Source: Bradyrhizobium sp. CCGB01
GTDB lineage: Bacteria > Pseudomonadota > Alphaproteobacteria > Rhizobiales > Xanthobacteraceae
Reading direction: 5' to 3'
Length of the DNA: 64,000 bases
Assembly (NCBI RefSeq): GCF_024199795.1
Contig: NZ_JANADK010000001.1
Span: forward strand, 4,092,001 to 4,156,000
The position numbers and the translations under genes were made by a program. Positions 1-64,000 of the stretch are shown one piece after another. Below the pieces are notes generated by a model. The model did not search any database. It was not told the DNA's origin and saw only the letters and a list, made by a program, of their open reading frames with translations. Every line of letters starts with the position of its first letter. Within the stretch, counting starts at the first letter, position 1.

Positions 1-902
1 GTGATTGCCTGATCGGGAAAGCCGCCGATTTCCTCGAGCCGGTCGCGGCGAACGACAAAGGAGGTGCCGACGCAGAACGCGCAGCCCCACGCGTCCTTGG
101 CCGGTTGGAAGATGTCGAAGAAGAAGCGTTGATCGTCGACCCAACTCTTCTCCGCCAGCAGATTATGCTGGATCGGATCGGCGTTGTAGTAAAATTGCGG
201 AGTCTGCACGATCGCAACCTCCGGATCGGACAGCAGCAGGCCGACCGTGCGTTTCAAAAAGTCCCGCCGGGGCGCAAAATCCGCATCGAGCACCAGAATG
301 ACAGGCGCGTTGGTCGCGCGGGCGGTCGTGGCCAACCCGTTATTGAGGTTCCCGGCCTTGGCGCCCTTGTTGTCAGGCCGGGTCAGATGACGCGCGCCAA
401 CGCGCTCGCAATATTCCCGCAGCCAGTCGCGCCTCTGGTCATCAAGCACCCAGACTGTCGCATTGGCATAGTCGAGCGCCAGTGCGCTCAGGATCGACCG
501 CTCGAGGATTTCGAGCGGTTCGTCATAGGTGCAGATGAAGATGTCGACGGCGGGATGGCGATTTTTTGCGGACAGAAGCTGCTCCGCCGCGTCGGCTTGC
601 GCGGTGCGGTCCGAGCTGCGGAACAGGATCACGATAGAGATCAGCGTGTACAGGATGGCCAGTGACTCGAAGGCAATGAAGAGCCGCGGCCAAAGACTTT
701 GCGCCGACAGCTCGAACGGCGGCAGCGTATCGTTCCATCGCCACAGTGCATAAAGGATCAGAAACGCCGCGCTCGTCGCCCCGAACAGGATACGGTCTCT
801 GGCACACAGCGGGTCCAGCAGTCGCGCTATCACCAGAAGCCCGAGCAGAATTCCGATGTCGATGGTCAGGATCGAAAGATCATCGGGGGCGGTGGGGAAC
901 AT
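1..902 (-). CDS. Cellulose-synthase-like glycosyltransferase (GT2), partial
   Basis: This is the N-terminal part (about 300 residues) of a membrane glycosyltransferase that runs off the left edge. It begins MFPTAPDDLSI. Hydrophobic helices lie near residues 11-28, 40-55 and 75-95. The GT2 domain then starts with VDIFICTYDEP, followed by the DDQRRDWLREYC acceptor region, DNKGAKAGNLN and the metal-binding DADF motif. This order is typical of BcsA and CrdS-type synthases that polymerise UDP-sugars and extrude the polymer. The start codon overlaps the stop of the neighbour (TGATG), so the genes are translationally coupled. The QxxRW motif lies outside the window, so the polymer cannot be named. 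The family call is firm. Confidence 0.88.
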   Translation of the reverse strand, partial: MFPTAPDDLSILTIDIGILLGLLVIARLLDPLCARDRILFGATSAAFLILYALWRWNDTLPPFELSAQSLWPRLFIAFESLAILYTLISIVILFRSSDRTAQADAAEQLLSAKNRHPAVDIFICTYDEPLEILERSILSALALDYANATVWVLDDQRRDWLREYCERVGARHLTRPDNKGAKAGNLNNGLATTARATNAPVILVLDADFAPRRDFLKRTVGLLLSDPEVAIVQTPQFYYNADPIQHNLLAEKSWVDDQRFFFDIFQPAKDAWGCAFCVGTSFVVRRDRLEEIGGFPDQAI

Positions 903-2128
903 CAGCGTATCCTTTTCCCGGTGAAGGGGTTCCAACCTGTTTCGGCCAGCACGGCCCATGCGGTCGCGCCGAGATGCGGACGGCGGTAATAGAAGAAGTC
1001 AGGATCGCCGCTGCCGGTGGGATCGATCGACAGTCCCGTTGTCAATCGCGCCGGGCGGGAGGCATTGAGCAGGCCGCTCGGCGTCTGGTCCGCCTTCAGG
1101 CTTGCCAACAACCGATCGCTCTCTCGCGCGTTGCCGCTGATCCGGTAGGCCAATGCCGCCTGCGCCGTGCCCTCGACCCAGAGGCCGTCGCGATCGCCGT
1201 TGAAATCGAAACCGCCATCGACCCCTAGTCGCGCTTTCGCGAAGCCGAGTGCGCTCTTCCAGGCTTCCGGCGATTCGGGCACGGCCATCCACGGCCAAAG
1301 CTGAGCGTCGAGCGCGAGCAGACCCTCATCCGCAAGATTGCCGTCGGGCTTCGTCCCAAGCAGGAAATGATCTCCGCGAAAGGCGCGATCGAGCAGCCGC
1401 CTGGCCTGCGCTGCCGCGTCGTCGTACTTCGGTTCCCCAGTCAAGCGAAACAGCCAGCGCGCGGCCGCGTGGACGTCGGCATTGTGCTCGGTCGACTTCC
1501 AGGTGAGCCTGACCTGCTTCGGATCGTAGCCGTGAAAGCCGCCGTAAAAGCCATCCGAGGAAGCGGTCGCGTCGATGACCCAGTCGATCAGGCGTCTGGC
1601 GTCGGCGAGACATTGAGGATCGTGGGTCGCCTGATGGAGCGTCAGCAGTGCCAGTGCGACCCACGCAACGTTTCCGGTGGAAGTGCCGTCCTGCGCCGGA
1701 TCCTCCGCCCAGATCTTGGCATGACCGTCCCACCAGCCCGGTAGATCGGGTACCTCCTGGTTCACCGCACCGGTGCGATAGGCATTGCGCACACGGCCGT
1801 CATCAAAGCTTCGATCCTTGCGTACGGCGCGGCTCAGCGCGTTGGCGATCGGTCTTGCATCCGACACATTGCCGCAGGCAATCAGTGCAATGGCGGCGAG
1901 CGCGTTGTCATAGACGAAGGCCGTGGTAGCGAGACCGGCCGGAAGGGTCGCTTCATCCGTGCTGGGTTCATAACTGCCGATGAAAACCGCGTCGGCAGCT
2001 TTTGTGTGCGGCGTGACCGCCTTGTTCAACCCGGCGCAGAAAGTGTTTGCCGCTTGCGCCGTTTGGCCTGCGGCCGCCAGGGCGCCCACGACTGTCGCGC
2101 ACATCATCATCACGATGGCAGACTTCAT
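902..2128 (-). CDS. Exported alpha/alpha-barrel protein of the polysaccharide module
   Basis: A 408-residue protein with a signal peptide (MKSAIVMMMC through GQTAQA, cleavage near residue 25). The mature part is rich in Trp and Ala-rich helices (LPGWWDGHAKIW, TGNVAWVALALL, GFYGGFHGYDP, GATAWAVLAE), as in (alpha/alpha)6-barrel proteins such as GH8-type cellulases or sugar epimerases. I do not recognise a catalytic pair with certainty, so trimming or modifying a nascent polysaccharide in the periplasm is inferred from the fold and neighbours. I chose the start at 2128 because it precedes the signal peptide and overlaps the upstream stop as ATGA. A longer in-frame reading to 2455 is only read-through of the hlyD-like gene region. 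Confidence 0.72.
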   Translation of the reverse strand: MKSAIVMMMCATVVGALAAAGQTAQAANTFCAGLNKAVTPHTKAADAVFIGSYEPSTDEATLPAGLATTAFVYDNALAAIALIACGNVSDARPIANALSRAVRKDRSFDDGRVRNAYRTGAVNQEVPDLPGWWDGHAKIWAEDPAQDGTSTGNVAWVALALLTLHQATHDPQCLADARRLIDWVIDATASSDGFYGGFHGYDPKQVRLTWKSTEHNADVHAAARWLFRLTGEPKYDDAAAQARRLLDRAFRGDHFLLGTKPDGNLADEGLLALDAQLWPWMAVPESPEAWKSALGFAKARLGVDGGFDFNGDRDGLWVEGTAQAALAYRISGNARESDRLLASLKADQTPSGLLNASRPARLTTGLSIDPTGSGDPDFFYYRRPHLGATAWAVLAETGWNPFTGKRIR

Positions 2129-3645
2129 CGTGATACAAGGGTGCGAGTTTCGGGCGATCCATCCGCGTCGGCCTTTGGTTTCTGCGGCTCCGAGGCGCGG
2201 AAGACGTCTTGCAGAAGTGCGATGCCAGCTCTTCTTGTATCCGCGTCCAAAGACAAATTCTGCGCAGTGTCGCTGTTGGCAGTCTCGGTCTTGGCAGTCT
2301 CGGTCTTGGCAGTCTCGGTCTTGGCACTGTCGTTCCTGCCTGCGTCGTCTCCAATCCACGAAGCAACGAAATGGCCGAGCCGGTGCCAGGTGACCGACAT
2401 CGAGGGGACCACACCATTCTCGCGCGTCACCGTCACCCATTGGCCGACCGGACACGCGGATGCGCTTGCAGTTCCTGCTTGTTGCGCTGATGCGCCATCC
2501 CCGCTCGCGTCATCCGGCGTGATGATGGCGTAGAGTTCGCGCCGTTCGGTTTGCGGGAACGGAACGGCAAAGCGCTCATCGACCTTGTCGCTGGTCTTCG
2601 GCAGCACCGCGCTGACGACGCCGGACCGCAACGAACTCCCGTCGATGCGAACACGGGTGCCGGGCATCATGCTCTGACCCTGCCGGTAGGAGAAGATGGC
2701 CACAACAAAGCGCTTGTCGCAGTCGACAATGGAACTGATGGTATCACCAGCGCTCACATGCCGTCCCATCGCGGCGCCGACGGTCAACACCTTGCCTTGG
2801 CCGTGCGAAAGGACATCGGCATCCGCCAAGGTCGCGAGCCTTGCTTGTTCGGCGTCGATCAGGTTTTCCAGGTCGGCGAGCACGACCGATTGCTGCTTTT
2901 CCTCGATTTTCATCCGCCTGGCGTCCAGGTCGATGTCCCTGCGCTTCTGAGCCAGGTTATTGAGAGCAACCAGTTCGTCTCCGACATAGATACCTTTGCT
3001 CAGGGCGTCGAGCTGGGCCATCTTTTGATTCAGCTTGGCAGCCTCTGCGTCCGCACCATGCATGGCCGCGGCGTATTGCTGGATCGTCGGCCTGAGCATA
3101 TCCATGCTTGCGGCATTGCGTGTCACCATATTGCTCTGGCGGTCCACCAAGGCCTTCTTTTCACCGCTCATGGCGTTGGATTGCGCAACCCGGGCGCGAA
3201 GCTCCTCGATCTGCGACTTGAACTGAGCCTTGAGCTGGTTGGTCTGGTTGGCGAGTTCATCATCGAGAGACGAAACATAGCTGAGGTCCGATTCGTGCTT
3301 CGCGCGTGTCGCGTCGAGTTTTTGACGTGCGTCGGACGCCTTCTCCTGGAGCGTGATGAGTGTCCCGCGATCAACTCTTGGATTGCTGATCTGCGCCAGC
3401 GTGTCGCCGTCGCGGACGTCCCGGCCGGGAAGTACCGCCAACAAACCGATTTCGCCACTGATTGGCGCGGTCAGAAGCGTAACAGGCGCGTTGACCACGG
3501 CGCGATCGGATTGATCTGCGACGATCGGTGGCGCCACGGCTGTGAGCATCAGTGCAGACAGCAGTCCCGCCACGCCTATGGCGGACATTCTCAGAAGTGC
3601 GGGGTGCCTGCGCACAGTGCCGCCGCTTTCGGATCTATCAATCAT
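2125..3645 (-). CDS. HlyD/Alg44-like periplasmic adaptor protein
   Basis: About 506 residues. One N-terminal membrane helix (IGVAGLLSALMLTAV) is followed by a lipoyl/barrel-sandwich segment (VNAPVTLLTAPISGEIG), a long coiled-coil hairpin (about residues 95-280), the second lipoyl half (GKVLTVGAAMGRHVSAGDTI) and a beta-barrel domain (VVAIFSYRQGQSMMPGTRVRI). This is the plan of membrane-fusion proteins and of Alg44-type partners of polysaccharide synthases. The C-terminus carries an AKTET tandem repeat and looks disordered. The start at 3645 is preferred over an ATG 36 bases upstream because GAGAGAAAG lies just before it. It is the first gene of a coupled three-gene unit with the alpha/alpha-barrel gene and the glycosyltransferase. 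Confidence 0.8.
   Translation of the reverse strand: MIDRSESGGTVRRHPALLRMSAIGVAGLLSALMLTAVAPPIVADQSDRAVVNAPVTLLTAPISGEIGLLAVLPGRDVRDGDTLAQISNPRVDRGTLITLQEKASDARQKLDATRAKHESDLSYVSSLDDELANQTNQLKAQFKSQIEELRARVAQSNAMSGEKKALVDRQSNMVTRNAASMDMLRPTIQQYAAAMHGADAEAAKLNQKMAQLDALSKGIYVGDELVALNNLAQKRRDIDLDARRMKIEEKQQSVVLADLENLIDAEQARLATLADADVLSHGQGKVLTVGAAMGRHVSAGDTISSIVDCDKRFVVAIFSYRQGQSMMPGTRVRIDGSSLRSGVVSAVLPKTSDKVDERFAVPFPQTERRELYAIITPDDASGDGASAQQAGTASASACPVGQWVTVTRENGVVPSMSVTWHRLGHFVASWIGDDAGRNDSAKTETAKTETAKTETANSDTAQNLSLDADTRRAGIALLQDVFRASEPQKPKADADGSPETRTLVSR
2276..2332. repeat. 15-bp tandem repeat inside the hlyD-like gene
   Basis: Three perfect copies of ttggcagtctcggtc (2276-2290, 2291-2305, 2306-2320) and a partial fourth. 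In the coding strand they give the pentapeptide repeat AKTET. The period is a multiple of three, so copy-number changes would keep the reading frame. Confidence 0.95.
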
Positions 3646-4430
3646 CAGCTTTCTCTCGGTTGGAGGTATTTCCAAAAGCACTTATCTGGCGTTGATTGCC
3701 GGTTCTTCCCGTCGCTGGCTAAGGCACTGCAACAATGCAGGGCGCATTTGGTTCAAATGGCCGCAGGGAATAAGGACGGGAACCGGCTGAATGCTGGTCG
3801 CGACAGGCGTGGGGCGTGTTTCCAATCTCTTCCATAGCGCCGTCCAGGAGAGACCCCGGTCCTCTTGCGGCGTTCTCGGCCTCCCTGGTTATCCCCGGCC
3901 TTCTGGGGCTCGGGTCGGGCGCCAGATTGATCGCGTCGTAAGACGGCGGTACTGCGCGCTTCCCGCGGGCGAACGATGCGACAAGACTGGCACGGGCGCG
4001 CTCGATCCATGGGGTGAGACCTGCCTCAGTTCACTACTGCAGCAGCGGTTTCATCCGATTTACCTCGCGCCTCGGCGTGGCGGCGGCCAAGAGCTCAGTG
4101 CGTCATCGCGGCGCGCGCGATCAAGCTGGCGAGCGGAGGAGCCTCAGCGGTGGCGTGGCGCATCACGGTAGGAAAGAGCGCTGCAACCGCAGAGATTCCT
4201 CAGCATGTATTGCAGGAACGTCGCCGCTTACGCTCGCTATATGGTTAGAGGAAATCTGCGATGTCTTCAGCGAGGCGCGACATGCGCAAAGCCAAACCGA
4301 CCGAATGATCGTTGACCACCCCTTTCGCCGCTAAATGCGCCGACTTTTCGTCTTTGACGAGACAAAGGTCGACAGTGAATGCCTGCGAGCAGCCCGTCGG
4401 ATCAGGCGAGGGGGCAAATAGCCTGTCGCA
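3646..4430. other. Intergenic region, no gene recognised
   Basis: About 785 bases between the paoC stop and the hlyD-like start. Several open frames exist on both strands, but none has a convincing start, ribosome binding site or familiar motif. The promoter of the polysaccharide operon should lie in its left part. Confidence 0.5.
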
Positions 4431-6638
4431 TCAGGCGAGCAGATTATCCAGCGTGATCGGGAAGCGGCGGATGCGTTTGCCAGTGGCGTGATAGACGGCG
4501 TTTGCGATCGCCGCAGGAACGCCGACGATGCCGATTTCGCCCAGGCCCTTGACGCCAAGCCGGTTGATGTGGTCGTCGCGCTCTTCAACGAAGATCACGT
4601 CGATGTCGTGGATGTCGGCGTTCACTGGGATGTGGTACTCGGCGATGTTCGCATTCATGATCCGGCCGAAGCGGTGATCCATCACCGTCTCCTCGTGCAG
4701 GGCCATCCCGATCCCCCAGACCACGCCGCCCATGATCTGGCTGCGACCGGTCTTGGTGTTCAGGATCCGACCGGCGGCGACGGCGCTCACGACTCGCGTG
4801 ACGCGGATGACGCCGAGCTGCTCGTCGACCTTTACCTCGGCGAACACGGCCGAATGCGTGTTGCGGGCGCGCGACTTGTCCTCCGTGAAGTGGTTGAGCT
4901 TCTGCTTTTCGAGCCGCTCGAGCTTGCCGTGCCGCATCGCATCCGCGATCGAGACGGCACGGGTCTTTTCACCGTTGCTGGCGATCGTGCCGTCGATCAG
5001 GATGACGTCGGCAGCATCGACGCCGGCGAGCGGCGAAGAGGGCATCGTACTGGCGAGACGCGCGAGATCCTGGCGAATGTCGTCGGCCGCTCCCAGCACC
5101 GCATGTGCGCTCGATGCGGCCATCCAGGAACCGCCCTCGACGGGAGCCTGCGGGAGGGTCGAGTCGGCGAGCTTGACACTGATGCTCTCGATCGGCAGCC
5201 CGAGTGCATCGGCAGCCACCTGCGCCATGATGGTGTAGGTGCCGGTGCCGATGTCGGACGCCGCGCAGAACACCTCGGCATGCCCATTGGCGGTCAGCAC
5301 GATGCGGACTGCGACCGGCATCTGCAGTGCCTCCCACACGCCTGTCGCCATGCCCCAGCCGACCAGCTCCTTACCGTCGCGCATCGCGCGCGGCGTGGGA
5401 TCGCGGCTGCTCCAGCCGAAGGCTTCAGCGCCGCGGGCGTAGCATTCGCGTAGCTGCTTGCTGGTGTAGGGCAGGTCTTCGCTCTGGTCGCGATCCGAGT
5501 AGCACTTCAGCCGTAGCTCGATCGGGTCGAGCTTGAGGGCGACGGCCAGCTCGTCCATGGCGCATTCGAGCGCGCACACGCCCGAGGCTGCGCCGGGCGC
5601 GCGCATGTCGCAGGGGGTGGAGACGTCGAGACGGACGAGCTTGTGAGAATAGCGGCTGTTTGCGCTTTTGTAGAGCTGTTCCGCCCAGCCGCTGTCGTTG
5701 CGCGCGAAATCCTCGTAGCGCGACGTGATGGCCGTGGCCTCGTGCACGACCGCATCGAGCGTGCCGTCAGGCTTGGCGCCGAGGCCGACGCGCTCGATTG
5801 TCGCGGGCCGGTGGCCGAGCCCATACATCTGCCGCCGCGTCAGCACCACGCGAACGGAGCGCTTCAGAACGAGCGCAGCGAGCGTTGCCAGCACCACCTG
5901 ATATTGCGGCCGCAAGCCGGAGCCGAAGGCGCCGCCGACATAGGGCGATAGCACCCGGATGTCATCGGGCTTCTTGTCGAACACGCTGCACAGAAATTTT
6001 TGGACGTTCTGGACGCCTTGCGTCTTGTCGTAGACCGTGAGCCTGCCGTTGCCGTCCCAGACGGCCGTGCTTGCATAGAGCTCCATCGGATTGTGATGCT
6101 CGGTCGGAAGGACGTAGTCCGCCTCGTGCCGTACGGCCGCTCCCGCAAGCGCTTTTGCGGCGTCGCCGCGCGGCTTGAGCTGCTGCTTCACCTCAGTCGC
6201 CTTCCTGCGCCCGGCTTCGAGATCGGTCGCAAACGCCTGCTCCTCCCGATATTCGACATGCACCAGGGTCGCGGCGAATTTCGCGGTTTCCCAGTCCTCC
6301 GCCACGACCAGCGCGATCGGCTGGCCGTTGAATTTGATGCTGTCGTCATAGAGCGGCCGGAACGGCGATCCTTCCTCCGGCGCCACTTCATCCTTCCAGG
6401 CCTCGTCGTTGTCGGCGAGTGGCGGGCGATGCGCATGCGTGAGCACGTCGAGCACGCCTTTTACCTTCAGGGCCTCGCTGGTATCGAGGCGGGCGATGCG
6501 TCCGCGCGGAATTGTGGCCTCGACGACGAAGCCATGCAGAAGCCCGTCGGCCGTGAATTCGCCGGCATATTTGGCGGCCCCGGTGACCTTGGCGCGGCCG
6601 TCGACGCGGGACGTTGGTGTTCCGACATAGGCGTTCAT
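4431..6638 (-). CDS. paoC: Molybdopterin-binding subunit of a PaoABC-type aldehyde oxidoreductase
   Basis: 735 residues, close to the family's usual length. It is the large catalytic subunit of a xanthine-dehydrogenase-family enzyme that oxidises aldehydes at a molybdenum cofactor. Visible signatures are the N-terminal SRVDGRAKVTGAAKYAGE segment, the Moco loops YVGGAFGSGLRPQ and VEGGSWMAAS, and near the C-terminus GLGEIGIVG, which holds the catalytic Glu of the family. It is the last gene of a three-gene operon, 7 bases after paoB. E. coli PaoC acts in the periplasm after Tat export of the complex through the small subunit. No such signal is obvious on the small subunit here, so location is open. 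Confidence 0.92.
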   Translation of the reverse strand: MNAYVGTPTSRVDGRAKVTGAAKYAGEFTADGLLHGFVVEATIPRGRIARLDTSEALKVKGVLDVLTHAHRPPLADNDEAWKDEVAPEEGSPFRPLYDDSIKFNGQPIALVVAEDWETAKFAATLVHVEYREEQAFATDLEAGRRKATEVKQQLKPRGDAAKALAGAAVRHEADYVLPTEHHNPMELYASTAVWDGNGRLTVYDKTQGVQNVQKFLCSVFDKKPDDIRVLSPYVGGAFGSGLRPQYQVVLATLAALVLKRSVRVVLTRRQMYGLGHRPATIERVGLGAKPDGTLDAVVHEATAITSRYEDFARNDSGWAEQLYKSANSRYSHKLVRLDVSTPCDMRAPGAASGVCALECAMDELAVALKLDPIELRLKCYSDRDQSEDLPYTSKQLRECYARGAEAFGWSSRDPTPRAMRDGKELVGWGMATGVWEALQMPVAVRIVLTANGHAEVFCAASDIGTGTYTIMAQVAADALGLPIESISVKLADSTLPQAPVEGGSWMAASSAHAVLGAADDIRQDLARLASTMPSSPLAGVDAADVILIDGTIASNGEKTRAVSIADAMRHGKLERLEKQKLNHFTEDKSRARNTHSAVFAEVKVDEQLGVIRVTRVVSAVAAGRILNTKTGRSQIMGGVVWGIGMALHEETVMDHRFGRIMNANIAEYHIPVNADIHDIDVIFVEERDDHINRLGVKGLGEIGIVGVPAAIANAVYHATGKRIRRFPITLDNLLA

Positions 6639-6645
6639 CGGTGCC

Positions 6646-7662
6646 TTACGCGATCTTCTTGTGGGCCTGTGATTGCGGCGTGGCGTTGGCGGCCTGCATC
6701 AGCGTTCGCACGATGGCGCGGCGCGCGAGCTCGATCTTGAAACCGTTATGGGCCTGGGCTCTTGCGCTCTGCAGCAGGAGATCCGCAGCGCGGGAGAAAT
6801 GCTCCGTTGTTGCCGCCTGGCCGCGCAAGGCCGTTTCGGCCTCAAGGCTGCGCCAGGGTTTGTGGGCCACGCCGCCGAGCGCGACGCGCGCCTCTCTGAT
6901 CGCGTTGCCGTCCAGTTCGAGCGCAGCCGCAACCGAGACCAGGGCGAAGGCATAGGACAGCCGGTCGCGGATCTTCAGATAGCTGTAGTTGCGGGTAAAG
7001 CCGCGCGGCGGCAGTTCGATCGCCGTGATGATCTCGTCGGCCTCGAGATTGGTATCGAGATGAGGCGTGTCGCCAGGAAGCCGGTGGAAGTCGGTCAGCA
7101 CGATCGTACGTTCGCCGGACGGGCCTGCGACGTGCACGAGCGCGTCAAGTGCGGCCAGCGCCACGCTCATGTCGGACGGATTGGTCGCGATGCAGGAGGC
7201 GCTTGTGCCGACGATCGCATGGTTGCGGTTGAGGCCGTCGATCGCCGAGCAGCCGCTGCCGATGGTTCGCTTGTTGCAGGGCGTCGTCGTGTCATAGAAG
7301 TAGGCGCAACGCGTCCGTTGCATCAGATTGCCGCCGACGGAGGCCATGTTGCGCAATTGCGCCGATGCTCCGGCCAGGACGGCGCTGGCGAGCAGCGGGT
7401 AGCGCTGCTCGATCAGCGGATGGTAAGCAAGATCCGAGTTCGGCACCAAGGCACCGATGCGCAGGCCTCCGTCGGCTGTCTCCTCGATCTTGCGGAGCGG
7501 CAGGCGGGAGATGTCGATCAGCCGGGAGGGCGCTTCGACATTCTCCTTCATCAGGTCGATCAAATTGGTGCCGCCGGCGATGAGCTTGGCGCCGGGATGA
7601 GCGGTGAGCAGGAGGATCGCATCGGCGACGTCGCTGGCGCGGGAATACTGGAAATTGATCAT
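6646..7662 (-). CDS. paoB: FAD-binding subunit of a PaoABC-type oxidoreductase
   Basis: 338 residues, medium subunit of the xanthine dehydrogenase family. The N-terminus INFQYSRASDVADAILLL and the segment KLIAGGTNLIDLMKE form the FAD pyrophosphate-binding fold, followed by VGGNLMQRTRC. The Cys-rich stretch CAYFYDTTTPCNKRTIGSGC matches the extra [4Fe-4S]-binding loop that distinguishes PaoB from ordinary xanthine dehydrogenase FAD subunits. It overlaps the paoA stop by four bases and precedes paoC by 7 bases. Electrons would pass from the molybdenum centre through the 2Fe-2S clusters to this FAD. Confidence 0.92.
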   Translation of the reverse strand: MINFQYSRASDVADAILLLTAHPGAKLIAGGTNLIDLMKENVEAPSRLIDISRLPLRKIEETADGGLRIGALVPNSDLAYHPLIEQRYPLLASAVLAGASAQLRNMASVGGNLMQRTRCAYFYDTTTPCNKRTIGSGCSAIDGLNRNHAIVGTSASCIATNPSDMSVALAALDALVHVAGPSGERTIVLTDFHRLPGDTPHLDTNLEADEIITAIELPPRGFTRNYSYLKIRDRLSYAFALVSVAAALELDGNAIREARVALGGVAHKPWRSLEAETALRGQAATTEHFSRAADLLLQSARAQAHNGFKIELARRAIVRTLMQAANATPQSQAHKKIA

Positions 7663-8150
7663 GGCCGCCCCATTGCCTGCTGGATGGCGGCGACGATGTT
7701 CGGATAGGCGCCGCAGCGGCAGAGATTGCCGCTCATCAGCTCCCGGATCTCGTCAGAATCTTTGGCGCGGCCTTCGGCCAGGAGCCCGGCCGCGGAACAA
7801 ATCTGTCCGGGCGTGCAATAGCCGCACTGGAAGGCGTCGTGATCAATAAAGGCCTGTTGCAGGGGATGCATCGCGCCGTCTTTGGCAATTCCTTCGACCG
7901 TAGTGATCTCCGCGCCGTCCTTCATGACGGCGAGCGTCAGGCAGGAATTGACCCGCCGCCCGTCGACCAGCACGGTGCAGGCGCCGCATTGACCGTGATC
8001 GCAGCCTTTCTTGGTCCCAGTCAGCGCGAGATGGTCGCGCAGGGCGTCGAGAAGTGTGGTCCAGGGCACGAGGTCAAGCGTGCGCCTGTTACCATTGACG
8101 ATGAGATTGATCGGAATGCGGTCGGGAATTTGATTTGCGGCATCGGCCAT
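7659..8150 (-). CDS. paoA: 2Fe-2S subunit of a PaoABC-type oxidoreductase
   Basis: 163 residues when started at 8150, where GGAAGAGA precedes the ATG. It carries the two [2Fe-2S] centres of the complex: the plant-ferredoxin type CDHGQCGAC with a downstream Cys (VNSCLTL), and the helical CGYCTPGQ plus CRCGAYPNI pair. E. coli PaoA has a Tat leader of about 50 residues. An upstream in-frame extension here (to 8459) shows no clean twin-arginine leader, so a cytoplasmic complex is likely, or the leader is unusual. It is the first gene of the operon. Confidence 0.9.
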   Translation of the reverse strand: MADAANQIPDRIPINLIVNGNRRTLDLVPWTTLLDALRDHLALTGTKKGCDHGQCGACTVLVDGRRVNSCLTLAVMKDGAEITTVEGIAKDGAMHPLQQAFIDHDAFQCGYCTPGQICSAAGLLAEGRAKDSDEIRELMSGNLCRCGAYPNIVAAIQQAMGRP

Positions 8151-8541
8151 GTCTCTTCCCCTGAGATGAAGGCCCAGCCGAGTAGTTGCATATGCTGACG
8201 CGAGTGCGCGTCGTCTCCGCTGGCCAATAGCGCCCAACGGACGGCCAGCGGCTTGGTTCCATGCCGGGAATCCCTTCCATTGATGAAACCGTAAGCGCCT
8301 TGCCCCGCCGAGTGCCCCATGCCAACGTGAGGTGGCGGGATGGCCACTCTTGGCCGCAGAGCGGTTCTTCAGTGTGAATCGTAACCCCTGGAAAGGGCTA
8401 GGAGCGAAAGGCTTCCCCGTGGTTACGACTTTTGCCCTGCTAACTCGCTGGTTGCGCAACCCGCAGGTCGATCAGCTGAGCTTCACCCACAACCCGCGGC
8501 CACCGAGGGCCTAACCAAAGTAACCAATCTGACTTTGGCAG
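8151..8541. other. Intergenic region upstream of paoA
   Basis: About 390 bases between the paoA start and a rightward small gene. It must hold the pao promoter. I see no gene or clear operator. Confidence 0.5.
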
Positions 8542-8775
8542 GTGCATTGCCGCATTGTCCGGATTCCGCGACAGTGCCCTTGCGAAGAGCGGGCGCGGAT
8601 ATTGCGTGCGGTTCTCGATGAGGTCTGTGAAAGCGTTTCTCGAGACCAGACCTGCACCCGCACCCACGTGGCCTCAAAGATTTTGGAGGCTGCCACGAGA
8701 GGTGACACCTCACCGGATGACCTCAGGCAGGTCGGTCGCCAAGCCCTCTCGGATGCGCCGACGATGTGGCGGTAG
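8542..8775 (+). CDS. Small conserved protein, KILEAA/DDLRQVG type
   Basis: 77 residues from a GTG start, reading RILRAVLDEVCESV, THVASKILEAATRG and DDLRQVGRQALSDAP. From memory, proteins with a THVASKILEAA segment and a LRQVG segment recur in many copies in Bradyrhizobium; their function is unknown. The composition is soluble and helical. No Shine-Dalgarno is strong. The codon pattern and the clean motif make it real in my view. Confidence 0.6.
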   Translation: MHCRIVRIPRQCPCEERARILRAVLDEVCESVSRDQTCTRTHVASKILEAATRGDTSPDDLRQVGRQALSDAPTMWR

Positions 8776-8852
8776 TTGCGGAGGGCAGCGGGGCTGAATT
8801 TCCAAGTCACTGTCCTGGAGATTCCTGGTGAGCTATCCCGACGGCTTCGCTG

Positions 8853-8972
8853 ATGGCGGAGTTCAAACGTGATATGGCGATATTGGCCACTAGCGAGCAG
8901 GAATGGACAGAGCGCACCAAACGGCTGGCGTCGCGGGTGCCTAACTTGGACATTTTTCCCAAGGACTGTTGA
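8853..8972 (+). CDS. Possible small ORF, 39 residues
   Basis: Starts MAEFKRDMAILAT and ends NLDIFPKDC. Its ATG overlaps as TGATG the stop of a still shorter frame (TTG at 8776 to 8853). The chain 8542-8775, 8776-8853, 8853-8972 could be coupled mini-genes or a decayed single gene. The composition looks coding, but I know no family. Confidence 0.3.
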   Translation: MAEFKRDMAILATSEQEWTERTKRLASRVPNLDIFPKDC

Positions 8973-9416
8973 GCGAACAGGCGGTGGCTGGCGAATCACC
9001 GACAACGGACGCGCCGCGCTCGAATTCGTGGAAGCGCCCCTGGCCGCTGGGATCTGACGACGACGGAGAGGGCTTGGCTCCGCTGTCGCTACCGCTTGAG
9101 AGGGGCGGCGTCGGCGCGGACGCCGTCAGCGTCGACGCGCCGACGCGCTCCCGATGACGTACGCGAGCAGATCAAATACCCGGGGCGTTACGGGCAACGC
9201 ATCCGGTCCCCGACGAAGCTCGCGGCGGTCGGTCTCCAATGCGTGGCCCTCAAAAGAGATAGAGCAAGATCGCTCCCGTCTGGCACGAGGGAATGTAGTA
9301 TAGGGTGCGACGCAAAAAATAAGTCGCTGGTGAGAAAAAATGTGGGCGCGGTGTCAAGCGCGCTCCGATCTGCCACGGCAAGGTCGCCCCGTGGGTGGTC
9401 ACTCCGGGAGATCGCG

Positions 9417-9557
9417 ATGAGCACGAGTTATACTGCCCGGGATCGGCGCAGACGTCAGTGTCGACGCAGCGGCCCCTCCAACTTTCTTAAAGTGCTTTTG
9501 ACGCTTTTTATGCTTGGCGTATCCGCCAGACCTTGCGAGCGACGCTGGACGACGTAA
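9417..9557 (+). CDS. Possible 46-residue basic protein with one hydrophobic stretch
   Basis: Begins MSTSYTARDRRRRQCRR and contains a short hydrophobic run FLKVLLTLFMLGV. CGGGAG lies before the ATG. No family is recognised; it may be a chance reading frame. Confidence 0.25.
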   Translation: MSTSYTARDRRRRQCRRSGPSNFLKVLLTLFMLGVSARPCERRWTT

Positions 9558-9746
9558 GCGACCTGGAGCTCTGGGATATCGGGGCAACTAGGGGCGCGCG
9601 ATCGAATATCTCGTTCGAATGAATCCCTCGACCAACCCACGCGGCCTCTGAGGCCAATCCGAGGCTCCTTCGATTGGCAGTCGCTTGTCTACTGGTGGCC
9701 CATGGTCGAACTTATAGCGCTGCGTCGATTATCAGCATTTGACCGG

Positions 9747-9791
9747 CAGCCGACGCCGCGGACCTAACGGCAGCGCTGTCAGGTCTTGGCC
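9747..9791. repeat. 45-bp dispersed repeat, copy 1
   Basis: Matches 60043-60087 at about 40 of 45 positions by eye, same orientation. The shared core is gacctaacggcagcg. Both copies are intergenic. Confidence 0.7.
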
Positions 9792-10039
9792 TTTCACTAG
9801 CGGTGCCGCTACATGTGCAGAGGGGGGAGGCCGGAAGTTTGCAGCCGAGCGTTAGACAACGCTTTCAACCCGAAGCGGTCATTTTTGGCCGAAGCGATCC
9901 TCGACCTCCACGGGGAAGTTCAGGTTTGAGGGACGCATCCTTACCCATGTGTCACCTAGACGCGCCTGGACCTGCATCGACTTAGGAACGAAGGGTAAGG
10001 GGGGCGGTTGCAGACAAACTTCAACAGGAGAAGACAACT

Positions 10040-10330
10040 ATGAAGTTTGGCAAGATCGCGCTTGCAGCTGCGTTTATGTTCGGATCGATCGCTGCCGCCT
10101 CGGCGCAGGGTGGGGCTGGCGGCGGAGCCGGCGGCGCGGGTGGTGCAGGCGGAGGGGCGGGTGGAACTGGGGCAGGAGCCGGCGCGGGCGCTGGATCGGG
10201 CGGAGCCGGTGCTGGATCGGGCGGCGGTGGCAATTCTCCAGCAGCGGCTAGTGGTCAAGGCGCTTCGAGCAGCCCTGGGTCGGCCAATCCCGGCGCGACC
10301 ATGAATGACCCAAAGATGAAGGGGAAGTAA
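10040..10330 (+). CDS. Secreted Gly/Ala-rich protein
   Basis: 96 residues. A signal peptide (MKFGKIALAAAFMFGSIAAASAQ) is followed by about 45 residues made almost only of Gly and Ala with Ser and Thr, then a short tail rich in Ser, Pro and Asn ending DPKMKGK. AGGAGA stands just upstream of the ATG. It is followed by a strong hairpin, so it is probably a single-gene transcript. The low-complexity body suggests a disordered exported or surface protein. No enzymatic motif is present. Confidence 0.8.
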   Translation: MKFGKIALAAAFMFGSIAAASAQGGAGGGAGGAGGAGGGAGGTGAGAGAGAGSGGAGAGSGGGGNSPAAASGQGASSSPGSANPGATMNDPKMKGK

Positions 10331-10343
10331 TTCGAAATCGAAC

Positions 10344-10371
10344 GGCCCGCTGGATTTAATGCCAGCGGGCC
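10344..10371 (+). terminator. Hairpin after the Gly-rich gene
   Basis: A perfect 10-bp stem (ggcccgctgg / ccagcgggcc) with an 8-base loop, 13 bases after the stop codon. There is no clear T-run. Confidence 0.7.
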
Positions 10372-10384
10372 CGGACTGGGATCC

Positions 10385-10770
10385 GTTCTGTCTGGATCAG
10401 GACGCGATATCTTAGAACGTTTGGTGACAGAGCAGCCTTCTCTTCGCCTCGCGGCCGGCGCTGGAGTTCGTTAATGCCTGCTCCAGGTAGAGGGCCCTCT
10501 TCGCCGAGGTCCAGACGGGGATGTAAAGGGTGCTGATTGTTGCGCGAAGCGCCACCACGCTACGTGAGCTACCAAAGCGTCGTCCTGTTTCCTGATTCCG
10601 AACGCGTCGACCAAGTGAACCCGCGATGGTGAGTTCCTCGAACGCGTTTGCCCTCCCTCTGACGGAAAACGCCCCGCCAAGCCCGCGCATTGAACGCCGC
10701 CTCGTCAGTATTCGTAACCCGCCGCTCTACATCGAGGTCCTGCTTGATGGGCGGCAATCCCTGCCTTGTG
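10385..10770. other. Intergenic region, nothing recognised
   Basis: Open frames on both strands lack starts, binding sites or familiar motifs. Confidence 0.4.
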
Positions 10771-10984
10771 ACGGCTGCGAATTCAATCCACCGCGCTCGA
10801 GGTACGCGTCCACGCGCATGACAAGATCGCGAGCCAGGTCGGCGAGATGTATGACTTCTTCGCGAAGGCCAAGACGACCAACTGGTTTGTCGTCAAGATT
10901 GGCGCCTGGATCGCCGGCGCCCTCGGCTTTATCGCGGTGCTGCTGATGATCACTGCGAACGGAGCGAAGCTGCTGAGGCGTTGA
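10771..10984 (+). pseudogene. 5'-truncated small membrane protein
   Basis: The open frame reads LRIQSTALEVRVHAHDKIAS, then a Phe/Lys-rich linker and a membrane helix WIAGALGFIAVLLMITA, ending KLLRR. It is coding-like throughout but has no start codon before the internal ATG at 10849, and a stop lies just upstream of 10771. The N-terminal half thus seems lost. Proteins of this plan (coiled coil, then one C-terminal helix) are common in phage and genomic islands. Confidence 0.5.
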
Positions 10985-11214
10985 CGTCCGCTTGTGGCGC
11001 AAGCAGACATGTCGATAGTTCAATTTCGTGCCGGCAAGTGACCCATAGCCTATACAGGCTGGTCTCAGCACGTTCCGGTTGCCGGCCTGCTAAAGCTTGC
11101 AGAATTGCCAAGACTTACGAAGACTTGCTCGCCGGGCCCAGCGAATCCGCACCATCCAAGACGCAGCAGAGAGACCGGTTAGGAACTGCGACGACTAACC
11201 TGTGTTAATCGGCA

Positions 11215-11445
11215 ATGCCTAGATACTTCTTCAACGTTCATGGCACCGAGCCGAGCACCGATGACGCGGGAGAGCATTTTCGGGACGACGAAAGGGCGTG
11301 GCATAACGCTACGATCTTTGCTGGCGAAGTCTTGAGGGATATCAACGGGAGGTTTCGCCCGGGGCAAAAATGGTCGCTTGAGGTCACAGACGAAGCCGGC
11401 AAGCCGATCTTCTTCATCAACATTGGATCTAGAAAAATGAAATAG
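11215..11445 (+). CDS. DUF6894 family protein
   Basis: 76 residues: MPRYFFNVHG, then GEHFRDDERAWHNA, GEVLRDINGRF and PGQKWSLEVTDEAGKPIFFI. This matches the DUF6894 pattern (PRYFFxxxxG, D..G.E..D...A...A). The family is abundant in Bradyrhizobium and related genera, and its function is unknown. It is free-standing. Confidence 0.85.
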   Translation: MPRYFFNVHGTEPSTDDAGEHFRDDERAWHNATIFAGEVLRDINGRFRPGQKWSLEVTDEAGKPIFFINIGSRKMK

Positions 11446-11507
11446 AGCGCCTCAGTTACTGGATTCGGGGGCAACACTTTCCGGGTTGCACGTTACGCGA
11501 ACGGCTT

Positions 11508-11825
11508 CTATTTCCCTGTGCCGGTCTGGATACTCGAACCGGTAGTCTGCTCACTACCCGGTTGGCCCGGGGGATGCGCAGAAGCGGCCGGCTTCTCCTG
11601 ATCGGTCACGTATCCGGACGCTCCGGAGTTGCGTGTCTTGACCCCTTTGGCCGCATCACGCTGCATCTGCTCGTTGGGTTCGCTGGCCTTGAGCTCCTTA
11701 TCTACATCACCGTGCATCTCCTCCTTGGTTTGCTCACTGGGCGCCGCCTTTTGCTCCTGTGCCGTTGCATGGAAGGTGATCGCGCTTCCGGCAACTACAA
11801 TCATCGCGAGAATTACTGTTCGCAT
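11508..11825 (-). CDS. Small exported protein, Glu/Lys/Gln-rich
   Basis: 105 residues. The signal peptide is MRTVILAMIVVAGSAITFHATAQ, and the mature part is hydrophilic and disordered (EEMHGDVDKELKASEPNEQM, PGQPGSEQTTGSS). A perfect GGAGGAGA lies before the ATG. No domain is recognised. The composition resembles small stress-related periplasmic proteins of rhizobia, but that is only a resemblance. Confidence 0.75.
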   Translation of the reverse strand: MRTVILAMIVVAGSAITFHATAQEQKAAPSEQTKEEMHGDVDKELKASEPNEQMQRDAAKGVKTRNSGASGYVTDQEKPAASAHPPGQPGSEQTTGSSIQTGTGK

Positions 11826-12286
11826 GCTTCTCCTCCATTGCGTTGCCCCGGTCCCGCTAAACGCGCGAACTTCCCAATCTTTCCTAGCTCCGATTGCTAT
11901 TTTAATAGGTGCCCTTTGCGATCGAAGTGGATTGCGCTCAATGCCTCCTATCGGCCCTCAGCTGCTTCACCATTTGCATGCGCTGATGTCGGCTTGCGGG
12001 GGGGCGAGCGGACCGAGGACGAAGATCGCCGCGACACCCGCATGTGACCCGAAGCAGACGATCGGCCCCATTTCCCTTCTCCTGTGCTGATGGACTTTCT
12101 GCCGGCGGCGAGGCCGCTTCTCGATGGACCGATCAATCGCAAGTTTGAACATCGTTCGATCGCCTCATTAACTCCCGGAACCAAGAGGTGTGTTGTGCGT
12201 TGCCGCGCTGCTCGTGAAATTTACGTCGTTGAACCTAGTCGCCTTTGCTGGGCGAATTAGGACGGAACGCCGGGCGAGTAGCGCAG
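11826..12286. other. Intergenic region between divergent genes
   Basis: About 460 bases that should hold the promoters of the exported protein (left) and the LuxR-type regulator (right). No gene recognised. Confidence 0.45.
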
Positions 12287-14341
12287 ATGCTTCGTATCCG
12301 AGTCGTGATAGCAGATCGTCGTCCGATCGTTTTGCAGGGTTTTGCGACGCTATTTGCGGCGGAGCGTGACTTCGAGATCATTGCGTCGTGCATTAGTGGA
12401 GCTGGCTGCCTCGAGGCATTTCGGAAGTTGAAGCCAGATGTCGCGCTTGTGGAGGACGGATTTCCTGACGTGACGGCTTCTGAAATGCTCGCCGCCGTCA
12501 ATGCCGAAAACATTCCCACACGGCTGGTCTTCTACACGGCATCCATTGCGCGTGGGGATCTTGCTGCCGCAATCGCAGCGGGTGCCTGCACTGCAATTCC
12601 GATGCGCGAGGAGCCCGAAACCTTGATGCAGTCCCTGAGGCTGGTGGCGCCGACCGCGGACCGGGCGGCTGCTCGCAAGGCGGGCAATGCCGCGTTTGGC
12701 GAAAAAGGGCTGGCAGCGCTAACGGACCAGGAGCGCAAGATCATGCGTCTGGTCGCCTGCGGAATGTCGGACAAGGAGCTTGCGCGCCAGCTTAAGATCC
12801 CCACAGTCACCGTCCAGGCGCGAATCAATCACATATCTGCGCAGCTTGAGATCAAAAACCGGACGGAGCTCGCAACGTTCGTCCTGTCGCGCCTTTATGG
12901 TGGGATGGGCGCGCTTGCAGCTCTGATCTGGGCAGCGCTAGATGACGTTCAATCCGCGGGCGCGACCGCAGTCGGTCAAGCGTATACCGATAGTGTCACG
13001 GTAATGGCCGCAGACGGCACCGGCGCGGCCTTGACCATCAAAATCACCTCCCAAAAAACTACCGCTATTTCGGGCAAAACGGCCAAAGCCGGGGGCAATG
13101 CCGGCCGCGATGAGGATTCTGGAGCTGATAGCCCGACGCGGGCCAAGCTCATCGAATCCCGTGCCGATATTGCCGCCAGCACGATCACATTGCCGACACC
13201 CACCCCTCTAAGGCTGGGCCTGAGCAGCTTTGGCACGTTCGTATTGATGGCGGTCGGGGTCTCGATATACGAACTCCTTGCCAGCCCGGCGCAGGCATTC
13301 ACTTTTTCCGATAGCCCGAGCGATTTCTTTGCATCGGATGCCGCAAACGCTACCGGCCAATTTGCCGCCCTCAATACGGCTGGCGACGTCGATCCGAACC
13401 TCAATGGCTTCGACAAGCTGACCTGGCTCAATCCCGAAATGCACAGTGAATCATTCGCCTTCGAGGGAGCCCGAGGCGATACTGTCGGCAGAGGCGACGA
13501 ACTCCAGATCACAGATGCAGCCGCGAGCGAGGATAGCGTCAGCGGCAGCGGCAACCCTCACGTTGGAGCCGGTGCCATCGACGCTCTCATCGATCATGGC
13601 GGCTTCGAACAGGCGGGCAGAACGGACACGCCGAGGAATGCCGAATACGGCACAACACAGGCGACCGAAGTAGACGGATCCGATCATGGACAATTGCAGC
13701 GTGATTTGTATGTTTCGGAGCAAGGCGCCACAGCTGGCAAGCCGCATGCCGAGCGCGAGCCGCCGGGACAGGATCCAACTCAAAGGCAATCGCAGCGTGA
13801 CTTGCATGTTTCGGAGGAAGGCGCCGCAAAAGGCAAGCCACATGCCGAGCACGAGCCACCGGAACACGAACACAATCGTGGACAATTGCATCGCGAGGTA
13901 GACGCTTCAAACGACGACGCCACAGTCGGCAAGAAGCATGTCAAGAATGATGCACTGGGTAGCCATGCCAATTCCATCCAATCGCAGCGTGACTTGCAGG
14001 AGCCGCATTCAAACGCTTCTAAAAATCTGCATGCGGGGCCGAGCCAGAACGCTGGCAGCAACCACCAAGCTACCGATGACTCCGGTCCGGCACAAACGGC
14101 AGCTGCGCCCGAGCCCGGAGATTCCTTTCATTTCAAGAATGATATAGCAGAGGCCAAAGATTCAGATCATTTTGAGGATGGCCATGGGCTCGATTCGGTT
14201 GAATATGGTTTGCACGATGCCGGAAATAGTGGAATGGCACTGATCAACGATGCAAACCTGTTCGGCCCTTCCCTCGCGGAGCAAAGCGCAGTTGCTCACG
14301 CAAGAGGCGAACATCATTTCACGTATGATTTGTCTGTGTAG
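12287..14341 (+). CDS. Membrane-tethered LuxR-type regulator with pseudo-receiver and repeat tail
   Basis: 684 residues. Residues 1-120 are a NarL-type receiver beginning MLRIRVVIADRRPIV. Aligned to DVVLLDLRMP, the phospho-acceptor Asp position is Glu (DVALVEDGFP), one acidic-pocket Asp is lacking and the conserved Lys region reads IPMREEP. Residues about 148-213 are a good LuxR/GerE helix-turn-helix (LTDQERKIMRLVACGMSDKE, TVTVQARINHISAQLEIKN). A membrane helix (SFGTFVLMAVGVSIYELLA) follows near 313-331, then some 350 hydrophilic residues with four 32-residue repeats starting at 469, 501, 533 and 565. The start at 12287 is preferred to a TTG 42 bases upstream. I infer a DNA-binding protein fixed in the membrane with a periplasmic His/Asp/Glu-rich sensor tail, possibly not controlled by phosphorylation. 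Confidence 0.75.
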   Translation: MLRIRVVIADRRPIVLQGFATLFAAERDFEIIASCISGAGCLEAFRKLKPDVALVEDGFPDVTASEMLAAVNAENIPTRLVFYTASIARGDLAAAIAAGACTAIPMREEPETLMQSLRLVAPTADRAAARKAGNAAFGEKGLAALTDQERKIMRLVACGMSDKELARQLKIPTVTVQARINHISAQLEIKNRTELATFVLSRLYGGMGALAALIWAALDDVQSAGATAVGQAYTDSVTVMAADGTGAALTIKITSQKTTAISGKTAKAGGNAGRDEDSGADSPTRAKLIESRADIAASTITLPTPTPLRLGLSSFGTFVLMAVGVSIYELLASPAQAFTFSDSPSDFFASDAANATGQFAALNTAGDVDPNLNGFDKLTWLNPEMHSESFAFEGARGDTVGRGDELQITDAAASEDSVSGSGNPHVGAGAIDALIDHGGFEQAGRTDTPRNAEYGTTQATEVDGSDHGQLQRDLYVSEQGATAGKPHAEREPPGQDPTQRQSQRDLHVSEEGAAKGKPHAEHEPPEHEHNRGQLHREVDASNDDATVGKKHVKNDALGSHANSIQSQRDLQEPHSNASKNLHAGPSQNAGSNHQATDDSGPAQTAAAPEPGDSFHFKNDIAEAKDSDHFEDGHGLDSVEYGLHDAGNSGMALINDANLFGPSLAEQSAVAHARGEHHFTYDLSV
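13691..14074 (+). repeat. Four 96-bp coding repeats
   Basis: Units begin at 13691, 13787, 13883 and 13979, exactly 96 bases apart. Each opens with QLQRDL, QSQRDL or a variant (QLHREV) and contains GKPHAE-like text in the first two and diverged forms in the last two. The exact spacing despite divergence suggests selection for a 32-residue structural unit. Confidence 0.85.
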
Positions 14342-14412
14342 CTGACTCGACGAGCCAGCGATCGATCCGCGCTGCCCCGGCAATCGGCCTGCCGTGATGA
14401 CGACTGGCGTCG

Positions 14413-14774
14413 TCAGTAGAGCTCGATATCGACGCGCCCGTGGTACGGCTTGGCCCACTAGGATTCGATGACGACGAGACCGCTCTCGAGATGCTTCTTG
14501 CGGTCGGCTTCGGGCAGTGACTGCCATTTGCGAACATCAACGGCAGGGAAATCCCCGTCGAACCGCTCCGGCTTTTCCGGCGACACCGAGACGTGCCCCA
14601 GTTTCGTGTCCACTTCCCGAAAGCCACGGCCGAGATCGTTGGCGAAGATCTTCAGCTCCGCCTTGATGGCTTCGATCCGCGTGGTGGTCGATGAGATTTT
14701 CTTGCGAAGACGAAGCGCCTCGAGACAGAGCTCCAGGCGCTTCTTAATTTAGCATCGGGTTCGATCGCGGGCAT
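14413..14774 (-). pseudogene. Island-type gene broken by a frameshift and an amber codon
   Basis: The start MPAIEPDAKL continues only after a one-base shift into KKRLELCLEALRLRKKIS, TRIEAIKAELKIFANDLGRG and RKWQSLPEADRKKHLESG. The frame meets TAG (14458-14460) after VVIES, beyond which WAKPYHGRVDIELY continues in frame to a TGA at 14413. Restoring one A near 14745 and reading TAG as a sense codon would give a protein of about 120 residues. The N-terminal coiled coil and Lys-rich core look like a small phage or plasmid-type protein. The family is not named with certainty. Confidence 0.65.
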
Positions 14775-14943
14775 GGCGGGTCCTGACGCGCGGAACGCGG
14801 AACGAGGGCCGCGCGTCTGAAATGTTCCGTAATAACGAAGAGTTTCTGTCCGGCCCCACAGGCAGGCCCATAGCGTACAGGCGAGGAACAACCGAAATCA
14901 GCAGGCGTTCAAGTAGAGCCTTCCACGAGAGAGGGTATTGATC

Positions 14944-14990
14944 CGGCCTCAGCATATGCCCCCCGGTGCCGCTGAGGCCGTTTCTTTTTC
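14944..14990 (+). terminator. Strong rho-independent terminator without an obvious gene
   Basis: A 10-bp stem cggcctcagc / gctgaggccg (14944-14953 and 14971-14980) is followed by tttctttttc. No plus-strand gene ends just upstream, so it may end a short noncoding RNA or be left from a lost gene. Confidence 0.7.
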
Positions 14991-15065
14991 GTAGTGTCGG
15001 CGTGAGTTGCGTATTGGGCGAAGCGTACCAAAAGGAGTCTGGCTGAAGAGCTGCAAGCTCTGTCA

Positions 15066-15944
15066 ATGCCGGGCTTCATCAGTCCTCAATTGGCGACCCT
15101 GAAGACGAAAGCACCTTCAGGATCCCAGTAGATTCACGAGATCAAATACGACGGCTACCGCATCCAGCTGCGCGTCGACGGCGACGACCGCCGGGCTTAC
15201 ATGCGGAATGGGTTCGACTGGACGCACAAGTCCTCCACCGCTGCGGGTGCCTTCGACATCCCAGGTCAGGCGATCGTAGACGGGGAGGTCGTTGTCATCC
15301 ATGAGGACCGGACCAACTTCTCCGAGCTGCAGGCCGACCTCGGGAAAGGCGATCAAGATCGGTTACTGTACTTCGCCTTCGATCTCCTCTGGCTCGACGG
15401 CCAGGATCTTCGCAAGCTATCCCAGCTTGCCCGCAAAGAACTGCTGAAGGAGCTGATCGAGGGCAACAAGCTGGAGAAGCCCGTTTTCTACAGCGAACAT
15501 CACGAGGGCGACGGCCGCGCGATGTTCGAAGCCGCCAGCAAGCTCAACTACGAGGGCATTATCTCGAAAAGGGTGGACGCGCCGTACCGCTCGGACCGCG
15601 TCGAGGTCTGGCAAAAAATCAAGGCAGTCCAGCGCGAGAAATTTGCTGTGGTCGGATTCGTCAAGGATCCATCCGGCGTCGCTGCCCTTTACCTCGGCAA
15701 GAAGGAGGGCAAAGAATTGCGGTATATGGGGAAGGTTGGGACCGGCTGGAGCCGAACGAAGTCAGCAGAGATCCGCAAGGCATTGGAAACGGTCGTCAGC
15801 CCGAAGACAAAACTCACCAAACCCGTCAGGAAGCCCAGGGCTATCTGGGTCGAGCCAACGTTCTATGCCGATGTGCAGTATCGGGACATCACATCGGAAG
15901 GGCTGTTGCGCGCCAGCTCCTTCAAAGGACTTAGTCGCAAATAG
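15066..15944 (+). pseudogene. ligD: ATP-dependent DNA ligase (LigD ligase domain) with in-frame amber codon
   Basis: Reading from MPGFISPQLATL, the frame hits TAG at 15129-15131 where LigD proteins have Trp (SGSQ-stop-IHEIKYDGYRIQ). After it the frame is intact: the nucleotidyl-lysine motif KYDGYR, DGEVVV, FAFDLLWLDG, NYEGIISKR, EVWQKIK, and the OB-fold ending EGLLRASSFKGLSR. Only the ligase domain is present (292 codons); no polymerase or nuclease domain. A restart at ATG 15201 would lose the catalytic Lys, so the product is probably inactive unless the amber codon is suppressed. The family's role is non-homologous end joining with Ku; no ku gene is in the window. Confidence 0.8.
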
Positions 15945-15976
15945 GAACGGTGGCTGCCGGACGACGTTTTGTCGTC

Positions 15977-16216
15977 ATGTATATGGGCAGCATGATCGAG
16001 GACTCGTTCAACATTGCCTGGGGCTTCCTTGAGAGGTCAGGGGAGCTTGGCGAAGTTGATGCATGCACGAGCTTTCTGGTTCGGTTCATTGAAGAGGAGA
16101 TCAGAGGCGGCGAGCGTCGACCCATGATGATCGCCAATCGCGCGATCGACGCGTATCGCGCCAAGGCTCTGAGAGCTGCATCGGTTGAAAAGGCGCGGAG
16201 CCTTTGGATTGCCTGA
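15977..16216 (+). CDS. Small conserved protein, IAWGFLERSGEL type
   Basis: 79 residues from ATG 15977. It contains DSFNIAWGFLERSGELGE, VRFIEEEIRGGERR and IANRAIDAYRAKAL, a helical mini-protein pattern that I recall as common in Bradyrhizobium. The role is unknown. It follows ligD by 32 bases on the same strand. Confidence 0.65.
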   Translation: MYMGSMIEDSFNIAWGFLERSGELGEVDACTSFLVRFIEEEIRGGERRPMMIANRAIDAYRAKALRAASVEKARSLWIA

Positions 16217-16300
16217 TAAGGCTGCCGTCGTGTGTAAGAGGCGCGCGCTGTGCTTGCGACGAGAGCGAGGCCCGCGCGCACTTTTCTCACGGGGGTTGAC

Positions 16301-16411
16301 GTGAACAACGAAGAGCGTGCGTCGCTGCTCTTCCTTGTCGATCTCGGGATAGCGGTGTCGCTAGCCGGACTCATCGTGACAATCCTGATGTTCGTAGTAG
16401 GATCGATATGA
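16301..16411 (+). CDS. 36-residue single-pass membrane protein
   Basis: GTG start preceded by GGGGG. It reads MNNEERASLLFLVDLGIAVS, then a hydrophobic run to MFVVGSI. The stop overlaps the next start as ATGA, which argues for translational coupling and for a real gene. Function unknown. Confidence 0.55.
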   Translation: MNNEERASLLFLVDLGIAVSLAGLIVTILMFVVGSI

Positions 16412-16614
16412 CCAATCCTAAATGTCCGGTCTGCTTCGGCATTGGCTTCGTATGTGAAAACCATCCGCAGCGGGCATGGAGCGAGATATTCGGCTGTCCG
16501 TGCGGAGCCGGCATGCTTTGCAAATGCAATCACGGTGACAGAGTCGAGCCTGTCGCGAGCGGCGTACTGGTCGAGATCATGGAGAATCCGACCACCAAGC
16601 ATCGACTCCGTTGA
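16408..16614 (+). CDS. Cys-rich putative zinc-binding small protein
   Basis: 68 residues with CPVCFGIGFVCENH near residues 6-19 and GCPCGAGMLCKCN near 29-41: eight Cys plus His, arranged as two knuckles. The family is small and lineage-typical as I recall it. Zinc binding is inferred from the Cys spacing. It is coupled to the upstream mini membrane protein and followed by a good terminator. Confidence 0.7.
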   Translation: MTNPKCPVCFGIGFVCENHPQRAWSEIFGCPCGAGMLCKCNHGDRVEPVASGVLVEIMENPTTKHRLR

Positions 16615-16644
16615 CGCGGGTTCGCCAAACAATCTCCTGGAGCG

Positions 16645-16672
16645 TAAGGCCACCAACGGAGGCCTTATTTTT
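16645..16672 (+). terminator. Terminator after the Cys-rich gene
   Basis: Stem taaggcc / ggcctta with loop accaacgga, followed by ttttc. It also overlaps the 3' end of the convergent small gene at 16665. Confidence 0.75.
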
Positions 16673-16835
16673 CTTCCAAGGCGCGAATATCGTCCAGGAG
16701 CTCCGCCTCGATCTCCCGAATGTGCTCCGCCGTCGGGCCTTGCGCAAAGTCCTTGGCGAGCTTTCGGCAGCGCTCCAGGCGCTCTCGCAATATCCACGCG
16801 TCCCGCTCTCGGTTCATGGGATACAGATTAGCCAT
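16665..16835 (-). CDS. 56-residue helical conserved protein
   Basis: Reads MANLYPMNRERDAWILRERL, then CRKLAKDFAQGPTAEHIREI and EAELLDDIRALEEK. It is a highly charged two-helix protein. The EHIREIEAEL segment is familiar to me from many small Bradyrhizobium proteins. The stop lies inside the terminator stem of the convergent gene. Confidence 0.65.
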   Translation of the reverse strand: MANLYPMNRERDAWILRERLERCRKLAKDFAQGPTAEHIREIEAELLDDIRALEEK

Positions 16836-16925
16836 CGTTACACCTTCCGAAGGTCCAAAAGTGCACTGCCGATTAGGTGAAACTGTAGCGGCCTTACATC
16901 AAGCCCCACGTTGCGCGGAATTGTC

Positions 16926-17288
16926 TCAGGCCGCGCCGCGCAGGGGAAGTGCGAGTTGTTCTTCGAGAGAGCGCGTGCTGTTCGCATTGATGAAAGCTCG
17001 CAGCGCTGGTGAGACTTCCAGCCCTTGACTGCCGACGCGTTGCGCGAGCTCGTCGGCAAGGTCCGACGTCGCATCCCTGGATCTGCCTTCGATCGCGTTG
17101 AACGCAACGATACGAATGGGATAGGCGTAATTGCCGGACAGAATGTCCCGGATGATCGTCTCCCGGTCGGTGTCATCCTCATCCGTCTCGCGCCAGGCGC
17201 AGCCTGCACGCGCGCCGAAGTCCTCCAGCACCAGATAGATATCGCGGTCGAGCCGATCAGCCGGGACAATCGAGGGCGATGGACGCAT
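16926..17288 (-). CDS. Conserved hypothetical protein (DRDIYLVLEDFG type)
   Basis: 120 residues: RLDRDIYLVLEDFGARAGCA, ETDEDDTDRETIIRDILSGN, IRIVAFNAIEGRSRD and DLADELAQRV. I recognise this as a small family widespread in Bradyrhizobium and Rhodopseudomonas without known function. It is soluble, acidic and without a signal peptide. Confidence 0.75.
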   Translation of the reverse strand: MRPSPSIVPADRLDRDIYLVLEDFGARAGCAWRETDEDDTDRETIIRDILSGNYAYPIRIVAFNAIEGRSRDATSDLADELAQRVGSQGLEVSPALRAFINANSTRSLEEQLALPLRGAA

Positions 17289-17447
17289 ACACTACTCCGA
17301 TACTACGTGGCGGAGAGACGGCCCCGGCTGCAGGTGGGTACAAGGGTTAGTTCGGGGCCGCTCCGCCAGCTCGGCGGCGAGCCGGCGACGACTCAAATGT
17401 CAGCGCGCCAATGTCGTTCCTTTTGGGCGCGAGGCGCTCGCTAAAGA

Positions 17448-17547
17448 AACGGTCCCAGCACCCCTACATGCCGGGACCGTTGGAGGCCTTGGCGGTATGA
17501 GGATCGCCAAGCACCTCGAGCCTAGGAAAAGTAGGCAATCTGTTCTG
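17448..17547. repeat. Two-hairpin element, copy A
   Basis: Hairpin 1 is acggtccc / gggaccgt (17449-17480), hairpin 2 cttggcggt / atcgccaag just after, then ctaggaaaag. About 100 bases, clearly related to 17846-17948, which lies 400 bases downstream in the same orientation. The region 17289-17447 before it holds nothing I recognise. Confidence 0.7.
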
Positions 17548-17601
17548 TTCACTTTTGAACATTGGCCATAGGGTTCTGTTGGCGGGACCGGAGTAGCTGC
17601 A

Positions 17602-17865
17602 ATGAAAGATATGCAGGCTCAGTTGGAAAAGCGCCGCAAAGATGCGGCCGAGTGTGCGCTGATCCGAGATCTGGCGACCGATCGAAAGAAGCGAGAACTG
17701 TTTACTTGGCTGGCAGATCACCTGAGCGTGCTCGCCGCCGAGGTCGAGCGTGCGGTTGCGGAGCGCATGAAACGCAAACAGGTGAATATTTCTCCACACC
17801 CACGAGCGGCAGTCGCTCGCGCTCGTTTGTTACAGGTCGCAAAAAAATGGCCCCAGCACAACTAG
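17602..17865 (+). CDS. Small charged protein between the two hairpin elements
   Basis: 87 residues beginning MKDMQAQLEKRRKDAAECAL, followed by RDLATDRKKRELFTWLADHL and EVERAVAERMKRKQ. It is helical and basic, with no named family known to me. Its stop codon lies inside hairpin element B. Confidence 0.6.
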   Translation: MKDMQAQLEKRRKDAAECALIRDLATDRKKRELFTWLADHLSVLAAEVERAVAERMKRKQVNISPHPRAAVARARLLQVAKKWPQHN

Positions 17866-17948
17866 ATGCCGGAGCCATTGGAAGCCTTGGCGGTTAAGGG
17901 GGCGCCAAGGTGTACAAAATGTCTAGGAAGATTCGGCAATCAGGTCTG
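17846..17948. repeat. Two-hairpin element, copy B
   Basis: Hairpin 1 is atggccccagc / gccggagccat-like, hairpin 2 ccttggcg / cgccaagg, then ctaggaag and ggcaatc as in copy A. Differences between copies often keep the stems paired. Confidence 0.7.
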
Positions 17949-18117
17949 TATGCCTTCCGACATAGGCGGCGCCACTTGTGCCGCACTGCACACCAAGAAC
18001 CACAATGCCGATAAAGCTTCTCGTTCAGGTTGACATTTGATGTTGCGGGAACTTCCGGCACTTCGCTACATTGGTGCTGCCCAATCGTAAGCTGTCGTCG
18101 GATTCGAGGATCTGTCG

Positions 18118-18285
18118 TTGAACCGGGAATTGAAGGAATTCCGCCGGCTCGAACGTGCGTGCAGAAAGCACGCAGCGATTGCTTCATTCGAACTTGAGCG
18201 CGAGGGTCTTCTCAAGGTGGCCGAGGATTACCGGAAAGCTATCGAAGCTTTGCAGCGCCATTCCACCGCGGACACTCGCCCGTAA
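18118..18285 (+). CDS. 55-residue conserved protein (RRLERACRKHAA type)
   Basis: TTG start with GAGGA 7 bases upstream. It reads MNRELKEFRRLERACRKHAA, then a helical body ending STADTRP. A recurring Bradyrhizobium mini-protein with a conserved Cys, as I recall it; function unknown. Confidence 0.6.
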   Translation: MNRELKEFRRLERACRKHAAIASFELEREGLLKVAEDYRKAIEALQRHSTADTRP

Positions 18286-18399
18286 ATTGCCAAGGAAGGC
18301 CCCGCCACCGTGAACCGGCGAGCGCTGTCACAGGCCTGTGGCACGACCATTGCTCAATTGAAACCAACTGGGATTTCAGGGCTCAGTTTGAGGATAAAT

Positions 18400-18431
18400 G
18401 CTGCCGGGACGTGTATTTCGAGCCCGGCAGC
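18400..18431. terminator. Hairpin, possible terminator
   Basis: A 9-bp perfect stem gctgccggg / cccggcagc with a 14-base loop, in the roughly 300-base gap after the 55-residue gene. No other gene is seen in that gap. Confidence 0.5.
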
Positions 18432-18591
18432 GTTCTAATTTGAGACGAATGGAACACCCGCCGGCGGGAATCGGCGGTAATGAGGCTCCGCCGACTTTAG
18501 CTAGGAACCTCCGCGCTGAGCGCCGAACCGGAGTCCGATTCGCGAAGGAAGTCCGCCTCGGTCGCAGCGCGTTCCCGCGGAGAGGCCCTCT

Positions 18592-18860
18592 CTACCGGGC
18601 GAGAAGATCCTCGCCAGACGGAAGCAGCTTACATACGTGCCGCTCTCGTGGAGTATCAGCCAACCACGATCAACTGCGTACCGAATGCCGGCACCGAACT
18701 CGCTGCCGCTAGCCTTCAGCGTGAAAGGGAAGGGTGCGTTGATGCGCTCGATATAGATGCGGCCGTCCTGGATCGCCTCGATGCTCGCGGCGAGCTCGAC
18801 GAGCTTCCGCGCGGCCGCCTCCGGGGCGGCGTAGGGGCGCTCAGCGGTAAACTTTGTCAC
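18592..18860 (-). pseudogene. Small conserved gene with a late frameshift
   Basis: The protein starts MTKFTAERPYAAPEAAARKL and runs through RIYIERINAPFPFTLKASGS and YAVDRGWLILHESGTYV. One base appears missing after TYV: shifting the frame gives KLLPSGEDLLAR and a TAG at 18592, a plausible natural end, whereas the unshifted frame runs on to 18501 with an unrelated tail. The family is a small one of unknown function in Bradyrhizobium. The altered protein may still be made. Confidence 0.55.
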
Positions 18861-18979
18861 GCGGTGCGAGGCCCAATGCTCGAAGAGTTTGCGTGCAGCG
18901 TGGTGCGATCCCCAGTGATCGCTTCCACGTAGTCGTCAATCGCATCAATTAGCGGGGGCGTATGGCCGAGCGTCCACTT

Positions 18980-19117
18980 CTATATGAGATAGGTGCGAAG
19001 CCGATCCAACTCGACGAGTTCAGCTTTGACAGCCTCAGTCCGAGCAGCTTCACTGCGCTGCCGTTCGCGCCCTTCGTGCCATACCTTCGCGGCCGCTCTA
19101 TTCTCAGCTTTGGTCAT
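18980..19117 (-). CDS. 45-residue charged protein
   Basis: Reads MTKAENRAAAKVWHEGRERQ, then RSEAARTEAVKAELVELDRL. Highly charged single helix. No family is named. I chose ATG 19117 because the upstream residues look non-coding. Confidence 0.45.
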   Translation of the reverse strand: MTKAENRAAAKVWHEGRERQRSEAARTEAVKAELVELDRLRTYLI

Positions 19118-19329
19118 GCCGCAAAGATAGCGGCGAGTCGGCGCGCCTGAACAGCCGCAGGGTCTTGTGGGATACGGGTGCGTCGGTCGCAACTGGTTGG
19201 TCAATACACTCAATAGTTCGGATGAATGAGCTTTGCTCTAATTTCGAAATACCGAAAATTGCGCTTGTGCCGTCGGGCAAAACAGGAGTTTATAGGCCGC
19301 TGGCTCTAACGGTTTGAGAGGAACCAGCC

Positions 19330-19551
19330 ATGGCGGATGAAGTGGAAGGCACTTCCGAGCTGTCGAAGATTGCCAAGCTCAACGGAGACTTCCGGAAGAA
19401 TTACGGCCTATTGCTTGGCGCGATTCTGTATCTGCGCTCGATCAGCGCGACGCGCAGGGCTTCCCACTGGGGAGGACTAATCGTGGCCCTTGCGACAGCC
19501 GTTCTGACCTGGATGGCGAAGAAGTATGGATGGACATGGAGCCCATCATGA
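19330..19551 (+). CDS. Small membrane protein next to the recombinase
   Basis: 73 residues, GAGGAA before the ATG. A helical N-terminus (MADEVEGTSELSKIAKLNGD) is followed by a membrane helix (WGGLIVALATAVLTWMAKKY). Such short proteins often sit in phage or island regions. It stands 70 bases before the recombinase start on the same strand. Confidence 0.6.
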   Translation: MADEVEGTSELSKIAKLNGDFRKNYGLLLGAILYLRSISATRRASHWGGLIVALATAVLTWMAKKYGWTWSPS

Positions 19552-19621
19552 AGACGTGAATTTGTCGATCTGGCCGGGCCGTTCTAGGTTGCACGAGCGC
19601 GATGCGTTGGAGCCTCGGTCG

Positions 19622-21247
19622 ATGGTCAATGCACTCGTTCCGCACAAAATCTGGCTGCCAAAGGCACAGCGGGCACGTCGTGCAGCCCAGTATGTTAGGA
19701 TGTCGACCGACTACCAGGAATATTCAATCGTGAATCAGATGGCGGCAATCGCCGCGTACGCGCAGAGATCCGAGTTGGAGATCGTGCGGACCTACCGTGA
19801 CGACGCCAAAAGCGGGCTTCATATCAAGAATAGAAAGGGTCTCTTAGATCTGATCGACGACGTTCAGTGTGGGCGCGCGGACTTTGGCTACATACTTGTC
19901 TACGACGTCAGCCGTTGGGGGCGTTTCCAGGACATCGATGAGAGCGCCTATTATGAGTTCTTGTGCAAGCGTAACGGTGTGCGCGTTGAGTACTGTGCAG
20001 AGCTGTTCAAGAACGACAGCAGCTTTGTTTCGAGCATGGCGAAAAACCTAAAGCGAGGCATGGCGGCCGAATGGAGCAGGGAACGATCCGAAAAGGTTTA
20101 CGCTGGAGCATGCCACGTGGCTCGAATGGGTTTTCGTTTAGGAGGACGCCCCGGCATCGGTCTGCGCAGGGAGTTGATTGATTCGACCGGACGCTCCCGC
20201 GGCGTGATGCAAAACGGTGAAAGAAAATTCCTCCAAACAGATCGAGTCATTCTACGGCCAGGACCGCCGGAGGAGGTCGAATTAGTCCGCTCGATCTTCC
20301 GGCAATTTGTGATCGATCAGAGGGGGGAGACCAAAATAGCGCGGCGGCTAAATACCGCCGGCATCAAGTGCCCAACAGGCCGCCCCTGGTCTGAAGGGAT
20401 TATCCGTTACATGCTAGCGAACGAGAACTATATCGGCAATTTGCTTTACGACCGGCATACATGTCGACTTCGAGAGTACAACAAACCAAACCCACCCGAG
20501 CGCTGGATACGCAAAGTCGGTGCGTTCGAGTCCGTCATTAGTCCCGAGCTGTTCGCGAAAGCGCGGGCGATTATCGCTGCTCGTAAGAGTACCAAAGGGC
20601 TCTCTAACGAAGAGATGCTAAAGCGACTTAGGCTTTTGTTGAAGAAAAAGGGGCGGCTTAGCAGCGAAGTCATACGAGATGCGCCAGGCGTACCGAGCCC
20701 TGGTCTTTTTCTTTTTCGCTTTGGTTCCTTGCGGAATGCATATCGATTGATTGGCTATGTCTCGTCCCGAGATTGTCAGTACATCGACTCGCGCGAAGAT
20801 CGTCATGCCATGATTGAAGAGCACGCTGTGAAACTCGGAGCAGCTCTAGCAGTTTTGGGTGAAGACATCAGGTACGATCAAGTCCATAGAACCCTGGCGA
20901 TACGAGGTCTCCTCGTTTCGTTGCGCGTAGCCCGCAGTACTCACGACGGCAACGAAAGGCACTCTCCGACTTGGACGGTCGAGCACGGCCAACATTTGCC
21001 TCCTGGAGTAATCGTCGGCATCAGGCTCGACGCCTCAAATCTCGCGGTGCGCGACTACTTTTTGATGCCTGCATCGAAACTTGTCGATCGCCTAAGGTTC
21101 ACCGAAATGAGCGCCAAACGTTACGGCCTGCGCTGGTTTAGCTCAGTCGACGACATCGTTCCGGCGATCAAGAGGCACCTCGGAGCCACTGAACGTAAGG
21201 CGAAGGGAAATGATCGAATTGGCTCCTCTCCGGGCGAGAGTGAATAG
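19622..21247 (+). CDS. Large serine site-specific recombinase
   Basis: 541 residues from ATG 19622. The N-terminal resolvase domain shows RRAAQYVRMSTDYQEYSIVN with the nucleophilic Ser in RMSTDYQ, the conserved Arg segment VYDVSRWGRF, and DDSSF-like helix-E text. The recombinase domain follows (PPEEVELVRSIFRQFV, TKIARRLNTAGI, WSEGIIRYMLANENYIGNLL), then a zinc-less C-terminal part with a long tail. This architecture integrates and excises phages or islands. An in-frame extension to 19526 overlaps the preceding gene and is less likely. Its 3' side faces a broken SCO1-like gene, suggesting it marks an island end. I could not define attachment sites. Confidence 0.85.
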   Translation: MVNALVPHKIWLPKAQRARRAAQYVRMSTDYQEYSIVNQMAAIAAYAQRSELEIVRTYRDDAKSGLHIKNRKGLLDLIDDVQCGRADFGYILVYDVSRWGRFQDIDESAYYEFLCKRNGVRVEYCAELFKNDSSFVSSMAKNLKRGMAAEWSRERSEKVYAGACHVARMGFRLGGRPGIGLRRELIDSTGRSRGVMQNGERKFLQTDRVILRPGPPEEVELVRSIFRQFVIDQRGETKIARRLNTAGIKCPTGRPWSEGIIRYMLANENYIGNLLYDRHTCRLREYNKPNPPERWIRKVGAFESVISPELFAKARAIIAARKSTKGLSNEEMLKRLRLLLKKKGRLSSEVIRDAPGVPSPGLFLFRFGSLRNAYRLIGYVSSRDCQYIDSREDRHAMIEEHAVKLGAALAVLGEDIRYDQVHRTLAIRGLLVSLRVARSTHDGNERHSPTWTVEHGQHLPPGVIVGIRLDASNLAVRDYFLMPASKLVDRLRFTEMSAKRYGLRWFSSVDDIVPAIKRHLGATERKAKGNDRIGSSPGESE

Positions 21248-21280
21248 GCATTGAATGAGGAGCCGGTGCTTGGCTCGGAT

Positions 21281-21303
21281 GGTGCCCCGGTGGCCGGGGC
21301 GCC
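21281..21303 (+). terminator. Terminator-like hairpin after the recombinase
   Basis: Stem ggtgccccgg / ccggggcgcc (one G-T pair) with a 3-base loop, 33 bases after the stop. Confidence 0.6.
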
Positions 21304-21384
21304 ACGTCCCGCCCTGAAAAGGGAACACCTAGTTATTGCTTCCAGATGTTTCTGGTGGTGTTAGTGCTGAAGCATATACCATGG

Positions 21385-21806
21385 TCAGCGCTGAGCGGCG
21401 GTGTCCTTAGGATCGAAGCCGACGACGACAGCCGAAAGTCCTTGCCCGCGCTGAGGCCGGTATCGGCCAGCGTGTTCGACACAATTGAGATTGCCGGTCC
21501 GCACAGCGTTTCGCAGGTGTAATCGGCGAGAATCCAGACGGTCGGAGCGCCTCCGAGCCAATGCTGCAATGGCGCGCTGCGCTCGTTCAGGTCGCTCATC
21601 GGAGTTTGCAGGGGCAGCTGCGCATTAAGGCGAGGCGCAAGGACAACCTGTTCAAGCTGCGAGCTGGAAAGGCCCGCCTGGGCGGGGAGCGGCATCGCGA
21701 CCAACCTCGTGAGCGTCAAAAGCCATCCAGCGATCTGCCCGCGGGGCTGCCTTGTGGGTTTGTAGATCCAGCACGGGAAATGCAAGATGTGCCTCATATC
21801 CTGCAA
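21385..21806 (-). pseudogene. Truncated SCO1/SenC-like thioredoxin-fold gene
   Basis: The readable part has a signal-like N-terminus (LTLTRLVAMPLPAQA), then SDLNERSAPLQHWLGGAPTV and the copper-binding DYTCETLC motif (CxxxC) of SCO proteins. After KDFRL a one-base shift is needed to read VVVGFDPKDTAAQR, as in intact family members, and the frame then stops. The usual second half with the copper-binding His is missing. The break lies close to the recombinase gene, so island insertion or erosion is a fair guess. Confidence 0.65.
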
Positions 21807-21911
21807 TCATTGGAACGAACCGGCGCGCTAGGTAATGGTTCCAAGGCGCCGCATCTCAGGATCGACGGAGCCTCGAGCCGGTTATCTGTTCGAAGGCATT
21901 GGCAGCAAATC

Positions 21912-24464
21912 ATGGACGACAAGGTTTACAAGCTGGAGCAGGGCGCCAGGCAATCGGCTACCGGATCTGTCAGGGTGCGCGGTGCGCGCGAGCACAATCT
22001 CAAGAACGTCGATGTGGATATCCCGCGTGATGCGCTGGTGGTGTTCACCGGCGTCTCCGGCTCGGGAAAATCGTCGCTGGCCTTCGGGACGCTGTATGCG
22101 GAGGCGCAGCGGCGGTATCTGGAATCCGTGTCGCCCTACGCCCGCCGCCTGTTCCACCAGATGGCCGTGCCTGAGGTCGACGAGGTCGAGGGGCTGCCGC
22201 CGGCGGTGGCGCTCCAGCAGCAGCGGGGATCTCCGACCACGCGGTCCAGCGTCGGCAGCGTCACGACGCTGTCGAACCTGTTTCGGATGCTCTATTCGCG
22301 CGCCGGTGATTATCCAAAGTCGCAGCCCCTGCTGTACGCCGAGTCCTTCTCGCCCAATTCGGCGGAAGGGGCCTGTCCGAAGTGTCATGGCCTAGGCCGC
22401 GTCTACGACGTGACCGAATGCTCGATGGTGCCCGACGATACGCTCACGATCCGTGAGCGCGCTGTCGCGGCTTGGCCAACGGCATGGCACGGCCAGAACC
22501 TGCGCGATATCCTGACAACGCTGGGCTATGACATTGATACGCCTTGGCGCGAGCTTCCCAGGAAGGACCGCAACTGGATCCTGTTTACCGACGAGCAGCC
22601 CACGGTTCCGGTCTATGCGGGCTATGACCTCAAGGAGGTCCAGCGGGCGCTGCGGCGGAAGGAGGAGCCGAGCTACCAGGGCACCTTCACCGGCGCCAAG
22701 CGCTATGTGATGGAGACGTTCGCCAACACGACCAGTGCAATGATGAAGAAGCGCGTCTCGCAATTCATGCTGAGCACCGAGTGTTCGGCTTGTCACGGCA
22801 AGCGCCTGAAGCCGGAGGCGCTGTCCGTCAAATTTGCCGGCATGGATATCGCCGACATGGCGCGCGTTCCGTTGAAGCAATTGGCGGCGCTGATGCGGCC
22901 TTATTGCGAGGGCAAGGCCGGCCGGCAGGACGCGCACCCGGAGAAGACGATCGTCGTGCGACGGATCGCGCAGGACCTGGGCGCGCGGCTTGGTGTGCTG
23001 CTCGATCTCGGTCTCGGCTATCTCACGATGGAGCGGAGCACGCCGACCTTGTCTCCGGGCGAGCTTCAGCGTCTGCGCCTGGCGACGCAGGTCCGCTCCA
23101 ACCTGTTTGGCGTGGTCTATGTGCTCGACGAGCCGTCTGCCGGTCTCCATCCCTCCGACACTGAGGCGCTGCTCCGCGCGCTCGACCGGCTGAAGGCGGC
23201 CGGAAATTCACTTTTCGTCGTCGAGCATGAGCTGGACGTCGTGCGCCACGCCGATTGGATTGTTGATGTCGGACCCGATGCCGGCAGGCATGGCGGCGAA
23301 ATCCTCTACAGTGGCCCCATTGACGGATTGAAAGCCGTCGAAAGATCGCGCACCGCAAAATACTTGTTCGGCCAGGCCGTTCCGCCGCAGCGGCGGCAGC
23401 GCTCGCCGCAAGGATGGCTCAAGCTGAGCGATGTCACGCGGAACAATCTCAGGGGGATCGACGTCGCATTCCCGCTGGGTGTGCTGACAACGGTCACCGG
23501 CGTGTCCGGCTCAGGCAAGTCCAGCCTGGTCAGCCAGTTCCTCGTCGAGGCGCTGAGTGGGCATTTTGGACAGTCGCATGCGACCGACGAAGACGGCAAA
23601 GACGTTCTTGAACGCGCGCCGGTCGAGACCTCGAGTGGCAAGATCACCGAAGGGCTCGATCGCCTGAAACGGCTGGTGGTCGTGGACCAGAAGCCGATCG
23701 GACGGACCCCTCGTTCCAATCTGGCGACCTACACCGGTCTGTTCGACGATGTGCGAAAGCTGTTCGCGCAGACGAAAGATGCGCGCCGGCGCCGCTTCGA
23801 TGCCGGGCGATTCTCCTTCAACCTGCCGAAGGGCCGCTGCCCGAATTGTCAGGGAGAGGGCTTTGTCTGTGTCGAATTGCTGTTCCTGCCGAGCGTCTAT
23901 GCGCCGTGTCCGGAGTGCCAGGGCGCGCGCTATAACAGGGAGACGCTCCAGATCAAGCTCAACGGAAAGTCGATCGCCGACGTGCTTGAAATGACCGTCG
24001 ATGCGGCCCATGCGTTCTTCGCAGACAACGCCCACATCGCGAGGTCGCTCGATGTGGTCCGGCAGGTCGGGCTTGGATATATCCGCCTCGGTCAGCCCGC
24101 GACCGAGCTGTCCGGCGGCGAGGCGCAGCGGGTCAAGCTTGCCGCCGAGCTGCAACGCACCCAGCGCGCGGGAAGCATCTACATCCTCGATGAGCCGACC
24201 ACGGGTCTGCATCCCTCGGATGTCGAGAAGCTGACTGTCCAGTTGGATGGGTTGGTGGAGGCGGGGAGCACCGTGATCGTCGTGGAGCATGACATGAGCG
24301 TTGTCGCGGCGAGCGATTGGATGATCGACATCGGGCCGGGCGCCGGCGACGAGGGCGGTCAAGTCGTCGCAGCCGGACCGCCGGCGGAGATCGCGCGACG
24401 TAAGTCGAGCCGCACGGCGCCCTATCTCGCGCGGGCGCTGGACGAACATCGGTTGCGATCATGA
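21912..24464 (+). CDS. uvrA: UvrA-type ABC excinuclease subunit, short paralogue
   Basis: 850 residues, about 90 shorter than housekeeping UvrA and similar to class II UvrA paralogues. Two ABC modules: Walker [10 protein letters not shown] near 47-55 and again near 530-540, with the signature [14 protein letters not shown] and the second one [12 protein letters not shown]. Zinc knuckles CPKC (about 154), CSACHGKRL (about 292), CPNCQGEGF (about 643) and CPECQGARY (about 667) are present. The first NBD end reads [15 protein letters not shown]. It would recognise DNA lesions or, as for some paralogues, protect against DNA-binding antibiotics. Start ATG 21912 is chosen before [10 protein letters not shown]. 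It overlaps the next gene by four bases. Confidence 0.9.
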
Positions 24465-25066
24465 GCAGCAAGTCGGAGGTCGCCGAAATCCGGGATGCCG
24501 TGCACCTTTGCATCGACATGCAAAATATCTTTGCACCGGGCGGCCTCTGGGAAACTCCCTGGATGGAGCGGGTCTTGCCCGCGATCGCATCGATCGTGTC
24601 GCGCTACCAGATGAGAACCGTCTTCACGCGTTTTATCACCCCCCAGACACCCGAGGATCGACCCGGGCAGTGGCAAAGTTATTTTCGGCGTTGGCAGCTG
24701 GCCACGCGCGGCCAACTCCCGCCGTTCGCTCTCGACCTGGTGCCCGCGCTGGCGCGCTATGTTCCGCCGGTCCGCATCATCGACAATCCCGCCTATTCCG
24801 CGTTCAGCAATCCTGCCCTGGCAAGCCTGCTCATCGAAAAGGGCGTAAGCACCGTCGTCGTCACGGGCGCCGAGACCGATGTCTGCGTGCTCTCGACGGC
24901 GCTGAGCGCGGTCGATCTCGGCTTCAGGGTGGTCATCGTGGAGGATGCACTGTGCAGCTCGTCCGACATCGGGCATGACGCGCTGATGACGATGTATCGC
25001 ACCCGCTTCTACGGTCAGGTTGATCTGGTCACGGCGGATGAACTGACAGAGTATTTGCCCGAATGA
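24461..25066 (+). CDS. Isochorismatase-family cysteine hydrolase, catalytic Lys replaced
   Basis: 201 residues. The nucleophile motif is TGAETDVCVLST (Cys142) and the Asp is in LCIDMQNIF (Asp19). The usual Lys in the strand before YSAF (DKPxYSAF) reads DNPAYSAF, so position 109 is Asn. With the D-K-C triad incomplete, activity may be altered. Its ATG overlaps the uvrA stop (ATGA), so the two are co-translated. The substrate is unknown. Convergent with oxdC: the two stop codons directly abut. Confidence 0.85.
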   Translation: MSSKSEVAEIRDAVHLCIDMQNIFAPGGLWETPWMERVLPAIASIVSRYQMRTVFTRFITPQTPEDRPGQWQSYFRRWQLATRGQLPPFALDLVPALARYVPPVRIIDNPAYSAFSNPALASLLIEKGVSTVVVTGAETDVCVLSTALSAVDLGFRVVIVEDALCSSSDIGHDALMTMYRTRFYGQVDLVTADELTEYLPE

Positions 25067-26272
25067 CTACACGACCGGCTGCTTGTCCTTGCGTAGCTTT
25101 TCGATCACTGCGCGGTCGATGTTCAAGTGAGCCGCAACCAGCTCGGGCGGGGTTAGCGCCATCCATTGCGCGAGCGAGATATCCATGAAGCGGGGTGACT
25201 TGAAGAGTTCGAGGAAGCGCAGCGGTTCGTCGCCGGTGTTCTCGATGAAATGGCTCATCGACATCGGGACGTAACCGACGTCGCCGGCCCGGTAGTCGAA
25301 GGTTCGCGCCCTCGCTTCCGCCGCGAACACGGTCATCCGCGCCTGACCGGAGATGTAATATTGCCATTCGTCGGCGTTCGGATGCCAGTGCAGCTCCCGC
25401 ATGTGGCCGGGATTGACCTCGACCAGCGCTGCCGCCACGTCCGTCGAGATCTTGAAGTTGCGGGTATCAGCGATGCGGACGTTGCCGCCAGGCGATTGCG
25501 TCGGCGGCTGCTGCGTCAGATGGAACACCATGTCGAGCGGAACGGCGCCGAGCGCGTCGTGCACCGCGTCTGTCTCGAGCTGCGGAGGCGGCGGCTCGGC
25601 CTGAAAGATGAAGCGCTCCTGCTTGGGAAGCTGATCGAGCGCCTTGGCGTCGATGGAAAGGTTCCTGGCCAACACGCCGGGGTCATTGTGAGCAAAGAGA
25701 TCGGTGATCGCAAACGTGCTGTCCTCGGAGAACTCACCATCTGGAAACGCCAGCAGGAATTCGCAGCCATCGTCCGGCAGTCCCTGGATCGAGTGGGGAA
25801 TGCCTGATGGAAAATACCAGAGGTCACCAGGACCGACATCGGCGATGAAATTGTGGCCATCATTGTCGACCGCTGTGATGCGGGCTTTGCCGGCCAGCAT
25901 GAACGCCCATTCGGCCTGCTTGTGCCAGTGCAGCTCGCGAACACCGCCCGCTGTCAGGCGCATGTTCACGCCGGCCATCGTGGTCGAGATCGCCAGCTCG
26001 CGCTGCGTAACCTCGCGCGACCAGCCGCCGGTGCGGATCTTCATATGCGCGTCTGCAAATGAGAACCGCAGGTTCGGCACCGAGCCGTGGTCGGTGGAGG
26101 GTGGCCGCAATATGTCCGGGTTCTGCAATTCCCGCTCCGGGTTGCGCGGGCCCACGATCGTGGCGCCCTTGTCGCCGATGACGGGCTCGTTGCGCGGTTG
26201 GGCCGAGGCGGCTGCGGTGGCGCCGAGCGCGGCCGCAGCAGCGAGCAGGCTACGCCGGTTGGTCGTGTTCAT
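25067..26272 (-). CDS. oxdC: Bicupin oxalate decarboxylase, Tat-exported
   Basis: 401 residues. The N-terminus [20 protein letters not shown] is a twin-arginine-type signal. Two cupin domains each carry the Mn ligands: [12 protein letters not shown] (His115, His117, Glu121) and [14 protein letters not shown] (near 295-303). Also seen are [15 protein letters not shown] and [15 protein letters not shown], which hold the fourth His ligands. The family converts oxalate to formate and CO2 with Mn and O2. Export to the periplasm after folding is expected. The adjacent quinone oxidoreductase starts upstream on the same strand, 13 bases away, so the two may be co-transcribed. Confidence 0.9.
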
Positions 26273-26285
26273 GAGACGCTCCCGC

Positions 26286-27215
26286 TTAGCCGCATGTCAG
26301 CACGACCTTGCCGGCCGTATGACCGCGCTCCACGGTCGCCAGCGCCTGTGCAGCCTGCTCGAGCGGGAAGGTGGCCTGAATGTGCGGCTTCAGCTTGCCC
26401 GCATCGGCCAGCCTTCCGATTTCGGCCAGCTCTTCGCCATCGGGCTCGACCGTGTAGCGCATGGCCGTGACGCCAAGCGCCTTGGCGCGGTCCTCCGAGG
26501 GCGCGGTCAACGTCGAGACCAGACGCCCGCCTTTCCTGAGCAGCGCCCAGGAGCGCTCGCGAGTCTCGCCGTCGATCAAGTCGAAGACCATATCGACATC
26601 CTTGGCAACCTCCTCGAAGCGCTGCGTTTTGTAGTCGATCACCACGTCGGCCCCGAGCGATCGCGCGAAGTCGACGTGCTCGGTCGAGACGGTCGTTAGC
26701 ACGCGAGCACCCATGGCCTTGGCGAGCTGGATTGCGAAATGGCCGACCCCGCCGGAGCCGCCATGGATCAACACCGTCTCGCCTGCCTTGAGCTTGCCGC
26801 GTCGAAACAGGCCTTGGTAGGCCGTCTGCCCGGCCAACGGGATGGCCGCCGCCTGAACATGATCCAGCCCCACGGGCATGTCGGCAACCGCGCGTTCGTC
26901 CAGGACGACGCGCTCGGCGTAACCGCCGCCGAATACGGGGACCATGCCGAAGACGGCGTCGCCCGGTCGAAAGCGTGTTACTTGCGCGCCGCAGGTCTCC
27001 ACAACTCCGGAAACGTCCCGTCCTGGCGTATAGGGCAGGCGGTCCTTCTTCACTGAGGGATATTTGCCAGACCTGATCTTGAAATCGACGGGATTGATGC
27101 TCGCTGCGCGGACCGAGACCAGGATCTGGCGCGCGTCGGGGCCCGACTGTTCGAGCCGTTCTACGCAAAGATCCCCGCCAAATTGGTGAAATCGAACCTT
27201 GATGAATTCTGCCAT
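26286..27215 (-). CDS. NADPH:quinone oxidoreductase-type MDR dehydrogenase
   Basis: 309 residues from ATG 27215. A GroES-like N-terminal domain ([25 protein letters not shown]) is followed by the NADPH-binding Rossmann motif [19 protein letters not shown] and the C-terminal HTAGKVVL found in zinc-free quinone reductases. The catalytic zinc Cys/His set is absent. It reduces quinones or enones in the cytoplasm. The substrate is not known. It is 13 bases upstream of oxdC. Confidence 0.88.
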
Positions 27216-27378
27216 GACGGCTGACGCTGCAACGAAGAGAGAGTTCCTAATTTTGCGCGCGCGGCGGGAGGCGGAATTTTCACATAGCCTAATGCGAAAA
27301 GCAGATGACCGGGTAAAATCCTCGTTAGGTAGAGGGTTACGATAGCGATGGATCGCGTCGAAGGGGTTTTGCAATCAC

Positions 27379-27498
27379 ATGGATGATTCTGAGCTGACCG
27401 GTTGGGACGCCATACTTAGGCGCGTGGCGCTGCCGTATCTTGCGATTATCGTCTGCATCGCGCTCGCGGTTTGGCTGACTTGGCGCCATTTGATCTAG
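27379..27498 (+). CDS. 39-residue single-pass membrane protein
   Basis: Reads MDDSELTGWDAILRRVALPY, then a hydrophobic helix and ends WRHLI. No strong binding site. The amphipathic-then-hydrophobic design is typical of real mini membrane proteins. Function unknown. Confidence 0.45.
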   Translation: MDDSELTGWDAILRRVALPYLAIIVCIALAVWLTWRHLI

Positions 27499-27618
27499 GC
27501 CATGTACCTATGAACCACAGGCAATGTCCCGCTTTGAGCCGATCCCGACCTCTCTTGCGCGGTCGCAGAAAATGACGCGATGGCCAGAAGCGGAAGTCAG
27601 TCCGTCGATGAATGAAAG

Positions 27619-27638
27619 GGCCGCCAACTGAGGCGGCC
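27619..27638 (-). terminator. Terminator of the 40-residue membrane protein gene
   Basis: Stem ggccgcc / ggcggcc with a 6-base loop, directly after the stop at 27639 in the minus direction. Confidence 0.65.
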
Positions 27639-27761
27639 TTAAGGATAGACGCTCACAAGCACTCCGGCGACGAAGATCACAAAGCCAACGATGGCGACGC
27701 CAAGGCAAACGCGCGCGTAAACTGACTGAGTTTTCTTGAAACGGCGCCGATGCTTGACCAT
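27639..27761 (-). CDS. 40-residue basic membrane protein
   Basis: A basic start (MVKHRRRFKKTQSVYARV) precedes one long membrane helix (GVAIVGFVIFVAGVLVSV). Start at 27761 chosen: GGAG-like bases (AAGGAGCG) lie just upstream. Followed by a clean terminator. Function unknown. Confidence 0.55.
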   Translation of the reverse strand: MVKHRRRFKKTQSVYARVCLGVAIVGFVIFVAGVLVSVYP

Positions 27762-28205
27762 GGCACGCTCCTTCGTTTGAGGAAGGTGGGAGCGCTGTGA
27801 TGGCGTTCTCATCACCGATGAATACTTGGGGCCGAGCGCGCATTGCCGCAAAGCGAGTACCAGACCGCTGGCGGGCGAGAGCTAGATCATGTGTTAGAGT
27901 TCGGAAAATCCTTGACATGCGGATGCCCGGATCGACGGGAAATCTGGATTGTTTTGCGCAGTGTCCTTATGTCGAGTGCGATTGAATTGATGTGGATGGC
28001 TACCTCGGGATCAACGACTGTCGATCCGCTGGGAGGGCGACGCGCGCGGGAATTGTACGCCGGAAGATGAAGAAACACTGAATGCGAAGCCTTCGAATCC
28101 AACGCAAGTTTCGAATAGGGCGTCAAGAAGCTTAGCGTCGGTTCACTTTACCGAGATGAATCCTCATCATCCATCGTTCGGGAAAGTGAGCGCAACGAGA
28201 TCGTA
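27762..28205. other. Intergenic region, nothing recognised
   Basis: About 440 bases between the mini membrane protein and the 3' end of the ABC operon. No gene or clear signal seen. Confidence 0.4.
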
Positions 28206-29510
28206 TCATTTGGGGTTTTCCAGGCTGAACGTCTCCGACTGCTCGTTATAGGCGAAGAGCTCGGCATAGCGCCCCCAGGACACCACCGTCTTGAGCGTCT
28301 CGTCGGCATAGTCCTCGGACATGTAGTCCTCGAGCTCGTTGCGGAACCGCGCCGCAGGGGCGGCATGCGAGGGGCGCTCGTCGAGCACGCGACGGATCAG
28401 TCCGATCAGGGGCACGTGAGCGGTGAGATGGTCGGCGAAGAGCGTCTTGCGGGCGTCGGTCGCAAGATGGGCGAAGCACTTGCCAGCCTCGGTGAGCAGC
28501 AAATCGCCTTCGCTGAGCTGAGCGAAGCGCAGGAGCTGGAGGGATTCGCCGAGGTGGAGGATTTCGTCGGCCTCGAGCTGGAGCTGGCTCGCCAGCACCG
28601 GCAGGTCGGCATGTCCGTGATAGGGCGGTCCCGCCAAGGTCTCGATCAGGCCGGACAGCACGTTGGAGGACACGTGGTGCAGGGTCATGCCTACTCCGGC
28701 GCTGGGTATATCTTCGACCGAGGGCGGCTTGGGCTCCGCGCGCTGGGTCATGCGGGCGTAGATGCCGTCGACTAGCTGGCGGAAATGCGGATCGAGCCGG
28801 TTGCGCGGATGGCCCAGCTCGACCTTGATCTCTGCGGCCACGCGTCCCGGATTCGACGCGAACACCAGGATCCGATCGCACATCAGGACGGCTTCCTCGA
28901 TATTGTGAGTTACCATCAGGATCGACTTGATCGGTAAGCGGCCCTCGATCCAGAGATCGATCAAATCGGTGCGCAGCGTCTCGGCGGTCAGCACGTCGAG
29001 GGCTGAAAACGGCTCATCCATCAACAGCAGGTCCGGATGCACGACCAGCGCGCGCGCGAAGCCAACGCGCTGGCGCATGCCGCCCGACAGCTCCTTAGGG
29101 AAGGCGGACTCAAATCCGTCGAGGCCGATCAGGTCGACCGCTGCCAGCGCCCGTTTGCGCCGCTCGATGGCATCGACGCCGAGCGCCTCGAGCCCAAGTT
29201 CGACGTTCTGGAGCACCGTCAGCCACGGAAACAGCGCGAACGACTGAAACACCATGGCGACGCCGTTCGGCGGTCCGATGATGGTCTGGCCGCGGCAGCT
29301 CGCGCTGCCCGAGGAGGGCGCGACGAGGCCGGCGATGATCCGCAGCAAGGTGGACTTGCCGGAGCCGGAGCGGCCGAGCAGGCCGACGATTTCGCCCGAG
29401 CGGATCGTCAGATCGACCTTGTCCAGCACCAGCAGCTCTTCGCCGCTGCCTTTCGGGAAGGATCGGCAGACACCGCGGATGTCGATGAGTGCAGAGGGTT
29501 GATCGAGCAT
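28206..29510 (-). CDS. ABC transporter ATPase with C-terminal extension (nitrate/sulfonate type)
   Basis: 434 residues. The ATPase half has Walker A GRSGSGKSTLL, the Q-loop in VAMVFQSFALFPWLTV, the signature LSGGMRQRVGFARAL, Walker B LLLMDEPFSALD and the switch His in MVTHNIEEA. Residues from about 270 form the AAA-associated C-terminal domain seen in a subset of NrtD/SsuB-like ATPases (HADLPVLASQLQLEADEILH, LTEAGKCFAHLATDARK). The domain is thought to be regulatory. It is the second gene after an outer-membrane protein and a double permease. The substrate cannot be told; oxyanions, sulfonates or ureides are usual in this class. Confidence 0.88.
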   Translation of the reverse strand: MLDQPSALIDIRGVCRSFPKGSGEELLVLDKVDLTIRSGEIVGLLGRSGSGKSTLLRIIAGLVAPSSGSASCRGQTIIGPPNGVAMVFQSFALFPWLTVLQNVELGLEALGVDAIERRKRALAAVDLIGLDGFESAFPKELSGGMRQRVGFARALVVHPDLLLMDEPFSALDVLTAETLRTDLIDLWIEGRLPIKSILMVTHNIEEAVLMCDRILVFASNPGRVAAEIKVELGHPRNRLDPHFRQLVDGIYARMTQRAEPKPPSVEDIPSAGVGMTLHHVSSNVLSGLIETLAGPPYHGHADLPVLASQLQLEADEILHLGESLQLLRFAQLSEGDLLLTEAGKCFAHLATDARKTLFADHLTAHVPLIGLIRRVLDERPSHAAPAARFRNELEDYMSEDYADETLKTVVSWGRYAELFAYNEQSETFSLENPK

Positions 29511-29523
29511 GATGGTCTCCTCG

Positions 29524-31260
29524 TCAGCCGAGCCGCAAGCGCCGCTCGCCGAAGGCGTAGAGCGGTCGCCAGATCAGGCGGTTAAACAACGTCACGAGAA
29601 TGCACATCGCGGCGATCCCGAGAACGACGCGCGGGAAGTCGCCGGCTTCCGTCGCCGATGCGATATAGGCGCCGAGGCCCATGGCCTTCAGATGGGTGTC
29701 GCCCCAGCTCGCGACCTCCGCGACGATTGATGCATTCCAGGAGCCGCCTGAGGCGGTGATCGCACCGGTGACGTAATAGGGAAAGATGCCGGGCAGGATC
29801 ACCTTGAACCACCACCGCCATCCGCCGAGATGGAGGCTGCTCGCGGCCTCGCGCAGATCAGTCGGAAAGGCGCTCGCGCCTGCGATGACGTTGAAAAGTA
29901 TGTACCATTGCGTGCCCAGGATCATCAGCGGGCTCAACCAGACGTCCGGATCGAGCCTGAGGCTGACGATGGCGACGACGAACACGGGAAAGGCGAGATT
30001 GGCAGGGAAGGCGGCGAGAAACTGTGCCAGCGGCTGGATACGTTCGGCGAGCTTCGGACGCAGTCCGATCCAGACGCCGACCGGAACCCAGATCAGCGTG
30101 GCAAGGCCGATCAGCACGACGACGCGCAACAAGGTGATTGATCCGTCGCGGATCACGATCACGACGTCGGACGGCCCGAGACTGGCCGAAAGATAGCGAT
30201 AGGTCAGCCAGGCAGCGTAGGCGGTGCCGGCGAGGACGAGCGCGATCCAGAGCGCGTCGATCAGCCGCGACGGCCGGCTGTTGGCCTTGGTCGCTGGCCG
30301 CAGCTTCGGCAGTGAAACGCGCAGATTCGAGATCGCACGGTTGAGAGCCGAAAAGGGCAGCGTAAGAGCGCGCAGGGCCCGGGTGCGGCGAAACAGGTCG
30401 AGCATCCAGGATGTCGGAGCCTCGCCCGAAGCTGTTTGCTCGAAGCGGAACTTGTCGGCCCAGGCGACGATGGGACGAAACAGCAATTGATCGTAGGCGA
30501 TGATGACGAGCAGCATCGCCAGGATCGCATACAAGATTGCGGGCAGATCCCGCTGCTGGATCGCCAGCGCGACATAAGAGCCGATGCCCGGCAAGGTTAC
30601 CGTGGTGTTGCCGACGGTGATCGCCTCCGAAGCGACCACGAAGAACCAGCCTCCCGACATCGACATCATCGCGTTCCAGATCAGCCCCGGCATCGCGAAG
30701 GGCACGTCCAGGCGCCAGAACCGCTGCCAGCCCGACAAGTGAAAGCTCTGCGTGGCCTCTTCCAGGTCCTTCGGCACGTTGCGCATCGACTGGTACATGC
30801 TGAAGGTCATGTTCCAGGCCTGGCTCGTGAAGATCGCGAACACCGAGGCGAGTTCGGCGCCGAGCACATGGCGCGGAAACAGGTTCATGAAGAATACGAC
30901 GGTGAAGGTCAGGAAGCCCAGGATCGGGACGGACTGGAGGATGTCCAGCAGCGGGATCATGACCATCTCCGCGCGTCGGCTCTTGGCCGCGATCGCGGCA
31001 TAGATAAAGGTGAAGATCGTCGAGCACGCCATCGCCAGCAGCATCCGCAGGATGGTGCGCAGGGCGTAGAGCGGCAGGTTTGAAGGATCGAGCGAGACGG
31101 GCGTGCGGTCCAGTTCGGACAGCGGCGCGATGGTCTGCTCCCCTCCGTAGACGATCAGAACCATGGCGCCGATCACGAGGATCAGCGCCGCGACATCCCA
31201 GATATTGGGGCGCAGGATCCGAGCAGCCTCGGTCGAACGGGAGATATGAAGCCTCATCAA
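29524..31260 (-). CDS. Fused double ABC permease
   Basis: 578 residues with two BinBinding-dependent-transport permease modules in one chain. Each has the EAA cytoplasmic loop: EEATQSFHLSGWQRFWRL followed by VPFAMPGLI, and REAASSLHLGGWRWWFKV followed by ILPGIFPYY. About 11-12 membrane helices are visible, with a linker of some 60 residues in the middle (SRPSRLIDALWIALVLA starts the second half). The chain therefore supplies both permease halves. A second Met (residue 2) is an equal start. It sits 12 bases after the porin gene and 13 before the ATPase gene. Confidence 0.88.
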   Translation of the reverse strand: MMRLHISRSTEAARILRPNIWDVAALILVIGAMVLIVYGGEQTIAPLSELDRTPVSLDPSNLPLYALRTILRMLLAMACSTIFTFIYAAIAAKSRRAEMVMIPLLDILQSVPILGFLTFTVVFFMNLFPRHVLGAELASVFAIFTSQAWNMTFSMYQSMRNVPKDLEEATQSFHLSGWQRFWRLDVPFAMPGLIWNAMMSMSGGWFFVVASEAITVGNTTVTLPGIGSYVALAIQQRDLPAILYAILAMLLVIIAYDQLLFRPIVAWADKFRFEQTASGEAPTSWMLDLFRRTRALRALTLPFSALNRAISNLRVSLPKLRPATKANSRPSRLIDALWIALVLAGTAYAAWLTYRYLSASLGPSDVVIVIRDGSITLLRVVVLIGLATLIWVPVGVWIGLRPKLAERIQPLAQFLAAFPANLAFPVFVVAIVSLRLDPDVWLSPLMILGTQWYILFNVIAGASAFPTDLREAASSLHLGGWRWWFKVILPGIFPYYVTGAITASGGSWNASIVAEVASWGDTHLKAMGLGAYIASATEAGDFPRVVLGIAAMCILVTLFNRLIWRPLYAFGERRLRLG

Positions 31261-31272
31261 ATCGGCCTCCAG

Positions 31273-33246
31273 TCAAAATTCTGCATGGACGCGGCCCGAA
31301 AAGATCGAGACCGGGCCGCGGTCGCCGTTGTAGGCGGGATTGACGACGAGTTGATAGTCGGCGGTCAGCGTGACGTTCTTGATCACCGAGTAGGCGTAGT
31401 AAGCCTCCAGGATTCGCTCATTGTTGTAGTTCAGCCGACCATCGCCGATCAGGAGGCCGACGCCGCCGGCTGCGAGGAAATCGCGATGCCCGGCCGACAG
31501 GCCGTTGATGGCGCCGCCGATGCCGACCGTATCGTCCGGCCGTCCCCAGCGGCTGCCCTTGATCGAGAGGCCGCCGGAGAGACTGCGGTCAATGTCGGTG
31601 AATGACAGAATCTGGTTCTGGCCGTCGTTCCAACTCGCGCGGGCGAACAGTCCGACGTCGCCAGCGATCTGCTGCTCGAGATTGACGTAGAAGCCGTATT
31701 TGGAGCGTTGGCGCTGGGTTGCTGTGGCGATGTCGTTGATGTCGAGCGCGGGATTGGCAGCAGCCAGCGCGACGACTTCGCGATAATTTGCGGTGTTGCC
31801 GCCGTTGGCGAAGACGCCGACGCGCAGCTTGCCGGGCTGCTCGAAGATCGAATGGCGCTCTTCGAATTCGACGACCGCGCCGCCCGTCTTGTAGACCAGT
31901 GTATCGCTGTTGGGCGCATCGGGGACCTGGAACAGTCCGCCGCGCACGGCCCAATCCTTGCGATTGAGCTCGACCACGGCGCCGCGCGAATAACCGGGCA
32001 GATCGGCGGGGAAATCATAGGCCCCCGACGACCACATCGCCCAATTCATGAAGTCGGTGCGCGGGTCCTTGGCGTAGGAATTGCCGTCGAAGAAATCGCC
32101 GACGGCGAAGCGGCCGACGATCAGCGTGACACGGTCGATGTCGCGCTTGCCGGCCAGCTGGTTCGGAGCGTCCGGCAGCTCTTCCTGCTCGCCGCCGAAA
32201 CCAAAGGTCTGCTTGAGATAGTAGCGCTGCGCGCGGATCTTCGGGAACGGCGCGCCGGCCTTCTGGGCTTCGCCGTTGGAGAAGCCGGCAAGGCCGAGCG
32301 TGCCGTTGAGGCCAAAACCCTGCGCCAGTTCGGGGTTGAAATAGAATTCGCCGCCGTCCCAGAGCCGGGCGCCCAGGAACGCCGTTGTCGTCCATGTTGC
32401 CTGGAACTGGCCGCTGCCGGGAAGGCTCTGCGGGCTGGCATAGGGCGAATGGATCGGCCCGTAACCTTGCGGCAGCACGGTCGTCTGGGCGTGGACGTTC
32501 CAGTCGCTGGATTCCGGCAGTTTAGGCTTGATCGGCGCTACCCAGGGCTTGTCGCCAAACTGGTAATTCAGGCCGAGCTTGAACAGGTGAACGCGCGGCT
32601 CGACATCGACGTTGCCGGGGCCAAACCCGCTGAGATCGTAGGTCCTGCGCGACAGCGCGATATAGTCGTACTCGGCCTTCGCGGTCCAGTTGCCGCTGAC
32701 GGCGTATTCGAGACCGAGGCCCGCGGTCCATCCGGTCTGGTACTTTCCGACCGGAAACAGCTCCGAGACTCCATCGGCATCGTTGACGTTGATGTGTGTG
32801 TGGCCCCACGCGACGCCGCCGGTGACGAAGGGCATGAACCGGTCATAGGCATAACCGACGCGGCCGCGCACGGTCCCAACGTAGTCAATCGTTGCGTTGA
32901 AGGCAGTAGGGGCGCGCACGGCCGCAGGGCCGTCAACCGGGCTCGTGAATGTCGCATCGGCCTCGATGCCGAGCACGACGCGATTTGTGAGTTGGCGATT
33001 GTAGCCGAGCTGATAACCGCCGCTCAGCCCCGTGGCGCTGTGCGGCAGGATGACGCCTTGCTCGGGTAGGGGATGGGCGCCGGGCCCAAAGTTCGCATCG
33101 CCGTAGCCGAAATGACCGCCGACATAGAAGCCTGTCCACGGATACGATCCCCTCGCGGCCGAACCGGCGGGAAGCAAATCACCGGCTGCGGCGTAGGTCC
33201 AGGCAAGGCTCGTTGTCACGCTCCCAATGATAAGCACTCGTTTCAT
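31273..33246 (-). CDS. Outer-membrane fusion: Omp25-like barrel plus OprB-like porin
   Basis: 657 residues from ATG 33246 (GGAG 8 bases upstream). A signal peptide MKRVLIIGSVTTSLAWTYAA is followed by an Omp25/RopB-type 8-strand barrel (WTGFYVGGHFGYGDANFGPG, RGRVGYAYDRFMPFVTGGVA, TAKAEYDYIALS, LFKLGLNYQFG; residues about 40-265). A linker leads to an OprB-like carbohydrate-selective porin (TTAFLGARLWDGGEFYFNPE, RVTLIVGRFAVGDFFDGNSY, YYAYSVIKNVTLTADYQLV) ending in Phe, as outer-membrane proteins do. The in-frame stretch upstream of 33246 is read-through. It heads a three-gene operon, which suggests passage of the ABC substrate through this porin. Confidence 0.85.
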   Translation of the reverse strand: MKRVLIIGSVTTSLAWTYAAAGDLLPAGSAARGSYPWTGFYVGGHFGYGDANFGPGAHPLPEQGVILPHSATGLSGGYQLGYNRQLTNRVVLGIEADATFTSPVDGPAAVRAPTAFNATIDYVGTVRGRVGYAYDRFMPFVTGGVAWGHTHINVNDADGVSELFPVGKYQTGWTAGLGLEYAVSGNWTAKAEYDYIALSRRTYDLSGFGPGNVDVEPRVHLFKLGLNYQFGDKPWVAPIKPKLPESSDWNVHAQTTVLPQGYGPIHSPYASPQSLPGSGQFQATWTTTAFLGARLWDGGEFYFNPELAQGFGLNGTLGLAGFSNGEAQKAGAPFPKIRAQRYYLKQTFGFGGEQEELPDAPNQLAGKRDIDRVTLIVGRFAVGDFFDGNSYAKDPRTDFMNWAMWSSGAYDFPADLPGYSRGAVVELNRKDWAVRGGLFQVPDAPNSDTLVYKTGGAVVEFEERHSIFEQPGKLRVGVFANGGNTANYREVVALAAANPALDINDIATATQRQRSKYGFYVNLEQQIAGDVGLFARASWNDGQNQILSFTDIDRSLSGGLSIKGSRWGRPDDTVGIGGAINGLSAGHRDFLAAGGVGLLIGDGRLNYNNERILEAYYAYSVIKNVTLTADYQLVVNPAYNGDRGPVSIFSGRVHAEF

Positions 33247-33480
33247 CGCCAAGACTCCAACTTGTTCAATTTCATCAAGTTCGGCGCTTTTGCCGTCGTC
33301 CAAAAGCCAACCAGATCCCGAGCCGTTCGAGCGATCGCGTAGCTGACAGGAGCGGGGCGAGCCCATGTCGGGAGAGCCGCCGCTGGCCATGAAGAACCAT
33401 GACCAAGCGCAGCGATCGGCCGGCCAGTCGCAAGACAGCGAGCGCTGCGACACGCCGCAATTTTACAAGGACTGTACTGA

Positions 33481-33780
33481 TCACGCTCCACGCTGAGCCC
33501 TCGAGCCAGCGCGATCACACAGCCTCGCGGCGTCCGCACGTGTGGGCGCCCGATTATTGTCTGGCGGTATTGCGGGGGCATCGACCAGCCAGTGGCAAGC
33601 CAGTCCGTCGATGGCCTGTGACCAGTAACAGGCAATCTGAACGCGCGGCGTCCGGTCGCGGCTCGCGTTCCATTCACCCTCGGAAGGCTGAATATTGTCG
33701 TTGGCGGGAACAGAATGTCGCGATCCCGGCGTCCTGCGCTGGAATCCGAGCCAGTATTGTCGTGCGATCGTCTTCAACAT
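33481..33780 (-). CDS. Small conserved protein (VPANDN type)
   Basis: 99 residues: MLKTIARQYWLGFQRRTPGS, VPANDNIQPSEGEWNASRDR, IACYWSQAIDGLACHWLVD. GGAGG before the ATG. The YWSQxxDGxLACHW pattern is one I recall from several small Bradyrhizobium proteins; function unknown. It stands divergent to the CsoR-type regulator gene. The gap 33247-33480 holds nothing recognised. Confidence 0.65.
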   Translation of the reverse strand: MLKTIARQYWLGFQRRTPGSRHSVPANDNIQPSEGEWNASRDRTPRVQIACYWSQAIDGLACHWLVDAPAIPPDNNRAPTRADAARLCDRAGSRAQRGA

Positions 33781-34035
33781 CGCTCACCTCCACCTCCGCA
33801 ACATGCGGCAGGTCAGTGAGCGGAAAGCGATCACCTATCGGGGATCGCGAGCCTTCACGCCGCCGCTGTCGCGGTTGTCTATGTTTTGCGGCACCTCTGC
33901 TCCCGTCGGGAGGAGGGTGCCATAGCGGGTACTGCCCATGGCTCTTCGTCTGTCTGTGATCTGCGAGACGCAATATGCATCCGGCATTGGTCCGCGGCAT
34001 AGTCTTGCAGTTCGGCGGAGTCAAGCACATGCTGC

Positions 34036-34053
34036 TATCCTCCCCCCAGGATA
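34036..34053. promoter_or_regulatory. Probable CsoR/RcnR/FrmR-type operator
   Basis: TATCC-TCCCCCCA-GGATA is an inverted repeat around a C-tract, 32 bases before the regulator start. This matches the general form of operators of this repressor family (AT-rich ends flanking a G/C tract). The rest of 33781-34085 holds no gene. Confidence 0.65.
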
Positions 34054-34085
34054 CGACTGATCCTCATGGGAGAATAGGAGAGACG

Positions 34086-34352
34086 ATGCCAGATCATGTA
34101 CACGAGTCCATCGCGCGCCGGCTGAAACGAGCGAACGGCCATCTCGAGACGATCATCGAAATGATAGAGCAGGAGCGCCCGTGCGCTCAGATCGCACAGC
34201 AATTGCAGGCTGTTGAAGGAGCCATCGAAAGCGCCAAGAAGATGCTCATTCATGACCATCTTGGTCATAGTCTCGAACGGTCGTTGGGCACGACTGGCGC
34301 GAAAAACAGGGCGCTGCTCAAGGAATTCAGTTTGATAGCGAAGTACCTTTGA
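34086..34352 (+). CDS. CsoR/RcnR/FrmR-family transcriptional repressor
   Basis: 88 residues from ATG 34086 (GGAGA upstream). All-helical: ARRLKRANGHLETIIEMIEQ, then the conserved Cys33 in ERPCAQIAQQLQAVEGAI and the His cluster IHDHLGHSLE (His56, His58, His61). The Cys and the His 25 residues later are the core sensing ligands for Cu, Ni/Co or formaldehyde in this family. The fourth family position is Ser here, so the ligand cannot be assigned. An operator-like palindrome lies just upstream, so self-repression is likely. No efflux pump or formaldehyde dehydrogenase gene lies next to it. Confidence 0.85.
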   Translation: MPDHVHESIARRLKRANGHLETIIEMIEQERPCAQIAQQLQAVEGAIESAKKMLIHDHLGHSLERSLGTTGAKNRALLKEFSLIAKYL

Positions 34353-34474
34353 TGCGCAACGGGATAGCGCGATTGACGGCTGCCGCGCAGGCCGGAGGAA
34401 CGAGGCTGGAAAGAACTGCCGGAGAATGGCGCCGGATGAGCCGTAATTGCCGCCTGGCATGCTGATGACGCCGG

Positions 34475-35113
34475 CTATTCGAAAACCAATGACGGTGTGG
34501 CAAGAAAGAGAAGGGCGCCGAAGAACGTCATCACGGACAACAGGACGACACCCAATCTGAACAGGCGCTTCTCGCTCTCAGTCTCGATCGGGTTTCCGGT
34601 GAAGGCCTCGAACGCAGGAATGGCCAAGCGGCCGCCATCGAGAGGAGGAATGGGAAGGAAGTTGAACAGTGCGATGGCCACCAAAGGCGAGCAGATCAAG
34701 TAGGTGATGCCGCTACCGGCCTTACCGAGGCGCACAAGAGTGAAATCGGCATCCGGGGCATAGGTCGCAAATATCAAGATGCAGGCCAATGCAGCATTGG
34801 AGAGTGGGCCGGCAACAAGGATGACCGCGCGCTTTCCGAGAGGCAAACTCCGAAACGTCGCACGCGGCTTTGCGTCTGTGCGGGATAGCCTCGTCTGAGG
34901 ATGGGGCCCATCGAAAAAGCCGCAAGCAGATCGAAGGGGCAGAAGCTTGAATGCCCAGACCGTACCCGAGAGATCAGTAAATTCGGCGATTGCTGGCCCC
35001 AATCCGATGGTCACCGCCATTGTGGCCGAGCCGCGAGCGGCGCAGAGGTGGGCGAGCTCGTGAGCCACGAGTGTGCCATATCCACCAGCAGCGAGGGGGA
35101 GGGCATGCCACAT
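34475..35113 (-). CDS. Site-2 protease-like M50 membrane metallopeptidase
   Basis: 212 residues. It starts MWHALPLAAGGYGTL and at once reaches the zinc motif VAHELAHLCAARG (HExxH, residues about 18-22). A second metal-ligand motif PIPPLDGGRLAIP lies in the C-terminal half. Four to five hydrophobic segments are visible, including VILVAGPLSNAALACILIF. No PDZ domain is present. The start is within 5 bases of the flavin reductase stop; a longer in-frame reading to 35482 is only that gene's antiframe. M50 proteases cut membrane-bound regulators; the target here is unknown. The N-terminus looks short for an M50 protease, so it may be slightly truncated. Confidence 0.75.
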   Translation of the reverse strand: MWHALPLAAGGYGTLVAHELAHLCAARGSATMAVTIGLGPAIAEFTDLSGTVWAFKLLPLRSACGFFDGPHPQTRLSRTDAKPRATFRSLPLGKRAVILVAGPLSNAALACILIFATYAPDADFTLVRLGKAGSGITYLICSPLVAIALFNFLPIPPLDGGRLAIPAFEAFTGNPIETESEKRLFRLGVVLLSVMTFFGALLFLATPSLVFE

Positions 35114-35117
35114 GGCA

Positions 35118-35624
35118 TCAGCGACCCAAATTGGGACCCTCAGGCTGGAGCTGCCAATAGCGCCCTTTCGCGAATATGAGCGGACGGCCGGTCTCATGCG
35201 GGGCTTTATGAATCGCCAGAACCCGCGAGATGAAGAGCTCGTGGTCACCCCCATCGTGGCGCGCGTACTGCTCGCATTCCAAGGCCACCAGCACGCCGGG
35301 AAGGAGCGGAGTGTCGAACTGGCCATTGATCGAGCGGACACCGTCCCACTTGCCGCTCCTGGCGCGGGCAAACTGATTTGAGAGATCTTCCTGGCCTTCG
35401 CTGAGGACGTTGATTGCGTACCTGCGGCACGTTCGCCACTTCGCAAGACTAGCGGCGCCCAGATGGATGCTGAACACGACAAGGGGAGGATCCATCGACA
35501 CCGAGTTGAACGAGCTCATAGTCATGCCCAATTGCTCGCCCTCATCGGTCGTCGCAGTAACAATGATGACCCCAGTTGGGAACTGGCCAAGCGCGTCACG
35601 GAATTCTCTGTTGTCGAAAGTCAT
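35118..35624 (-). CDS. Flavin reductase (HpaC-like), partner of the monooxygenase
   Basis: 168 residues. MTFDNREFRDALGQFPTGVI, then VTATTDEGEQLGMTMSSFNS, SMDPPLVVFSI and FAKGRYWQL form the split-barrel flavin-binding domain of the HpaC/DIM6 family. It reduces FMN or FAD with NAD(P)H and hands the free flavin to an oxygenase. It is 102 bases downstream of the HpaB-type gene on the same strand, the usual pairing. Confidence 0.9.
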   Translation of the reverse strand: MTFDNREFRDALGQFPTGVIIVTATTDEGEQLGMTMSSFNSVSMDPPLVVFSIHLGAASLAKWRTCRRYAINVLSEGQEDLSNQFARARSGKWDGVRSINGQFDTPLLPGVLVALECEQYARHDGGDHELFISRVLAIHKAPHETGRPLIFAKGRYWQLQPEGPNLGR

Positions 35625-35726
35625 GGCTCTGTTTGCTCCTGGATCGCGCCTATGGGCATGTGCATTCGGCCGGCGAGCTTCGTGGCCTCGGACGAATCCG
35701 AGGCCGCGAGGGCCGGGCCCCTATTG

Positions 35727-37241
35727 TCATTTGGCGGGCGTGACTGCCTCTAATTGCTCGGAGACGGTGCGAGTTGGCGTGCCGCGCGAAGGGAGGTCGT
35801 AGCTTGCCATCAGCTTGTCGACGGTCTGATCGAGGGAGGACCAGGGCGCGAGCCTCATGCTATGGGCTCGAACGAGGAATGGAGGCCCGGCATAAAAGTT
35901 CTCATATTGGACGTGCCGGGCGCCAAACTCCGACGCCAGCAGGTCCCAGGCCAGCTTGTAGAGCTTCATCCGGTCGAGAGCGCTCTCGTGCTCGGTCGAC
36001 CAATAGGTCTCGAAGAGAGCGTTCATCTGGCCGTTTTCAACGATTGAGATGTCGGCCGGCATCTGAAAGATTGCGCCACCCATCAGCTCCCTCACGGTCG
36101 CGCATATCAGCCCATAATTGTCCTGGCACCAGCTCAGTGCCGCATACATGTAACGCTGATTGACGACGACATAGCCGTCGCCGACAGCCTGATGATCGGC
36201 GATTTGACCAGCAATCAGGCCGGCAATGGTGGCTTCCATGGCGGCAAGCCGTCCGAGTGTCTCCTGAACCGCCGGAATTCCACGGACGCCGGCCGACTTC
36301 GCAATCTTGTTCGCGAGCCCGAGGATCAGCTGAAGCTTTGCCCAGAAACGAACGTTGGATTGATGGTTTCCGAAGTAGTGGCCGCCTGTTTCCATGTAGA
36401 TTGCGCGGCTGAGATCGACGTTCCCGATCGTGAAAACACGTGACCACGGGACCTTCACGCTGTCACAGACGAGCATGCAATCGCTTTCGTCGAAGCGAGA
36501 GGAGAGGGGGTAGTCGAACGCGTTCGGGGCGGCCTGCTCCATCGAGCGTCTCGACCAAAGCGAAAGCCCCGGCGCGTTTGCAGGTACGGCGCAGGTCACG
36601 GCTTCCTTGATACGGTCCGGTGCCAGGGGAGTGAGGTTCCCGATCCAGATCTCGTCGCAAAATGCGCCCCCGGTCGCGAGCGTCTTCATTCCGTGGAGGG
36701 TGATCCCATCATTGTCCGTGGCCGAAACATGAAGCGCCGGTGATTTGAAGAACGTTGAACTCGCGTCGGACGAGTAGTTGCGTGCTCCCTGCGGAGGGTG
36801 CGTCGCGTAGCTGACGTAGAGGTCGTTATCCCGGACATAGGTGTAGTAGTCGAGGAGATGCTGCCTGAAGCCGTGGTTCGTGACATCGAACACTTCGGGT
36901 CGGCAGGTCATGCCGGTGATGAAGGACCCGACATGGTCGGGCGACCGGCCAAACAGCCCGTAGCTGGCGTCGGCCCAGGCTTTGTGCCCGGCCATGCGGA
37001 ATTCGAGGTCTTCACGGCTGCGCGGCTGCTTGAAATAGAAACTGTGGCGCTGGCCGTCCTCTGTAAAGGAGAGCCGGCCGGAGTGCTGCGGATCGCACTT
37101 GAGATCGAACAGCCGCGCGAAGCTCTGGGCCGAATTGCGAAAGGCTGGATGGGTTGTCACGTCATCGACGAGATGGCCGCCGAGGTAGATCTTGCGTCCG
37201 TCCTTGAGAGATCGAAGATAATTGGCGCCGGTCCTGAGCAT
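35727..37241 (-). CDS. HpaB-family FADH2-dependent monooxygenase
   Basis: 504 residues, the full family length. Clear segments are MLRTGANYLRSLKDGRKIYL, FRNSAQSFARLFDLK, GSFITGMTCRPEVF, the flavin-binding region (NYSSDASSTFFKSPALHVSA, DGITLHGMKTLATGGAFCDE), VPWSRVFTIGN and ELMGGAIFQMPAD. Members hydroxylate phenols, chlorophenols or heterocycles such as pyrrole-2-carboxylate using reduced flavin. The ring substrate cannot be told from sequence alone. Neighbouring imide and amide hydrolases hint at an N-heterocycle. A palindromic operator lies 17-33 bases upstream of the start. Confidence 0.88.
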   Translation of the reverse strand: MLRTGANYLRSLKDGRKIYLGGHLVDDVTTHPAFRNSAQSFARLFDLKCDPQHSGRLSFTEDGQRHSFYFKQPRSREDLEFRMAGHKAWADASYGLFGRSPDHVGSFITGMTCRPEVFDVTNHGFRQHLLDYYTYVRDNDLYVSYATHPPQGARNYSSDASSTFFKSPALHVSATDNDGITLHGMKTLATGGAFCDEIWIGNLTPLAPDRIKEAVTCAVPANAPGLSLWSRRSMEQAAPNAFDYPLSSRFDESDCMLVCDSVKVPWSRVFTIGNVDLSRAIYMETGGHYFGNHQSNVRFWAKLQLILGLANKIAKSAGVRGIPAVQETLGRLAAMEATIAGLIAGQIADHQAVGDGYVVVNQRYMYAALSWCQDNYGLICATVRELMGGAIFQMPADISIVENGQMNALFETYWSTEHESALDRMKLYKLAWDLLASEFGARHVQYENFYAGPPFLVRAHSMRLAPWSSLDQTVDKLMASYDLPSRGTPTRTVSEQLEAVTPAK

Positions 37242-37257
37242 TTCAGTGTCTCCAAAA

Positions 37258-37274
37258 TTAGTTTAGTAAACTAA
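37258..37274. promoter_or_regulatory. MarR-type operator, site 1
   Basis: TTAGTTTA-G-TAAACTAA is a perfect palindrome with a single central base, between the MarR stop and the monooxygenase start. It is the best of three related sites (others at 39464 and 46252). Confidence 0.75.
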
Positions 37275-37323
37275 ATAAATGGATCGGTTTATGGAGTCAA
37301 GCTGGCTTCTGGTCTCCTTGTAG

Positions 37324-37953
37324 CTATCGCGCAGGCCGCCTGCGACGCTTGGACGTCTGTCGCAGCGCGGCCTCGCGTTGGTCCGCAGCGACCTCGTTCA
37401 GCACGGAGATCGCGCTCTCGGCACGGGATATCAAGACGCTCAGTTCATTGGAGTAGGTGAGGGCACTGTTGCTATCGAGATGGCCGTAAAGTGCGTCATT
37501 GACCATCTGCTGTATGGGAGCAATTGCCGACAGCGAGGCGACGCCCTTGTCGGTCAATTCAAGAAAGCTGACGCGCCGGTCGTCGGGATTGACGATCTTG
37601 GCGAGGTAACCCTTCTCGACGAGGTCGGCGATCTCGACACTCGCATAAGCGTCGGTCATGTGCATTTCGCGCGCTATCGACCGGACGGTCCATTGCTGCT
37701 GGTCTGAAAGGCGCCCAACCGCCTGCATGAGCACATATTGAAAGGACGAAAGCCCGATCAGGGAGGCAAATCCGCTCCGAACAGTCTCGAGCAGGCCCGA
37801 AAGCACGAAATGCTGGTGGGTAATCCTGCGCACCAGCATGTCGGTCCCGTCGACCATGAGGGCGGTGCGGGAAATCGTCGGCGGGAGTTGAGGAGCGCGA
37901 GGCCGGGCCGCAGCGGGCTTGGCTTTCGTCATGCGCTCCTTGGACTTTGTCAT
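37324..37953 (-). CDS. MarR-family regulator of the catabolic cluster
   Basis: 209 residues. A basic, Pro-rich N-terminal tail of about 25 residues is followed by the MarR winged helix: SSFQYVLMQAVGRLSDQQQW, TVRSIAREMHMTDAYASVEI, ADLVEKGYLAKIVNPDDRRV (wing with DDRR) and FLELTDKGVASLSAI. The C-terminus is basic. It lies between the amidohydrolase/isomerase pair and the monooxygenase on the same strand. I infer that it binds the three AT-rich palindromes in the cluster and is released by a pathway metabolite. Confidence 0.88.
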   Translation of the reverse strand: MTKSKERMTKAKPAAARPRAPQLPPTISRTALMVDGTDMLVRRITHQHFVLSGLLETVRSGFASLIGLSSFQYVLMQAVGRLSDQQQWTVRSIAREMHMTDAYASVEIADLVEKGYLAKIVNPDDRRVSFLELTDKGVASLSAIAPIQQMVNDALYGHLDSNSALTYSNELSVLISRAESAISVLNEVAADQREAALRQTSKRRRRPAR

Positions 37954-37990
37954 CTCGGCTGTTCCTCAAAAGCCCGCAGCAAACGAATCG

Positions 37991-38755
37991 CTACCCTGCC
38001 ACCCGCGCGGGCCAGCCGTCGATTAGCACGCTTTGACCCGCCCCAACAGGGAGCGCGGCCCGGTGGCCAATGGCCCTGAGAACGGCCCAGCCGAGGCAAA
38101 GATTGGAGGAAAGGACCGGCTTGCCGGTGGCGCGGACGATGTCGGGAATGGCCCGCAGGGTCGGCGCGCCCGTACCGGTCAGGACGATCGCGTCGGCTGA
38201 TTGCCATTCCAGGCGCAGGACGGCTTCGACGATCCTAGCGGCACGAAGCTTGTAGATGTTGAGCGTATCGGCCGAGCCGAGGTCAATTCCTCCTTTCGCA
38301 GCCAGCTCAAACCCCGCCTGCGACCAGTATGAGAAGGAAGCTTCCTGCAGCCAGGTCGGGTAGGGGCCGAACAGCGCAATACGCCGCGCCCCGAGCTCAG
38401 TGAGGGCAAGTTCAATGGCCTCGGCCGAGGACAGGATCGGGTAACCGTAGAGCCGCGAAAGTTGTTCGAATTTGCGTCGGACCTTGTCCTCGCCGAGCAG
38501 ATAGGTTGTTGCCGTACAGGCGAAACCGAGGGCTCCGAGCCTGATCGCGCCGAACCCATCCAGGCTATCAGCCAAATTGAACAGGTAATCTCCGAACCTC
38601 TTGCGGGTGTCGGTAGGGTCGCCACGTAGCCGGGTTGTTAGCGTGAGCACGTCCGATGGCATCAGGGTGGCCATTTCGGGCTCCACGGTTGGATTGGACT
38701 GCGGCGGCGCGAAACCGACGATCCCTCCGGATCCATACTCAAAATCATTCGACAT
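37991..38755 (-). CDS. Maleate isomerase / arylmalonate decarboxylase-fold protein
   Basis: 254 residues of the Asp/Glu racemase superfamily: GSGGIVGFAPPQSNPTVEPE, LGALGFACTATTYL (Cys80), ALFGPYPTWLQE and ADAIVLTGTGAPTL. Maleate isomerases have a second Cys in the last motif (SCT/SCTN); here that position is Gly (residue 194). A Cys occurs later (SSNLCLGWAV, Cys220). So the enzyme has the first but perhaps not the second catalytic Cys, the reverse of arylmalonate decarboxylase. It overlaps the amidohydrolase gene by 11 bases. A role converting maleate to fumarate is inferred from context; decarboxylase or racemase activity is possible. Confidence 0.8.
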   Translation of the reverse strand: MSNDFEYGSGGIVGFAPPQSNPTVEPEMATLMPSDVLTLTTRLRGDPTDTRKRFGDYLFNLADSLDGFGAIRLGALGFACTATTYLLGEDKVRRKFEQLSRLYGYPILSSAEAIELALTELGARRIALFGPYPTWLQEASFSYWSQAGFELAAKGGIDLGSADTLNIYKLRAARIVEAVLRLEWQSADAIVLTGTGAPTLRAIPDIVRATGKPVLSSNLCLGWAVLRAIGHRAALPVGAGQSVLIDGWPARVAG

Positions 38756-39440
38756 TGTCGTGCTCCGTCATCTTGGCAAGGCTGTGAAGCAATTCATCGG
38801 TGGGAAGAACGTCGGCGTATTTCTGGGACATATCGAACAGGTTCACGCCGTGAGCGATCGGACTGCGGTCGTAAACGCACTCCTGTGGCACGGCGACGTG
38901 GAAATTGTAGGAGAACGCGTCGACCACGCTCGCGCGCACACAGCCTGACGTCGTGCATCCGGTCATAACGAGACTATCGACCTTGAGGTCTATGAGGTGA
39001 CTGGCGAGGGTGGTGCCAAAGAAAGCGCTCGGATGTTTCTTCGGAATCAAGATGTCGCCGTCGACCGGGGCGACCTCACGTACAAATTGATACCCGACCG
39101 GCGGGATCGTCATGATCGCAGGGACTTTTGCTGCGAGCCGGCCGCCGTCCTGCCGAACCTTCGGCGCGACATGGGGGAAGAGGACAGGCCAGCGTTTCCT
39201 CCTGAATAGTTCGAGCATCCTGCCGATATGCCCAACAGCCTGCCATGCGACGTCGCCGCATGACGTTGGATACTCTTCGACCGCTTGCCAAAAGGGCATT
39301 GGGATCGAGCCGGTCGTTCGATACTGCACATCGATGATCAAAAGCGCGGGTCTACGCCCAATGCCTGCTGCGCGGCCAAAGCCGGCTGCATCGTATGCGC
39401 GTCGATCCTCGTCGGTGATGATGCCGTCCCATGGTCGCAC
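38745..39440 (-). CDS. Isochorismatase-family amidohydrolase (maleamate/carbamoylsarcosine type)
   Basis: 231 residues with the complete triad: Asp37 in ALLIIDVQYRTTG, Lys134/135 in DILIPKKHPSAFFGT and Cys167 in MTGCTTSGCVRASV. TSGCVRA is typical of N-carbamoylsarcosine and maleamate amidohydrolases (NicF). It would release ammonia from a half-amide. It is the first gene of the leftward unit, divergent from the imidase-like gene with an operator-like palindrome in the 87-base gap. Confidence 0.88.
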   Translation of the reverse strand: MRPWDGIITDEDRRAYDAAGFGRAAGIGRRPALLIIDVQYRTTGSIPMPFWQAVEEYPTSCGDVAWQAVGHIGRMLELFRRKRWPVLFPHVAPKVRQDGGRLAAKVPAIMTIPPVGYQFVREVAPVDGDILIPKKHPSAFFGTTLASHLIDLKVDSLVMTGCTTSGCVRASVVDAFSYNFHVAVPQECVYDRSPIAHGVNLFDMSQKYADVLPTDELLHSLAKMTEHDNVE

Positions 39441-39463
39441 GATCAGATCTCCTTTTCAGAAAA

Positions 39464-39480
39464 ATAGTTTGCAAAACTAA
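39464..39480. promoter_or_regulatory. MarR-type operator, site 2
   Basis: ATAGTTTGCAAAACTAA, 13 of 17 positions identical to site 1. It lies between the divergent amidohydrolase and imidase-like genes, so one bound repressor could control both. Confidence 0.65.
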
Positions 39481-39527
39481 ATATCGTCAGCTAGCGTGAC
39501 GGTCAATAGAGGAAGCGTGGAGGGGCC

Positions 39528-40487
39528 ATGGCCAAGTTTGACACCAAGATGAACCGGTATCCGTTCGTGCCCATTACGCAGCGGCCGACCTACGAATGGC
39601 CGGACGGCAAGCGTCTTGCCGTCTATTTTGCGCTGAACATCGAGGCCTTCGAGTTCGGGCGGAATCCGGGACCGGATTTCACGACGATGCCGGCCGCTCC
39701 GTTTCATCGGGGTTATGCGTACCGGGATTTCGGAAATCGGGTCGGTGTCTGGCGCCTGCTCGATCTCTTCCAGGAGTTCGAAATTCCGCTTTCTGTGCTC
39801 GCCAATACCGCTGTCTACGATGCTTATCCCGCACTCATGGCCGCGTTCCGGCAACGTGGCGACGAACTCGTCGGTCACGGCCGCACCAATTCGGAGCGGC
39901 AGATCGATATGACCGAAGACGAGGAACGCGACATGCTGAAGGAGGTCCGGCAGCGCTTCGAAAAGGAGGAGGGGGTGGCCCCGCAAGGCTGGCTCGGCCC
40001 CTTCATCTCACAGAGCACGAAAACGCCCGAACTCCTGGTCGAGCAAGGCTTCGGCTACATGCTCGACTGGTTCTACGACGAGCAACCCCAGCTGTTCCGG
40101 ACAGATCTCGGTCCAATTCTCAGCGTGCCGTACCCGTCGATGGAGTTGAACGATCTGCCGGCGGTCTTCAACCGGCGGGTCAGCGACGCCGAATTTGCCG
40201 ACCTGCTGATCGATGCATTCGAACAGCAATTGCAGGACTCCGAGAAATATCCGCTCGTCTTCTCGGCTGCGCTCCATACCTTCGTCATGGGACAACCGCA
40301 CCGGACACGAGAGTTGCGGCGCGCGCTCGCGCATATCGCGTCTCACCGCGACAGGGTGTGGATCACGACGGCCGGCAAGATTGCGGCGCATGCCCGCTCG
40401 CTGCCTCAGGGGACGCTGGTCAGCCCCGATATCGCAGGAGCCGGTAGTTCGACAGCGCAGACTGCACATCGTGCGCCCGATGTCTGA
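39528..40487 (+). CDS. PuuE/imidase-type polysaccharide deacetylase-fold hydrolase
   Basis: 319 residues. WPDGKRLAVYFALNIEAFEF, FGNRVGVWRLLDLFQEFEIP, ELVGHGRTNSERQIDMTEDE, APQGWLGPFISQSTKTPELL and FGYMLDWFYDEQP follow PuuE-type allantoinases and bacterial cyclic-imide hydrolases, which use the deacetylase barrel for ring amides rather than sugars. I therefore read it as an imidase opening a cyclic imide or ureide. The half-amide product is what the divergent amidohydrolase would take. It is the first gene of the rightward operon with the Liv transporter. Confidence 0.82.
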   Translation: MAKFDTKMNRYPFVPITQRPTYEWPDGKRLAVYFALNIEAFEFGRNPGPDFTTMPAAPFHRGYAYRDFGNRVGVWRLLDLFQEFEIPLSVLANTAVYDAYPALMAAFRQRGDELVGHGRTNSERQIDMTEDEERDMLKEVRQRFEKEEGVAPQGWLGPFISQSTKTPELLVEQGFGYMLDWFYDEQPQLFRTDLGPILSVPYPSMELNDLPAVFNRRVSDAEFADLLIDAFEQQLQDSEKYPLVFSAALHTFVMGQPHRTRELRRALAHIASHRDRVWITTAGKIAAHARSLPQGTLVSPDIAGAGSSTAQTAHRAPDV

Positions 40488-40559
40488 GTTTCAGGGGAGG
40501 GTCGATATGACGCTGCCAAGTCTCGCCGGATTCCTGTCAATCGAACGAGCGAGGTGGTC

Positions 40560-41432
40560 ATGATTGCCCAGCAATTCGTTAACGGCCTCATGCTTGGCGG
40601 CGTTTATGTGATGATTGCTGTCGCCTTTACGCTGGCGATCGGCGTCCTCAACTTCCTCAATTTTTCCATTCCGGGCATCTTCATGATCGCGGGAATGGTC
40701 TCGTGGGCGGCGCTGAGGAGCGGCCAGCACTGGCTGTTCGCATTTGGGCTGGCGCTGTGCGCGAGCGCGATCGTGGGTCTGGCGGTCTATCTGCTGACCT
40801 ATCGACCGAGCAGCGACAGTGACCCGGAGGTCCCGCTCGTCAGTTCACTCGGATTCCTGGTTCTTCTTGAGAACCTTGTGGTCCTTTGGCTGGGGTCGGA
40901 TCAACAGTCGTTTCCTGCCCTCATTGCCGACTTCAACTTCAGAGCCGGCTCAATCGTCGTTGGCGGAGCTCAAGTGCTGAGCCTTGTCCTCTCGCTCAGT
41001 TTCGTTGTCGCCCTTTCCCTGTCGCTGCGCTTCACGAATCTCGGTCGGCAGGTGAGGGCGATCGCCGAAAGCCGGCGCACGGCATCGATGCTTGGCGTGA
41101 ACGTCGGCGCCGTGGTCCCAAGGGTGTTCGTGCTGAGCGCAGTCTTCACCGGGATCGGCGGCATTCTCTTTGCGATCAGCTACCTCCAGGTCTCCTCGAC
41201 GATGGGCGAGAATATCGGTTTCAAGGGCATCAGCGCGATGATCATCGGCGGCATGGGCAATATCTGGGGTGCGGTTGCAGGAGGCCTTCTGATCGGCCTG
41301 GTCGAGATCCTGTCGACGCAATTCCTGGGCGCCGACTTCGTCAATATCGGTGTCTACGGCTTGTTGCTCGCGTTGCTCGTCGCCAAGCCCGAAGGGCTTT
41401 TTGGCAAGGCTGCAGCCAGGGAGAAGCTCTGA
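40560..41432 (+). CDS. livH: Branched-chain-type ABC permease LivH
   Basis: 290 residues with about eight membrane helices. MIAQQFVNGLMLGGVYVMIA, VAFTLAIGVLNFLNFSIPGI and MIIGGMGNIWGAVAGGLLIG are LivH hallmarks. GAGG lies before the ATG at 40560. The stop overlaps the next start as TGATG. With the other Liv genes it would import the substrate of this pathway; Liv-type systems also carry amides, urea and aromatic acids. Confidence 0.9.
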   Translation: MIAQQFVNGLMLGGVYVMIAVAFTLAIGVLNFLNFSIPGIFMIAGMVSWAALRSGQHWLFAFGLALCASAIVGLAVYLLTYRPSSDSDPEVPLVSSLGFLVLLENLVVLWLGSDQQSFPALIADFNFRAGSIVVGGAQVLSLVLSLSFVVALSLSLRFTNLGRQVRAIAESRRTASMLGVNVGAVVPRVFVLSAVFTGIGGILFAISYLQVSSTMGENIGFKGISAMIIGGMGNIWGAVAGGLLIGLVEILSTQFLGADFVNIGVYGLLLALLVAKPEGLFGKAAAREKL

Positions 41433-42283
41433 TGTCGGGTTATCAGACCGGCCTGATTGTGCTGCTCGCCCTCAACACCATTGCCGCTTACGGCGTCTAC
41501 CTTCCGATGGCGGCCGGGCAGCTGAATCTCGGAATCGCCGGGTTCATGGCGATCGGCGCCTATGCCGCGGCATATTTGACCAATGAATGTGGATGGCCGG
41601 CGCTGGCTGCTGTCGGGGCCGGCGGGGGGGCAGCGGCGATCCTGGCTTTCGCCGTTGCCGCGCCAATACTCAGAACCCAAGGCATCTACCTGTCCCTTGC
41701 AACGTTTGCATTGGGGCAGGTGATCTCTGCGATCTTCCTCAATCTCGAGGTCGTCGGCGGCGCCGCGGGCTATCCCGTCTCTATGCACATCGGCGCATAC
41801 CTCGTCGTCGCAGCTGCTGCCGCGATCGTTCTACTTGTATGCCTGGTGTCCACGACACGGGTAACCATCTACTTCGCGGCCGTCAAAAACGATCCTCTGG
41901 TCGCGGACCTCCTGGGGCTGAACGTAAAAGCTCTCGGCATCTCCGCGCTGACGGCAGGTGCAGGTATTGCCGGCGTCGGCGGAGGGCTCTATGCGCATTA
42001 TTTCAACTATATCGAGGCCCAGTATTTCGGGGTGATGCTGAGCACGTACACGGTACTGTACGTGCTGCTCGGAGGCACACAATCGGTTTTCGGACCGCTC
42101 ATCGGGGCCGCGATCTTCACGTTTTTGCCGGAAGCGCTAAGATCGAGCTCCCAGTGGCGATACGCCATTTTCGCACTCTTCATCATCATCTTCATGGCCC
42201 TGCGTCCGCAGGGGCTGATCACGCGCGGCCTGTCGCGTCGTCGCGTGCAGGCTGAGGCACAAGGCGGAACGACTGCATCATGA
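41432..42283 (+). CDS. livM: Branched-chain-type ABC permease LivM
   Basis: 283 residues, about eight helices. AAGQLNLGIAGFMAIGAYAA, ILRTQGIYLSLATFALGQVI and GGTQSVFGPLIGAAIFTFLP identify LivM. It overlaps livH by one base and livG by four (ATGA). The C-terminal tail is basic (RRRVQAEAQ). Confidence 0.9.
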   Translation: MSGYQTGLIVLLALNTIAAYGVYLPMAAGQLNLGIAGFMAIGAYAAAYLTNECGWPALAAVGAGGGAAAILAFAVAAPILRTQGIYLSLATFALGQVISAIFLNLEVVGGAAGYPVSMHIGAYLVVAAAAAIVLLVCLVSTTRVTIYFAAVKNDPLVADLLGLNVKALGISALTAGAGIAGVGGGLYAHYFNYIEAQYFGVMLSTYTVLYVLLGGTQSVFGPLIGAAIFTFLPEALRSSSQWRYAIFALFIIIFMALRPQGLITRGLSRRRVQAEAQGGTTAS

Positions 42284-43041
42284 CCGACTTCCTTTCCATC
42301 CAAAATCTGTCGAAATCGTTCGGGGGGCTCGAAGTCGTGCGCGACCTTACGTTTGACGTGCCGGAACGATCCGCCACTGCATTGATCGGTCCCAACGGCG
42401 CTGGAAAGACGACGGTGTTCAACCTCATCAGCGGCGTGTACCCGGTCACCTCCGGAAGCATCCGGTTTCGAGACGAAGATATCGTCGGTCTGTCGTCTCG
42501 ATATCGCATCAGACGCGGGATTGCGCGGAGCTTTCAGAATATCCGCCTGATACCGCGCCTGTCGGTGGTCGATAATCTGCTCATCGGGCAGCACGCCACG
42601 TTAAAGCGGTCTCTCGACGTGCTGCGTCCATTTCGGCTCGTTCGCGATCATGAGTGGATACGGGCTGCCAAGAACGAACTGGCCGCGTTTGGTCTGCGCG
42701 AGTACGCCGACGAACCGGTGGGATTGCTTCCCTATGGGGTTCGCAAGCGTGTGGATTTGATCCGCGCGACATTGTCATCGCCATCGGTTCTCATGCTGGA
42801 CGAGCCAGCGGCGGGGTTGAATGCATCGGAAACACGCAAGCTGCACGGTCACCTTGAAATCCTGAAGCAGCGAGGGACCACGCTCTTGGTGATCGAGCAC
42901 GACATGCATTTCATCCGTTCGATCTGTGAGAAAATCGTCGTTCTGAACTTCGGCTGCAAAATCGCCGAAGGTTCATTCGATCAAGTCAGAACAGATGCGC
43001 AGGTTCGTGAGGCCTATCTTGGAGTGGAGCAGGCAGCATGA
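42280..43041 (+). CDS. livG: ABC ATPase LivG
   Basis: 253 residues. Walker A GPNGAGKTT, the LivG insertion FQNIRLIPRLSVVDNLLIGQ, Walker B LMLDEPAAGLN and switch VIEHDMHFI are visible. The signature motif reads LLPYGVRKRVDLIRA, as usual in LivG (LPYGxxR). It overlaps livM and livF by four bases each. Confidence 0.92.
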   Translation: MTDFLSIQNLSKSFGGLEVVRDLTFDVPERSATALIGPNGAGKTTVFNLISGVYPVTSGSIRFRDEDIVGLSSRYRIRRGIARSFQNIRLIPRLSVVDNLLIGQHATLKRSLDVLRPFRLVRDHEWIRAAKNELAAFGLREYADEPVGLLPYGVRKRVDLIRATLSSPSVLMLDEPAAGLNASETRKLHGHLEILKQRGTTLLVIEHDMHFIRSICEKIVVLNFGCKIAEGSFDQVRTDAQVREAYLGVEQAA

Positions 43042-43808
43042 GTAGGTGGATTCTCGACGTCGAGAACTTGTCGGCGCGTTACGGACGCGTCGAGGCACTT
43101 GTCGGCTTTTCGCTCCGGGTCGCACACGGTGAGATCGCGACAGTTGTCGGCGCAAATGGAGCCGGCAAGAGTACTCTTCTGCATTCAATTCTTGGGGCAG
43201 TCTCGCCAACGAGCGGCAAGGTCGTCTTTGCAGGCGCCGAGGTTACGCGGTGGCCAATTCATCAGCGCATCGAGGCGGGGTTGGTCCTGGTGCCGGAGGG
43301 CCGCCGAATTCTGGTGTCCATGACAATCGAAGAGAACCTGCTGCTTGGTGCCCATATGCGGCAGGACACAGCCACCGTACGGCGTGAAATCGACGACATC
43401 TACGACCGGTTCCCCAATCTGGCGCAGCGCCGAACCCAGAATGCAGCTTGCTTGTCTGGTGGCGAGCAGCAGATGCTCGCGCTCGGTCGCGCGATGCTGG
43501 CAAAGCCACGGCTCCTGATGATGGACGAACCGTCGCTTGGCCTCTCACCACTGTTTGTCACAAGGCTGTTCGAGCTCATCCGGGACTACAACAGCAAGGG
43601 GCTGAGCGTACTCCTGGTCGAGCAGAATACCGCGAATGCTCTGAAAATTGCGCACCAGGCGACGGTTCTGGAGCTCGGGCGCGTCGCCATGCAGGGCGAT
43701 GCTGCTGCGATCGCCGGAAGTTCTCGGCTCCAGGAAGCCTATCTCGGCGGTTCAGCGGTTGAGGCTGCAGAAGTCGGTCATGTGAGGAAGTCGATAGGGA
43801 GGCGATAA
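43038..43808 (+). CDS. livF: ABC ATPase LivF
   Basis: 256 residues. Walker A GANGAGKSTLL, GLVLVPEGRRILVSMTIEEN (typical LivF PEGR), signature LSGGEQQMLALGRAM, Walker B LLMMDEPSLGL. The stop overlaps the binding-protein start as TAATG. Confidence 0.92.
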   Translation: MSRWILDVENLSARYGRVEALVGFSLRVAHGEIATVVGANGAGKSTLLHSILGAVSPTSGKVVFAGAEVTRWPIHQRIEAGLVLVPEGRRILVSMTIEENLLLGAHMRQDTATVRREIDDIYDRFPNLAQRRTQNAACLSGGEQQMLALGRAMLAKPRLLMMDEPSLGLSPLFVTRLFELIRDYNSKGLSVLLVEQNTANALKIAHQATVLELGRVAMQGDAAAIAGSSRLQEAYLGGSAVEAAEVGHVRKSIGRR

Positions 43809-44983
43809 TGAAATACAAGGTAAGCTTGGTGGGACTGCTGATGGCCACCGCATTTGCATCGGTGGCTTATGCGCACGAGGAGGATCTCGTCATCGGCTTG
43901 TCGATGGCGCGGACCGGCACTTTCGTAAGCGTCGCGAATGCGAATGAGATTGCCGTAGATATGGCGGTTGACGAGATCAATCGTTCCGGTGGCGTCAATG
44001 GCCTGCCACTCAAAGTCGTCAAGTTCGATACGGCAGGAGATCCGAAGCAGGCGGTCCTCGCCGTCGAGCAGTTTGCGCGTGATAGTGGAGCCCTCGCTGT
44101 CGTCGGCCCGTTCTCCTCGAGCGAGGCGCGGGTGGCGTTCTCGGCCGGGGAGCGGCTCGGGATTGCCCAGATGTCGATGTCGTCGTCGGCGCCGGGTGTG
44201 GCGGCACCATTCAAATTCGCGTTCCGCAATACGGTCGACGAAGGCTTGGTCATCGAAACGGTTCTCAAGGCGATGCGGGCCAAGGGGCTCAGCATGCGGA
44301 CAGCCGCCATCGCTTACGCGACTGATGATGCCGTATCCAAGGCGGTTGGAACGGCAGTACTGCCGGAGACATTGCTGAAGATCGAGGTGCCCGTGAGTGG
44401 ATTCGTCGATTTCCCGTACAAGGCGTTCGACATGTCGGCACAGGTGTCGAAGCTTGCCCAGTTGAAGCCGGATATTATCGGTGTCGGAGCACCGCCCGAA
44501 GCCATGATCAATCTCGCCAAGGAAATGAAGCGGCAGGGCGTCAATGCGCGCCTGTTTGCTGGAACGACTGTCGGAGATCCTGACCTCCCGATCCGGTTTG
44601 GAGATTCAGGTGAGGGGACAATCGTCGGGTCGCCCTTCTATAGCGATCTGAACGATGCCGTCCGTGCCTTTGCAAAGTCGTTCGCAGTGAGAGCGGAGGC
44701 CGCTAAGATTGGCCGCACCGTGCCGAACCAGACCGACATATCCAGCTACGACATCGTCTACCTGTATGCGGAGGCCATGAAACGGGCCCGGGTGACCGGT
44801 GAGCATTCAAAACTCGCTGCCGAGCGCTCTGCCATCAAGGACGAACTGCGGAAAATGAAGGACTACCCGGCGCTCGGCGGAAAGATCACGTTCCGTGAGA
44901 ATGGTGATGCCATCAAGCCCATCTACGTGCTTGAGGCCAAGGGCGGACGCTGGACCTTGTTCGATCAGCGCACTGGCGATTGA
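43808..44983 (+). CDS. Periplasmic binding protein, Liv type
   Basis: 391 residues. Signal peptide MKYKVSLVGLLMATAFASVA YA; the mature part opens EEDLVIGLSMARTGTFVSVA and contains INRSGGVNGLPLKVV, AVVGPFSSSEARVAF and DISSYDIVYLYAEAM, as in type I leucine/amide-binding proteins. It is the last gene of the operon and is followed by an excellent terminator. The ligand is unknown; from context an imide, amide or N-heterocyclic acid is likely. Confidence 0.88.
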   Translation: MKYKVSLVGLLMATAFASVAYAHEEDLVIGLSMARTGTFVSVANANEIAVDMAVDEINRSGGVNGLPLKVVKFDTAGDPKQAVLAVEQFARDSGALAVVGPFSSSEARVAFSAGERLGIAQMSMSSSAPGVAAPFKFAFRNTVDEGLVIETVLKAMRAKGLSMRTAAIAYATDDAVSKAVGTAVLPETLLKIEVPVSGFVDFPYKAFDMSAQVSKLAQLKPDIIGVGAPPEAMINLAKEMKRQGVNARLFAGTTVGDPDLPIRFGDSGEGTIVGSPFYSDLNDAVRAFAKSFAVRAEAAKIGRTVPNQTDISSYDIVYLYAEAMKRARVTGEHSKLAAERSAIKDELRKMKDYPALGGKITFRENGDAIKPIYVLEAKGGRWTLFDQRTGD

Positions 44984-44994
44984 GATACTACCCG

Positions 44995-45020
44995 GACGGT
45001 GCCGGCTTGCCGGCACCGTC
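44995..45020 (+). terminator. Terminator of the imidase-Liv operon
   Basis: An 11-bp perfect stem gacggtgccgg / ccggcaccgtc with a 4-base loop, 11 bases after the binding-protein stop; also usable for the convergent alcohol dehydrogenase gene. Confidence 0.85.
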
Positions 45021-45032
45021 CAACCGGTTTGG

Positions 45033-46097
45033 TTATGACGGGCGCCCCGGCACCAGGACGGCTCGTCCAACGATGCGGCCTTCCTTAAGGTCAGACAGAG
45101 TCTCATGGGCGCTTTCGAGGGGCCGGGTCACAATCGGCATCGGGTCGACGCCGGTCCGCACCAAGCCCATCAATTCGATCAGGTCTCGCCGGCTACCAAC
45201 AAACGAACCGGATACCGTAATCGCGCGCAAAGGCATCGTTGCCAGGGATAGGGCTCGCTCGCCGCCGTAGAGACCCACGATCACGTAGGTTCCCCCCTTG
45301 GCAAGGGTCGCCATCGAGAGGTCCCACGAAGCCGGGGAGCCGACGAAGTCGATGATCGCGTGGATGCCACCCTCGGAGCGCTCGGCAAGGAGTTTAGCGA
45401 AGGCGTCTGTGGTGGGATCGAGCGCAGCAATTGCGCCTGCTGAGAGGGCCGCGCGCCGCTTGTCAGGGTCGATGTCGGCGATGATCGCCCCGGACCGTCC
45501 CATCGCCTTCAATAGCGAAAGGCACATCAAGCCCAGCCCGCCGGCACCCACGATCAGGATAGGCTTTCTCAGTCCACGAGGACCGAGCTTCTTCAGCGCG
45601 GAATAGGCTGTCAGTCCCGAGCACGCATAGGGGGCGGCCTGCTCGGGCGAGAGTGCGGGAATATCGACCAGGTAGCGGGGGTGCGGGACCAGGACGTGGT
45701 CGGCATAACCGCCTGGACGCAGGACGCCGAGATATCGGGGAGTCGGGCACAAATGCTCGTCCGAACTCTTGCAGACCTGACACTCGCCACATCCGAACCA
45801 TGGATAGACCAGATAAGTTCTGCCGGCTTCGACAAGATGGAGCGCTTCGTGGCCAATTGCCACGACCTCGCCAACGACTTCATGCCCCATCGTGTGCGGC
45901 AGCTTTTGGCCACGGTCCGACATCTTCATCATCTTTCCGCCGCCGAGGTCATAGCCGCCTTCCCAGATGTGGAGGTCGGTATGACAAACGCCGCAGGCGC
46001 GCACCCTGAGGAGAACCTCATTGCCCTCGGGGACGGGCGTGGATGTTTCGATGCATTCGAGGGGAGCCCGGTATTGGCTGAGCGCAAAACTTTTCAA
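45033..46097 (-). CDS. Zinc-dependent alcohol dehydrogenase
   Basis: 354 residues when started at TTG 46097, where GGAGGA precedes by 6 bases; an upstream ATG (46151) has no site. Catalytic zinc ligands are in RACGVCHTDLHIWEG and LPHTMGHEVVG, the structural zinc in GCGECQVCKSSDEHLC, and the NAD fold is ILIVGAGGLGLMCL. It oxidises alcohols or reduces aldehydes. It lies convergent to the Liv operon and divergent to the aldehyde dehydrogenase, so an alcohol-aldehyde-acid step in the same pathway is likely. Confidence 0.9.
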   Translation of the reverse strand: MKSFALSQYRAPLECIETSTPVPEGNEVLLRVRACGVCHTDLHIWEGGYDLGGGKMMKMSDRGQKLPHTMGHEVVGEVVAIGHEALHLVEAGRTYLVYPWFGCGECQVCKSSDEHLCPTPRYLGVLRPGGYADHVLVPHPRYLVDIPALSPEQAAPYACSGLTAYSALKKLGPRGLRKPILIVGAGGLGLMCLSLLKAMGRSGAIIADIDPDKRRAALSAGAIAALDPTTDAFAKLLAERSEGGIHAIIDFVGSPASWDLSMATLAKGGTYVIVGLYGGERALSLATMPLRAITVSGSFVGSRRDLIELMGLVRTGVDPMPIVTRPLESAHETLSDLKEGRIVGRAVLVPGRPS

Positions 46098-46251
46098 GTT
46101 TTCCTCCGTTGTGAGTGATCCTGAATGACATGCGAACCGTTGCCCCGACATGGACGAGCTTCGTGGTGAGCCTGACCCGATCGTTCAAGCTGCGCGCGTC
46201 GCGCGTGGTCCGATTGACATCCCGGTGACGTATCTATAGCAATATAGTTAG

Positions 46252-46268
46252 GTTGGTTAAATAACTAA
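46252..46268. promoter_or_regulatory. MarR-type operator, site 3 (weaker)
   Basis: GTTGGTTAAATAACTAA, 11 of 17 identical to site 1, 11 bases before the aldehyde dehydrogenase start. An extra tagtta precedes it. The match is weaker than sites 1 and 2. Confidence 0.45.
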
Positions 46269-46279
46269 ATGAGGCTGGG

Positions 46280-47803
46280 ATGTTTGAGCGAGCTTTGAAG
46301 AATTTCGATATTGGTCCTCTGAACTCCGGCGCTTACGCCCATGGAGACGGATGGAGCCCAACCACAGACAGAAGTCCCTTCGATGCGGTCGACCCCGCCG
46401 AAGACAAGGTTGTGGCAAAAATTGCCGGCGCGAATGAGCGGGATTACGAGCGCATCATTCGCTGTGCTCAGGCCGCGCAAATCGATTGGGCCTCTGTTCC
46501 TGCGCCGAGGCGAGGTGAGCTGGTTGGGCGGATTGGGGCCTTGGCCTGTGAGCATCTTGACGATCTGGCCGCGCTTATCGTGGTCGACACGGGCAAGGCT
46601 CTTGGCGAGGCAAAGGCTGAAATTCGCGAAGTCATCGACATGGCGGCCATGGCGGCGGGACAATCTCGCATGATGTACGGCTCGGTTCAGCAGTCCCAGC
46701 GCAGCAAGCACCGAATGTACGATCAATGGCTGCCGCTAGGCGTCGTTGGGGTGATCACGGCCTACAATTTCCCGGCCTCGGTCTGGGCCCAAAATGCCTT
46801 CCTTGCGGCCATCGGCGGCAATACCGTCATCTGGAAACCCAGTCCGAAAGTGCCGCTTACCGCGCTCGGCTTGCAGCAGATCTGCAACAGAGCGATGAGC
46901 GAGCTCGAGCTCGACGGTGTCTTCTCGCTCTTCATGCCAGGCGATAACAGCGTGGCAGAGCTCCTTGTCTACGACCGACGGGTTGCCTTGGTGTCGTTCA
47001 CGGGATCGAGCGCCGTCGGCCGCAGGGTCGCGGATGTCGTGGGAAGTACATTGGGACGCCGCTACTTGCTCGAATGCTCAGGCAATAACGGCTGCATCGT
47101 TGATCAGACCGCCGACCTCAAGCTGGCGGCGCGCAGCATTGCCTTTGGTGCAATCGGCACGACCGGTCAGCGCTGCACAAGCACAAGACGTGTCATTGTC
47201 CAGCGCTCGGTCGCTGAACCACTCGTCGCACTTTTGAAGGAAGCATTTGGCCAGATCAAAGTCGGCGATCCACGCGAGCCCGCGACGATTGTCGGCCCGC
47301 TGGTCGACCGGGACGCTGTCATGCACTTCGACAGGGCTGTGCGGAATGCAAGGGACGCTGGCGGCAAAGTCGTCTTCGGTGGAAAGCGCATTGATCGACC
47401 GGGCTACTATGTCGAACCGACGCTCATCACGGATCTGCCACCGGATCTGCCGTCTGTTCAGAAGGAGACGTTCGCTCCGATCGTCTATGTCTTTCTCTAC
47501 GATACGCTTGAGGAAGCCATCCGCATCAACAACAGCGTACCGCAGGGATTGTCGTCGGGTATACACAGCACGGATCTCTCCAATATCGAGCTGTTCCTGT
47601 CGGCCGCGGGGAGCGACTGCGGGATTGCGAGGGTCAATATGGGGACGACCGGTGCGGACATCGGTGCCGCGTTTGGAGGTGAGAAGGAAACAGGTGGCGG
47701 ACGCACGGCCGGGTCTGACGCCTGGAAGGGTTACATGCGAAGACAGAGCGTGTGCGTCAACTGGGGAGGGACCTCTCCTTGGGACGGATGTATCCGCCTC
47801 TGA
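46280..47803 (+). CDS. ALDH7-type aldehyde dehydrogenase (piperideine-6-carboxylate dehydrogenase-like)
   Basis: 507 residues. GVVGVITAYNFPASVWAQNA, LVSFTGSSAVGRRVADVV, catalytic Glu265 in LLECSGNNGCIV and Cys299 in TTGQRCTSTRRVIV are visible. EKETGGGRTAGSDAWKGYMR and the early GDGWSPTTDRSPFDAVDPAE fit the ALDH7/AmaB group rather than betaine-type enzymes. Such enzymes oxidise semialdehydes such as aminoadipate semialdehyde. Start ATG 46280 follows GAGG. An operator-like site lies directly upstream, so I place it in the MarR regulon. Confidence 0.88.
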   Translation: MFERALKNFDIGPLNSGAYAHGDGWSPTTDRSPFDAVDPAEDKVVAKIAGANERDYERIIRCAQAAQIDWASVPAPRRGELVGRIGALACEHLDDLAALIVVDTGKALGEAKAEIREVIDMAAMAAGQSRMMYGSVQQSQRSKHRMYDQWLPLGVVGVITAYNFPASVWAQNAFLAAIGGNTVIWKPSPKVPLTALGLQQICNRAMSELELDGVFSLFMPGDNSVAELLVYDRRVALVSFTGSSAVGRRVADVVGSTLGRRYLLECSGNNGCIVDQTADLKLAARSIAFGAIGTTGQRCTSTRRVIVQRSVAEPLVALLKEAFGQIKVGDPREPATIVGPLVDRDAVMHFDRAVRNARDAGGKVVFGGKRIDRPGYYVEPTLITDLPPDLPSVQKETFAPIVYVFLYDTLEEAIRINNSVPQGLSSGIHSTDLSNIELFLSAAGSDCGIARVNMGTTGADIGAAFGGEKETGGGRTAGSDAWKGYMRRQSVCVNWGGTSPWDGCIRL

Positions 47804-47968
47804 CCAAGCCGAAGTTGATTCACCGGGGTGGCGGCAAGTCATGAGCTCAAGCCGCCACTGCGGTTTGAGACCGTCGCTCGTAGATGTGCTGGGAAGGGCG
47901 GGAATCGCCTCAGGGACGATGTATCGGACGAGCGATCAGCCCAATCCAACAGTCGGATCCAGTTAGCC

Positions 47969-48697
47969 ATGAACTGGACGGAAAACATCTTCCAGGAATT
48001 CGTTGACGCCCTTCAGACGGCCATGGATGAGAACGAGTTCGAGCGGATTGCGACGCGGGCATCCCACGGCCTCGGCTTTCGCTGGTTTGCCTATCTCAGC
48101 ATTGTCGACAGCTCGCTGAAGCTCATCTCATCCTACCCAAAATCCTGGACGAGCCGGTACCTGCGCCGCCAGTATCAGCGGCTCGATCCCGTCATTCTCC
48201 GGGCGCAAACCGAGCATGCGACTTTCACTTGGGGAGCATCCTCCGGGTCAATCCGCCCGGCAAGCCGGGAGCAAGTCCGCTTCTTCCAGGAGGCAACTGA
48301 GTTCAGGATCAGGTCGGGAATCACGGTGCCCATCAGGGCAGGGTTCGGCCGCATGGCAGCCTTCACCGTTGCGACCGATGACGCCCTGATGGAGCCGGAC
48401 GTGCTGTTGGCGACATCACATGATGTCGTCCAGCTGCTTGGCCTCTATTTTCACACACATCTACGCGGGCGACCTGCAACGAGCGTCGTTCCGCAACGCG
48501 TCCAGATCCTCAGCCAGCGCGAACGGCAATGCCTGGCATGGGCGGCTCTCGGCAAGACCGTATCCGAGACGGCCGTAATCCTCGACATCACCCCGCGCAC
48601 CGTGGCTTTCCATCTCGCGAACGCGCGCCGTAAGCTCGGCGCGGTGTCGATTACCCACTGCGTCGCGCTGGCGATGCGGCAAAGACTTCTGCCCTGA
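47969..48697 (+). CDS. luxR: LuxR-family acyl-homoserine-lactone receptor
   Basis: 242 residues from ATG 47969. The signal-binding domain keeps the usual ligand residues: Trp and Tyr in KSWTSRYLRRQYQRLDPVI, Asp-Pro in LDPVI, and Trp in FTWGAS. The GerE helix-turn-helix is LSQRERQCLAWAALGKTVSE followed by TPRTVAFHLANARRKLGA. It would bind a lux box when loaded with the signal made by the luxI-type gene 192 bases downstream. Confidence 0.92.
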   Translation: MNWTENIFQEFVDALQTAMDENEFERIATRASHGLGFRWFAYLSIVDSSLKLISSYPKSWTSRYLRRQYQRLDPVILRAQTEHATFTWGASSGSIRPASREQVRFFQEATEFRIRSGITVPIRAGFGRMAAFTVATDDALMEPDVLLATSHDVVQLLGLYFHTHLRGRPATSVVPQRVQILSQRERQCLAWAALGKTVSETAVILDITPRTVAFHLANARRKLGAVSITHCVALAMRQRLLP

Positions 48698-48818
48698 CAG
48701 ACCTCGACCTCTTGGCCAACCCCGTACGGCGCCGCGTCAAGGCGTGCCTCGGCTATCGTCGCATGGAAAAATCGGCGCTTGTTTGCCGACATTGGCGCAA
48801 GTTTCGGTTTCGTCATGA

Positions 48819-48838
48819 ACCTGTCAAATAGCACAGGC
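48819..48838 (+). promoter_or_regulatory. lux box upstream of luxI
   Basis: ACCTGTCAAATAGCACAGGC has ACCTGT and ACAGG in the positions of the consensus ACCTGTAGGATCGTACAGGT. It lies 51 bases before the luxI start, a usual activating position. Confidence 0.8.
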
Positions 48839-48889
48839 GCTGCAATCGCTGCTCTCTGGTCTGGTGAACTCCTTCCAACGGAGTTCGCT

Positions 48890-49528
48890 ATGCACGCCAT
48901 TACTCTCGACCATCGTCAATCCGGATCCCGGCTCGACCTGTTGGCGCAGATGTTCCGCCTGCGCCGCCGCGTCTTCAAAGATCGCCTGGACTGGACAGTC
49001 TCAGTCTCCGGAGATCTGGAGATCGACATTTACGATGCGCTGGCGCCAACCCACATCCTGGTCGTCTCAGACGACAACGACGTCCTCGGATGTGTCAGGC
49101 TGCTTCCAACCACCGGCCCAACCATGCTCGCCGACACGTTTCCGATGTTGCTCGGGGACAAGGAGGCACCAAGGAGCGAACTCATCCTCGAGAGTTCGCG
49201 GTTTTGCGTCGACACTGAGCGCGTCGCCGAACTGGGGCAACGCGGGTTCAATCGCGCTACTTTCGTGCTTTTCGCAGCAATGCTTGAAACGATGCGCGCG
49301 AAAGGCGCAAATGCGATCGTAACCGTCACCGACGTGCGTATGGAACGCATTCTAAGGCGAGCGTACTGGCCGCTCGAGAGGTTGACCGAACCGCGTAAGC
49401 TCGGTCAGACGACCGCGCTCGCAGGTTATCTCAGACACTGCGATCTGGCGCTGGAGGCGATGTACCGGCAGGCGGGCGTTCCGGGGCCTGTCTTGCGTAG
49501 GTTGCCTGAGGATCGCAAAGCCGCGTGA
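48890..49528 (+). CDS. luxI: Acyl-homoserine-lactone synthase, LuxI family
   Basis: 212 residues, GGAG before the ATG. The invariant residues are visible: Arg, Phe and Trp in RLRRRVFKDRLDW, the two Asp in EIDIYDALAPTHILV, Arg in GCVRLLPTTGPTML, Glu-Ser-Arg in LILESSRFCVDT. It lacks the features I remember of the aryl-HSL synthases RpaI or BjaI and looks closer to TraI/CinI-type enzymes, so an acyl chain from acyl-ACP is the default guess. Positive feedback through the lux box is expected. Confidence 0.92.
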   Translation: MHAITLDHRQSGSRLDLLAQMFRLRRRVFKDRLDWTVSVSGDLEIDIYDALAPTHILVVSDDNDVLGCVRLLPTTGPTMLADTFPMLLGDKEAPRSELILESSRFCVDTERVAELGQRGFNRATFVLFAAMLETMRAKGANAIVTVTDVRMERILRRAYWPLERLTEPRKLGQTTALAGYLRHCDLALEAMYRQAGVPGPVLRRLPEDRKAA

Positions 49529-49561
49529 CCACGTCATGCCCTGCGCCATGGAGCCTGGATC

Positions 49562-50098
49562 TTGCTGGCAGACCCCCGCCAGAGCCGTGTCGTCCTGCTC
49601 AATCTCGCGCGAGGCAGCGTAGCGGGAGGAGCTGGGGCTTTTGCCGCGCAACGCGATGAAGGCCTGGCGCTGCTCCCGATCTGCCGCGATATCCTTGGCG
49701 TACGATCAATCGCGTTCGGTGCGCATTGGCCGGGCCTGTGTGCTGCAGAGGTGGCTGCCGCGATCGAGTCTTTCGAGTCGGACGCTCTGTCGCCATGGCA
49801 CGATCCAGCATTTAGCGCGCAGCTCGCGGAGGCGGACGCCGGAATCGTCTTCTTCGGTGGCGGGTATTTGGAGGAGGAGGTTCTGGTTGCAGCACTCGAG
49901 GGGGCGAGACGGGGTTATGAGGTTCGGTTGCTTGCGGATCTGGCATTCGCGAGAAGAGAAGCTGATCGCCAGCTTGTTGTTAATCGCCTGGCGCATCATG
50001 GCATCGTCACGACCACAATCCGTCAAGCCTTGTTCGAGTGGGCTGCGGCTCTGGATGATCGTGAGCTGATGCTCAGAATCCAGCGATTGCTGTCTTGA
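49562..50098 (+). CDS. Isochorismatase-fold pseudoenzyme next to luxI
   Basis: 178 residues from TTG 49562. The fold is recognisable: SRVVLLNLARGSVAGG in place of the Asp-containing first strand, then the region aligned with the nucleophile strand, GIVFFGGGYLEEEVLVAALE, followed by RRGYEVRLLADL. The Asp position is Asn and the nucleophilic Cys position is Glu by eye. RLAHHGIVTTTIRQALFEWA closes the domain. It therefore seems catalytically dead. It sits 33 bases after luxI and ends at a good hairpin, so it is probably co-transcribed with luxI under quorum control. Confidence 0.65.
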   Translation: MLADPRQSRVVLLNLARGSVAGGAGAFAAQRDEGLALLPICRDILGVRSIAFGAHWPGLCAAEVAAAIESFESDALSPWHDPAFSAQLAEADAGIVFFGGGYLEEEVLVAALEGARRGYEVRLLADLAFARREADRQLVVNRLAHHGIVTTTIRQALFEWAAALDDRELMLRIQRLLS

Positions 50099-50107
50099 GG
50101 GGCGCCA

Positions 50108-50129
50108 CCCGCAAGCCTTTGCTTGCGGG
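50108..50129 (+). terminator. Terminator of the luxI unit
   Basis: Stem cccgcaagc / gcttgcggg with loop cttt, 9 bases after the stop. A second hairpin (gggctc / gagccc) follows. Confidence 0.75.
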
Positions 50130-50840
50130 CCGGGCTCTCGTGAACCGAGCCCAGAATGGTCTCGGCCTTCCGGCTTTGATCCCTGGCGCAAAGGACAGGG
50201 TTGTCTGAGTGGAAGCGAAGCCTGGAAGGCGATGTCCAGGACACAAGGCTTGAGATGTAACGCCTGCGAAGCAAAGCCTCCGAAGCGATACCTTTGAAGC
50301 GGCGTCTGGTGGGGGATGTCTGGAACATGGCGTCTCAGAAACGGGAAGCAACCACCAAGACAATCCTGGCAAGCGCCGGCTCGTAGAACGTCGCGTTCGA
50401 CGCGTGTAATCGCGAACCGTCGCGGTCACAGGAGGTGGTCCGTCGATCGTGTCGCCAGTGCGATAACTGAGCGGGGAGTGACCTGAGCGGGCGTCGTCCG
50501 GGCTGCAAAGCGAGCCGGGAGACCAATCGCAATGGCGCCGGGTTCGCAAGCACCGTTTCCGATGCGCTTTGCGGAGCCAGCCGCGAAGCGGCCGGCGCAT
50601 TTGAGTTGCCCCCTGACGTCGGGGTGGGCGGCGCTCCCGCATAGCCCCGAACCGGCCGGCTGCAACCGCGCCCCCTCCGGGTCTCTCTCTGTGCACGTTG
50701 TTCTTGGGCGCGGTCCTCCGCTGTCGCTCCGGCCGTTCCGGTGCAGCCCGCCTCAAATGTTCGGGGCTTTCCGGTCGCTCTTCGCCGCCCACCCCGCCTT
50801 CCGGGGGCAGGGCGCGGAAGAAGGGCGGATGGAGACTGAT
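50130..50840. other. Long leader region upstream of ardC
   Basis: About 710 bases with short hairpins and repeated gaagc-type words in the left half and a GC-rich right half. No gene recognised, although an open frame runs through into ardC. It should hold the ardC promoter. Confidence 0.45.
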
Positions 50841-51800
50841 ATGAGTACGAAGAACCAACGCGATGAGATGACCAAGCCGAAAGCGAGCCTCTATGAGGAG
50901 ATTACAACGCGCATCGTCGCCGATTTGGAGGCCGGCATCTTCCCTTGGGCGCGGCCTTGGGGAGTGGGGGGCGATCATCACGCCTTCTCGCTGCCGCGGA
51001 ACGCGGCGACAAGCAAGGCCTATTCCGGGATCAATATCCTGATCCTCTGGGGAAAGCAGTTTGAGAGCGGCTTTTCCTCGGGCCGCTGGATCACCTTCAA
51101 TCAGGCTTCCCAGCTCGGCGCGTCCGTTCGCAAGGGCGAGCATGGCGTCACCGTCTGCTACGCCGACCGCTTCATTCCCAAGCGCGGCCGGGACGGCGCA
51201 TCACGAACCGGGCAAAGCGAGGCGGAGGAGGGCGAGACGGCCATTCCCTTCCTGCGCCGCTACACCGTCTTCAACCTCGACCAGTGCGAACATTTACCCG
51301 ACCATCTCGCCGCGGTTTCCCCCTCTGTGCCGGAGCGCCAGATCGTGCCGCGGGCCGAGGCGCTGGCCGTTGCAACGCTCGCCGATATCCGCATCGGCGG
51401 CACCGAAGCCTTCTATGCCCCGTCGACGGACCGCGTTCATATCCCACAGCAAGCCGCTTTCTTCGAGCAGATCAACTTTTACCGGACGCTGTTTCACGAG
51501 CTTGGGCACTGGACCGGCCATCAGTGCCGCCTAAACCGCGACCTCTCGGGCGCGTTCGGCTCCAAACCCTACGCCAAGGAAGAACTCGTTGCCGAACTGA
51601 CGGCCGCCTTCATCTGCGCAGCTCTCAGCATCAAGCCAACCGTCCGCCATGCCGACTATCTCGGCTCATGGCTGGACGTTCTTCGCGAGGATAGCCGGGC
51701 GATCTTTCAGGCGGCAAGCAAAGCCTCCAAGGCCGCTGACTTCCTGCTCGCGTTTGGCCCGAGCAACCGCGCTGAAGCAGCGCAGGCGGGGGCACCCTGA
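50841..51800 (+). CDS. ardC: ArdC-type antirestriction / ssDNA-binding metalloprotease-like protein
   Basis: 319 residues from ATG 50841 (GGAG 7 bases upstream). The N-terminal ssDNA-binding domain reads LYEEITTRIVADLEAGIFPW, ARPWG and YSGINILILWGKQFESGFSS. The C-terminal zincin-like domain has TLFHELGHWTGH (HExxHxxxH, near 217-226) and SKPYAKEELVAELTAAFICA. ArdC proteins protect incoming single-stranded plasmid or ICE DNA from restriction. It opens the conjugative-element gene set of the right end. Confidence 0.92.
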   Translation: MSTKNQRDEMTKPKASLYEEITTRIVADLEAGIFPWARPWGVGGDHHAFSLPRNAATSKAYSGINILILWGKQFESGFSSGRWITFNQASQLGASVRKGEHGVTVCYADRFIPKRGRDGASRTGQSEAEEGETAIPFLRRYTVFNLDQCEHLPDHLAAVSPSVPERQIVPRAEALAVATLADIRIGGTEAFYAPSTDRVHIPQQAAFFEQINFYRTLFHELGHWTGHQCRLNRDLSGAFGSKPYAKEELVAELTAAFICAALSIKPTVRHADYLGSWLDVLREDSRAIFQAASKASKAADFLLAFGPSNRAEAAQAGAP

Positions 51801-52251
51801 GGCAGCGCGGGCTCGGTCCTCACCGAGGCCCCTGGCATGGTGCTCAAGCCTGGCGCGGCCAAGTGGTGGGGACGAGACTTTCCTCGATCCTCTTCGCGAC
51901 CGCACCGCGATCAACGCGATGCGCTCGAAAGGCGCCGGCACGACTGCCTGAACGGGGAGGCAGGGCAAAGGTCGAAGGCTTGGTGCCGCGCTACATGGCG
52001 TTTCAATCGGGCAATACGCCCCCGCAAAACCCCTCGACCTTGCGCGCACCTGCGAAATCATTAATCCTTTGTTTACCGGGGGCTGAGGACGACGATTCGG
52101 GCGCGAACACTTGGTTTGCGCCCGGATTTCGTGCGTTCCGAGTCGCTTCAGAGTCAATCCGGCTAACCGCAAATATAGCCGCGAGCTCATCGGCCGACTC
52201 GCCCTATGAGTCGATCCAGGCGGTGCATCGCATCGCATCATGGAGCCGACC
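51801..52251. other. Intergenic region after ardC
   Basis: About 450 bases. No gene with start, binding site and recognisable text was found. Confidence 0.4.
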
Positions 52252-52401
52252 ATGGCACACCCCTCGAAGGTCTTTCCCGAGCCGTACACGGTCAAGCTGA
52301 GGCGCATTTGCCTTGCTCAATTCGTCGTCACCGTCTCGACGCTGACCTCGACCGCCGTGCTGCTGTCATGCCTTGCGCTGGTGGCGAACGGGCTCAATTA
52401 G
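52252..52401 (+). CDS. 49-residue membrane protein
   Basis: MAHPSKVFPEPYTVKLRRIC, then a hydrophobic run (FVVTVSTLTSTAVLLSCLAL) and VANGLN. An ATG four codons upstream is also possible. A plausible mini membrane protein in the element backbone; function unknown. Confidence 0.5.
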   Translation: MAHPSKVFPEPYTVKLRRICLAQFVVTVSTLTSTAVLLSCLALVANGLN

Positions 52402-52598
52402 GGCAGGCTGCGGCGTCCTCGCGCAGAAACGTAAGCTCGACGCCACATACGAAAAAGCCGGACCGCAGCACATCAAGCGCCCACGATCCGGCCCAACGAT
52501 TGGGACGATCATTCCGGCCAACGCCAAAAGGTCAATGAGAGCGGCGAAAACCCGCGAGCGGCCACTTGGCTGGAATGAAAGCTAAAGGCACAGAAGAA

Positions 52599-52685
52599 TT
52601 ACTTCTTCTTTTTGGCCTTCTTCACCGTCTTCTTAGCTGCGGTTTTCTTCGCTGCCTTCTTAGCCTTCTTCGCTTTCTTGGCCAT
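52599..52685 (-). CDS. 28-residue lysine/alanine-rich histone-like peptide
   Basis: The whole protein is built of AKK and KKA/KKT steps after MAKKAKKAKK. GGAGGG lies 5 bases before the ATG. It resembles the tail of bacterial H1-like proteins, and I recall such short Ala/Lys peptides in Bradyrhizobium annotations. Binding to DNA or RNA by charge is a fair inference. Confidence 0.6.
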   Translation of the reverse strand: MAKKAKKAKKAAKKTAAKKTVKKAKKKK

Positions 52686-53499
52686 AAGCCCTCCAACTAT
52701 CCTCAAAGAAAATGCACACCGGGAATCGGCATGCACGTGAAACAGTGTACATTGGATTTGCCTGCTTGACACTGGCGCGCAACATTCGCGCGTTGCGAGT
52801 CGCAAAAGAGCGGTTCTTGATCGCGAATGCATGAGCAGTGAGACGTCTCCAACCAACATCCCGGCAAGGTCGCCCGAGCGAGCCTTCCCTGAGAGTTGTC
52901 CCCGAAGCCGACGAATGCCAGTCGGCAGGAGGCTACACCGGGGAAGGGGCGTCATTCGTGTCACGGCCAATGCCGATCGTTGGAGCGCTTGAAGGGCGCA
53001 CGTCTCGAGCGCCGCAAGCGAAGAAACACACGCCTTGGAGGCCGGCGTTTCTTGCTCGGAGTCGCACAGCGACCGGTCTCGACGTCCCCGATCATGACGC
53101 GGAAGTTGGGATGGATCTCAAGGGGACGCGCCAGGATCTGTGTTGAGCGGGCCGCTATGCGCGCGGCCTTGAGAGACATCCTTCTCCGTCATCGCCCCGG
53201 TGCCGCCAACCGATCGGGCGAGCCTTGTTCTCTTGTTGCCTGCGGGCCCGATCTCCCTGCGCGTGGCTGAGAGACCTATGGCAAGCGCCCCGCCTGCCAA
53301 AACCCTCGCCGCCAGCTTTTTTCCCCGCCGGACAAGTCCGGCTCCTCGCGGCCGCTACGCTTCAAAAAAGCCGTCGGCTCGGGTGCTCCGCATGGGCTGC
53401 GCCCCGCGAAAAGCCGCGGGTTCGAAGGAGTTGCGCTTCCCATCACGGTCTCGCCATCACGAGGGATCGGCTCCTCGCGAGCAACAAGAGGACAAGACC
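52686..53499. other. Gap before the DUF736 gene
   Basis: About 810 bases. Apart from the inverted DUF736 remnant (53075-53113) I see no gene. Confidence 0.4.
53075..53113 (-). pseudogene. Inverted DUF736 gene remnant
   Basis: On the minus strand the codons read HPNFRVMIGDVET, matching HPDFRVMTQNVEI of the intact DUF736 gene at 53500; the DNA is similar too (catcccaacttccgcgtcatga against catcccgactttcgcgtcat). Text on either side does not match. It looks like a leftover piece of another copy in opposite orientation. Confidence 0.5.
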
Positions 53500-53823
53500 A
53501 TGACCGCAATCGGATACGTCACCAAGAACGACAACGGCAGCTACAAGGGCCAGCTCCGCACCGTCTCCATCCGGGCCGACATCGACATCATTCCCAACCG
53601 CGACAAGACCGCCGACAGCCATCCCGACTTTCGCGTCATGACCCAGAACGTCGAGATCGGGGCAGGCTGGATCCGCCGCGGCGAGAACAGCGGCAAGGAC
53701 TATGTGAGCCTGTCGCTGGCAGCCCCCGAGTTCGGTCCGCGCAAGCTCTACGCCAATCTCGGGCGAGCCGCCGGCCAGGATGACGACAGCGTCTTTGCCC
53801 TGATCTGGAATCCCGTCGACTGA
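53500..53823 (+). CDS. DUF736 family protein
   Basis: 107 residues: MTAIGYVTKNDNGSYKGQLR, IRADIDIIPNRDK, HPDFRVMTQNVEIGAGW, RRGENSGKDYVSLSLAAPEF, YANLGRAAGQDDDSVFALIW. A complete DUF736 protein. The family is found almost only on alphaproteobacterial conjugative plasmids and ICEs, function unknown. GAGGACA precedes the ATG. Confidence 0.9.
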   Translation: MTAIGYVTKNDNGSYKGQLRTVSIRADIDIIPNRDKTADSHPDFRVMTQNVEIGAGWIRRGENSGKDYVSLSLAAPEFGPRKLYANLGRAAGQDDDSVFALIWNPVD

Positions 53824-53921
53824 CAACAATCGGCCTCCGCGGGCAATTCTCGCGGGGGCCGTTCTCTCGCCCCGATTGACCGGGCCAAGCAGAAAGGGGA
53901 CAGTCTCGCCGGGGCCATCCA

Positions 53922-54740
53922 TTGACCAATCCCGTCTCGCACTCGCGCCGCGACGCCGGCGACAACGCTGCTGCCTGCAATTCCGTCGCCTATGACGGGA
54001 GCGATTGGGCATGGGAGTTCCTGCGCAGAAACGAGGACTACAAAGCTGATTGGCGTTGCTCCGTGCCGCAGCGCCTGTCGTGCATCACCCTGATCGACGG
54101 CACGCGCCTGTTGCGCCTGCCGCGGCGTTTTCCTCGCGCCGAGAAATGGGGCCTCTCCGCCTTCGCCGATCCGCGCCTGGCTGCCGATCAGGCGCCCGTG
54201 TTCTGGCACGCCGATGCCCTTAAACGGCTCGTTCGCTTGAACGCGACCAGACCGACACCGGGGAGCAAGACCGCATCCTTGACCCTGGGAAATTTCCGGG
54301 TGGATCGACATGCCGTCATCGGCGCCAATGGCGTGCCGCTGGTGTTGATGAAGGGCGGGGGTGTCCACGTTCCCATCGCGATCCACGGCCTGCGCGTCCT
54401 CACCGCGGCCTTCGCGCCAGTGTTCGAGCTGACCGACCTTACCGACATCGCCGCGCAGACAGAGCTCTTGAAGCAGCTAAAGCGCTTCACCGAGCCGAGC
54501 TTCCAGAAGACGCAAAGGCCGCCATTTGCGAATGACGAGCGTTTGCAGCACGCCCTCATCGCGCTCGACGAAAGCCTTCGCGGCAAGACCTATCGGCAGA
54601 TTGCGATTGCAATCTTTGGAGAGAAGAAAGTCACTGAGGAATGGCGCAGTCATAGTCAATTCTTGAAGGACCGCACGCGACGGCTCGTTGCGAAAGGCAC
54701 CGAACTCATGAAGGGTGGCTATCGCGATCTTCTGGGTTAA
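53922..54740 (+). CDS. FseA-like activator: DUF6499 plus DUF2285
   Basis: 272 residues from TTG 53922. The N-terminus (YDGSDWAWEFLRRNEDYKAD) is the DUF6499 motif, and the C-terminus (LIALDESLRGKTYRQIAIAI followed by WRSHSQFLKDRTRRLVAKG) is DUF2285 with a helix-turn-helix look. In Mesorhizobium ICEs these two domains are joined by programmed frameshifting to make FseA, which activates the excisionase gene rdfS. Here they are one continuous frame, and an RdfS-like gene follows at 54919. Function as activator is inferred from that parallel. Confidence 0.8.
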   Translation: MTNPVSHSRRDAGDNAAACNSVAYDGSDWAWEFLRRNEDYKADWRCSVPQRLSCITLIDGTRLLRLPRRFPRAEKWGLSAFADPRLAADQAPVFWHADALKRLVRLNATRPTPGSKTASLTLGNFRVDRHAVIGANGVPLVLMKGGGVHVPIAIHGLRVLTAAFAPVFELTDLTDIAAQTELLKQLKRFTEPSFQKTQRPPFANDERLQHALIALDESLRGKTYRQIAIAIFGEKKVTEEWRSHSQFLKDRTRRLVAKGTELMKGGYRDLLG

Positions 54741-54918
54741 CCAGAGCTTGCGGGATTGGTGGACTGGCCCAGTTCCTCGCTCGCTAGACCAATTTTGCGC
54801 GCGCCTAGTGGCGAAATGCACCCGGCGAAACTTCGCCACTCCCTAAACTGCTCTCGATCGGACGACGCTTCTTCACACACTCACGGGTTGCGTGGCTGTA
54901 GGAAGGAACACTTCTGCA

Positions 54919-55137
54919 ATGACGGGACAGGATGACAAGGCTTCCGACAAGCCTTTCCTCAACACCAAGGAAGCGGCGGCCTGGCTGCGGCTGACCAAGA
55001 ACACCCTCGAGAAAATGCGGGTCGACGGCAGGGGACCAGCCTACCGCAAGCACGGACGCTACGTCCGCTACCACATCGAAGACCTCGTCGAATACTCCGA
55101 GGCCAGCAAGCGGAGGTCGACGTCCGATGCCGATTGA
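54919..55137 (+). CDS. RdfS-like excisionase / HTH protein
   Basis: 72 residues from ATG 54919. FLNTKEAAAWLRLTKNTLEK, then MRVDGRGPAYRKHGRYVRYH and IEDLVEYSEA form the winged helix of the AlpA/MerR-like excisionase group. In related ICEs this protein is the recombination directionality factor and also activates transfer genes. It overlaps traF by 11 bases, as in those elements. Confidence 0.82.
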   Translation: MTGQDDKASDKPFLNTKEAAAWLRLTKNTLEKMRVDGRGPAYRKHGRYVRYHIEDLVEYSEASKRRSTSDAD

Positions 55138-55666
55138 TCGCAACAAACCATGGCACCAACTGGTCGTACTGTCGGCGATGTCGGCCAGCACCGTCGCTGC
55201 CTTGCTGACGTTCGGACCCCAGCAGCCTGTCGTGATTTACAACGCCTCCGGCAGCGCGCCGCTCGGCTTCTACTACGTCGAGCCGCGAGCGCCGGCCCGA
55301 GGCGAACTCGCCGTCTACAGACCACCGCCCGCGATCGAGCTCCTCATCCTCGCCCATGAGATCCTGCCGGCCCCGGTGCCGCTCCTCAAGCAGGTCGTGG
55401 CGAGCGCCGGCGACGACGTCTGCCGAGCCAAGGACCCGATTGAATCAATCTTCATCAACGGCAAGGTCACCGCCGAAGTCCAGGAAAAAGACCGGGCAGG
55501 ACGGCCTCTGCCGTCCTGGGAGGGGTGTTTGCGACTGGCCGAGGGAGAGTATTTCCTGATGCAGCCGCACCCGCTGTCGTTCGACTCCAGATATTTCGGG
55601 CCGGTCCTGCGATGCGATATCCTTGGCGTTGCCTCGCCACTCTGGACGTGGAAACCGGCTGGCTGA
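55127..55666 (+). CDS. traF: TraF conjugative-transfer signal peptidase (S26C)
   Basis: 179 residues. A membrane anchor (LVVLSAMSASTVAALLTFG) is followed by the Ser nucleophile in YNASGSAPLGFYYV (Ser43) and the Lys in VPLLKQVVASAGDDVC (Lys88). YFLMQPHPLSFDSRYFGPV closes the S26 core. TraF matures and cyclises the conjugative pilin. It overlaps the excisionase gene and is the last backbone gene before a non-transfer block. Confidence 0.9.
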   Translation: MPIDRNKPWHQLVVLSAMSASTVAALLTFGPQQPVVIYNASGSAPLGFYYVEPRAPARGELAVYRPPPAIELLILAHEILPAPVPLLKQVVASAGDDVCRAKDPIESIFINGKVTAEVQEKDRAGRPLPSWEGCLRLAEGEYFLMQPHPLSFDSRYFGPVLRCDILGVASPLWTWKPAG

Positions 55667-56050
55667 CACGACGCCCCTCGGCATCGGCCGCCAGGCTTGC
55701 ACCGCTTGGCGCGGGAGGCGCTGCCAGCATCAGGCTGTCTAGAAGAACGGCCGACCGATAGCAGGCCTGTCGAGGACGGTTAGGCGAGGACCGCTTCTGG
55801 GCCCAAAGGCGACGTGGCTTGACGGTTCACCGACGTCCGCTTCGAGGGGTAGATCCGACCTAAACTCCATCGGGCGGGAACGTCCGCAAGTGACCAAAGC
55901 GGAACTCGACTGATTTTGCGGTTTGAGCAAACTGCGCTTTAACCTTTGGTTGCACACATTACGATTGTCCATCGTATGCGTGGTCTAAGAAGCTACGGCT
56001 AGAACGCGCCGGGGTGTCGCGCCAAGACAAACCCAGAACCGAAATCGTGC
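55667..56050. other. Intergenic region after traF
   Basis: About 384 bases. It contains gggcccaaaggcgacgt, close to gacccaaaggcgacct near 60130, so both may belong to the same dispersed repeat class. No gene seen. Confidence 0.4.
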
Positions 56051-57319
56051 ATGAAGGCCATAGCTCTCATCTCTTTAGCTTTGGTGGTCGCTTTTGTTGC
56101 GGCTTTGGTTAGTGCGAAGCGTTCGCCAGTATTCCAGGCACTTCGCGGCAACTGGGATTTCGCAAAGTCCGCCACTCGCGACACAGGTACTTATTATCGA
56201 CTCAAGGTGAAGCTGTCTTACAAGGGTGAGACGCAGGATTTCGACATTGTTGTCGGCTGCGACGTACGCCAGATCAATTACATGGACGGGGGTCGAACGG
56301 TCGAAATCGGTCTGACACCAAGCGTATTCGGTCGTCGAATGGGCGACGGCAGAGGACTTGTCGTGCGTCCGCCACGAGCGTGCCGGGGCGAAACGACGGA
56401 AAACGGCGAAGTGCCTCCCGACCTGCTCCCAGTGATAGTTGTCTACGATGATGCAGAGACGCTTGCATTCGGGACGGCTTACCTATCCGACGACGCGTAT
56501 GAGAGCCCTTTGTCGGTTCTTCGATTTGGAGGAGCTACAATAGAGCGCGCTGACCGTGCCGCCTTTGACCAGTTTCGGAGAGAGCAACATAATCTGGTCT
56601 CTCGATCATCCTACCATACGGCCAGCGGCGTAGCCGCGCTTAAGGAACATGGCTTGCCGCCCGCGCGTGTTCCGATGGGGCTCGGTTGTTATGGCTATGC
56701 TCGCTTTCGATTGGTTGGAGCAAGGAAGGAGCGCGTCCATGAAGTCTGGCCCGCTGATCGACCTCAATTTTGGAAACCTATAAACACAGAAGAGCAGGAG
56801 GCAGTAGATCCTCTGCTTTACGGTCGCCCTATGCAGACTGATCACGAAGATGCAGTCCCGGTCCCGTCAAATCGCGTGCTTTATAACCTTGAGTTCGACG
56901 TGCCTGATAGAGGGCTCCCCCGGCGCCATCCAGTCAAATGGGGCAAGGGCGACCAGGGCGTTGCTCCGTCTTACTATCCCGACATGACGAGTTGGTCCGC
57001 GTTGCCATGTCCTGCTGATCCCGTCCAAAGGACTGAGGACCTGTTTCGCGAGGGCCCAAACGTTGGTGCCAGTATCGACTTTCGGAATGGAGCGGCGAGA
57101 GGGTTCGGATATTGCTTGACGCTGCCACGTGCGCTCTCTCCCTCCGGGCCAGCCTCCTTCCGGTATCTCGGGATTCCCCGGACGCACTTGGTTGACGCCA
57201 TCGAAGTTCAAAATCGGGCCAGCGACTGGGGGTTTGAGAGGCCTCTTATTGTCGACCGCGACGAATTTATGTTTAAGCCCTTTGCTTTCAGTCTTCCGTC
57301 GCACAGGGGAGACGTATAG
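56051..57319 (+). CDS. Membrane-anchored protein of unknown function
   Basis: 422 residues. One N-terminal helix (MKAIALISLALVVAFVAALV) anchors a large hydrophilic part. Visible text is YYRLKVKLSYKGETQDFDIV, VGCDVRQINYMDGGRTVEIG, VYDDAETLAFGTAYLSDDAY and GYCLTLPRALSPSGPASFRY. I recognise no domain. The third-codon bias looks weaker than in neighbours, and the gene sits between traF and the relaxase, so it is probably cargo. The topology suggests a periplasmic body. Confidence 0.6.
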   Translation: MKAIALISLALVVAFVAALVSAKRSPVFQALRGNWDFAKSATRDTGTYYRLKVKLSYKGETQDFDIVVGCDVRQINYMDGGRTVEIGLTPSVFGRRMGDGRGLVVRPPRACRGETTENGEVPPDLLPVIVVYDDAETLAFGTAYLSDDAYESPLSVLRFGGATIERADRAAFDQFRREQHNLVSRSSYHTASGVAALKEHGLPPARVPMGLGCYGYARFRLVGARKERVHEVWPADRPQFWKPINTEEQEAVDPLLYGRPMQTDHEDAVPVPSNRVLYNLEFDVPDRGLPRRHPVKWGKGDQGVAPSYYPDMTSWSALPCPADPVQRTEDLFREGPNVGASIDFRNGAARGFGYCLTLPRALSPSGPASFRYLGIPRTHLVDAIEVQNRASDWGFERPLIVDRDEFMFKPFAFSLPSHRGDV

Positions 57320-57510
57320 GCCAATTAGGCGGGGCCCTGTAGCGCCGAGATGTGCTGAGGCAAAGAAGTCGCGAGAGTCTGCTGCTGGCCCTTTTGCGAC
57401 ATGCCGTCGAACACTGCGAATGTCCGCTCGTCAGGTTATACCGGAAGTGACTGTCGGACAGCCAAAACGACGAGAATGACCCGAAGCGGAAGCTTCGAGC
57501 GTCGTGTCTC

Positions 57511-57600
57511 TCATTCGGGTTTGAATGCGCCTTTGACCGGATAGCCAACGTTCACAGCAATTTTCCAAGCATCATCAACCCTATTCAGCAGGTATGTACC
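57511..57600 (-). pseudogene. C-terminal fragment of an NTF2-like protein
   Basis: The minus strand reads TYLLNRVDDAWKIAVNVGYP, then VKGAFKPE and a stop, with no start codon before a stop upstream. The WKIA...YP ending is typical of SnoaL/NTF2-like proteins. Only about 29 codons remain. The rest of 57320-57645 shows nothing. Confidence 0.4.
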
Positions 57601-57645
57601 CCCCAGACCTGTTTAGTTCGGCAAGCGATGTCGAGCGGTGACGGC

Positions 57646-58041
57646 TTACGATCCTTCGTCGCCGATGTCTCGAATTTTTTCATGCTGTGCATCGGATAGA
57701 ACAGCGTCAATAGTTCGCTTGAGCGCTTCCTGCGAGCAAGGCTTGTTCAGGACAGGCATTCCTTGAAAGCCATCAGGCACACCTTTCGTGCCGTAACCAC
57801 TCACGAATACCAGTGGAAGGCCGCGTCCTGTCACGGCCTCGGCGACGGGCCTCACATTGAACCCATGCAAATTGATGTCGAGGATCGCGCAATCATAGTC
57901 CTCAATCTCCGCAAGGGATCGGCCTAAATCGACACTCCCGGCTTCGGCAATGACGGTATGCCCAAGCTGCTCAACCATATCTACGAGCATCATCCGAATG
58001 AGGGCTTCATCTTCAACGAGGAGTATCGATGCATGCTTCAT
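57646..58041 (-). CDS. Single-domain response regulator 1
   Basis: 131 residues. SILLVEDEALIRMMLVDMVE (acidic pair), phospho-acceptor Asp in YDCAILDINLHG, Ser/Thr in LPLVFVSGYGTKG and Lys in PVLNKPCSQEALK are all present. No output domain. Such receivers relay or sink phosphate from a hybrid histidine kinase, none of which is in the window. It lies 29 bases downstream of a second receiver gene, probably one transcript. Confidence 0.9.
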   Translation of the reverse strand: MKHASILLVEDEALIRMMLVDMVEQLGHTVIAEAGSVDLGRSLAEIEDYDCAILDINLHGFNVRPVAEAVTGRGLPLVFVSGYGTKGVPDGFQGMPVLNKPCSQEALKRTIDAVLSDAQHEKIRDIGDEGS

Positions 58042-58070
58042 CCGATGCTTCCGGTGCCGGTAAGAAGCGA

Positions 58071-58436
58071 CTAACTTTGATTGAGTAGCTGCGAGGCCGC
58101 TGCCACAAGCTGCGCCGAGGCGAATGGCTTCGTCAGCGTGATGCCGTTCGGAACGCCTTGCACGGCCCATTGGTCGGCCGCCATTCCCGACATGTAAATC
58201 ACCGGGAACGCGGCATCCACCTCGCGGGCCGCTCGCGCTACTTCCCAACCATTGAACCTTCCGAGTAGATTGATGTCAGTGACAAGGCTCCGATACGCAA
58301 CAAGCCCGCCTTTGAGTAGAGTCACTCCCTTCCTGGCGATGGCGGTCTCAAAGCCTCCCTCACTCAGCGCATCCTCGACAATCCCTTGGATGGCGTCGTC
58401 GTCCTCGACGACAAGGATTAATGGCACTTCCGGCAA
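58071..58436 (-). CDS. Single-domain response regulator 2
   Basis: 121 residues from TTG 58436 (GGGGGCG upstream); the in-frame stretch before it is not receiver-like. LILVVEDDDAIQGIVEDALS, Asp in RSLVTDINLLGRF, FPVIYMSGMAAD and Lys in GITLTKPFASAQL are intact. It is another receiver without output domain, followed by the first. The pair suggests a branched phosphorelay. Confidence 0.85.
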   Translation of the reverse strand: MPEVPLILVVEDDDAIQGIVEDALSEGGFETAIARKGVTLLKGGLVAYRSLVTDINLLGRFNGWEVARAAREVDAAFPVIYMSGMAADQWAVQGVPNGITLTKPFASAQLVAAASQLLNQS

Positions 58437-58539
58437 GGTCGCCCCCAACTTACATTTTCGCTGAACGTTACAAAGTGCACAGAAGCAGAAGGTTCCCGAG
58501 AACTGGGAATAATCGGCAGCATGGGCACTCCTCACTGGA

Positions 58540-58848
58540 CTAAGCGGGAGGCTCTGACGCTTTTTTGGCGTTGTTCTTTTGTCGGAGGAACGTGACCGCC
58601 AGCTCATCGCCGTTCACTCTGTCGAGCAGGCACCGGCGATAGGCAAGGCCGGTCGAAGAGAGGACAAGAAAGAACTCCGTTAAGGCCAGTCCTTCGATTG
58701 ATCCTTCAACCTGAAGGATCCCGCCGGCTTCCGAGACTTCCTTGACGCGGCATGAGCGACGCCAAGTCCCATCGATGGCCATTATCTGCGCGGGCAAATG
58801 GTGCTCAAACGTGACCTTGCGGCCTGCTTGTTCTTTTTCTTTGGGCAT
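58540..58848 (-). CDS. PilZ-like domain protein
   Basis: 102 residues from ATG 58848. RKVTFEHHLPAQIMAIDGTW, then RRSCRVKEVSEAGGILQVEG and FFLVLSSTGLAYRRCLLDRV follow the PilZ barrel. The canonical c-di-GMP motif RxxxR is weak (GRKVTFEH), while the D/NxSxxG motif reads EVSEAGG, so c-di-GMP binding is doubtful. It lies 103 bases upstream of the receiver pair. Confidence 0.65.
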   Translation of the reverse strand: MPKEKEQAGRKVTFEHHLPAQIMAIDGTWRRSCRVKEVSEAGGILQVEGSIEGLALTEFFLVLSSTGLAYRRCLLDRVNGDELAVTFLRQKNNAKKASEPPA

Positions 58849-59049
58849 GGGCGAGTCGAGCCAGTAGATCGTATCCCTTCTATCGAGGATGACTAAGAGG
58901 ACGCAACCAGTTCCGGGAAAACTTGGCAATTATCAGCGCGGCGGCGGCACCCGCGCGGAACTTATCTCGGTGGTTGTAGCCAGCTGAACGAAGCCATAGT
59001 CTCAAGAAGTTCCGCAGGCCGGAGCGGGCGAAGGGCTGGCAGGTTCGTG

Positions 59050-59286
59050 TCAACCGCTCGCCATGGGACCTACCTGACGTGAAGGCTTGTTTGGTGGCGG
59101 CAGGCCTATTTCTTCCGCCCGCAACGCAGCGAGCTTCCGGTAGGCTGTCGCTAAGCCCTCAAGGCACGCCCTGAGGTCGCCATCAATCTCGTTGGCGGCT
59201 AGCCGCTCGAATGCAACGGCCGTCTCGATGTCGTAGTGCATCAGCGCATCAATCATCGGCTCGATCTTCGCTTGCATGGGTGTCAT
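59050..59286 (-). CDS. Small helical conserved protein 1
   Basis: 78 residues: MQAKIEPMIDALMHYDIETA, VAFERLAANEIDGDLRACLE, TAYRKLAALRAEEIGLPP. Its start overlaps the upstream stop as ATGA. Function unknown. Confidence 0.55.
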   Translation of the reverse strand: MTPMQAKIEPMIDALMHYDIETAVAFERLAANEIDGDLRACLEGLATAYRKLAALRAEEIGLPPPNKPSRQVGPMASG

Positions 59287-59489
59287 TCCTCCGGCTGCTT
59301 GAGGCTGTTCGCAGTTGCCCAGCGAGCCTCAGCCTGAGCAACAATCTCGGCGCTGCTGGCGAGGGTGGAGTAGCTACGCTCTAGGGTTGCGAGCGAATGT
59401 TTGGCTCGCCCTTCATTTGCAGCCAACTTTGCGGCCCTACAACGCTCAGCCAACTCGCGGTATTCTTGCGCTTTTCTCATGACAACCAA
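59283..59489 (-). CDS. Small helical conserved protein 2 (EYRELAERCRAA type)
   Basis: 68 residues: MVVMRKAQEYRELAERCRAA, HSLATLERSYSTLASSAEIV. The EYRELAExCRxxA motif recurs in many small Bradyrhizobium proteins as I remember them. Coupled to protein 1. Function unknown. Confidence 0.6.
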   Translation of the reverse strand: MVVMRKAQEYRELAERCRAAKLAANEGRAKHSLATLERSYSTLASSAEIVAQAEARWATANSLKQPEE

Positions 59490-59706
59490 GCCATCGGCGC
59501 TCTGGACGTTCCTACGCTGCGCGACAGTAGCGGGGTTTCACCGGAGGCAGAAAGTCCGCTGTCCGATAGGAACGGCAAAGAACATGACCCGTTGCCGGAC
59601 ATCGATGACGATCATTGCTCTCCTCCGCATTGACTAACCCGGTCAGCAACGCTGGCCGGGTGCTTGTCAGTGGCAAGAACGGGCACGAACGTAGGCAGAA
59701 AAAACA

Positions 59707-59988
59707 ATGAAGTGGATGTTGGTGGTCTTGGTAGGCGGCGTCGCGCCCGTCAACACCGATCTGGTGTTCGATAAGTTCACCGACTGTCTCGCCGCCGAGG
59801 AGCAAATGCGACAGCACTATGCGGATGCGTTCGATGCGTGGGATCGTCAGGCGGCGGCAAGGATCGACCGGCGCAAGGACTACAAGAAGGCCCGCGACAT
59901 TGAGGCCAAACGACTGCTGAGTAACGTGGGGACCTGTGTCCCGCATGGAGGCGGTGATCAGCAGCCCGGCACGGCTCCGCAGCGGTAG
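59707..59988 (+). CDS. Small exported or membrane-attached protein
   Basis: 93 residues. A short hydrophobic start (MKWMLVVLVGGVAPVNTDLV) precedes a charged helical part with two Cys (FDKFTDCLAAEEQMR and SNVGTCVPHGGG). Small Bradyrhizobium proteins with this Cys pair are familiar; function unknown. Confidence 0.55.
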   Translation: MKWMLVVLVGGVAPVNTDLVFDKFTDCLAAEEQMRQHYADAFDAWDRQAAARIDRRKDYKKARDIEAKRLLSNVGTCVPHGGGDQQPGTAPQR

Positions 59989-60835
59989 CCCCCTGTTACA
60001 TCGTCGCAGCATCCCGCAACGTCACCGCCTCAGCCAGCACCTCAGCCGACGCCGCCGACCTAACGGCAGCGGTGTCAGCTTCTGGCCCAAAGCTGACCTT
60101 GCCGCGCTGCTAGCCGAGCGTCGGCTTTTGACCCAAAGGCGACCTCACGCCAGGTGGTCTGTCAACTGCTCAGGGGCACGGAATCCTAACCCTGTTCTGG
60201 AGTTTCGGGATGGAATTCCGAAAGGAGACACGAAGCTCAAATCGCTCCGCGGCGGGGGCCAAGGCGATTTGAGGTGGTCGATCGAGGTGAAGACCCTCTG
60301 GTTTGAACACGGAGCTCCGCGACGAGCGGACGAGACCTGGTGCAGATCCACGACGACGGACGCACGTTATCTTGCCTGTGGCCACGCCCCCCAAAACGCG
60401 CCTGGACCACGCGGGAGTGCCTGTGATGCGGCGCCGTCACACCGATGGAAAGATGCGCCGCGACGGTTGCCGGCTGCCTTGTCGCAGCGATTTTATGCCT
60501 GTCGATGAGCGCGCAAGAGTGCACGGCGCACCCGGGCTCTCACTCGTCGTGACGCTGCGTGGCGGCACTGCGAAGGTCTCGTCACAGCAGAGAGGAAGCG
60601 AGAATGGGTGAGACAGAGCAGACGAAACGACCGATTGAGAGTGCAAGATAAAAGCGCTGGCGCTACGGAGCGCCTAAACCGTTGTCTGCACATCCAAGTC
60701 GTGGCGACATCGCTCGGCGCGATGTCGCCAATTGCGGCTCAACTCGATCGCGTTGCTCGCTGATTTCGTCTGCGTCTTGGCAGCCGCGGGCCTGCTTCAC
60801 ATATCCGCATGTCTTGCAGACGGAGAGCCCGGCTC
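59989..60835. other. Long intergenic region before the relaxase
   Basis: About 850 bases with the second copy of the 45-bp dispersed repeat near its left end. An origin of transfer could lie here, but I see no sequence I can name as one. Confidence 0.4.
60043..60087. repeat. 45-bp dispersed repeat, copy 2
   Basis: About 40 of 45 positions identical to 9747-9791, same orientation, also intergenic. The related word cccaaaggcgacct follows near 60130. Confidence 0.7.
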
Positions 60836-62803
60836 ATGCACGGCATCGACGACGAATTCGAACCAAAGCTTGGCCGGATCGCCAACCGCAGAGCCAAGCG
60901 AGCAACCGGCTATCTTCGGCGCGTCCGGCAGGCGGCCGAAAAGGCCGGCGCCGGTTCGCATCGCGCGTCAAGCTTTTCGGGCGGCCGGATCGGTCGCGGG
61001 CACGCGCAGGGTTCTGTGCTGGCCGGACGAGCGCGGGTTAGGGGCCAGCGTCGCGTCGTGATCAAGGCACGCATCGTGCGCATCAAGGCCGGCGATCCCG
61101 GCGCCATTCGGGCGCACTTGCGGTACGTGCAACGCGATGGCGTCACCCGAGACGGTGAGCCGGGCGAGCTCTATGATGACGCGAACGATCAAGCGAACGG
61201 CAAGGCTTTCACGGAACGAAGCGCCAGTGACCGCCACCAATTCCGCTTCATTGTCGCACCTGAGGATAGCGCGGAACTCTCCGACCTGAAGCCTTTCATC
61301 CGCGACCTGATGCTGCAGATGGAAAACGATCTCGGGACCAGGCTCGATTGGGTCGCCGCGGATCATTTCAACACCGGCCATCCCCATACCCACATCGTCT
61401 TGCGCGGCAGGGATGGCGAAGGAAATGACCTCGTCATCGCGCGCGACTATATCGGTCATGGCTTTCGGTCTCGGGCAGCGGAGCTCATCACGCGAGAGCT
61501 TGGCCCTGAAACGGAAATTGAGGCCGCGCGCAAGCTTCGGCAGGAGATCACGGCCGAGCGGCTGACGCGGCTCGACCGGAGCATCCTGCGTGATGCTCCG
61601 GGCGGAGTTCTTGAAGTGGGGGCGTTGTCTGGACGGGAGCCTGGCTGGCAGACGGCGCGGATCGGGCGGATGCGAACCTTGGAGCGGATGGGGTTGGCGA
61701 TGGAGGCTGAGCCGGGGCGTTGGCGGATCGACTCCGAGCTCGAACCCAAGCTCAGACGCATGGGGGAACGCGGCGACATCATCAAGACCATGCATCGTGA
61801 GATGGCTGCGGCAGGGATTGCGCGGGCGGCCGGCGACTACGCGATCTTTGATCCGGAACGAGGCAATCTACGACTGGTCGGGCGGGTCGTTGGCGATGGG
61901 TTCGCGGACGAATTGTCGGAGCGCCGCTATGTCGTGATCGACGGGGTGGACGGACGGACGCACTACGCCGAGATTGGTGCCGTTGGCGCCAATGAAGAGC
62001 CGCTTGTCCGGAACGCGATTGTCGAGCTCAGCTCTCGAGCTGCCGAACCGCGCCAGATCGATCGAACCATCGCGAAGATCGCCGCTGCGCATAACGGCCA
62101 TTACAGCGACCGCCTTCATCGCCAGTTCGATCCGCAAGCTTCGACCGAGTATGTTGCAGCTCATGTGCGGCGCCTGGAATCGATGCGGCAGGAAGGCATG
62201 GTGGGCCGGCTCGGTGATGGGAGCTGGGCAGTGGGCGAGGATCATCTTGATCGGGCGCTTCGGTATGAGAGCCGCCAGCGCTCTCGCAACCCCGTGCGGA
62301 TCGCCGTGCTGTCGTGGCAGAGGCTCGAGGATCTCCCGCAGGCGGTGGGCGCAACGTGGCTCGATCGTCAGCTTGTCGCCAAGACGCGCGAGGCGTTCGC
62401 ACCGAGCGGAATGGGCGTTGAGGTCGAGACGGCAATGCGGACGAGACGGCAATGGCTGATCGAGCAGGGGCTTGCGGCCGAGCAGGATGGTCAGGTGCGC
62501 TATGCGCGGGATCTGTTGCGGACGCTGGAGGCGCGCGAACTCAGACAGACAGCGGCGGAGATTGCCGCGCGGACGGGTCTTGAGCATGTCGATGTTCAAG
62601 TCGGCGACAGTCTCACAGGCGTCTACCGGCGCATGCTGACGCTGAACAGCGGCCGCTTCGCCCTGATCGAGCGGTCTCATGACTTCGCACTGGTACCTTG
62701 GCGGCCGGTGCTGGAGAGGGCGCGCGGGCAGCTGGTCACCGGCAGCCTGGGCGGAGAGGGCATATCCTGGTCGATCGGCATCAAGCGCGGTATCGGCCGC
62801 TAG
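60836..62803 (+). CDS. VirD2/RlxS-type relaxase with DUF3363
   Basis: 655 residues from ATG 60836. The relaxase core has IKAGDPGAIRAHLRYVQRDG, HQFRFIVAPEDSAELSDLKP and the metal-binding His motif ADHFNTGHPHTHIVLRG (near 175-191). The DUF3363 part follows (LTRLDRSILRDAPGGVLEVG, RMRTLERMGLAMEAEPGRWR). It nicks at oriT and pilots the strand in conjugation. The end GISWSIGIKRGIGR is typical. No Tyr nucleophile was assigned with certainty. The gene lies 5 kb from traF, farther than usual. Confidence 0.88.
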   Translation: MHGIDDEFEPKLGRIANRRAKRATGYLRRVRQAAEKAGAGSHRASSFSGGRIGRGHAQGSVLAGRARVRGQRRVVIKARIVRIKAGDPGAIRAHLRYVQRDGVTRDGEPGELYDDANDQANGKAFTERSASDRHQFRFIVAPEDSAELSDLKPFIRDLMLQMENDLGTRLDWVAADHFNTGHPHTHIVLRGRDGEGNDLVIARDYIGHGFRSRAAELITRELGPETEIEAARKLRQEITAERLTRLDRSILRDAPGGVLEVGALSGREPGWQTARIGRMRTLERMGLAMEAEPGRWRIDSELEPKLRRMGERGDIIKTMHREMAAAGIARAAGDYAIFDPERGNLRLVGRVVGDGFADELSERRYVVIDGVDGRTHYAEIGAVGANEEPLVRNAIVELSSRAAEPRQIDRTIAKIAAAHNGHYSDRLHRQFDPQASTEYVAAHVRRLESMRQEGMVGRLGDGSWAVGEDHLDRALRYESRQRSRNPVRIAVLSWQRLEDLPQAVGATWLDRQLVAKTREAFAPSGMGVEVETAMRTRRQWLIEQGLAAEQDGQVRYARDLLRTLEARELRQTAAEIAARTGLEHVDVQVGDSLTGVYRRMLTLNSGRFALIERSHDFALVPWRPVLERARGQLVTGSLGGEGISWSIGIKRGIGR

Positions 62804-62883
62804 AGGATACGGCGGTGTGCGACCGCTTCACGTTTCCGGTGAGAGGACGGTCCCGGGAGGGAAGTGTTCGCCAGCAACAGCAC

Positions 62884-63987
62884 TCAAGAGGCGAGGGAGT
62901 AACTTGTACTCCGGCCGCCGCCCTCGTCCTTGGCGAGAATGCCCTGATCAACGAGATCCTGGATGTCGCGCAAGGCGGTGTCGGGCGAACACTTCTCGAT
63001 CTTTGCCCATTTGCTCGATGTCAGCTTGCCCTCGAACCCGTCCAGTAATCGGTTCAACATACCGCGCTGTCGCTCATTGATCCGGGCCGTGGCGTGTCGT
63101 TTCCAGAAGTCGGCTTTTTCAAGCACCGCTGCGAGAATGGTCTCAGCTCCGCTGAAGGCGCGGTCGAGGCAGCCCAGGAACCACTCAAGCCATGGCGTGA
63201 CATTGAGGTTGCCCTTCTGGGTGCTCTCCAGCATGTCGTAGTAGGTCTTCCGCTCGGTGCGTATCTGGGCGGACATGCTGTAGAAGCGCTGCGGAATTCC
63301 TTCAGAGCGGGCAAGGGACATGTCGGCGATGGCGCGCGCGATGCGCCCGTTACCGTCCTCGAAGGGATGGATTGTCACGAACCACAGATGCGCGATCGCG
63401 GCCTTGATGATTGGGTCGATCTTCTCTTCCGTGTTGTACCACTTCAGAAACGCGGTCATTTCGCCATCGAGCCTTTCGGCGGTCGGCGCTTCGTAGTGGA
63501 CGCGCTCGCGACCATAATCGCCCGAGACAACCTGCATCGGTCCGGCTGACGCGTCCCGCCAGGCCGCCACAGTGATCTTCTTCAGGTTGCTGCGACCCGT
63601 TGGGAAGAGTGAGGCTTGCCAGCCGAAGAGCCGCTCTGCAGTGAGCACGGCTTTGAATTTCTGGGTGGCGTCGAGCATCATCTCGACGATGCCTTCGACA
63701 TTCCGATCTGCCGACGGCAAGGCGCCCGCGTCCAAGCCAAGGCGACGCGCTAGCGATGAGCGTACGGCCTCCTTGTCGAGTTTCTCTCCCTCGATTTCGC
63801 TGGACTTGAGGACCTCTTCGGTCAGGGTGGTCAGGACGGCTTCTTCCTGCTGGGGGAACCCAAGGGTCTGCATTCGGCCGATGAGTTGGCCCTGCTTGAG
63901 CCGGACGGCTGCGAGCTGCTTCGCCAAGGCGTCGGAATCCCATGAAAAATGGGGCCAACCGGGCAATTGGTGGATGTAGATTGTCAT
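62884..63987 (-). CDS. Fic-domain AMPylase-like protein, class II
   Basis: 367 residues from ATG 63987 (a GTG three codons earlier is possible; the upstream site lies outside the window). N-terminal DUF4172 (MTIYIHQLPGWPHFSWDSDA), the inhibitory helix motif SSEIEG (62-67), the Fic motif IHPFEDGNGRIAR (HPFEDGNGR at 207-215) and a C-terminal winged helix (GFEGKLTSSKWAKIEKCSPD) are visible. Class II Fic proteins transfer AMP to target proteins once the inhibitory Glu moves. Convergent with the relaxase gene. Target unknown. Confidence 0.88.
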   Translation of the reverse strand: MTIYIHQLPGWPHFSWDSDALAKQLAAVRLKQGQLIGRMQTLGFPQQEEAVLTTLTEEVLKSSEIEGEKLDKEAVRSSLARRLGLDAGALPSADRNVEGIVEMMLDATQKFKAVLTAERLFGWQASLFPTGRSNLKKITVAAWRDASAGPMQVVSGDYGRERVHYEAPTAERLDGEMTAFLKWYNTEEKIDPIIKAAIAHLWFVTIHPFEDGNGRIARAIADMSLARSEGIPQRFYSMSAQIRTERKTYYDMLESTQKGNLNVTPWLEWFLGCLDRAFSGAETILAAVLEKADFWKRHATARINERQRGMLNRLLDGFEGKLTSSKWAKIEKCSPDTALRDIQDLVDQGILAKDEGGGRSTSYSLAS

Positions 63988-64000
63988 TCTCCGCACTCGT

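What the first reader, a model, noticed from the sequence alone, without database searches (positions are those of the whole stretch)
34475..47803. Candidate catabolic cluster for a cyclic imide or N-heterocycle
Seen: HpaB-type monooxygenase, flavin reductase, MarR regulator, maleate-isomerase-fold protein, isochorismatase-type amidohydrolase with intact D-K-C, PuuE/imidase-type hydrolase, a full Liv transporter, an alcohol and an ALDH7-type aldehyde dehydrogenase. Known: bacterial imidases open cyclic imides to half-amides, amidases of the NicF group release ammonia, and maleate isomerase gives fumarate. Inference: maleimide to maleamate to maleate to fumarate, fed by ring hydroxylation by the two-component monooxygenase (pyrrole- or pyridine-like substrates). 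I know no described gene set with exactly this makeup.
Basis: partly seen in the sequence, partly recalled or inferred. Interest (0 to 1): 0.75.

Follow-up and report, generated by a model that had tools for sequence, protein, structure and literature searches.

The report
Likely nitrogen-ring breakdown gene regulon
A probable mobile DNA element in a Bradyrhizobium genome carries an uncharacterised set of genes, apparently switched together by one regulator, that most likely oxidises and hydrolyses a nitrogen-containing ring compound, and one of its enzymes has an unusual active site.

Summary
In detail: flavin reductase, HpaB-type oxygenase, MarR, maleate-isomerase-fold protein, isochorismatase, PuuE-type hydrolase, Liv transporter, ADH and ALDH lie at 35118-47803. 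The ORF at 34475 is an M50 protease, not part of the set. Six core genes recur together in three further Bradyrhizobium-type contigs and in Afipia, where TctCBA stands in place of Liv. Contig sharing extends the oxygenase-hydrolase link to a Mesorhizobium MAG and other contigs. A palindrome, TTAGTTT-N3-AAACTAA, marks the oxygenase promoter and the divergent amidase/hydrolase promoter; these are the only two copies (1 mismatch or fewer) in the 9.3 Mb genome. A weaker conserved copy precedes ALDH. I infer one MarR regulon: import, ring oxidation, hydrolytic ring opening, deamidation, then conversion of a cis-diacid. The literal maleimide-to-fumarate route is unproven: the 'isomerase' has the maleate-isomerase fold and first Cys, but Gly-Thr-Gly replaces the second catalytic Cys throughout its listed homologs, the mirror image of arylmalonate decarboxylase; the ring hydrolase is PuuE-like and lacks the H-x3-H motif of an imidase relative. 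Substrate unknown; a carboxylated heteroaromatic is favoured. The set lies beside TraR/TraI-type quorum genes and other genes of an integrative-element kind.

The parts
35118..35624 (-). HpaC/FerA-like flavin reductase, reductase component
   Evidence: PF01613, 129.9 bits
35727..37241 (-). HpaB-type (group D) flavin monooxygenase, oxygenase component
   Evidence: PF11794+PF03241; 82-94% orthologs in four named records; R99 kept, H103 and Y145 at the places of Thermus HpaB Y104 and H142
37258..37274 (.). Operator-like palindrome 1, upstream of the oxygenase gene
   Evidence: TTAGTTTAGTAAACTAA, 0 mismatches; 0.01 sites at up to 2 mismatches expected per window; conserved
37324..37953 (-). MarR-family regulator
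   Evidence: MarR and MarR_2 just below Pfam cut-offs; NCBIfam MarR-type hits; the Afipia ortholog passes the Pfam cut-offs
37991..38755 (-). Maleate-isomerase/AMDase-fold enzyme with Cys80 only (Cys2 replaced by Gly194-Thr195-Gly196)
38745..39440 (-). Isochorismatase-type amidohydrolase of the N-carbamoylsarcosine/maleamate amidohydrolase group
   Evidence: PF00857 91.1 bits; nearest solved 26st, 4l07, 3ot4; D37-K134-C167, R192
39464..39480 (.). Operator-like palindrome 2, between the divergent amidohydrolase and ring hydrolase genes
   Evidence: ATAGTTTGCAAAACTAA, 1 mismatch; conserved, also in Afipia
39528..40487 (+). PuuE-like cyclic amidohydrolase, candidate ring opener
40554..41432 (+). 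LivH-type permease
   Evidence: PF02653
41432..42283 (+). LivM-type permease (start taken at the ATG at 41432)
   Evidence: PF02653, scanned as 41429-42283
42280..43041 (+). LivG-type ATPase
   Evidence: PF00005, PF12399
43038..43808 (+). LivF-type ATPase
   Evidence: PF00005
43808..44983 (+). LivK-type (HAAT) binding protein
   Evidence: PF13458 167.8 bits; nearest solved 4obb
45033..46151 (-). Zinc alcohol dehydrogenase (found in the Bradyrhizobium-type copies)
   Evidence: PF08240+PF00107; 86-87% orthologs in L112, L114, L116
46248..46264 (.). Weaker operator-like palindrome 3, upstream of ALDH
   Evidence: TTAGGTTGGTTAAATAA, matrix score 20.7; best score in 20 control stretches 11.3; but one of 22 genome places at up to 3 mismatches
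46280..47803 (+). ALDH7-type aldehyde dehydrogenase (found in the Bradyrhizobium-type copies)
   Evidence: NF050084 593.4 bits, below cut-off 730; nearest solved include ALDH7A1

Best explanation
A MarR-controlled catabolic regulon, probably cargo of an integrative element, that takes up and degrades a small nitrogen-containing ring compound, most likely a heteroaromatic acid. Proposed order: uptake by Liv (or TctCBA in Afipia); where needed, side-chain oxidation alcohol -> aldehyde -> acid by ADH/ALDH; ring oxidation by the two-component flavin monooxygenase to a lactam/imide-like ring; hydrolytic C-N opening by the PuuE-type hydrolase; release of ammonia from the half-amide by the NicF/CSHase-type amidohydrolase; conversion of the resulting cis-diacid (cis-trans isomerisation, or decarboxylation/protonation) by the Cys80 enzyme to a central metabolite. 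Shown by computation: gene content, synteny, shared palindrome, folds, residue states. Inferred: every reaction, their order, the substrate class, and that this MarR binds the palindrome.
For: Six-gene core kept in three other Bradyrhizobium-type contigs and Afipia. In Afipia TctA, TctB and TctC genes stand where Liv is in the window; TctC is nearest among solved chains to a terephthalate-binding protein, a hint at a carboxylate. 13 of 30 listed HpaB homologs of >=63% identity share a longest-contig length with a listed isomerase-fold or PuuE homolog (2 of the 13 are Bradyrhizobium), against 0 of 88 homologs of 52-59%; Mesorhizobium MAG tags EOR16_29995 (HpaB) and EOR16_30005 (isomerase-fold) are close together. 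The only two genome places of the palindrome at <=1 mismatch are at the HpaB and amidohydrolase/PuuE promoters; both places are kept in all five loci read (window, L001-L004); a third precedes ALDH in 4 of 4 copies. PuuE fold and nearest solved enzymes, amidohydrolase triad, maleate-isomerase fold. In 18 stretches chosen around more distant HpaB genes an isomerase-fold gene occurs in 9, against 0 of 20 control stretches. Precedent for ring oxidation, then imidase, then amidase: HxnM/HxnN in fungal nicotinate breakdown (PMC9304392, passages seen).
Against: No substrate, transcript or activity data. All the enzyme families cover many substrates. PuuE itself opens a hydantoin, not a plain imide. 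The related cluster L069 has HpaB, amidohydrolase, isomerase-fold and Liv (63-71%) but no PuuE match in its 19 kb, so the ring hydrolase is not always there. Other 46-55% HpaB/isomerase-fold loci lie beside CoA-ligase, thiolase, acyl-CoA dehydrogenase or peptidase genes, not N-heterocycle genes; PuuE relatives in 3 of 18 against 0 of 20 is not significant (p 0.10). The isomerase-fold enzyme lacks one catalytic Cys. The four Bradyrhizobium-type copies sit beside the same kind of element genes and are not independent. The third palindrome is weak.
Confidence: 0.55

Rival explanations
1. One reading: a pyrrole or pyridine is oxidised to maleimide, then maleamate, maleate and fumarate.
Against: Second catalytic Cys absent in 120 of 120 listed homologs; ring hydrolase not of the CIH type by the motif tested; the amidohydrolase carries a 12-residue insertion missing in the L069 relative, perhaps for a larger substrate; oxidation of pyrrole to maleimide would need two oxidations (chemistry, not tested).
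Confidence: 0.15
2. A hydantoin/ureide route: an imidazole-type ring is oxidised to a hydantoin, opened by the PuuE-type hydrolase to an N-carbamoyl acid, which the CSHase-type amidohydrolase cleaves; the racemase-fold enzyme handles stereochemistry.
Confidence: 0.22
3. The monooxygenase and the Cys80 enzyme act as an aromatic hydroxylase plus decarboxylase on a carbocyclic acid, and the PuuE/isochorismatase pair only removes an amide group from a conjugated substrate.
For: HpaB and isomerase-fold genes pair in distant loci (9 of 18), mostly without the hydrolases (amidohydrolase in 1 of 18, PuuE in 3 of 18), some beside CoA-ligase, acyl-CoA dehydrogenase or thiolase genes; the Cys80/Gly194 site mirrors AMDase Gly74/Cys188.
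Against: In the clade of the window the PuuE-type hydrolase travels with them and shares the palindrome; both hydrolases together point to a C-N ring. The paralogs in those distant loci differ, with Met at the place of Cys80 in 9 of 9 aligned.
Confidence: 0.1

Closest known systems
nic-type nicotinate/nicotine lower pathway (NicF maleamate amidohydrolase + NicE maleate isomerase)
   Same: Isochorismatase-type amidohydrolase with D-K-C (nearest solved include 4l07 and 3ot4; that these are Ami/NicF is recalled) next to a maleate-isomerase-fold gene
   Different: Ring hydroxylation by HpaB/flavin reductase, PuuE-type ring hydrolase, no ring dioxygenase among the annotated genes of the set, second isomerase Cys absent
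Fungal hxn nicotinate pathway (HxnM cyclic imidase + HxnN amidase), PMC9304392 (passages seen)
   Same: Logic of ring oxidation, C-N opening of a cyclic imide by a polysaccharide-deacetylase-fold enzyme, then deamidation
   Different: HxnM is of the CIH/HP0310 branch; HxnN is of another amidase family; none of the passages seen names an HpaB-type oxygenase or an isomerase
PuuE allantoinase
   Different: 122.8 bits against a TIGR03212 cut-off of 424.6; 27% identity; neighbours are not recognised purine-breakdown genes
Arylmalonate decarboxylase (AMDase), PMC4996985 (passages seen)
   Different: Cys at position 74 and Gly at 188, the reverse of AMDase; the paper reports no Cys74 among its 58 candidates, though Gly74 was one of its search criteria
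RutB/RutF pyrimidine system
   Same: Isochorismatase hydrolase and flavin reductase next to a flavin oxygenase
   Different: Oxygenase is HpaB-type instead of a luciferase-type RutA (recalled); RutB 40.8 bits against cut-off 377.95

Membership tests
Maleate cis-trans isomerase (NicE/Iso) | Maleate-isomerase branch of the Asp/Glu racemase fold | tested here: met
Maleate cis-trans isomerase (NicE/Iso) | First (nucleophilic) Cys | tested here: met
   Cys80 aligns with the first Cys of 4fq5/4fq7; C in 109 of 120 listed homologs. Its nucleophile role is recalled, in line with the 2xed title
Maleate cis-trans isomerase (NicE/Iso) | Second catalytic Cys (C194/C200) | tested here: not met
   Gly194-Thr195-Gly196 at that place in 120, 119 and 120 of 120 listed homologs; alignment
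Arylmalonate decarboxylase | Gly74 and Cys188 | tested here: not met
   Cys80 and Gly194 at these places
Arylmalonate decarboxylase | Dioxyanion hole T75, S76, Y126, G189 | tested here: inconclusive
   T81 and Y132 kept; A82 and T195 differ (sequence set by eye against the motifs quoted)
Hydantoin/allantoin racemase | Two catalytic Cys | tested here: not met
   Only the first is present; requirement as described in PMC12661438 passages
Cyclic imide hydrolase (CIH/HxnM/HP0310 type) | H-x3-H motif as in HP0310 (metal role recalled) | tested here: not met
   HGRTN against HGYSH in 3qbu; H117, G118, T120, N121 invariant in 38 aligned sequences
Cyclic imide hydrolase (CIH/HxnM/HP0310 type) | Hydrolysis of cyclic imides | not testable with these tools
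   needs assay
PuuE allantoinase | TIGR03212 curated cut-off | tested here: not met
   122.8 bits against 424.6
PuuE allantoinase | PuuE fold and Glu36 place occupied by Glu | tested here: met
NicF/CSHase-type amidohydrolase | D-K-C triad | tested here: met
   D37-K134-C167, also in L001-L004 and L069
NicF/CSHase-type amidohydrolase | C-terminal DRxxxxHxxLFDxxxKYxDV-like stretch shared by the nearest solved chains | tested here: met
   alignment; R192; the damaged L001 copy loses the KYxDV end
HpaB two-component monooxygenase (group D) | HpaB_N + HpaB domains with a separate flavin reductase | tested here: met
HpaB two-component monooxygenase (group D) | 4-hydroxyphenylacetate hydroxylase equivalog cut-off | tested here: not met
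   269.4 against 480.2 and 225 against 885.2 bits
HpaB two-component monooxygenase (group D) | Arg/Tyr/His of Thermus HpaB (R100, Y104, H142; role recalled) | tested here: not met
   R99 kept, H103 and Y145 at the other two places; all three invariant in 41 aligned sequences, window included

The most novel reading that the evidence does not exclude
The regulon encodes an undescribed degradation pathway for a carboxylated five-membered N-heterocycle (pyrrole-type), in which the HpaB-type oxygenase makes a lactam/imide that a PuuE-type, H-x3-H-free hydrolase opens, and in which the Cys80/Gly194 enzyme is a naturally inverted relative of arylmalonate decarboxylase: a new activity (one-Cys isomerase or an S-type decarboxylase/protonase) of the Asp/Glu racemase superfamily.
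Probability: 0.2. Interest if true: 0.75.

Novelty: new variant of a known kind. Interest (0 to 1): 0.5.

Why it matters
It gives a complete, testable parts list (transporter, oxygenase, ring hydrolase, amidase, diacid enzyme, regulator and its likely operator) for a pathway whose substrate is unknown, and a rare enzyme clade (hits at E<=1e-40 in 6 of 385 genomes of the class, own included) with a natural active site that resembles one made by mutation in AMDase (entry 3ixl). If it opens nitrogen rings it adds a hydrolytic route to N-heterocycle breakdown that may move between soil rhizobia on an integrative element.

Tried and rejected
Hydantoin racemase reading of 37991-38755: tested by fold and by Cys state, weakened. 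Canonical maleate isomerase: second Cys absent. Canonical 4-hydroxyphenylacetate hydroxylase: far below equivalog cut-offs. Using LivK or TctC to name the ligand: nearest solved chains are generic HAAT and Bug/terephthalate-type proteins, suggestive only. UbiD of the distant cluster L077 is nearest to 6h6x/6h6v (146.2 and 144.9 bits; that this is HmfF, a furan/pyrrole-dicarboxylate decarboxylase, is recalled), a weak hint at five-membered rings. Plasmid relatives of the isomerase-fold protein (9 records, all under 60%) and of the PuuE-like protein (25 records, all under 60%): 8 regions read (4 of 9 and 4 of 25 records); no HpaB-type gene is annotated there and my gene calls gave no match to the window's HpaB. 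The same script saw none in six stretches around 36-46% isomerase-fold relatives from the five other genomes (L094-L099, some cut short by contig ends), nor was one found in the 15 kb read around the hit (L118). These loci tell against a fixed link at such distances. Wider searches with the isomerase-fold protein found few carriers: 6 of 385 (class), 1 of 398 (phylum), 5 of 265 (genus), 1 of 280 (a family with many TctC genes, presumed Burkholderiaceae); own genome counted in the first three. Papers: 10 searches answered, none listing this gene set; passages read in PMC6165268, PMC7356986, PMC9304392, PMC13101512, PMC4996985, PMC12661438. Distances in the predicted models could not be measured, as no coordinates were laid in the Python box; so whether conserved Cys220 (119 of 120) sits in the active site is open.

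The third palindrome is weak: 3 mismatches, one of 22 genome places at up to 3 mismatches, while the reversed-pattern control gave 70; it rests on its place and its conservation in 4 of 4 ADH/ALDH promoters, which are not independent.
Full report
1. What is there. On the minus strand: flavin reductase 35118-35624, HpaB-type oxygenase 35727-37241, MarR regulator 37324-37953, maleate-isomerase-fold protein 37991-38755, isochorismatase-type amidohydrolase 38745-39440 (the last two overlap by 11 bp). On the plus strand: PuuE-like hydrolase 39528-40487 and LivH, M, G, F, K up to 44983. Then ADH 45033-46151 (-) and ALDH 46280-47803 (+). The frame at 34475 is an M50 protease (PF02163) and I leave it out.

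2. Is it a unit? Four loci with close orthologs of the oxygenase were found among named genomes (82-94%): B. barranii subsp. apii (L001), B. stylosanthis (L002), Afipia massiliensis (L003) and a record labelled Frankia sp. RB7 (L004), whose contig length equals that of G204:C108, a genus-mate of the window. All four carry relatives of the flavin reductase, oxygenase, MarR, isomerase-fold, amidohydrolase and PuuE-like proteins (the Afipia reductase only 40%). The three Bradyrhizobium-type copies also keep Liv, ADH and ALDH. In the Afipia stretch no Liv or ADH match was found and the only ALDH match is a 27% relative 8 kb away; TctC, TctB and TctA genes stand between PuuE and the amidohydrolase gene. 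So the core is six genes and the transporter looks exchangeable. The B. barranii copy is damaged: an IS66-type element sits at the 3' end of the amidohydrolase gene and an IS4/5-type transposase gene lies between the palindrome and the oxygenase gene.

3. Independent linkage. Protein searches list the longest contig of each hit (best 120 listed per search). Of 30 listed HpaB homologs at 63% identity or more, 13 share that exact contig length with a listed isomerase-fold or PuuE homolog, three with both; two of the 13 are Bradyrhizobium. Of 88 homologs at 52-59%, none does. This is indirect and rests on equal lengths, but a Mesorhizobium MAG supports it by tags EOR16_29995 (oxygenase) and EOR16_30005 (isomerase-fold). 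From the family sample (115 of 296 genomes with a hit at E<=1e-100) I chose 18 stretches of 11-20 kb around more distant oxygenases (46-55%): a relative of the isomerase-fold protein is in 9 of 18 and of MarR in 6 of 18, against 0 of 20 control stretches for each (Fisher p 0.0003 and 0.007); PuuE relatives in 3 of 18 against 0 of 20 (p 0.10, not significant); amidohydrolase in 1 of 18. The control stretches come from five genomes. L069 has MarR-HpaB-amidohydrolase-isomerase-LivHMGFK in one run, Liv at 63-71% identity, without a PuuE match. Other loci keep the oxygenase and isomerase-fold pair in other surroundings. Thus the pair looks old and general; the hydrolases mark the clade of the window.

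4. One regulon. The amidohydrolase/PuuE intergenic region and the region upstream of the oxygenase share the palindrome TTAGTTT-N3-AAACTAA. In the window it occurs at 37258 (0 mismatches) and 39464 (1 mismatch), and 0.01 sites at up to 2 mismatches are expected by shuffling. In the whole genome these are the only two places at 1 mismatch or fewer; the reversed-pattern control has none. L001, L002, L003 and L004 each have both sites with at most 2 mismatches, including Afipia with its different transporter; 20 control stretches (380 kb) have none. A matrix from nine such sites then finds a third place, 46248-46264, 15 bp before the ALDH gene, scoring 20.7; it is conserved in L112, L114 and L116 (19.2-20.4), which were not used to make the matrix, and the best score in 20 control stretches is 11.3. 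At up to 3 mismatches, however, the genome holds 22 such places and the reversed control 70, so this third site counts mainly by position and conservation. That the local MarR binds these sites is inference.

7. Setting. Right of the set lie a TraR-like LuxR regulator (47828-48697), a TraI-type autoinducer synthase (48779-49528), ArdC (50532-51800), DUF736, a RovC/DUF2285-like gene and a DUF3363 protein (that RovC relates to DUF2285 is recalled); LuxR/LuxI relatives are also beside the set in L112, L114 and L116, ArdC in L112 and L114. This looks like an integrative conjugative element of rhizobia (family recalled; ends and integrase not sought). Carriage is sporadic: 5 of 265 genomes of the genus, own included, have the isomerase-fold gene at E<=1e-50, one of them only 50% identical.

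8. Reading. Import, oxidation, hydrolytic opening, deamidation and conversion of a cis-diacid is the simplest pathway that uses all parts; I give it 0.55. The literal maleimide route gets 0.15, a hydantoin route 0.22. Novelty: the families are known; the combination and the Cys80/Gly194 clade were not found described in the open-access library under ten searches, which cannot exclude subscription papers.

Noticed in passing
window 47828-49528 and 50532-62803: TraR-like LuxR regulator, TraI-type autoinducer synthase, ArdC, DUF736, RovC-like gene and DUF3363 protein: an integrative-conjugative-element-like module beside the catabolic set, LuxR/LuxI relatives also beside it in L112, L114, L116.
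   Followed up: partly
L001 4931-7398 and 9085-9927: B. barranii copy carries an IS66-type element at the 3' end of the amidohydrolase gene and an IS4/5-type transposase gene between the palindrome and the oxygenase gene; this copy looks decayed.
   Followed up: partly
G000:C1:2762884 and 7092037 (L006, L007): Two further HpaB homologs in the own genome with identical score and identity, suggesting a duplicated segment.
   Followed up: no
window 28206-33390: OprB-type porin with an OMP beta-barrel domain, a 577-residue ABC permease and an ATPase with the AAA_assoc_C domain lie next to the set; similar genes lie on the same side in L002 (by Pfam) and, by size, in L001 and L004.
   Followed up: no
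window 34475-35100: M50 (RseP-like) protease frame between the flavin reductase and the porin/ABC genes.
   Followed up: no
window 19526-24464: Serine recombinase (Resolvase + Recombinase domains) followed by a 967-residue UvrA-like protein.
   Followed up: no
window 4431-8459: Three-subunit molybdenum hydroxylase of the xanthine/CO dehydrogenase type.
   Followed up: no
window 62884-63999: Fic-domain protein with DUF4172.
   Followed up: no
L069 7740 and L077 1563: Similar palindrome-like sites (ATAGTAAAGTAACTTAA, TTAGTAAAGTTACTTAA) upstream of the first genes of two related oxygenase/Liv clusters, perhaps operators of sister MarR proteins.
   Followed up: no
L104 4036-10204 (Variovorax sp. 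RA8 plasmid): PuuE-like gene (49%) followed directly by an amidase gene and divergent from hydantoinase A/B genes, another ring-hydrolase/amidase pairing.
   Followed up: no
L077 1600-3009: UbiD-type decarboxylase, nearest solved 6h6x/6h6v, in a cluster with HpaB, isomerase-fold and Liv relatives.
   Followed up: partly
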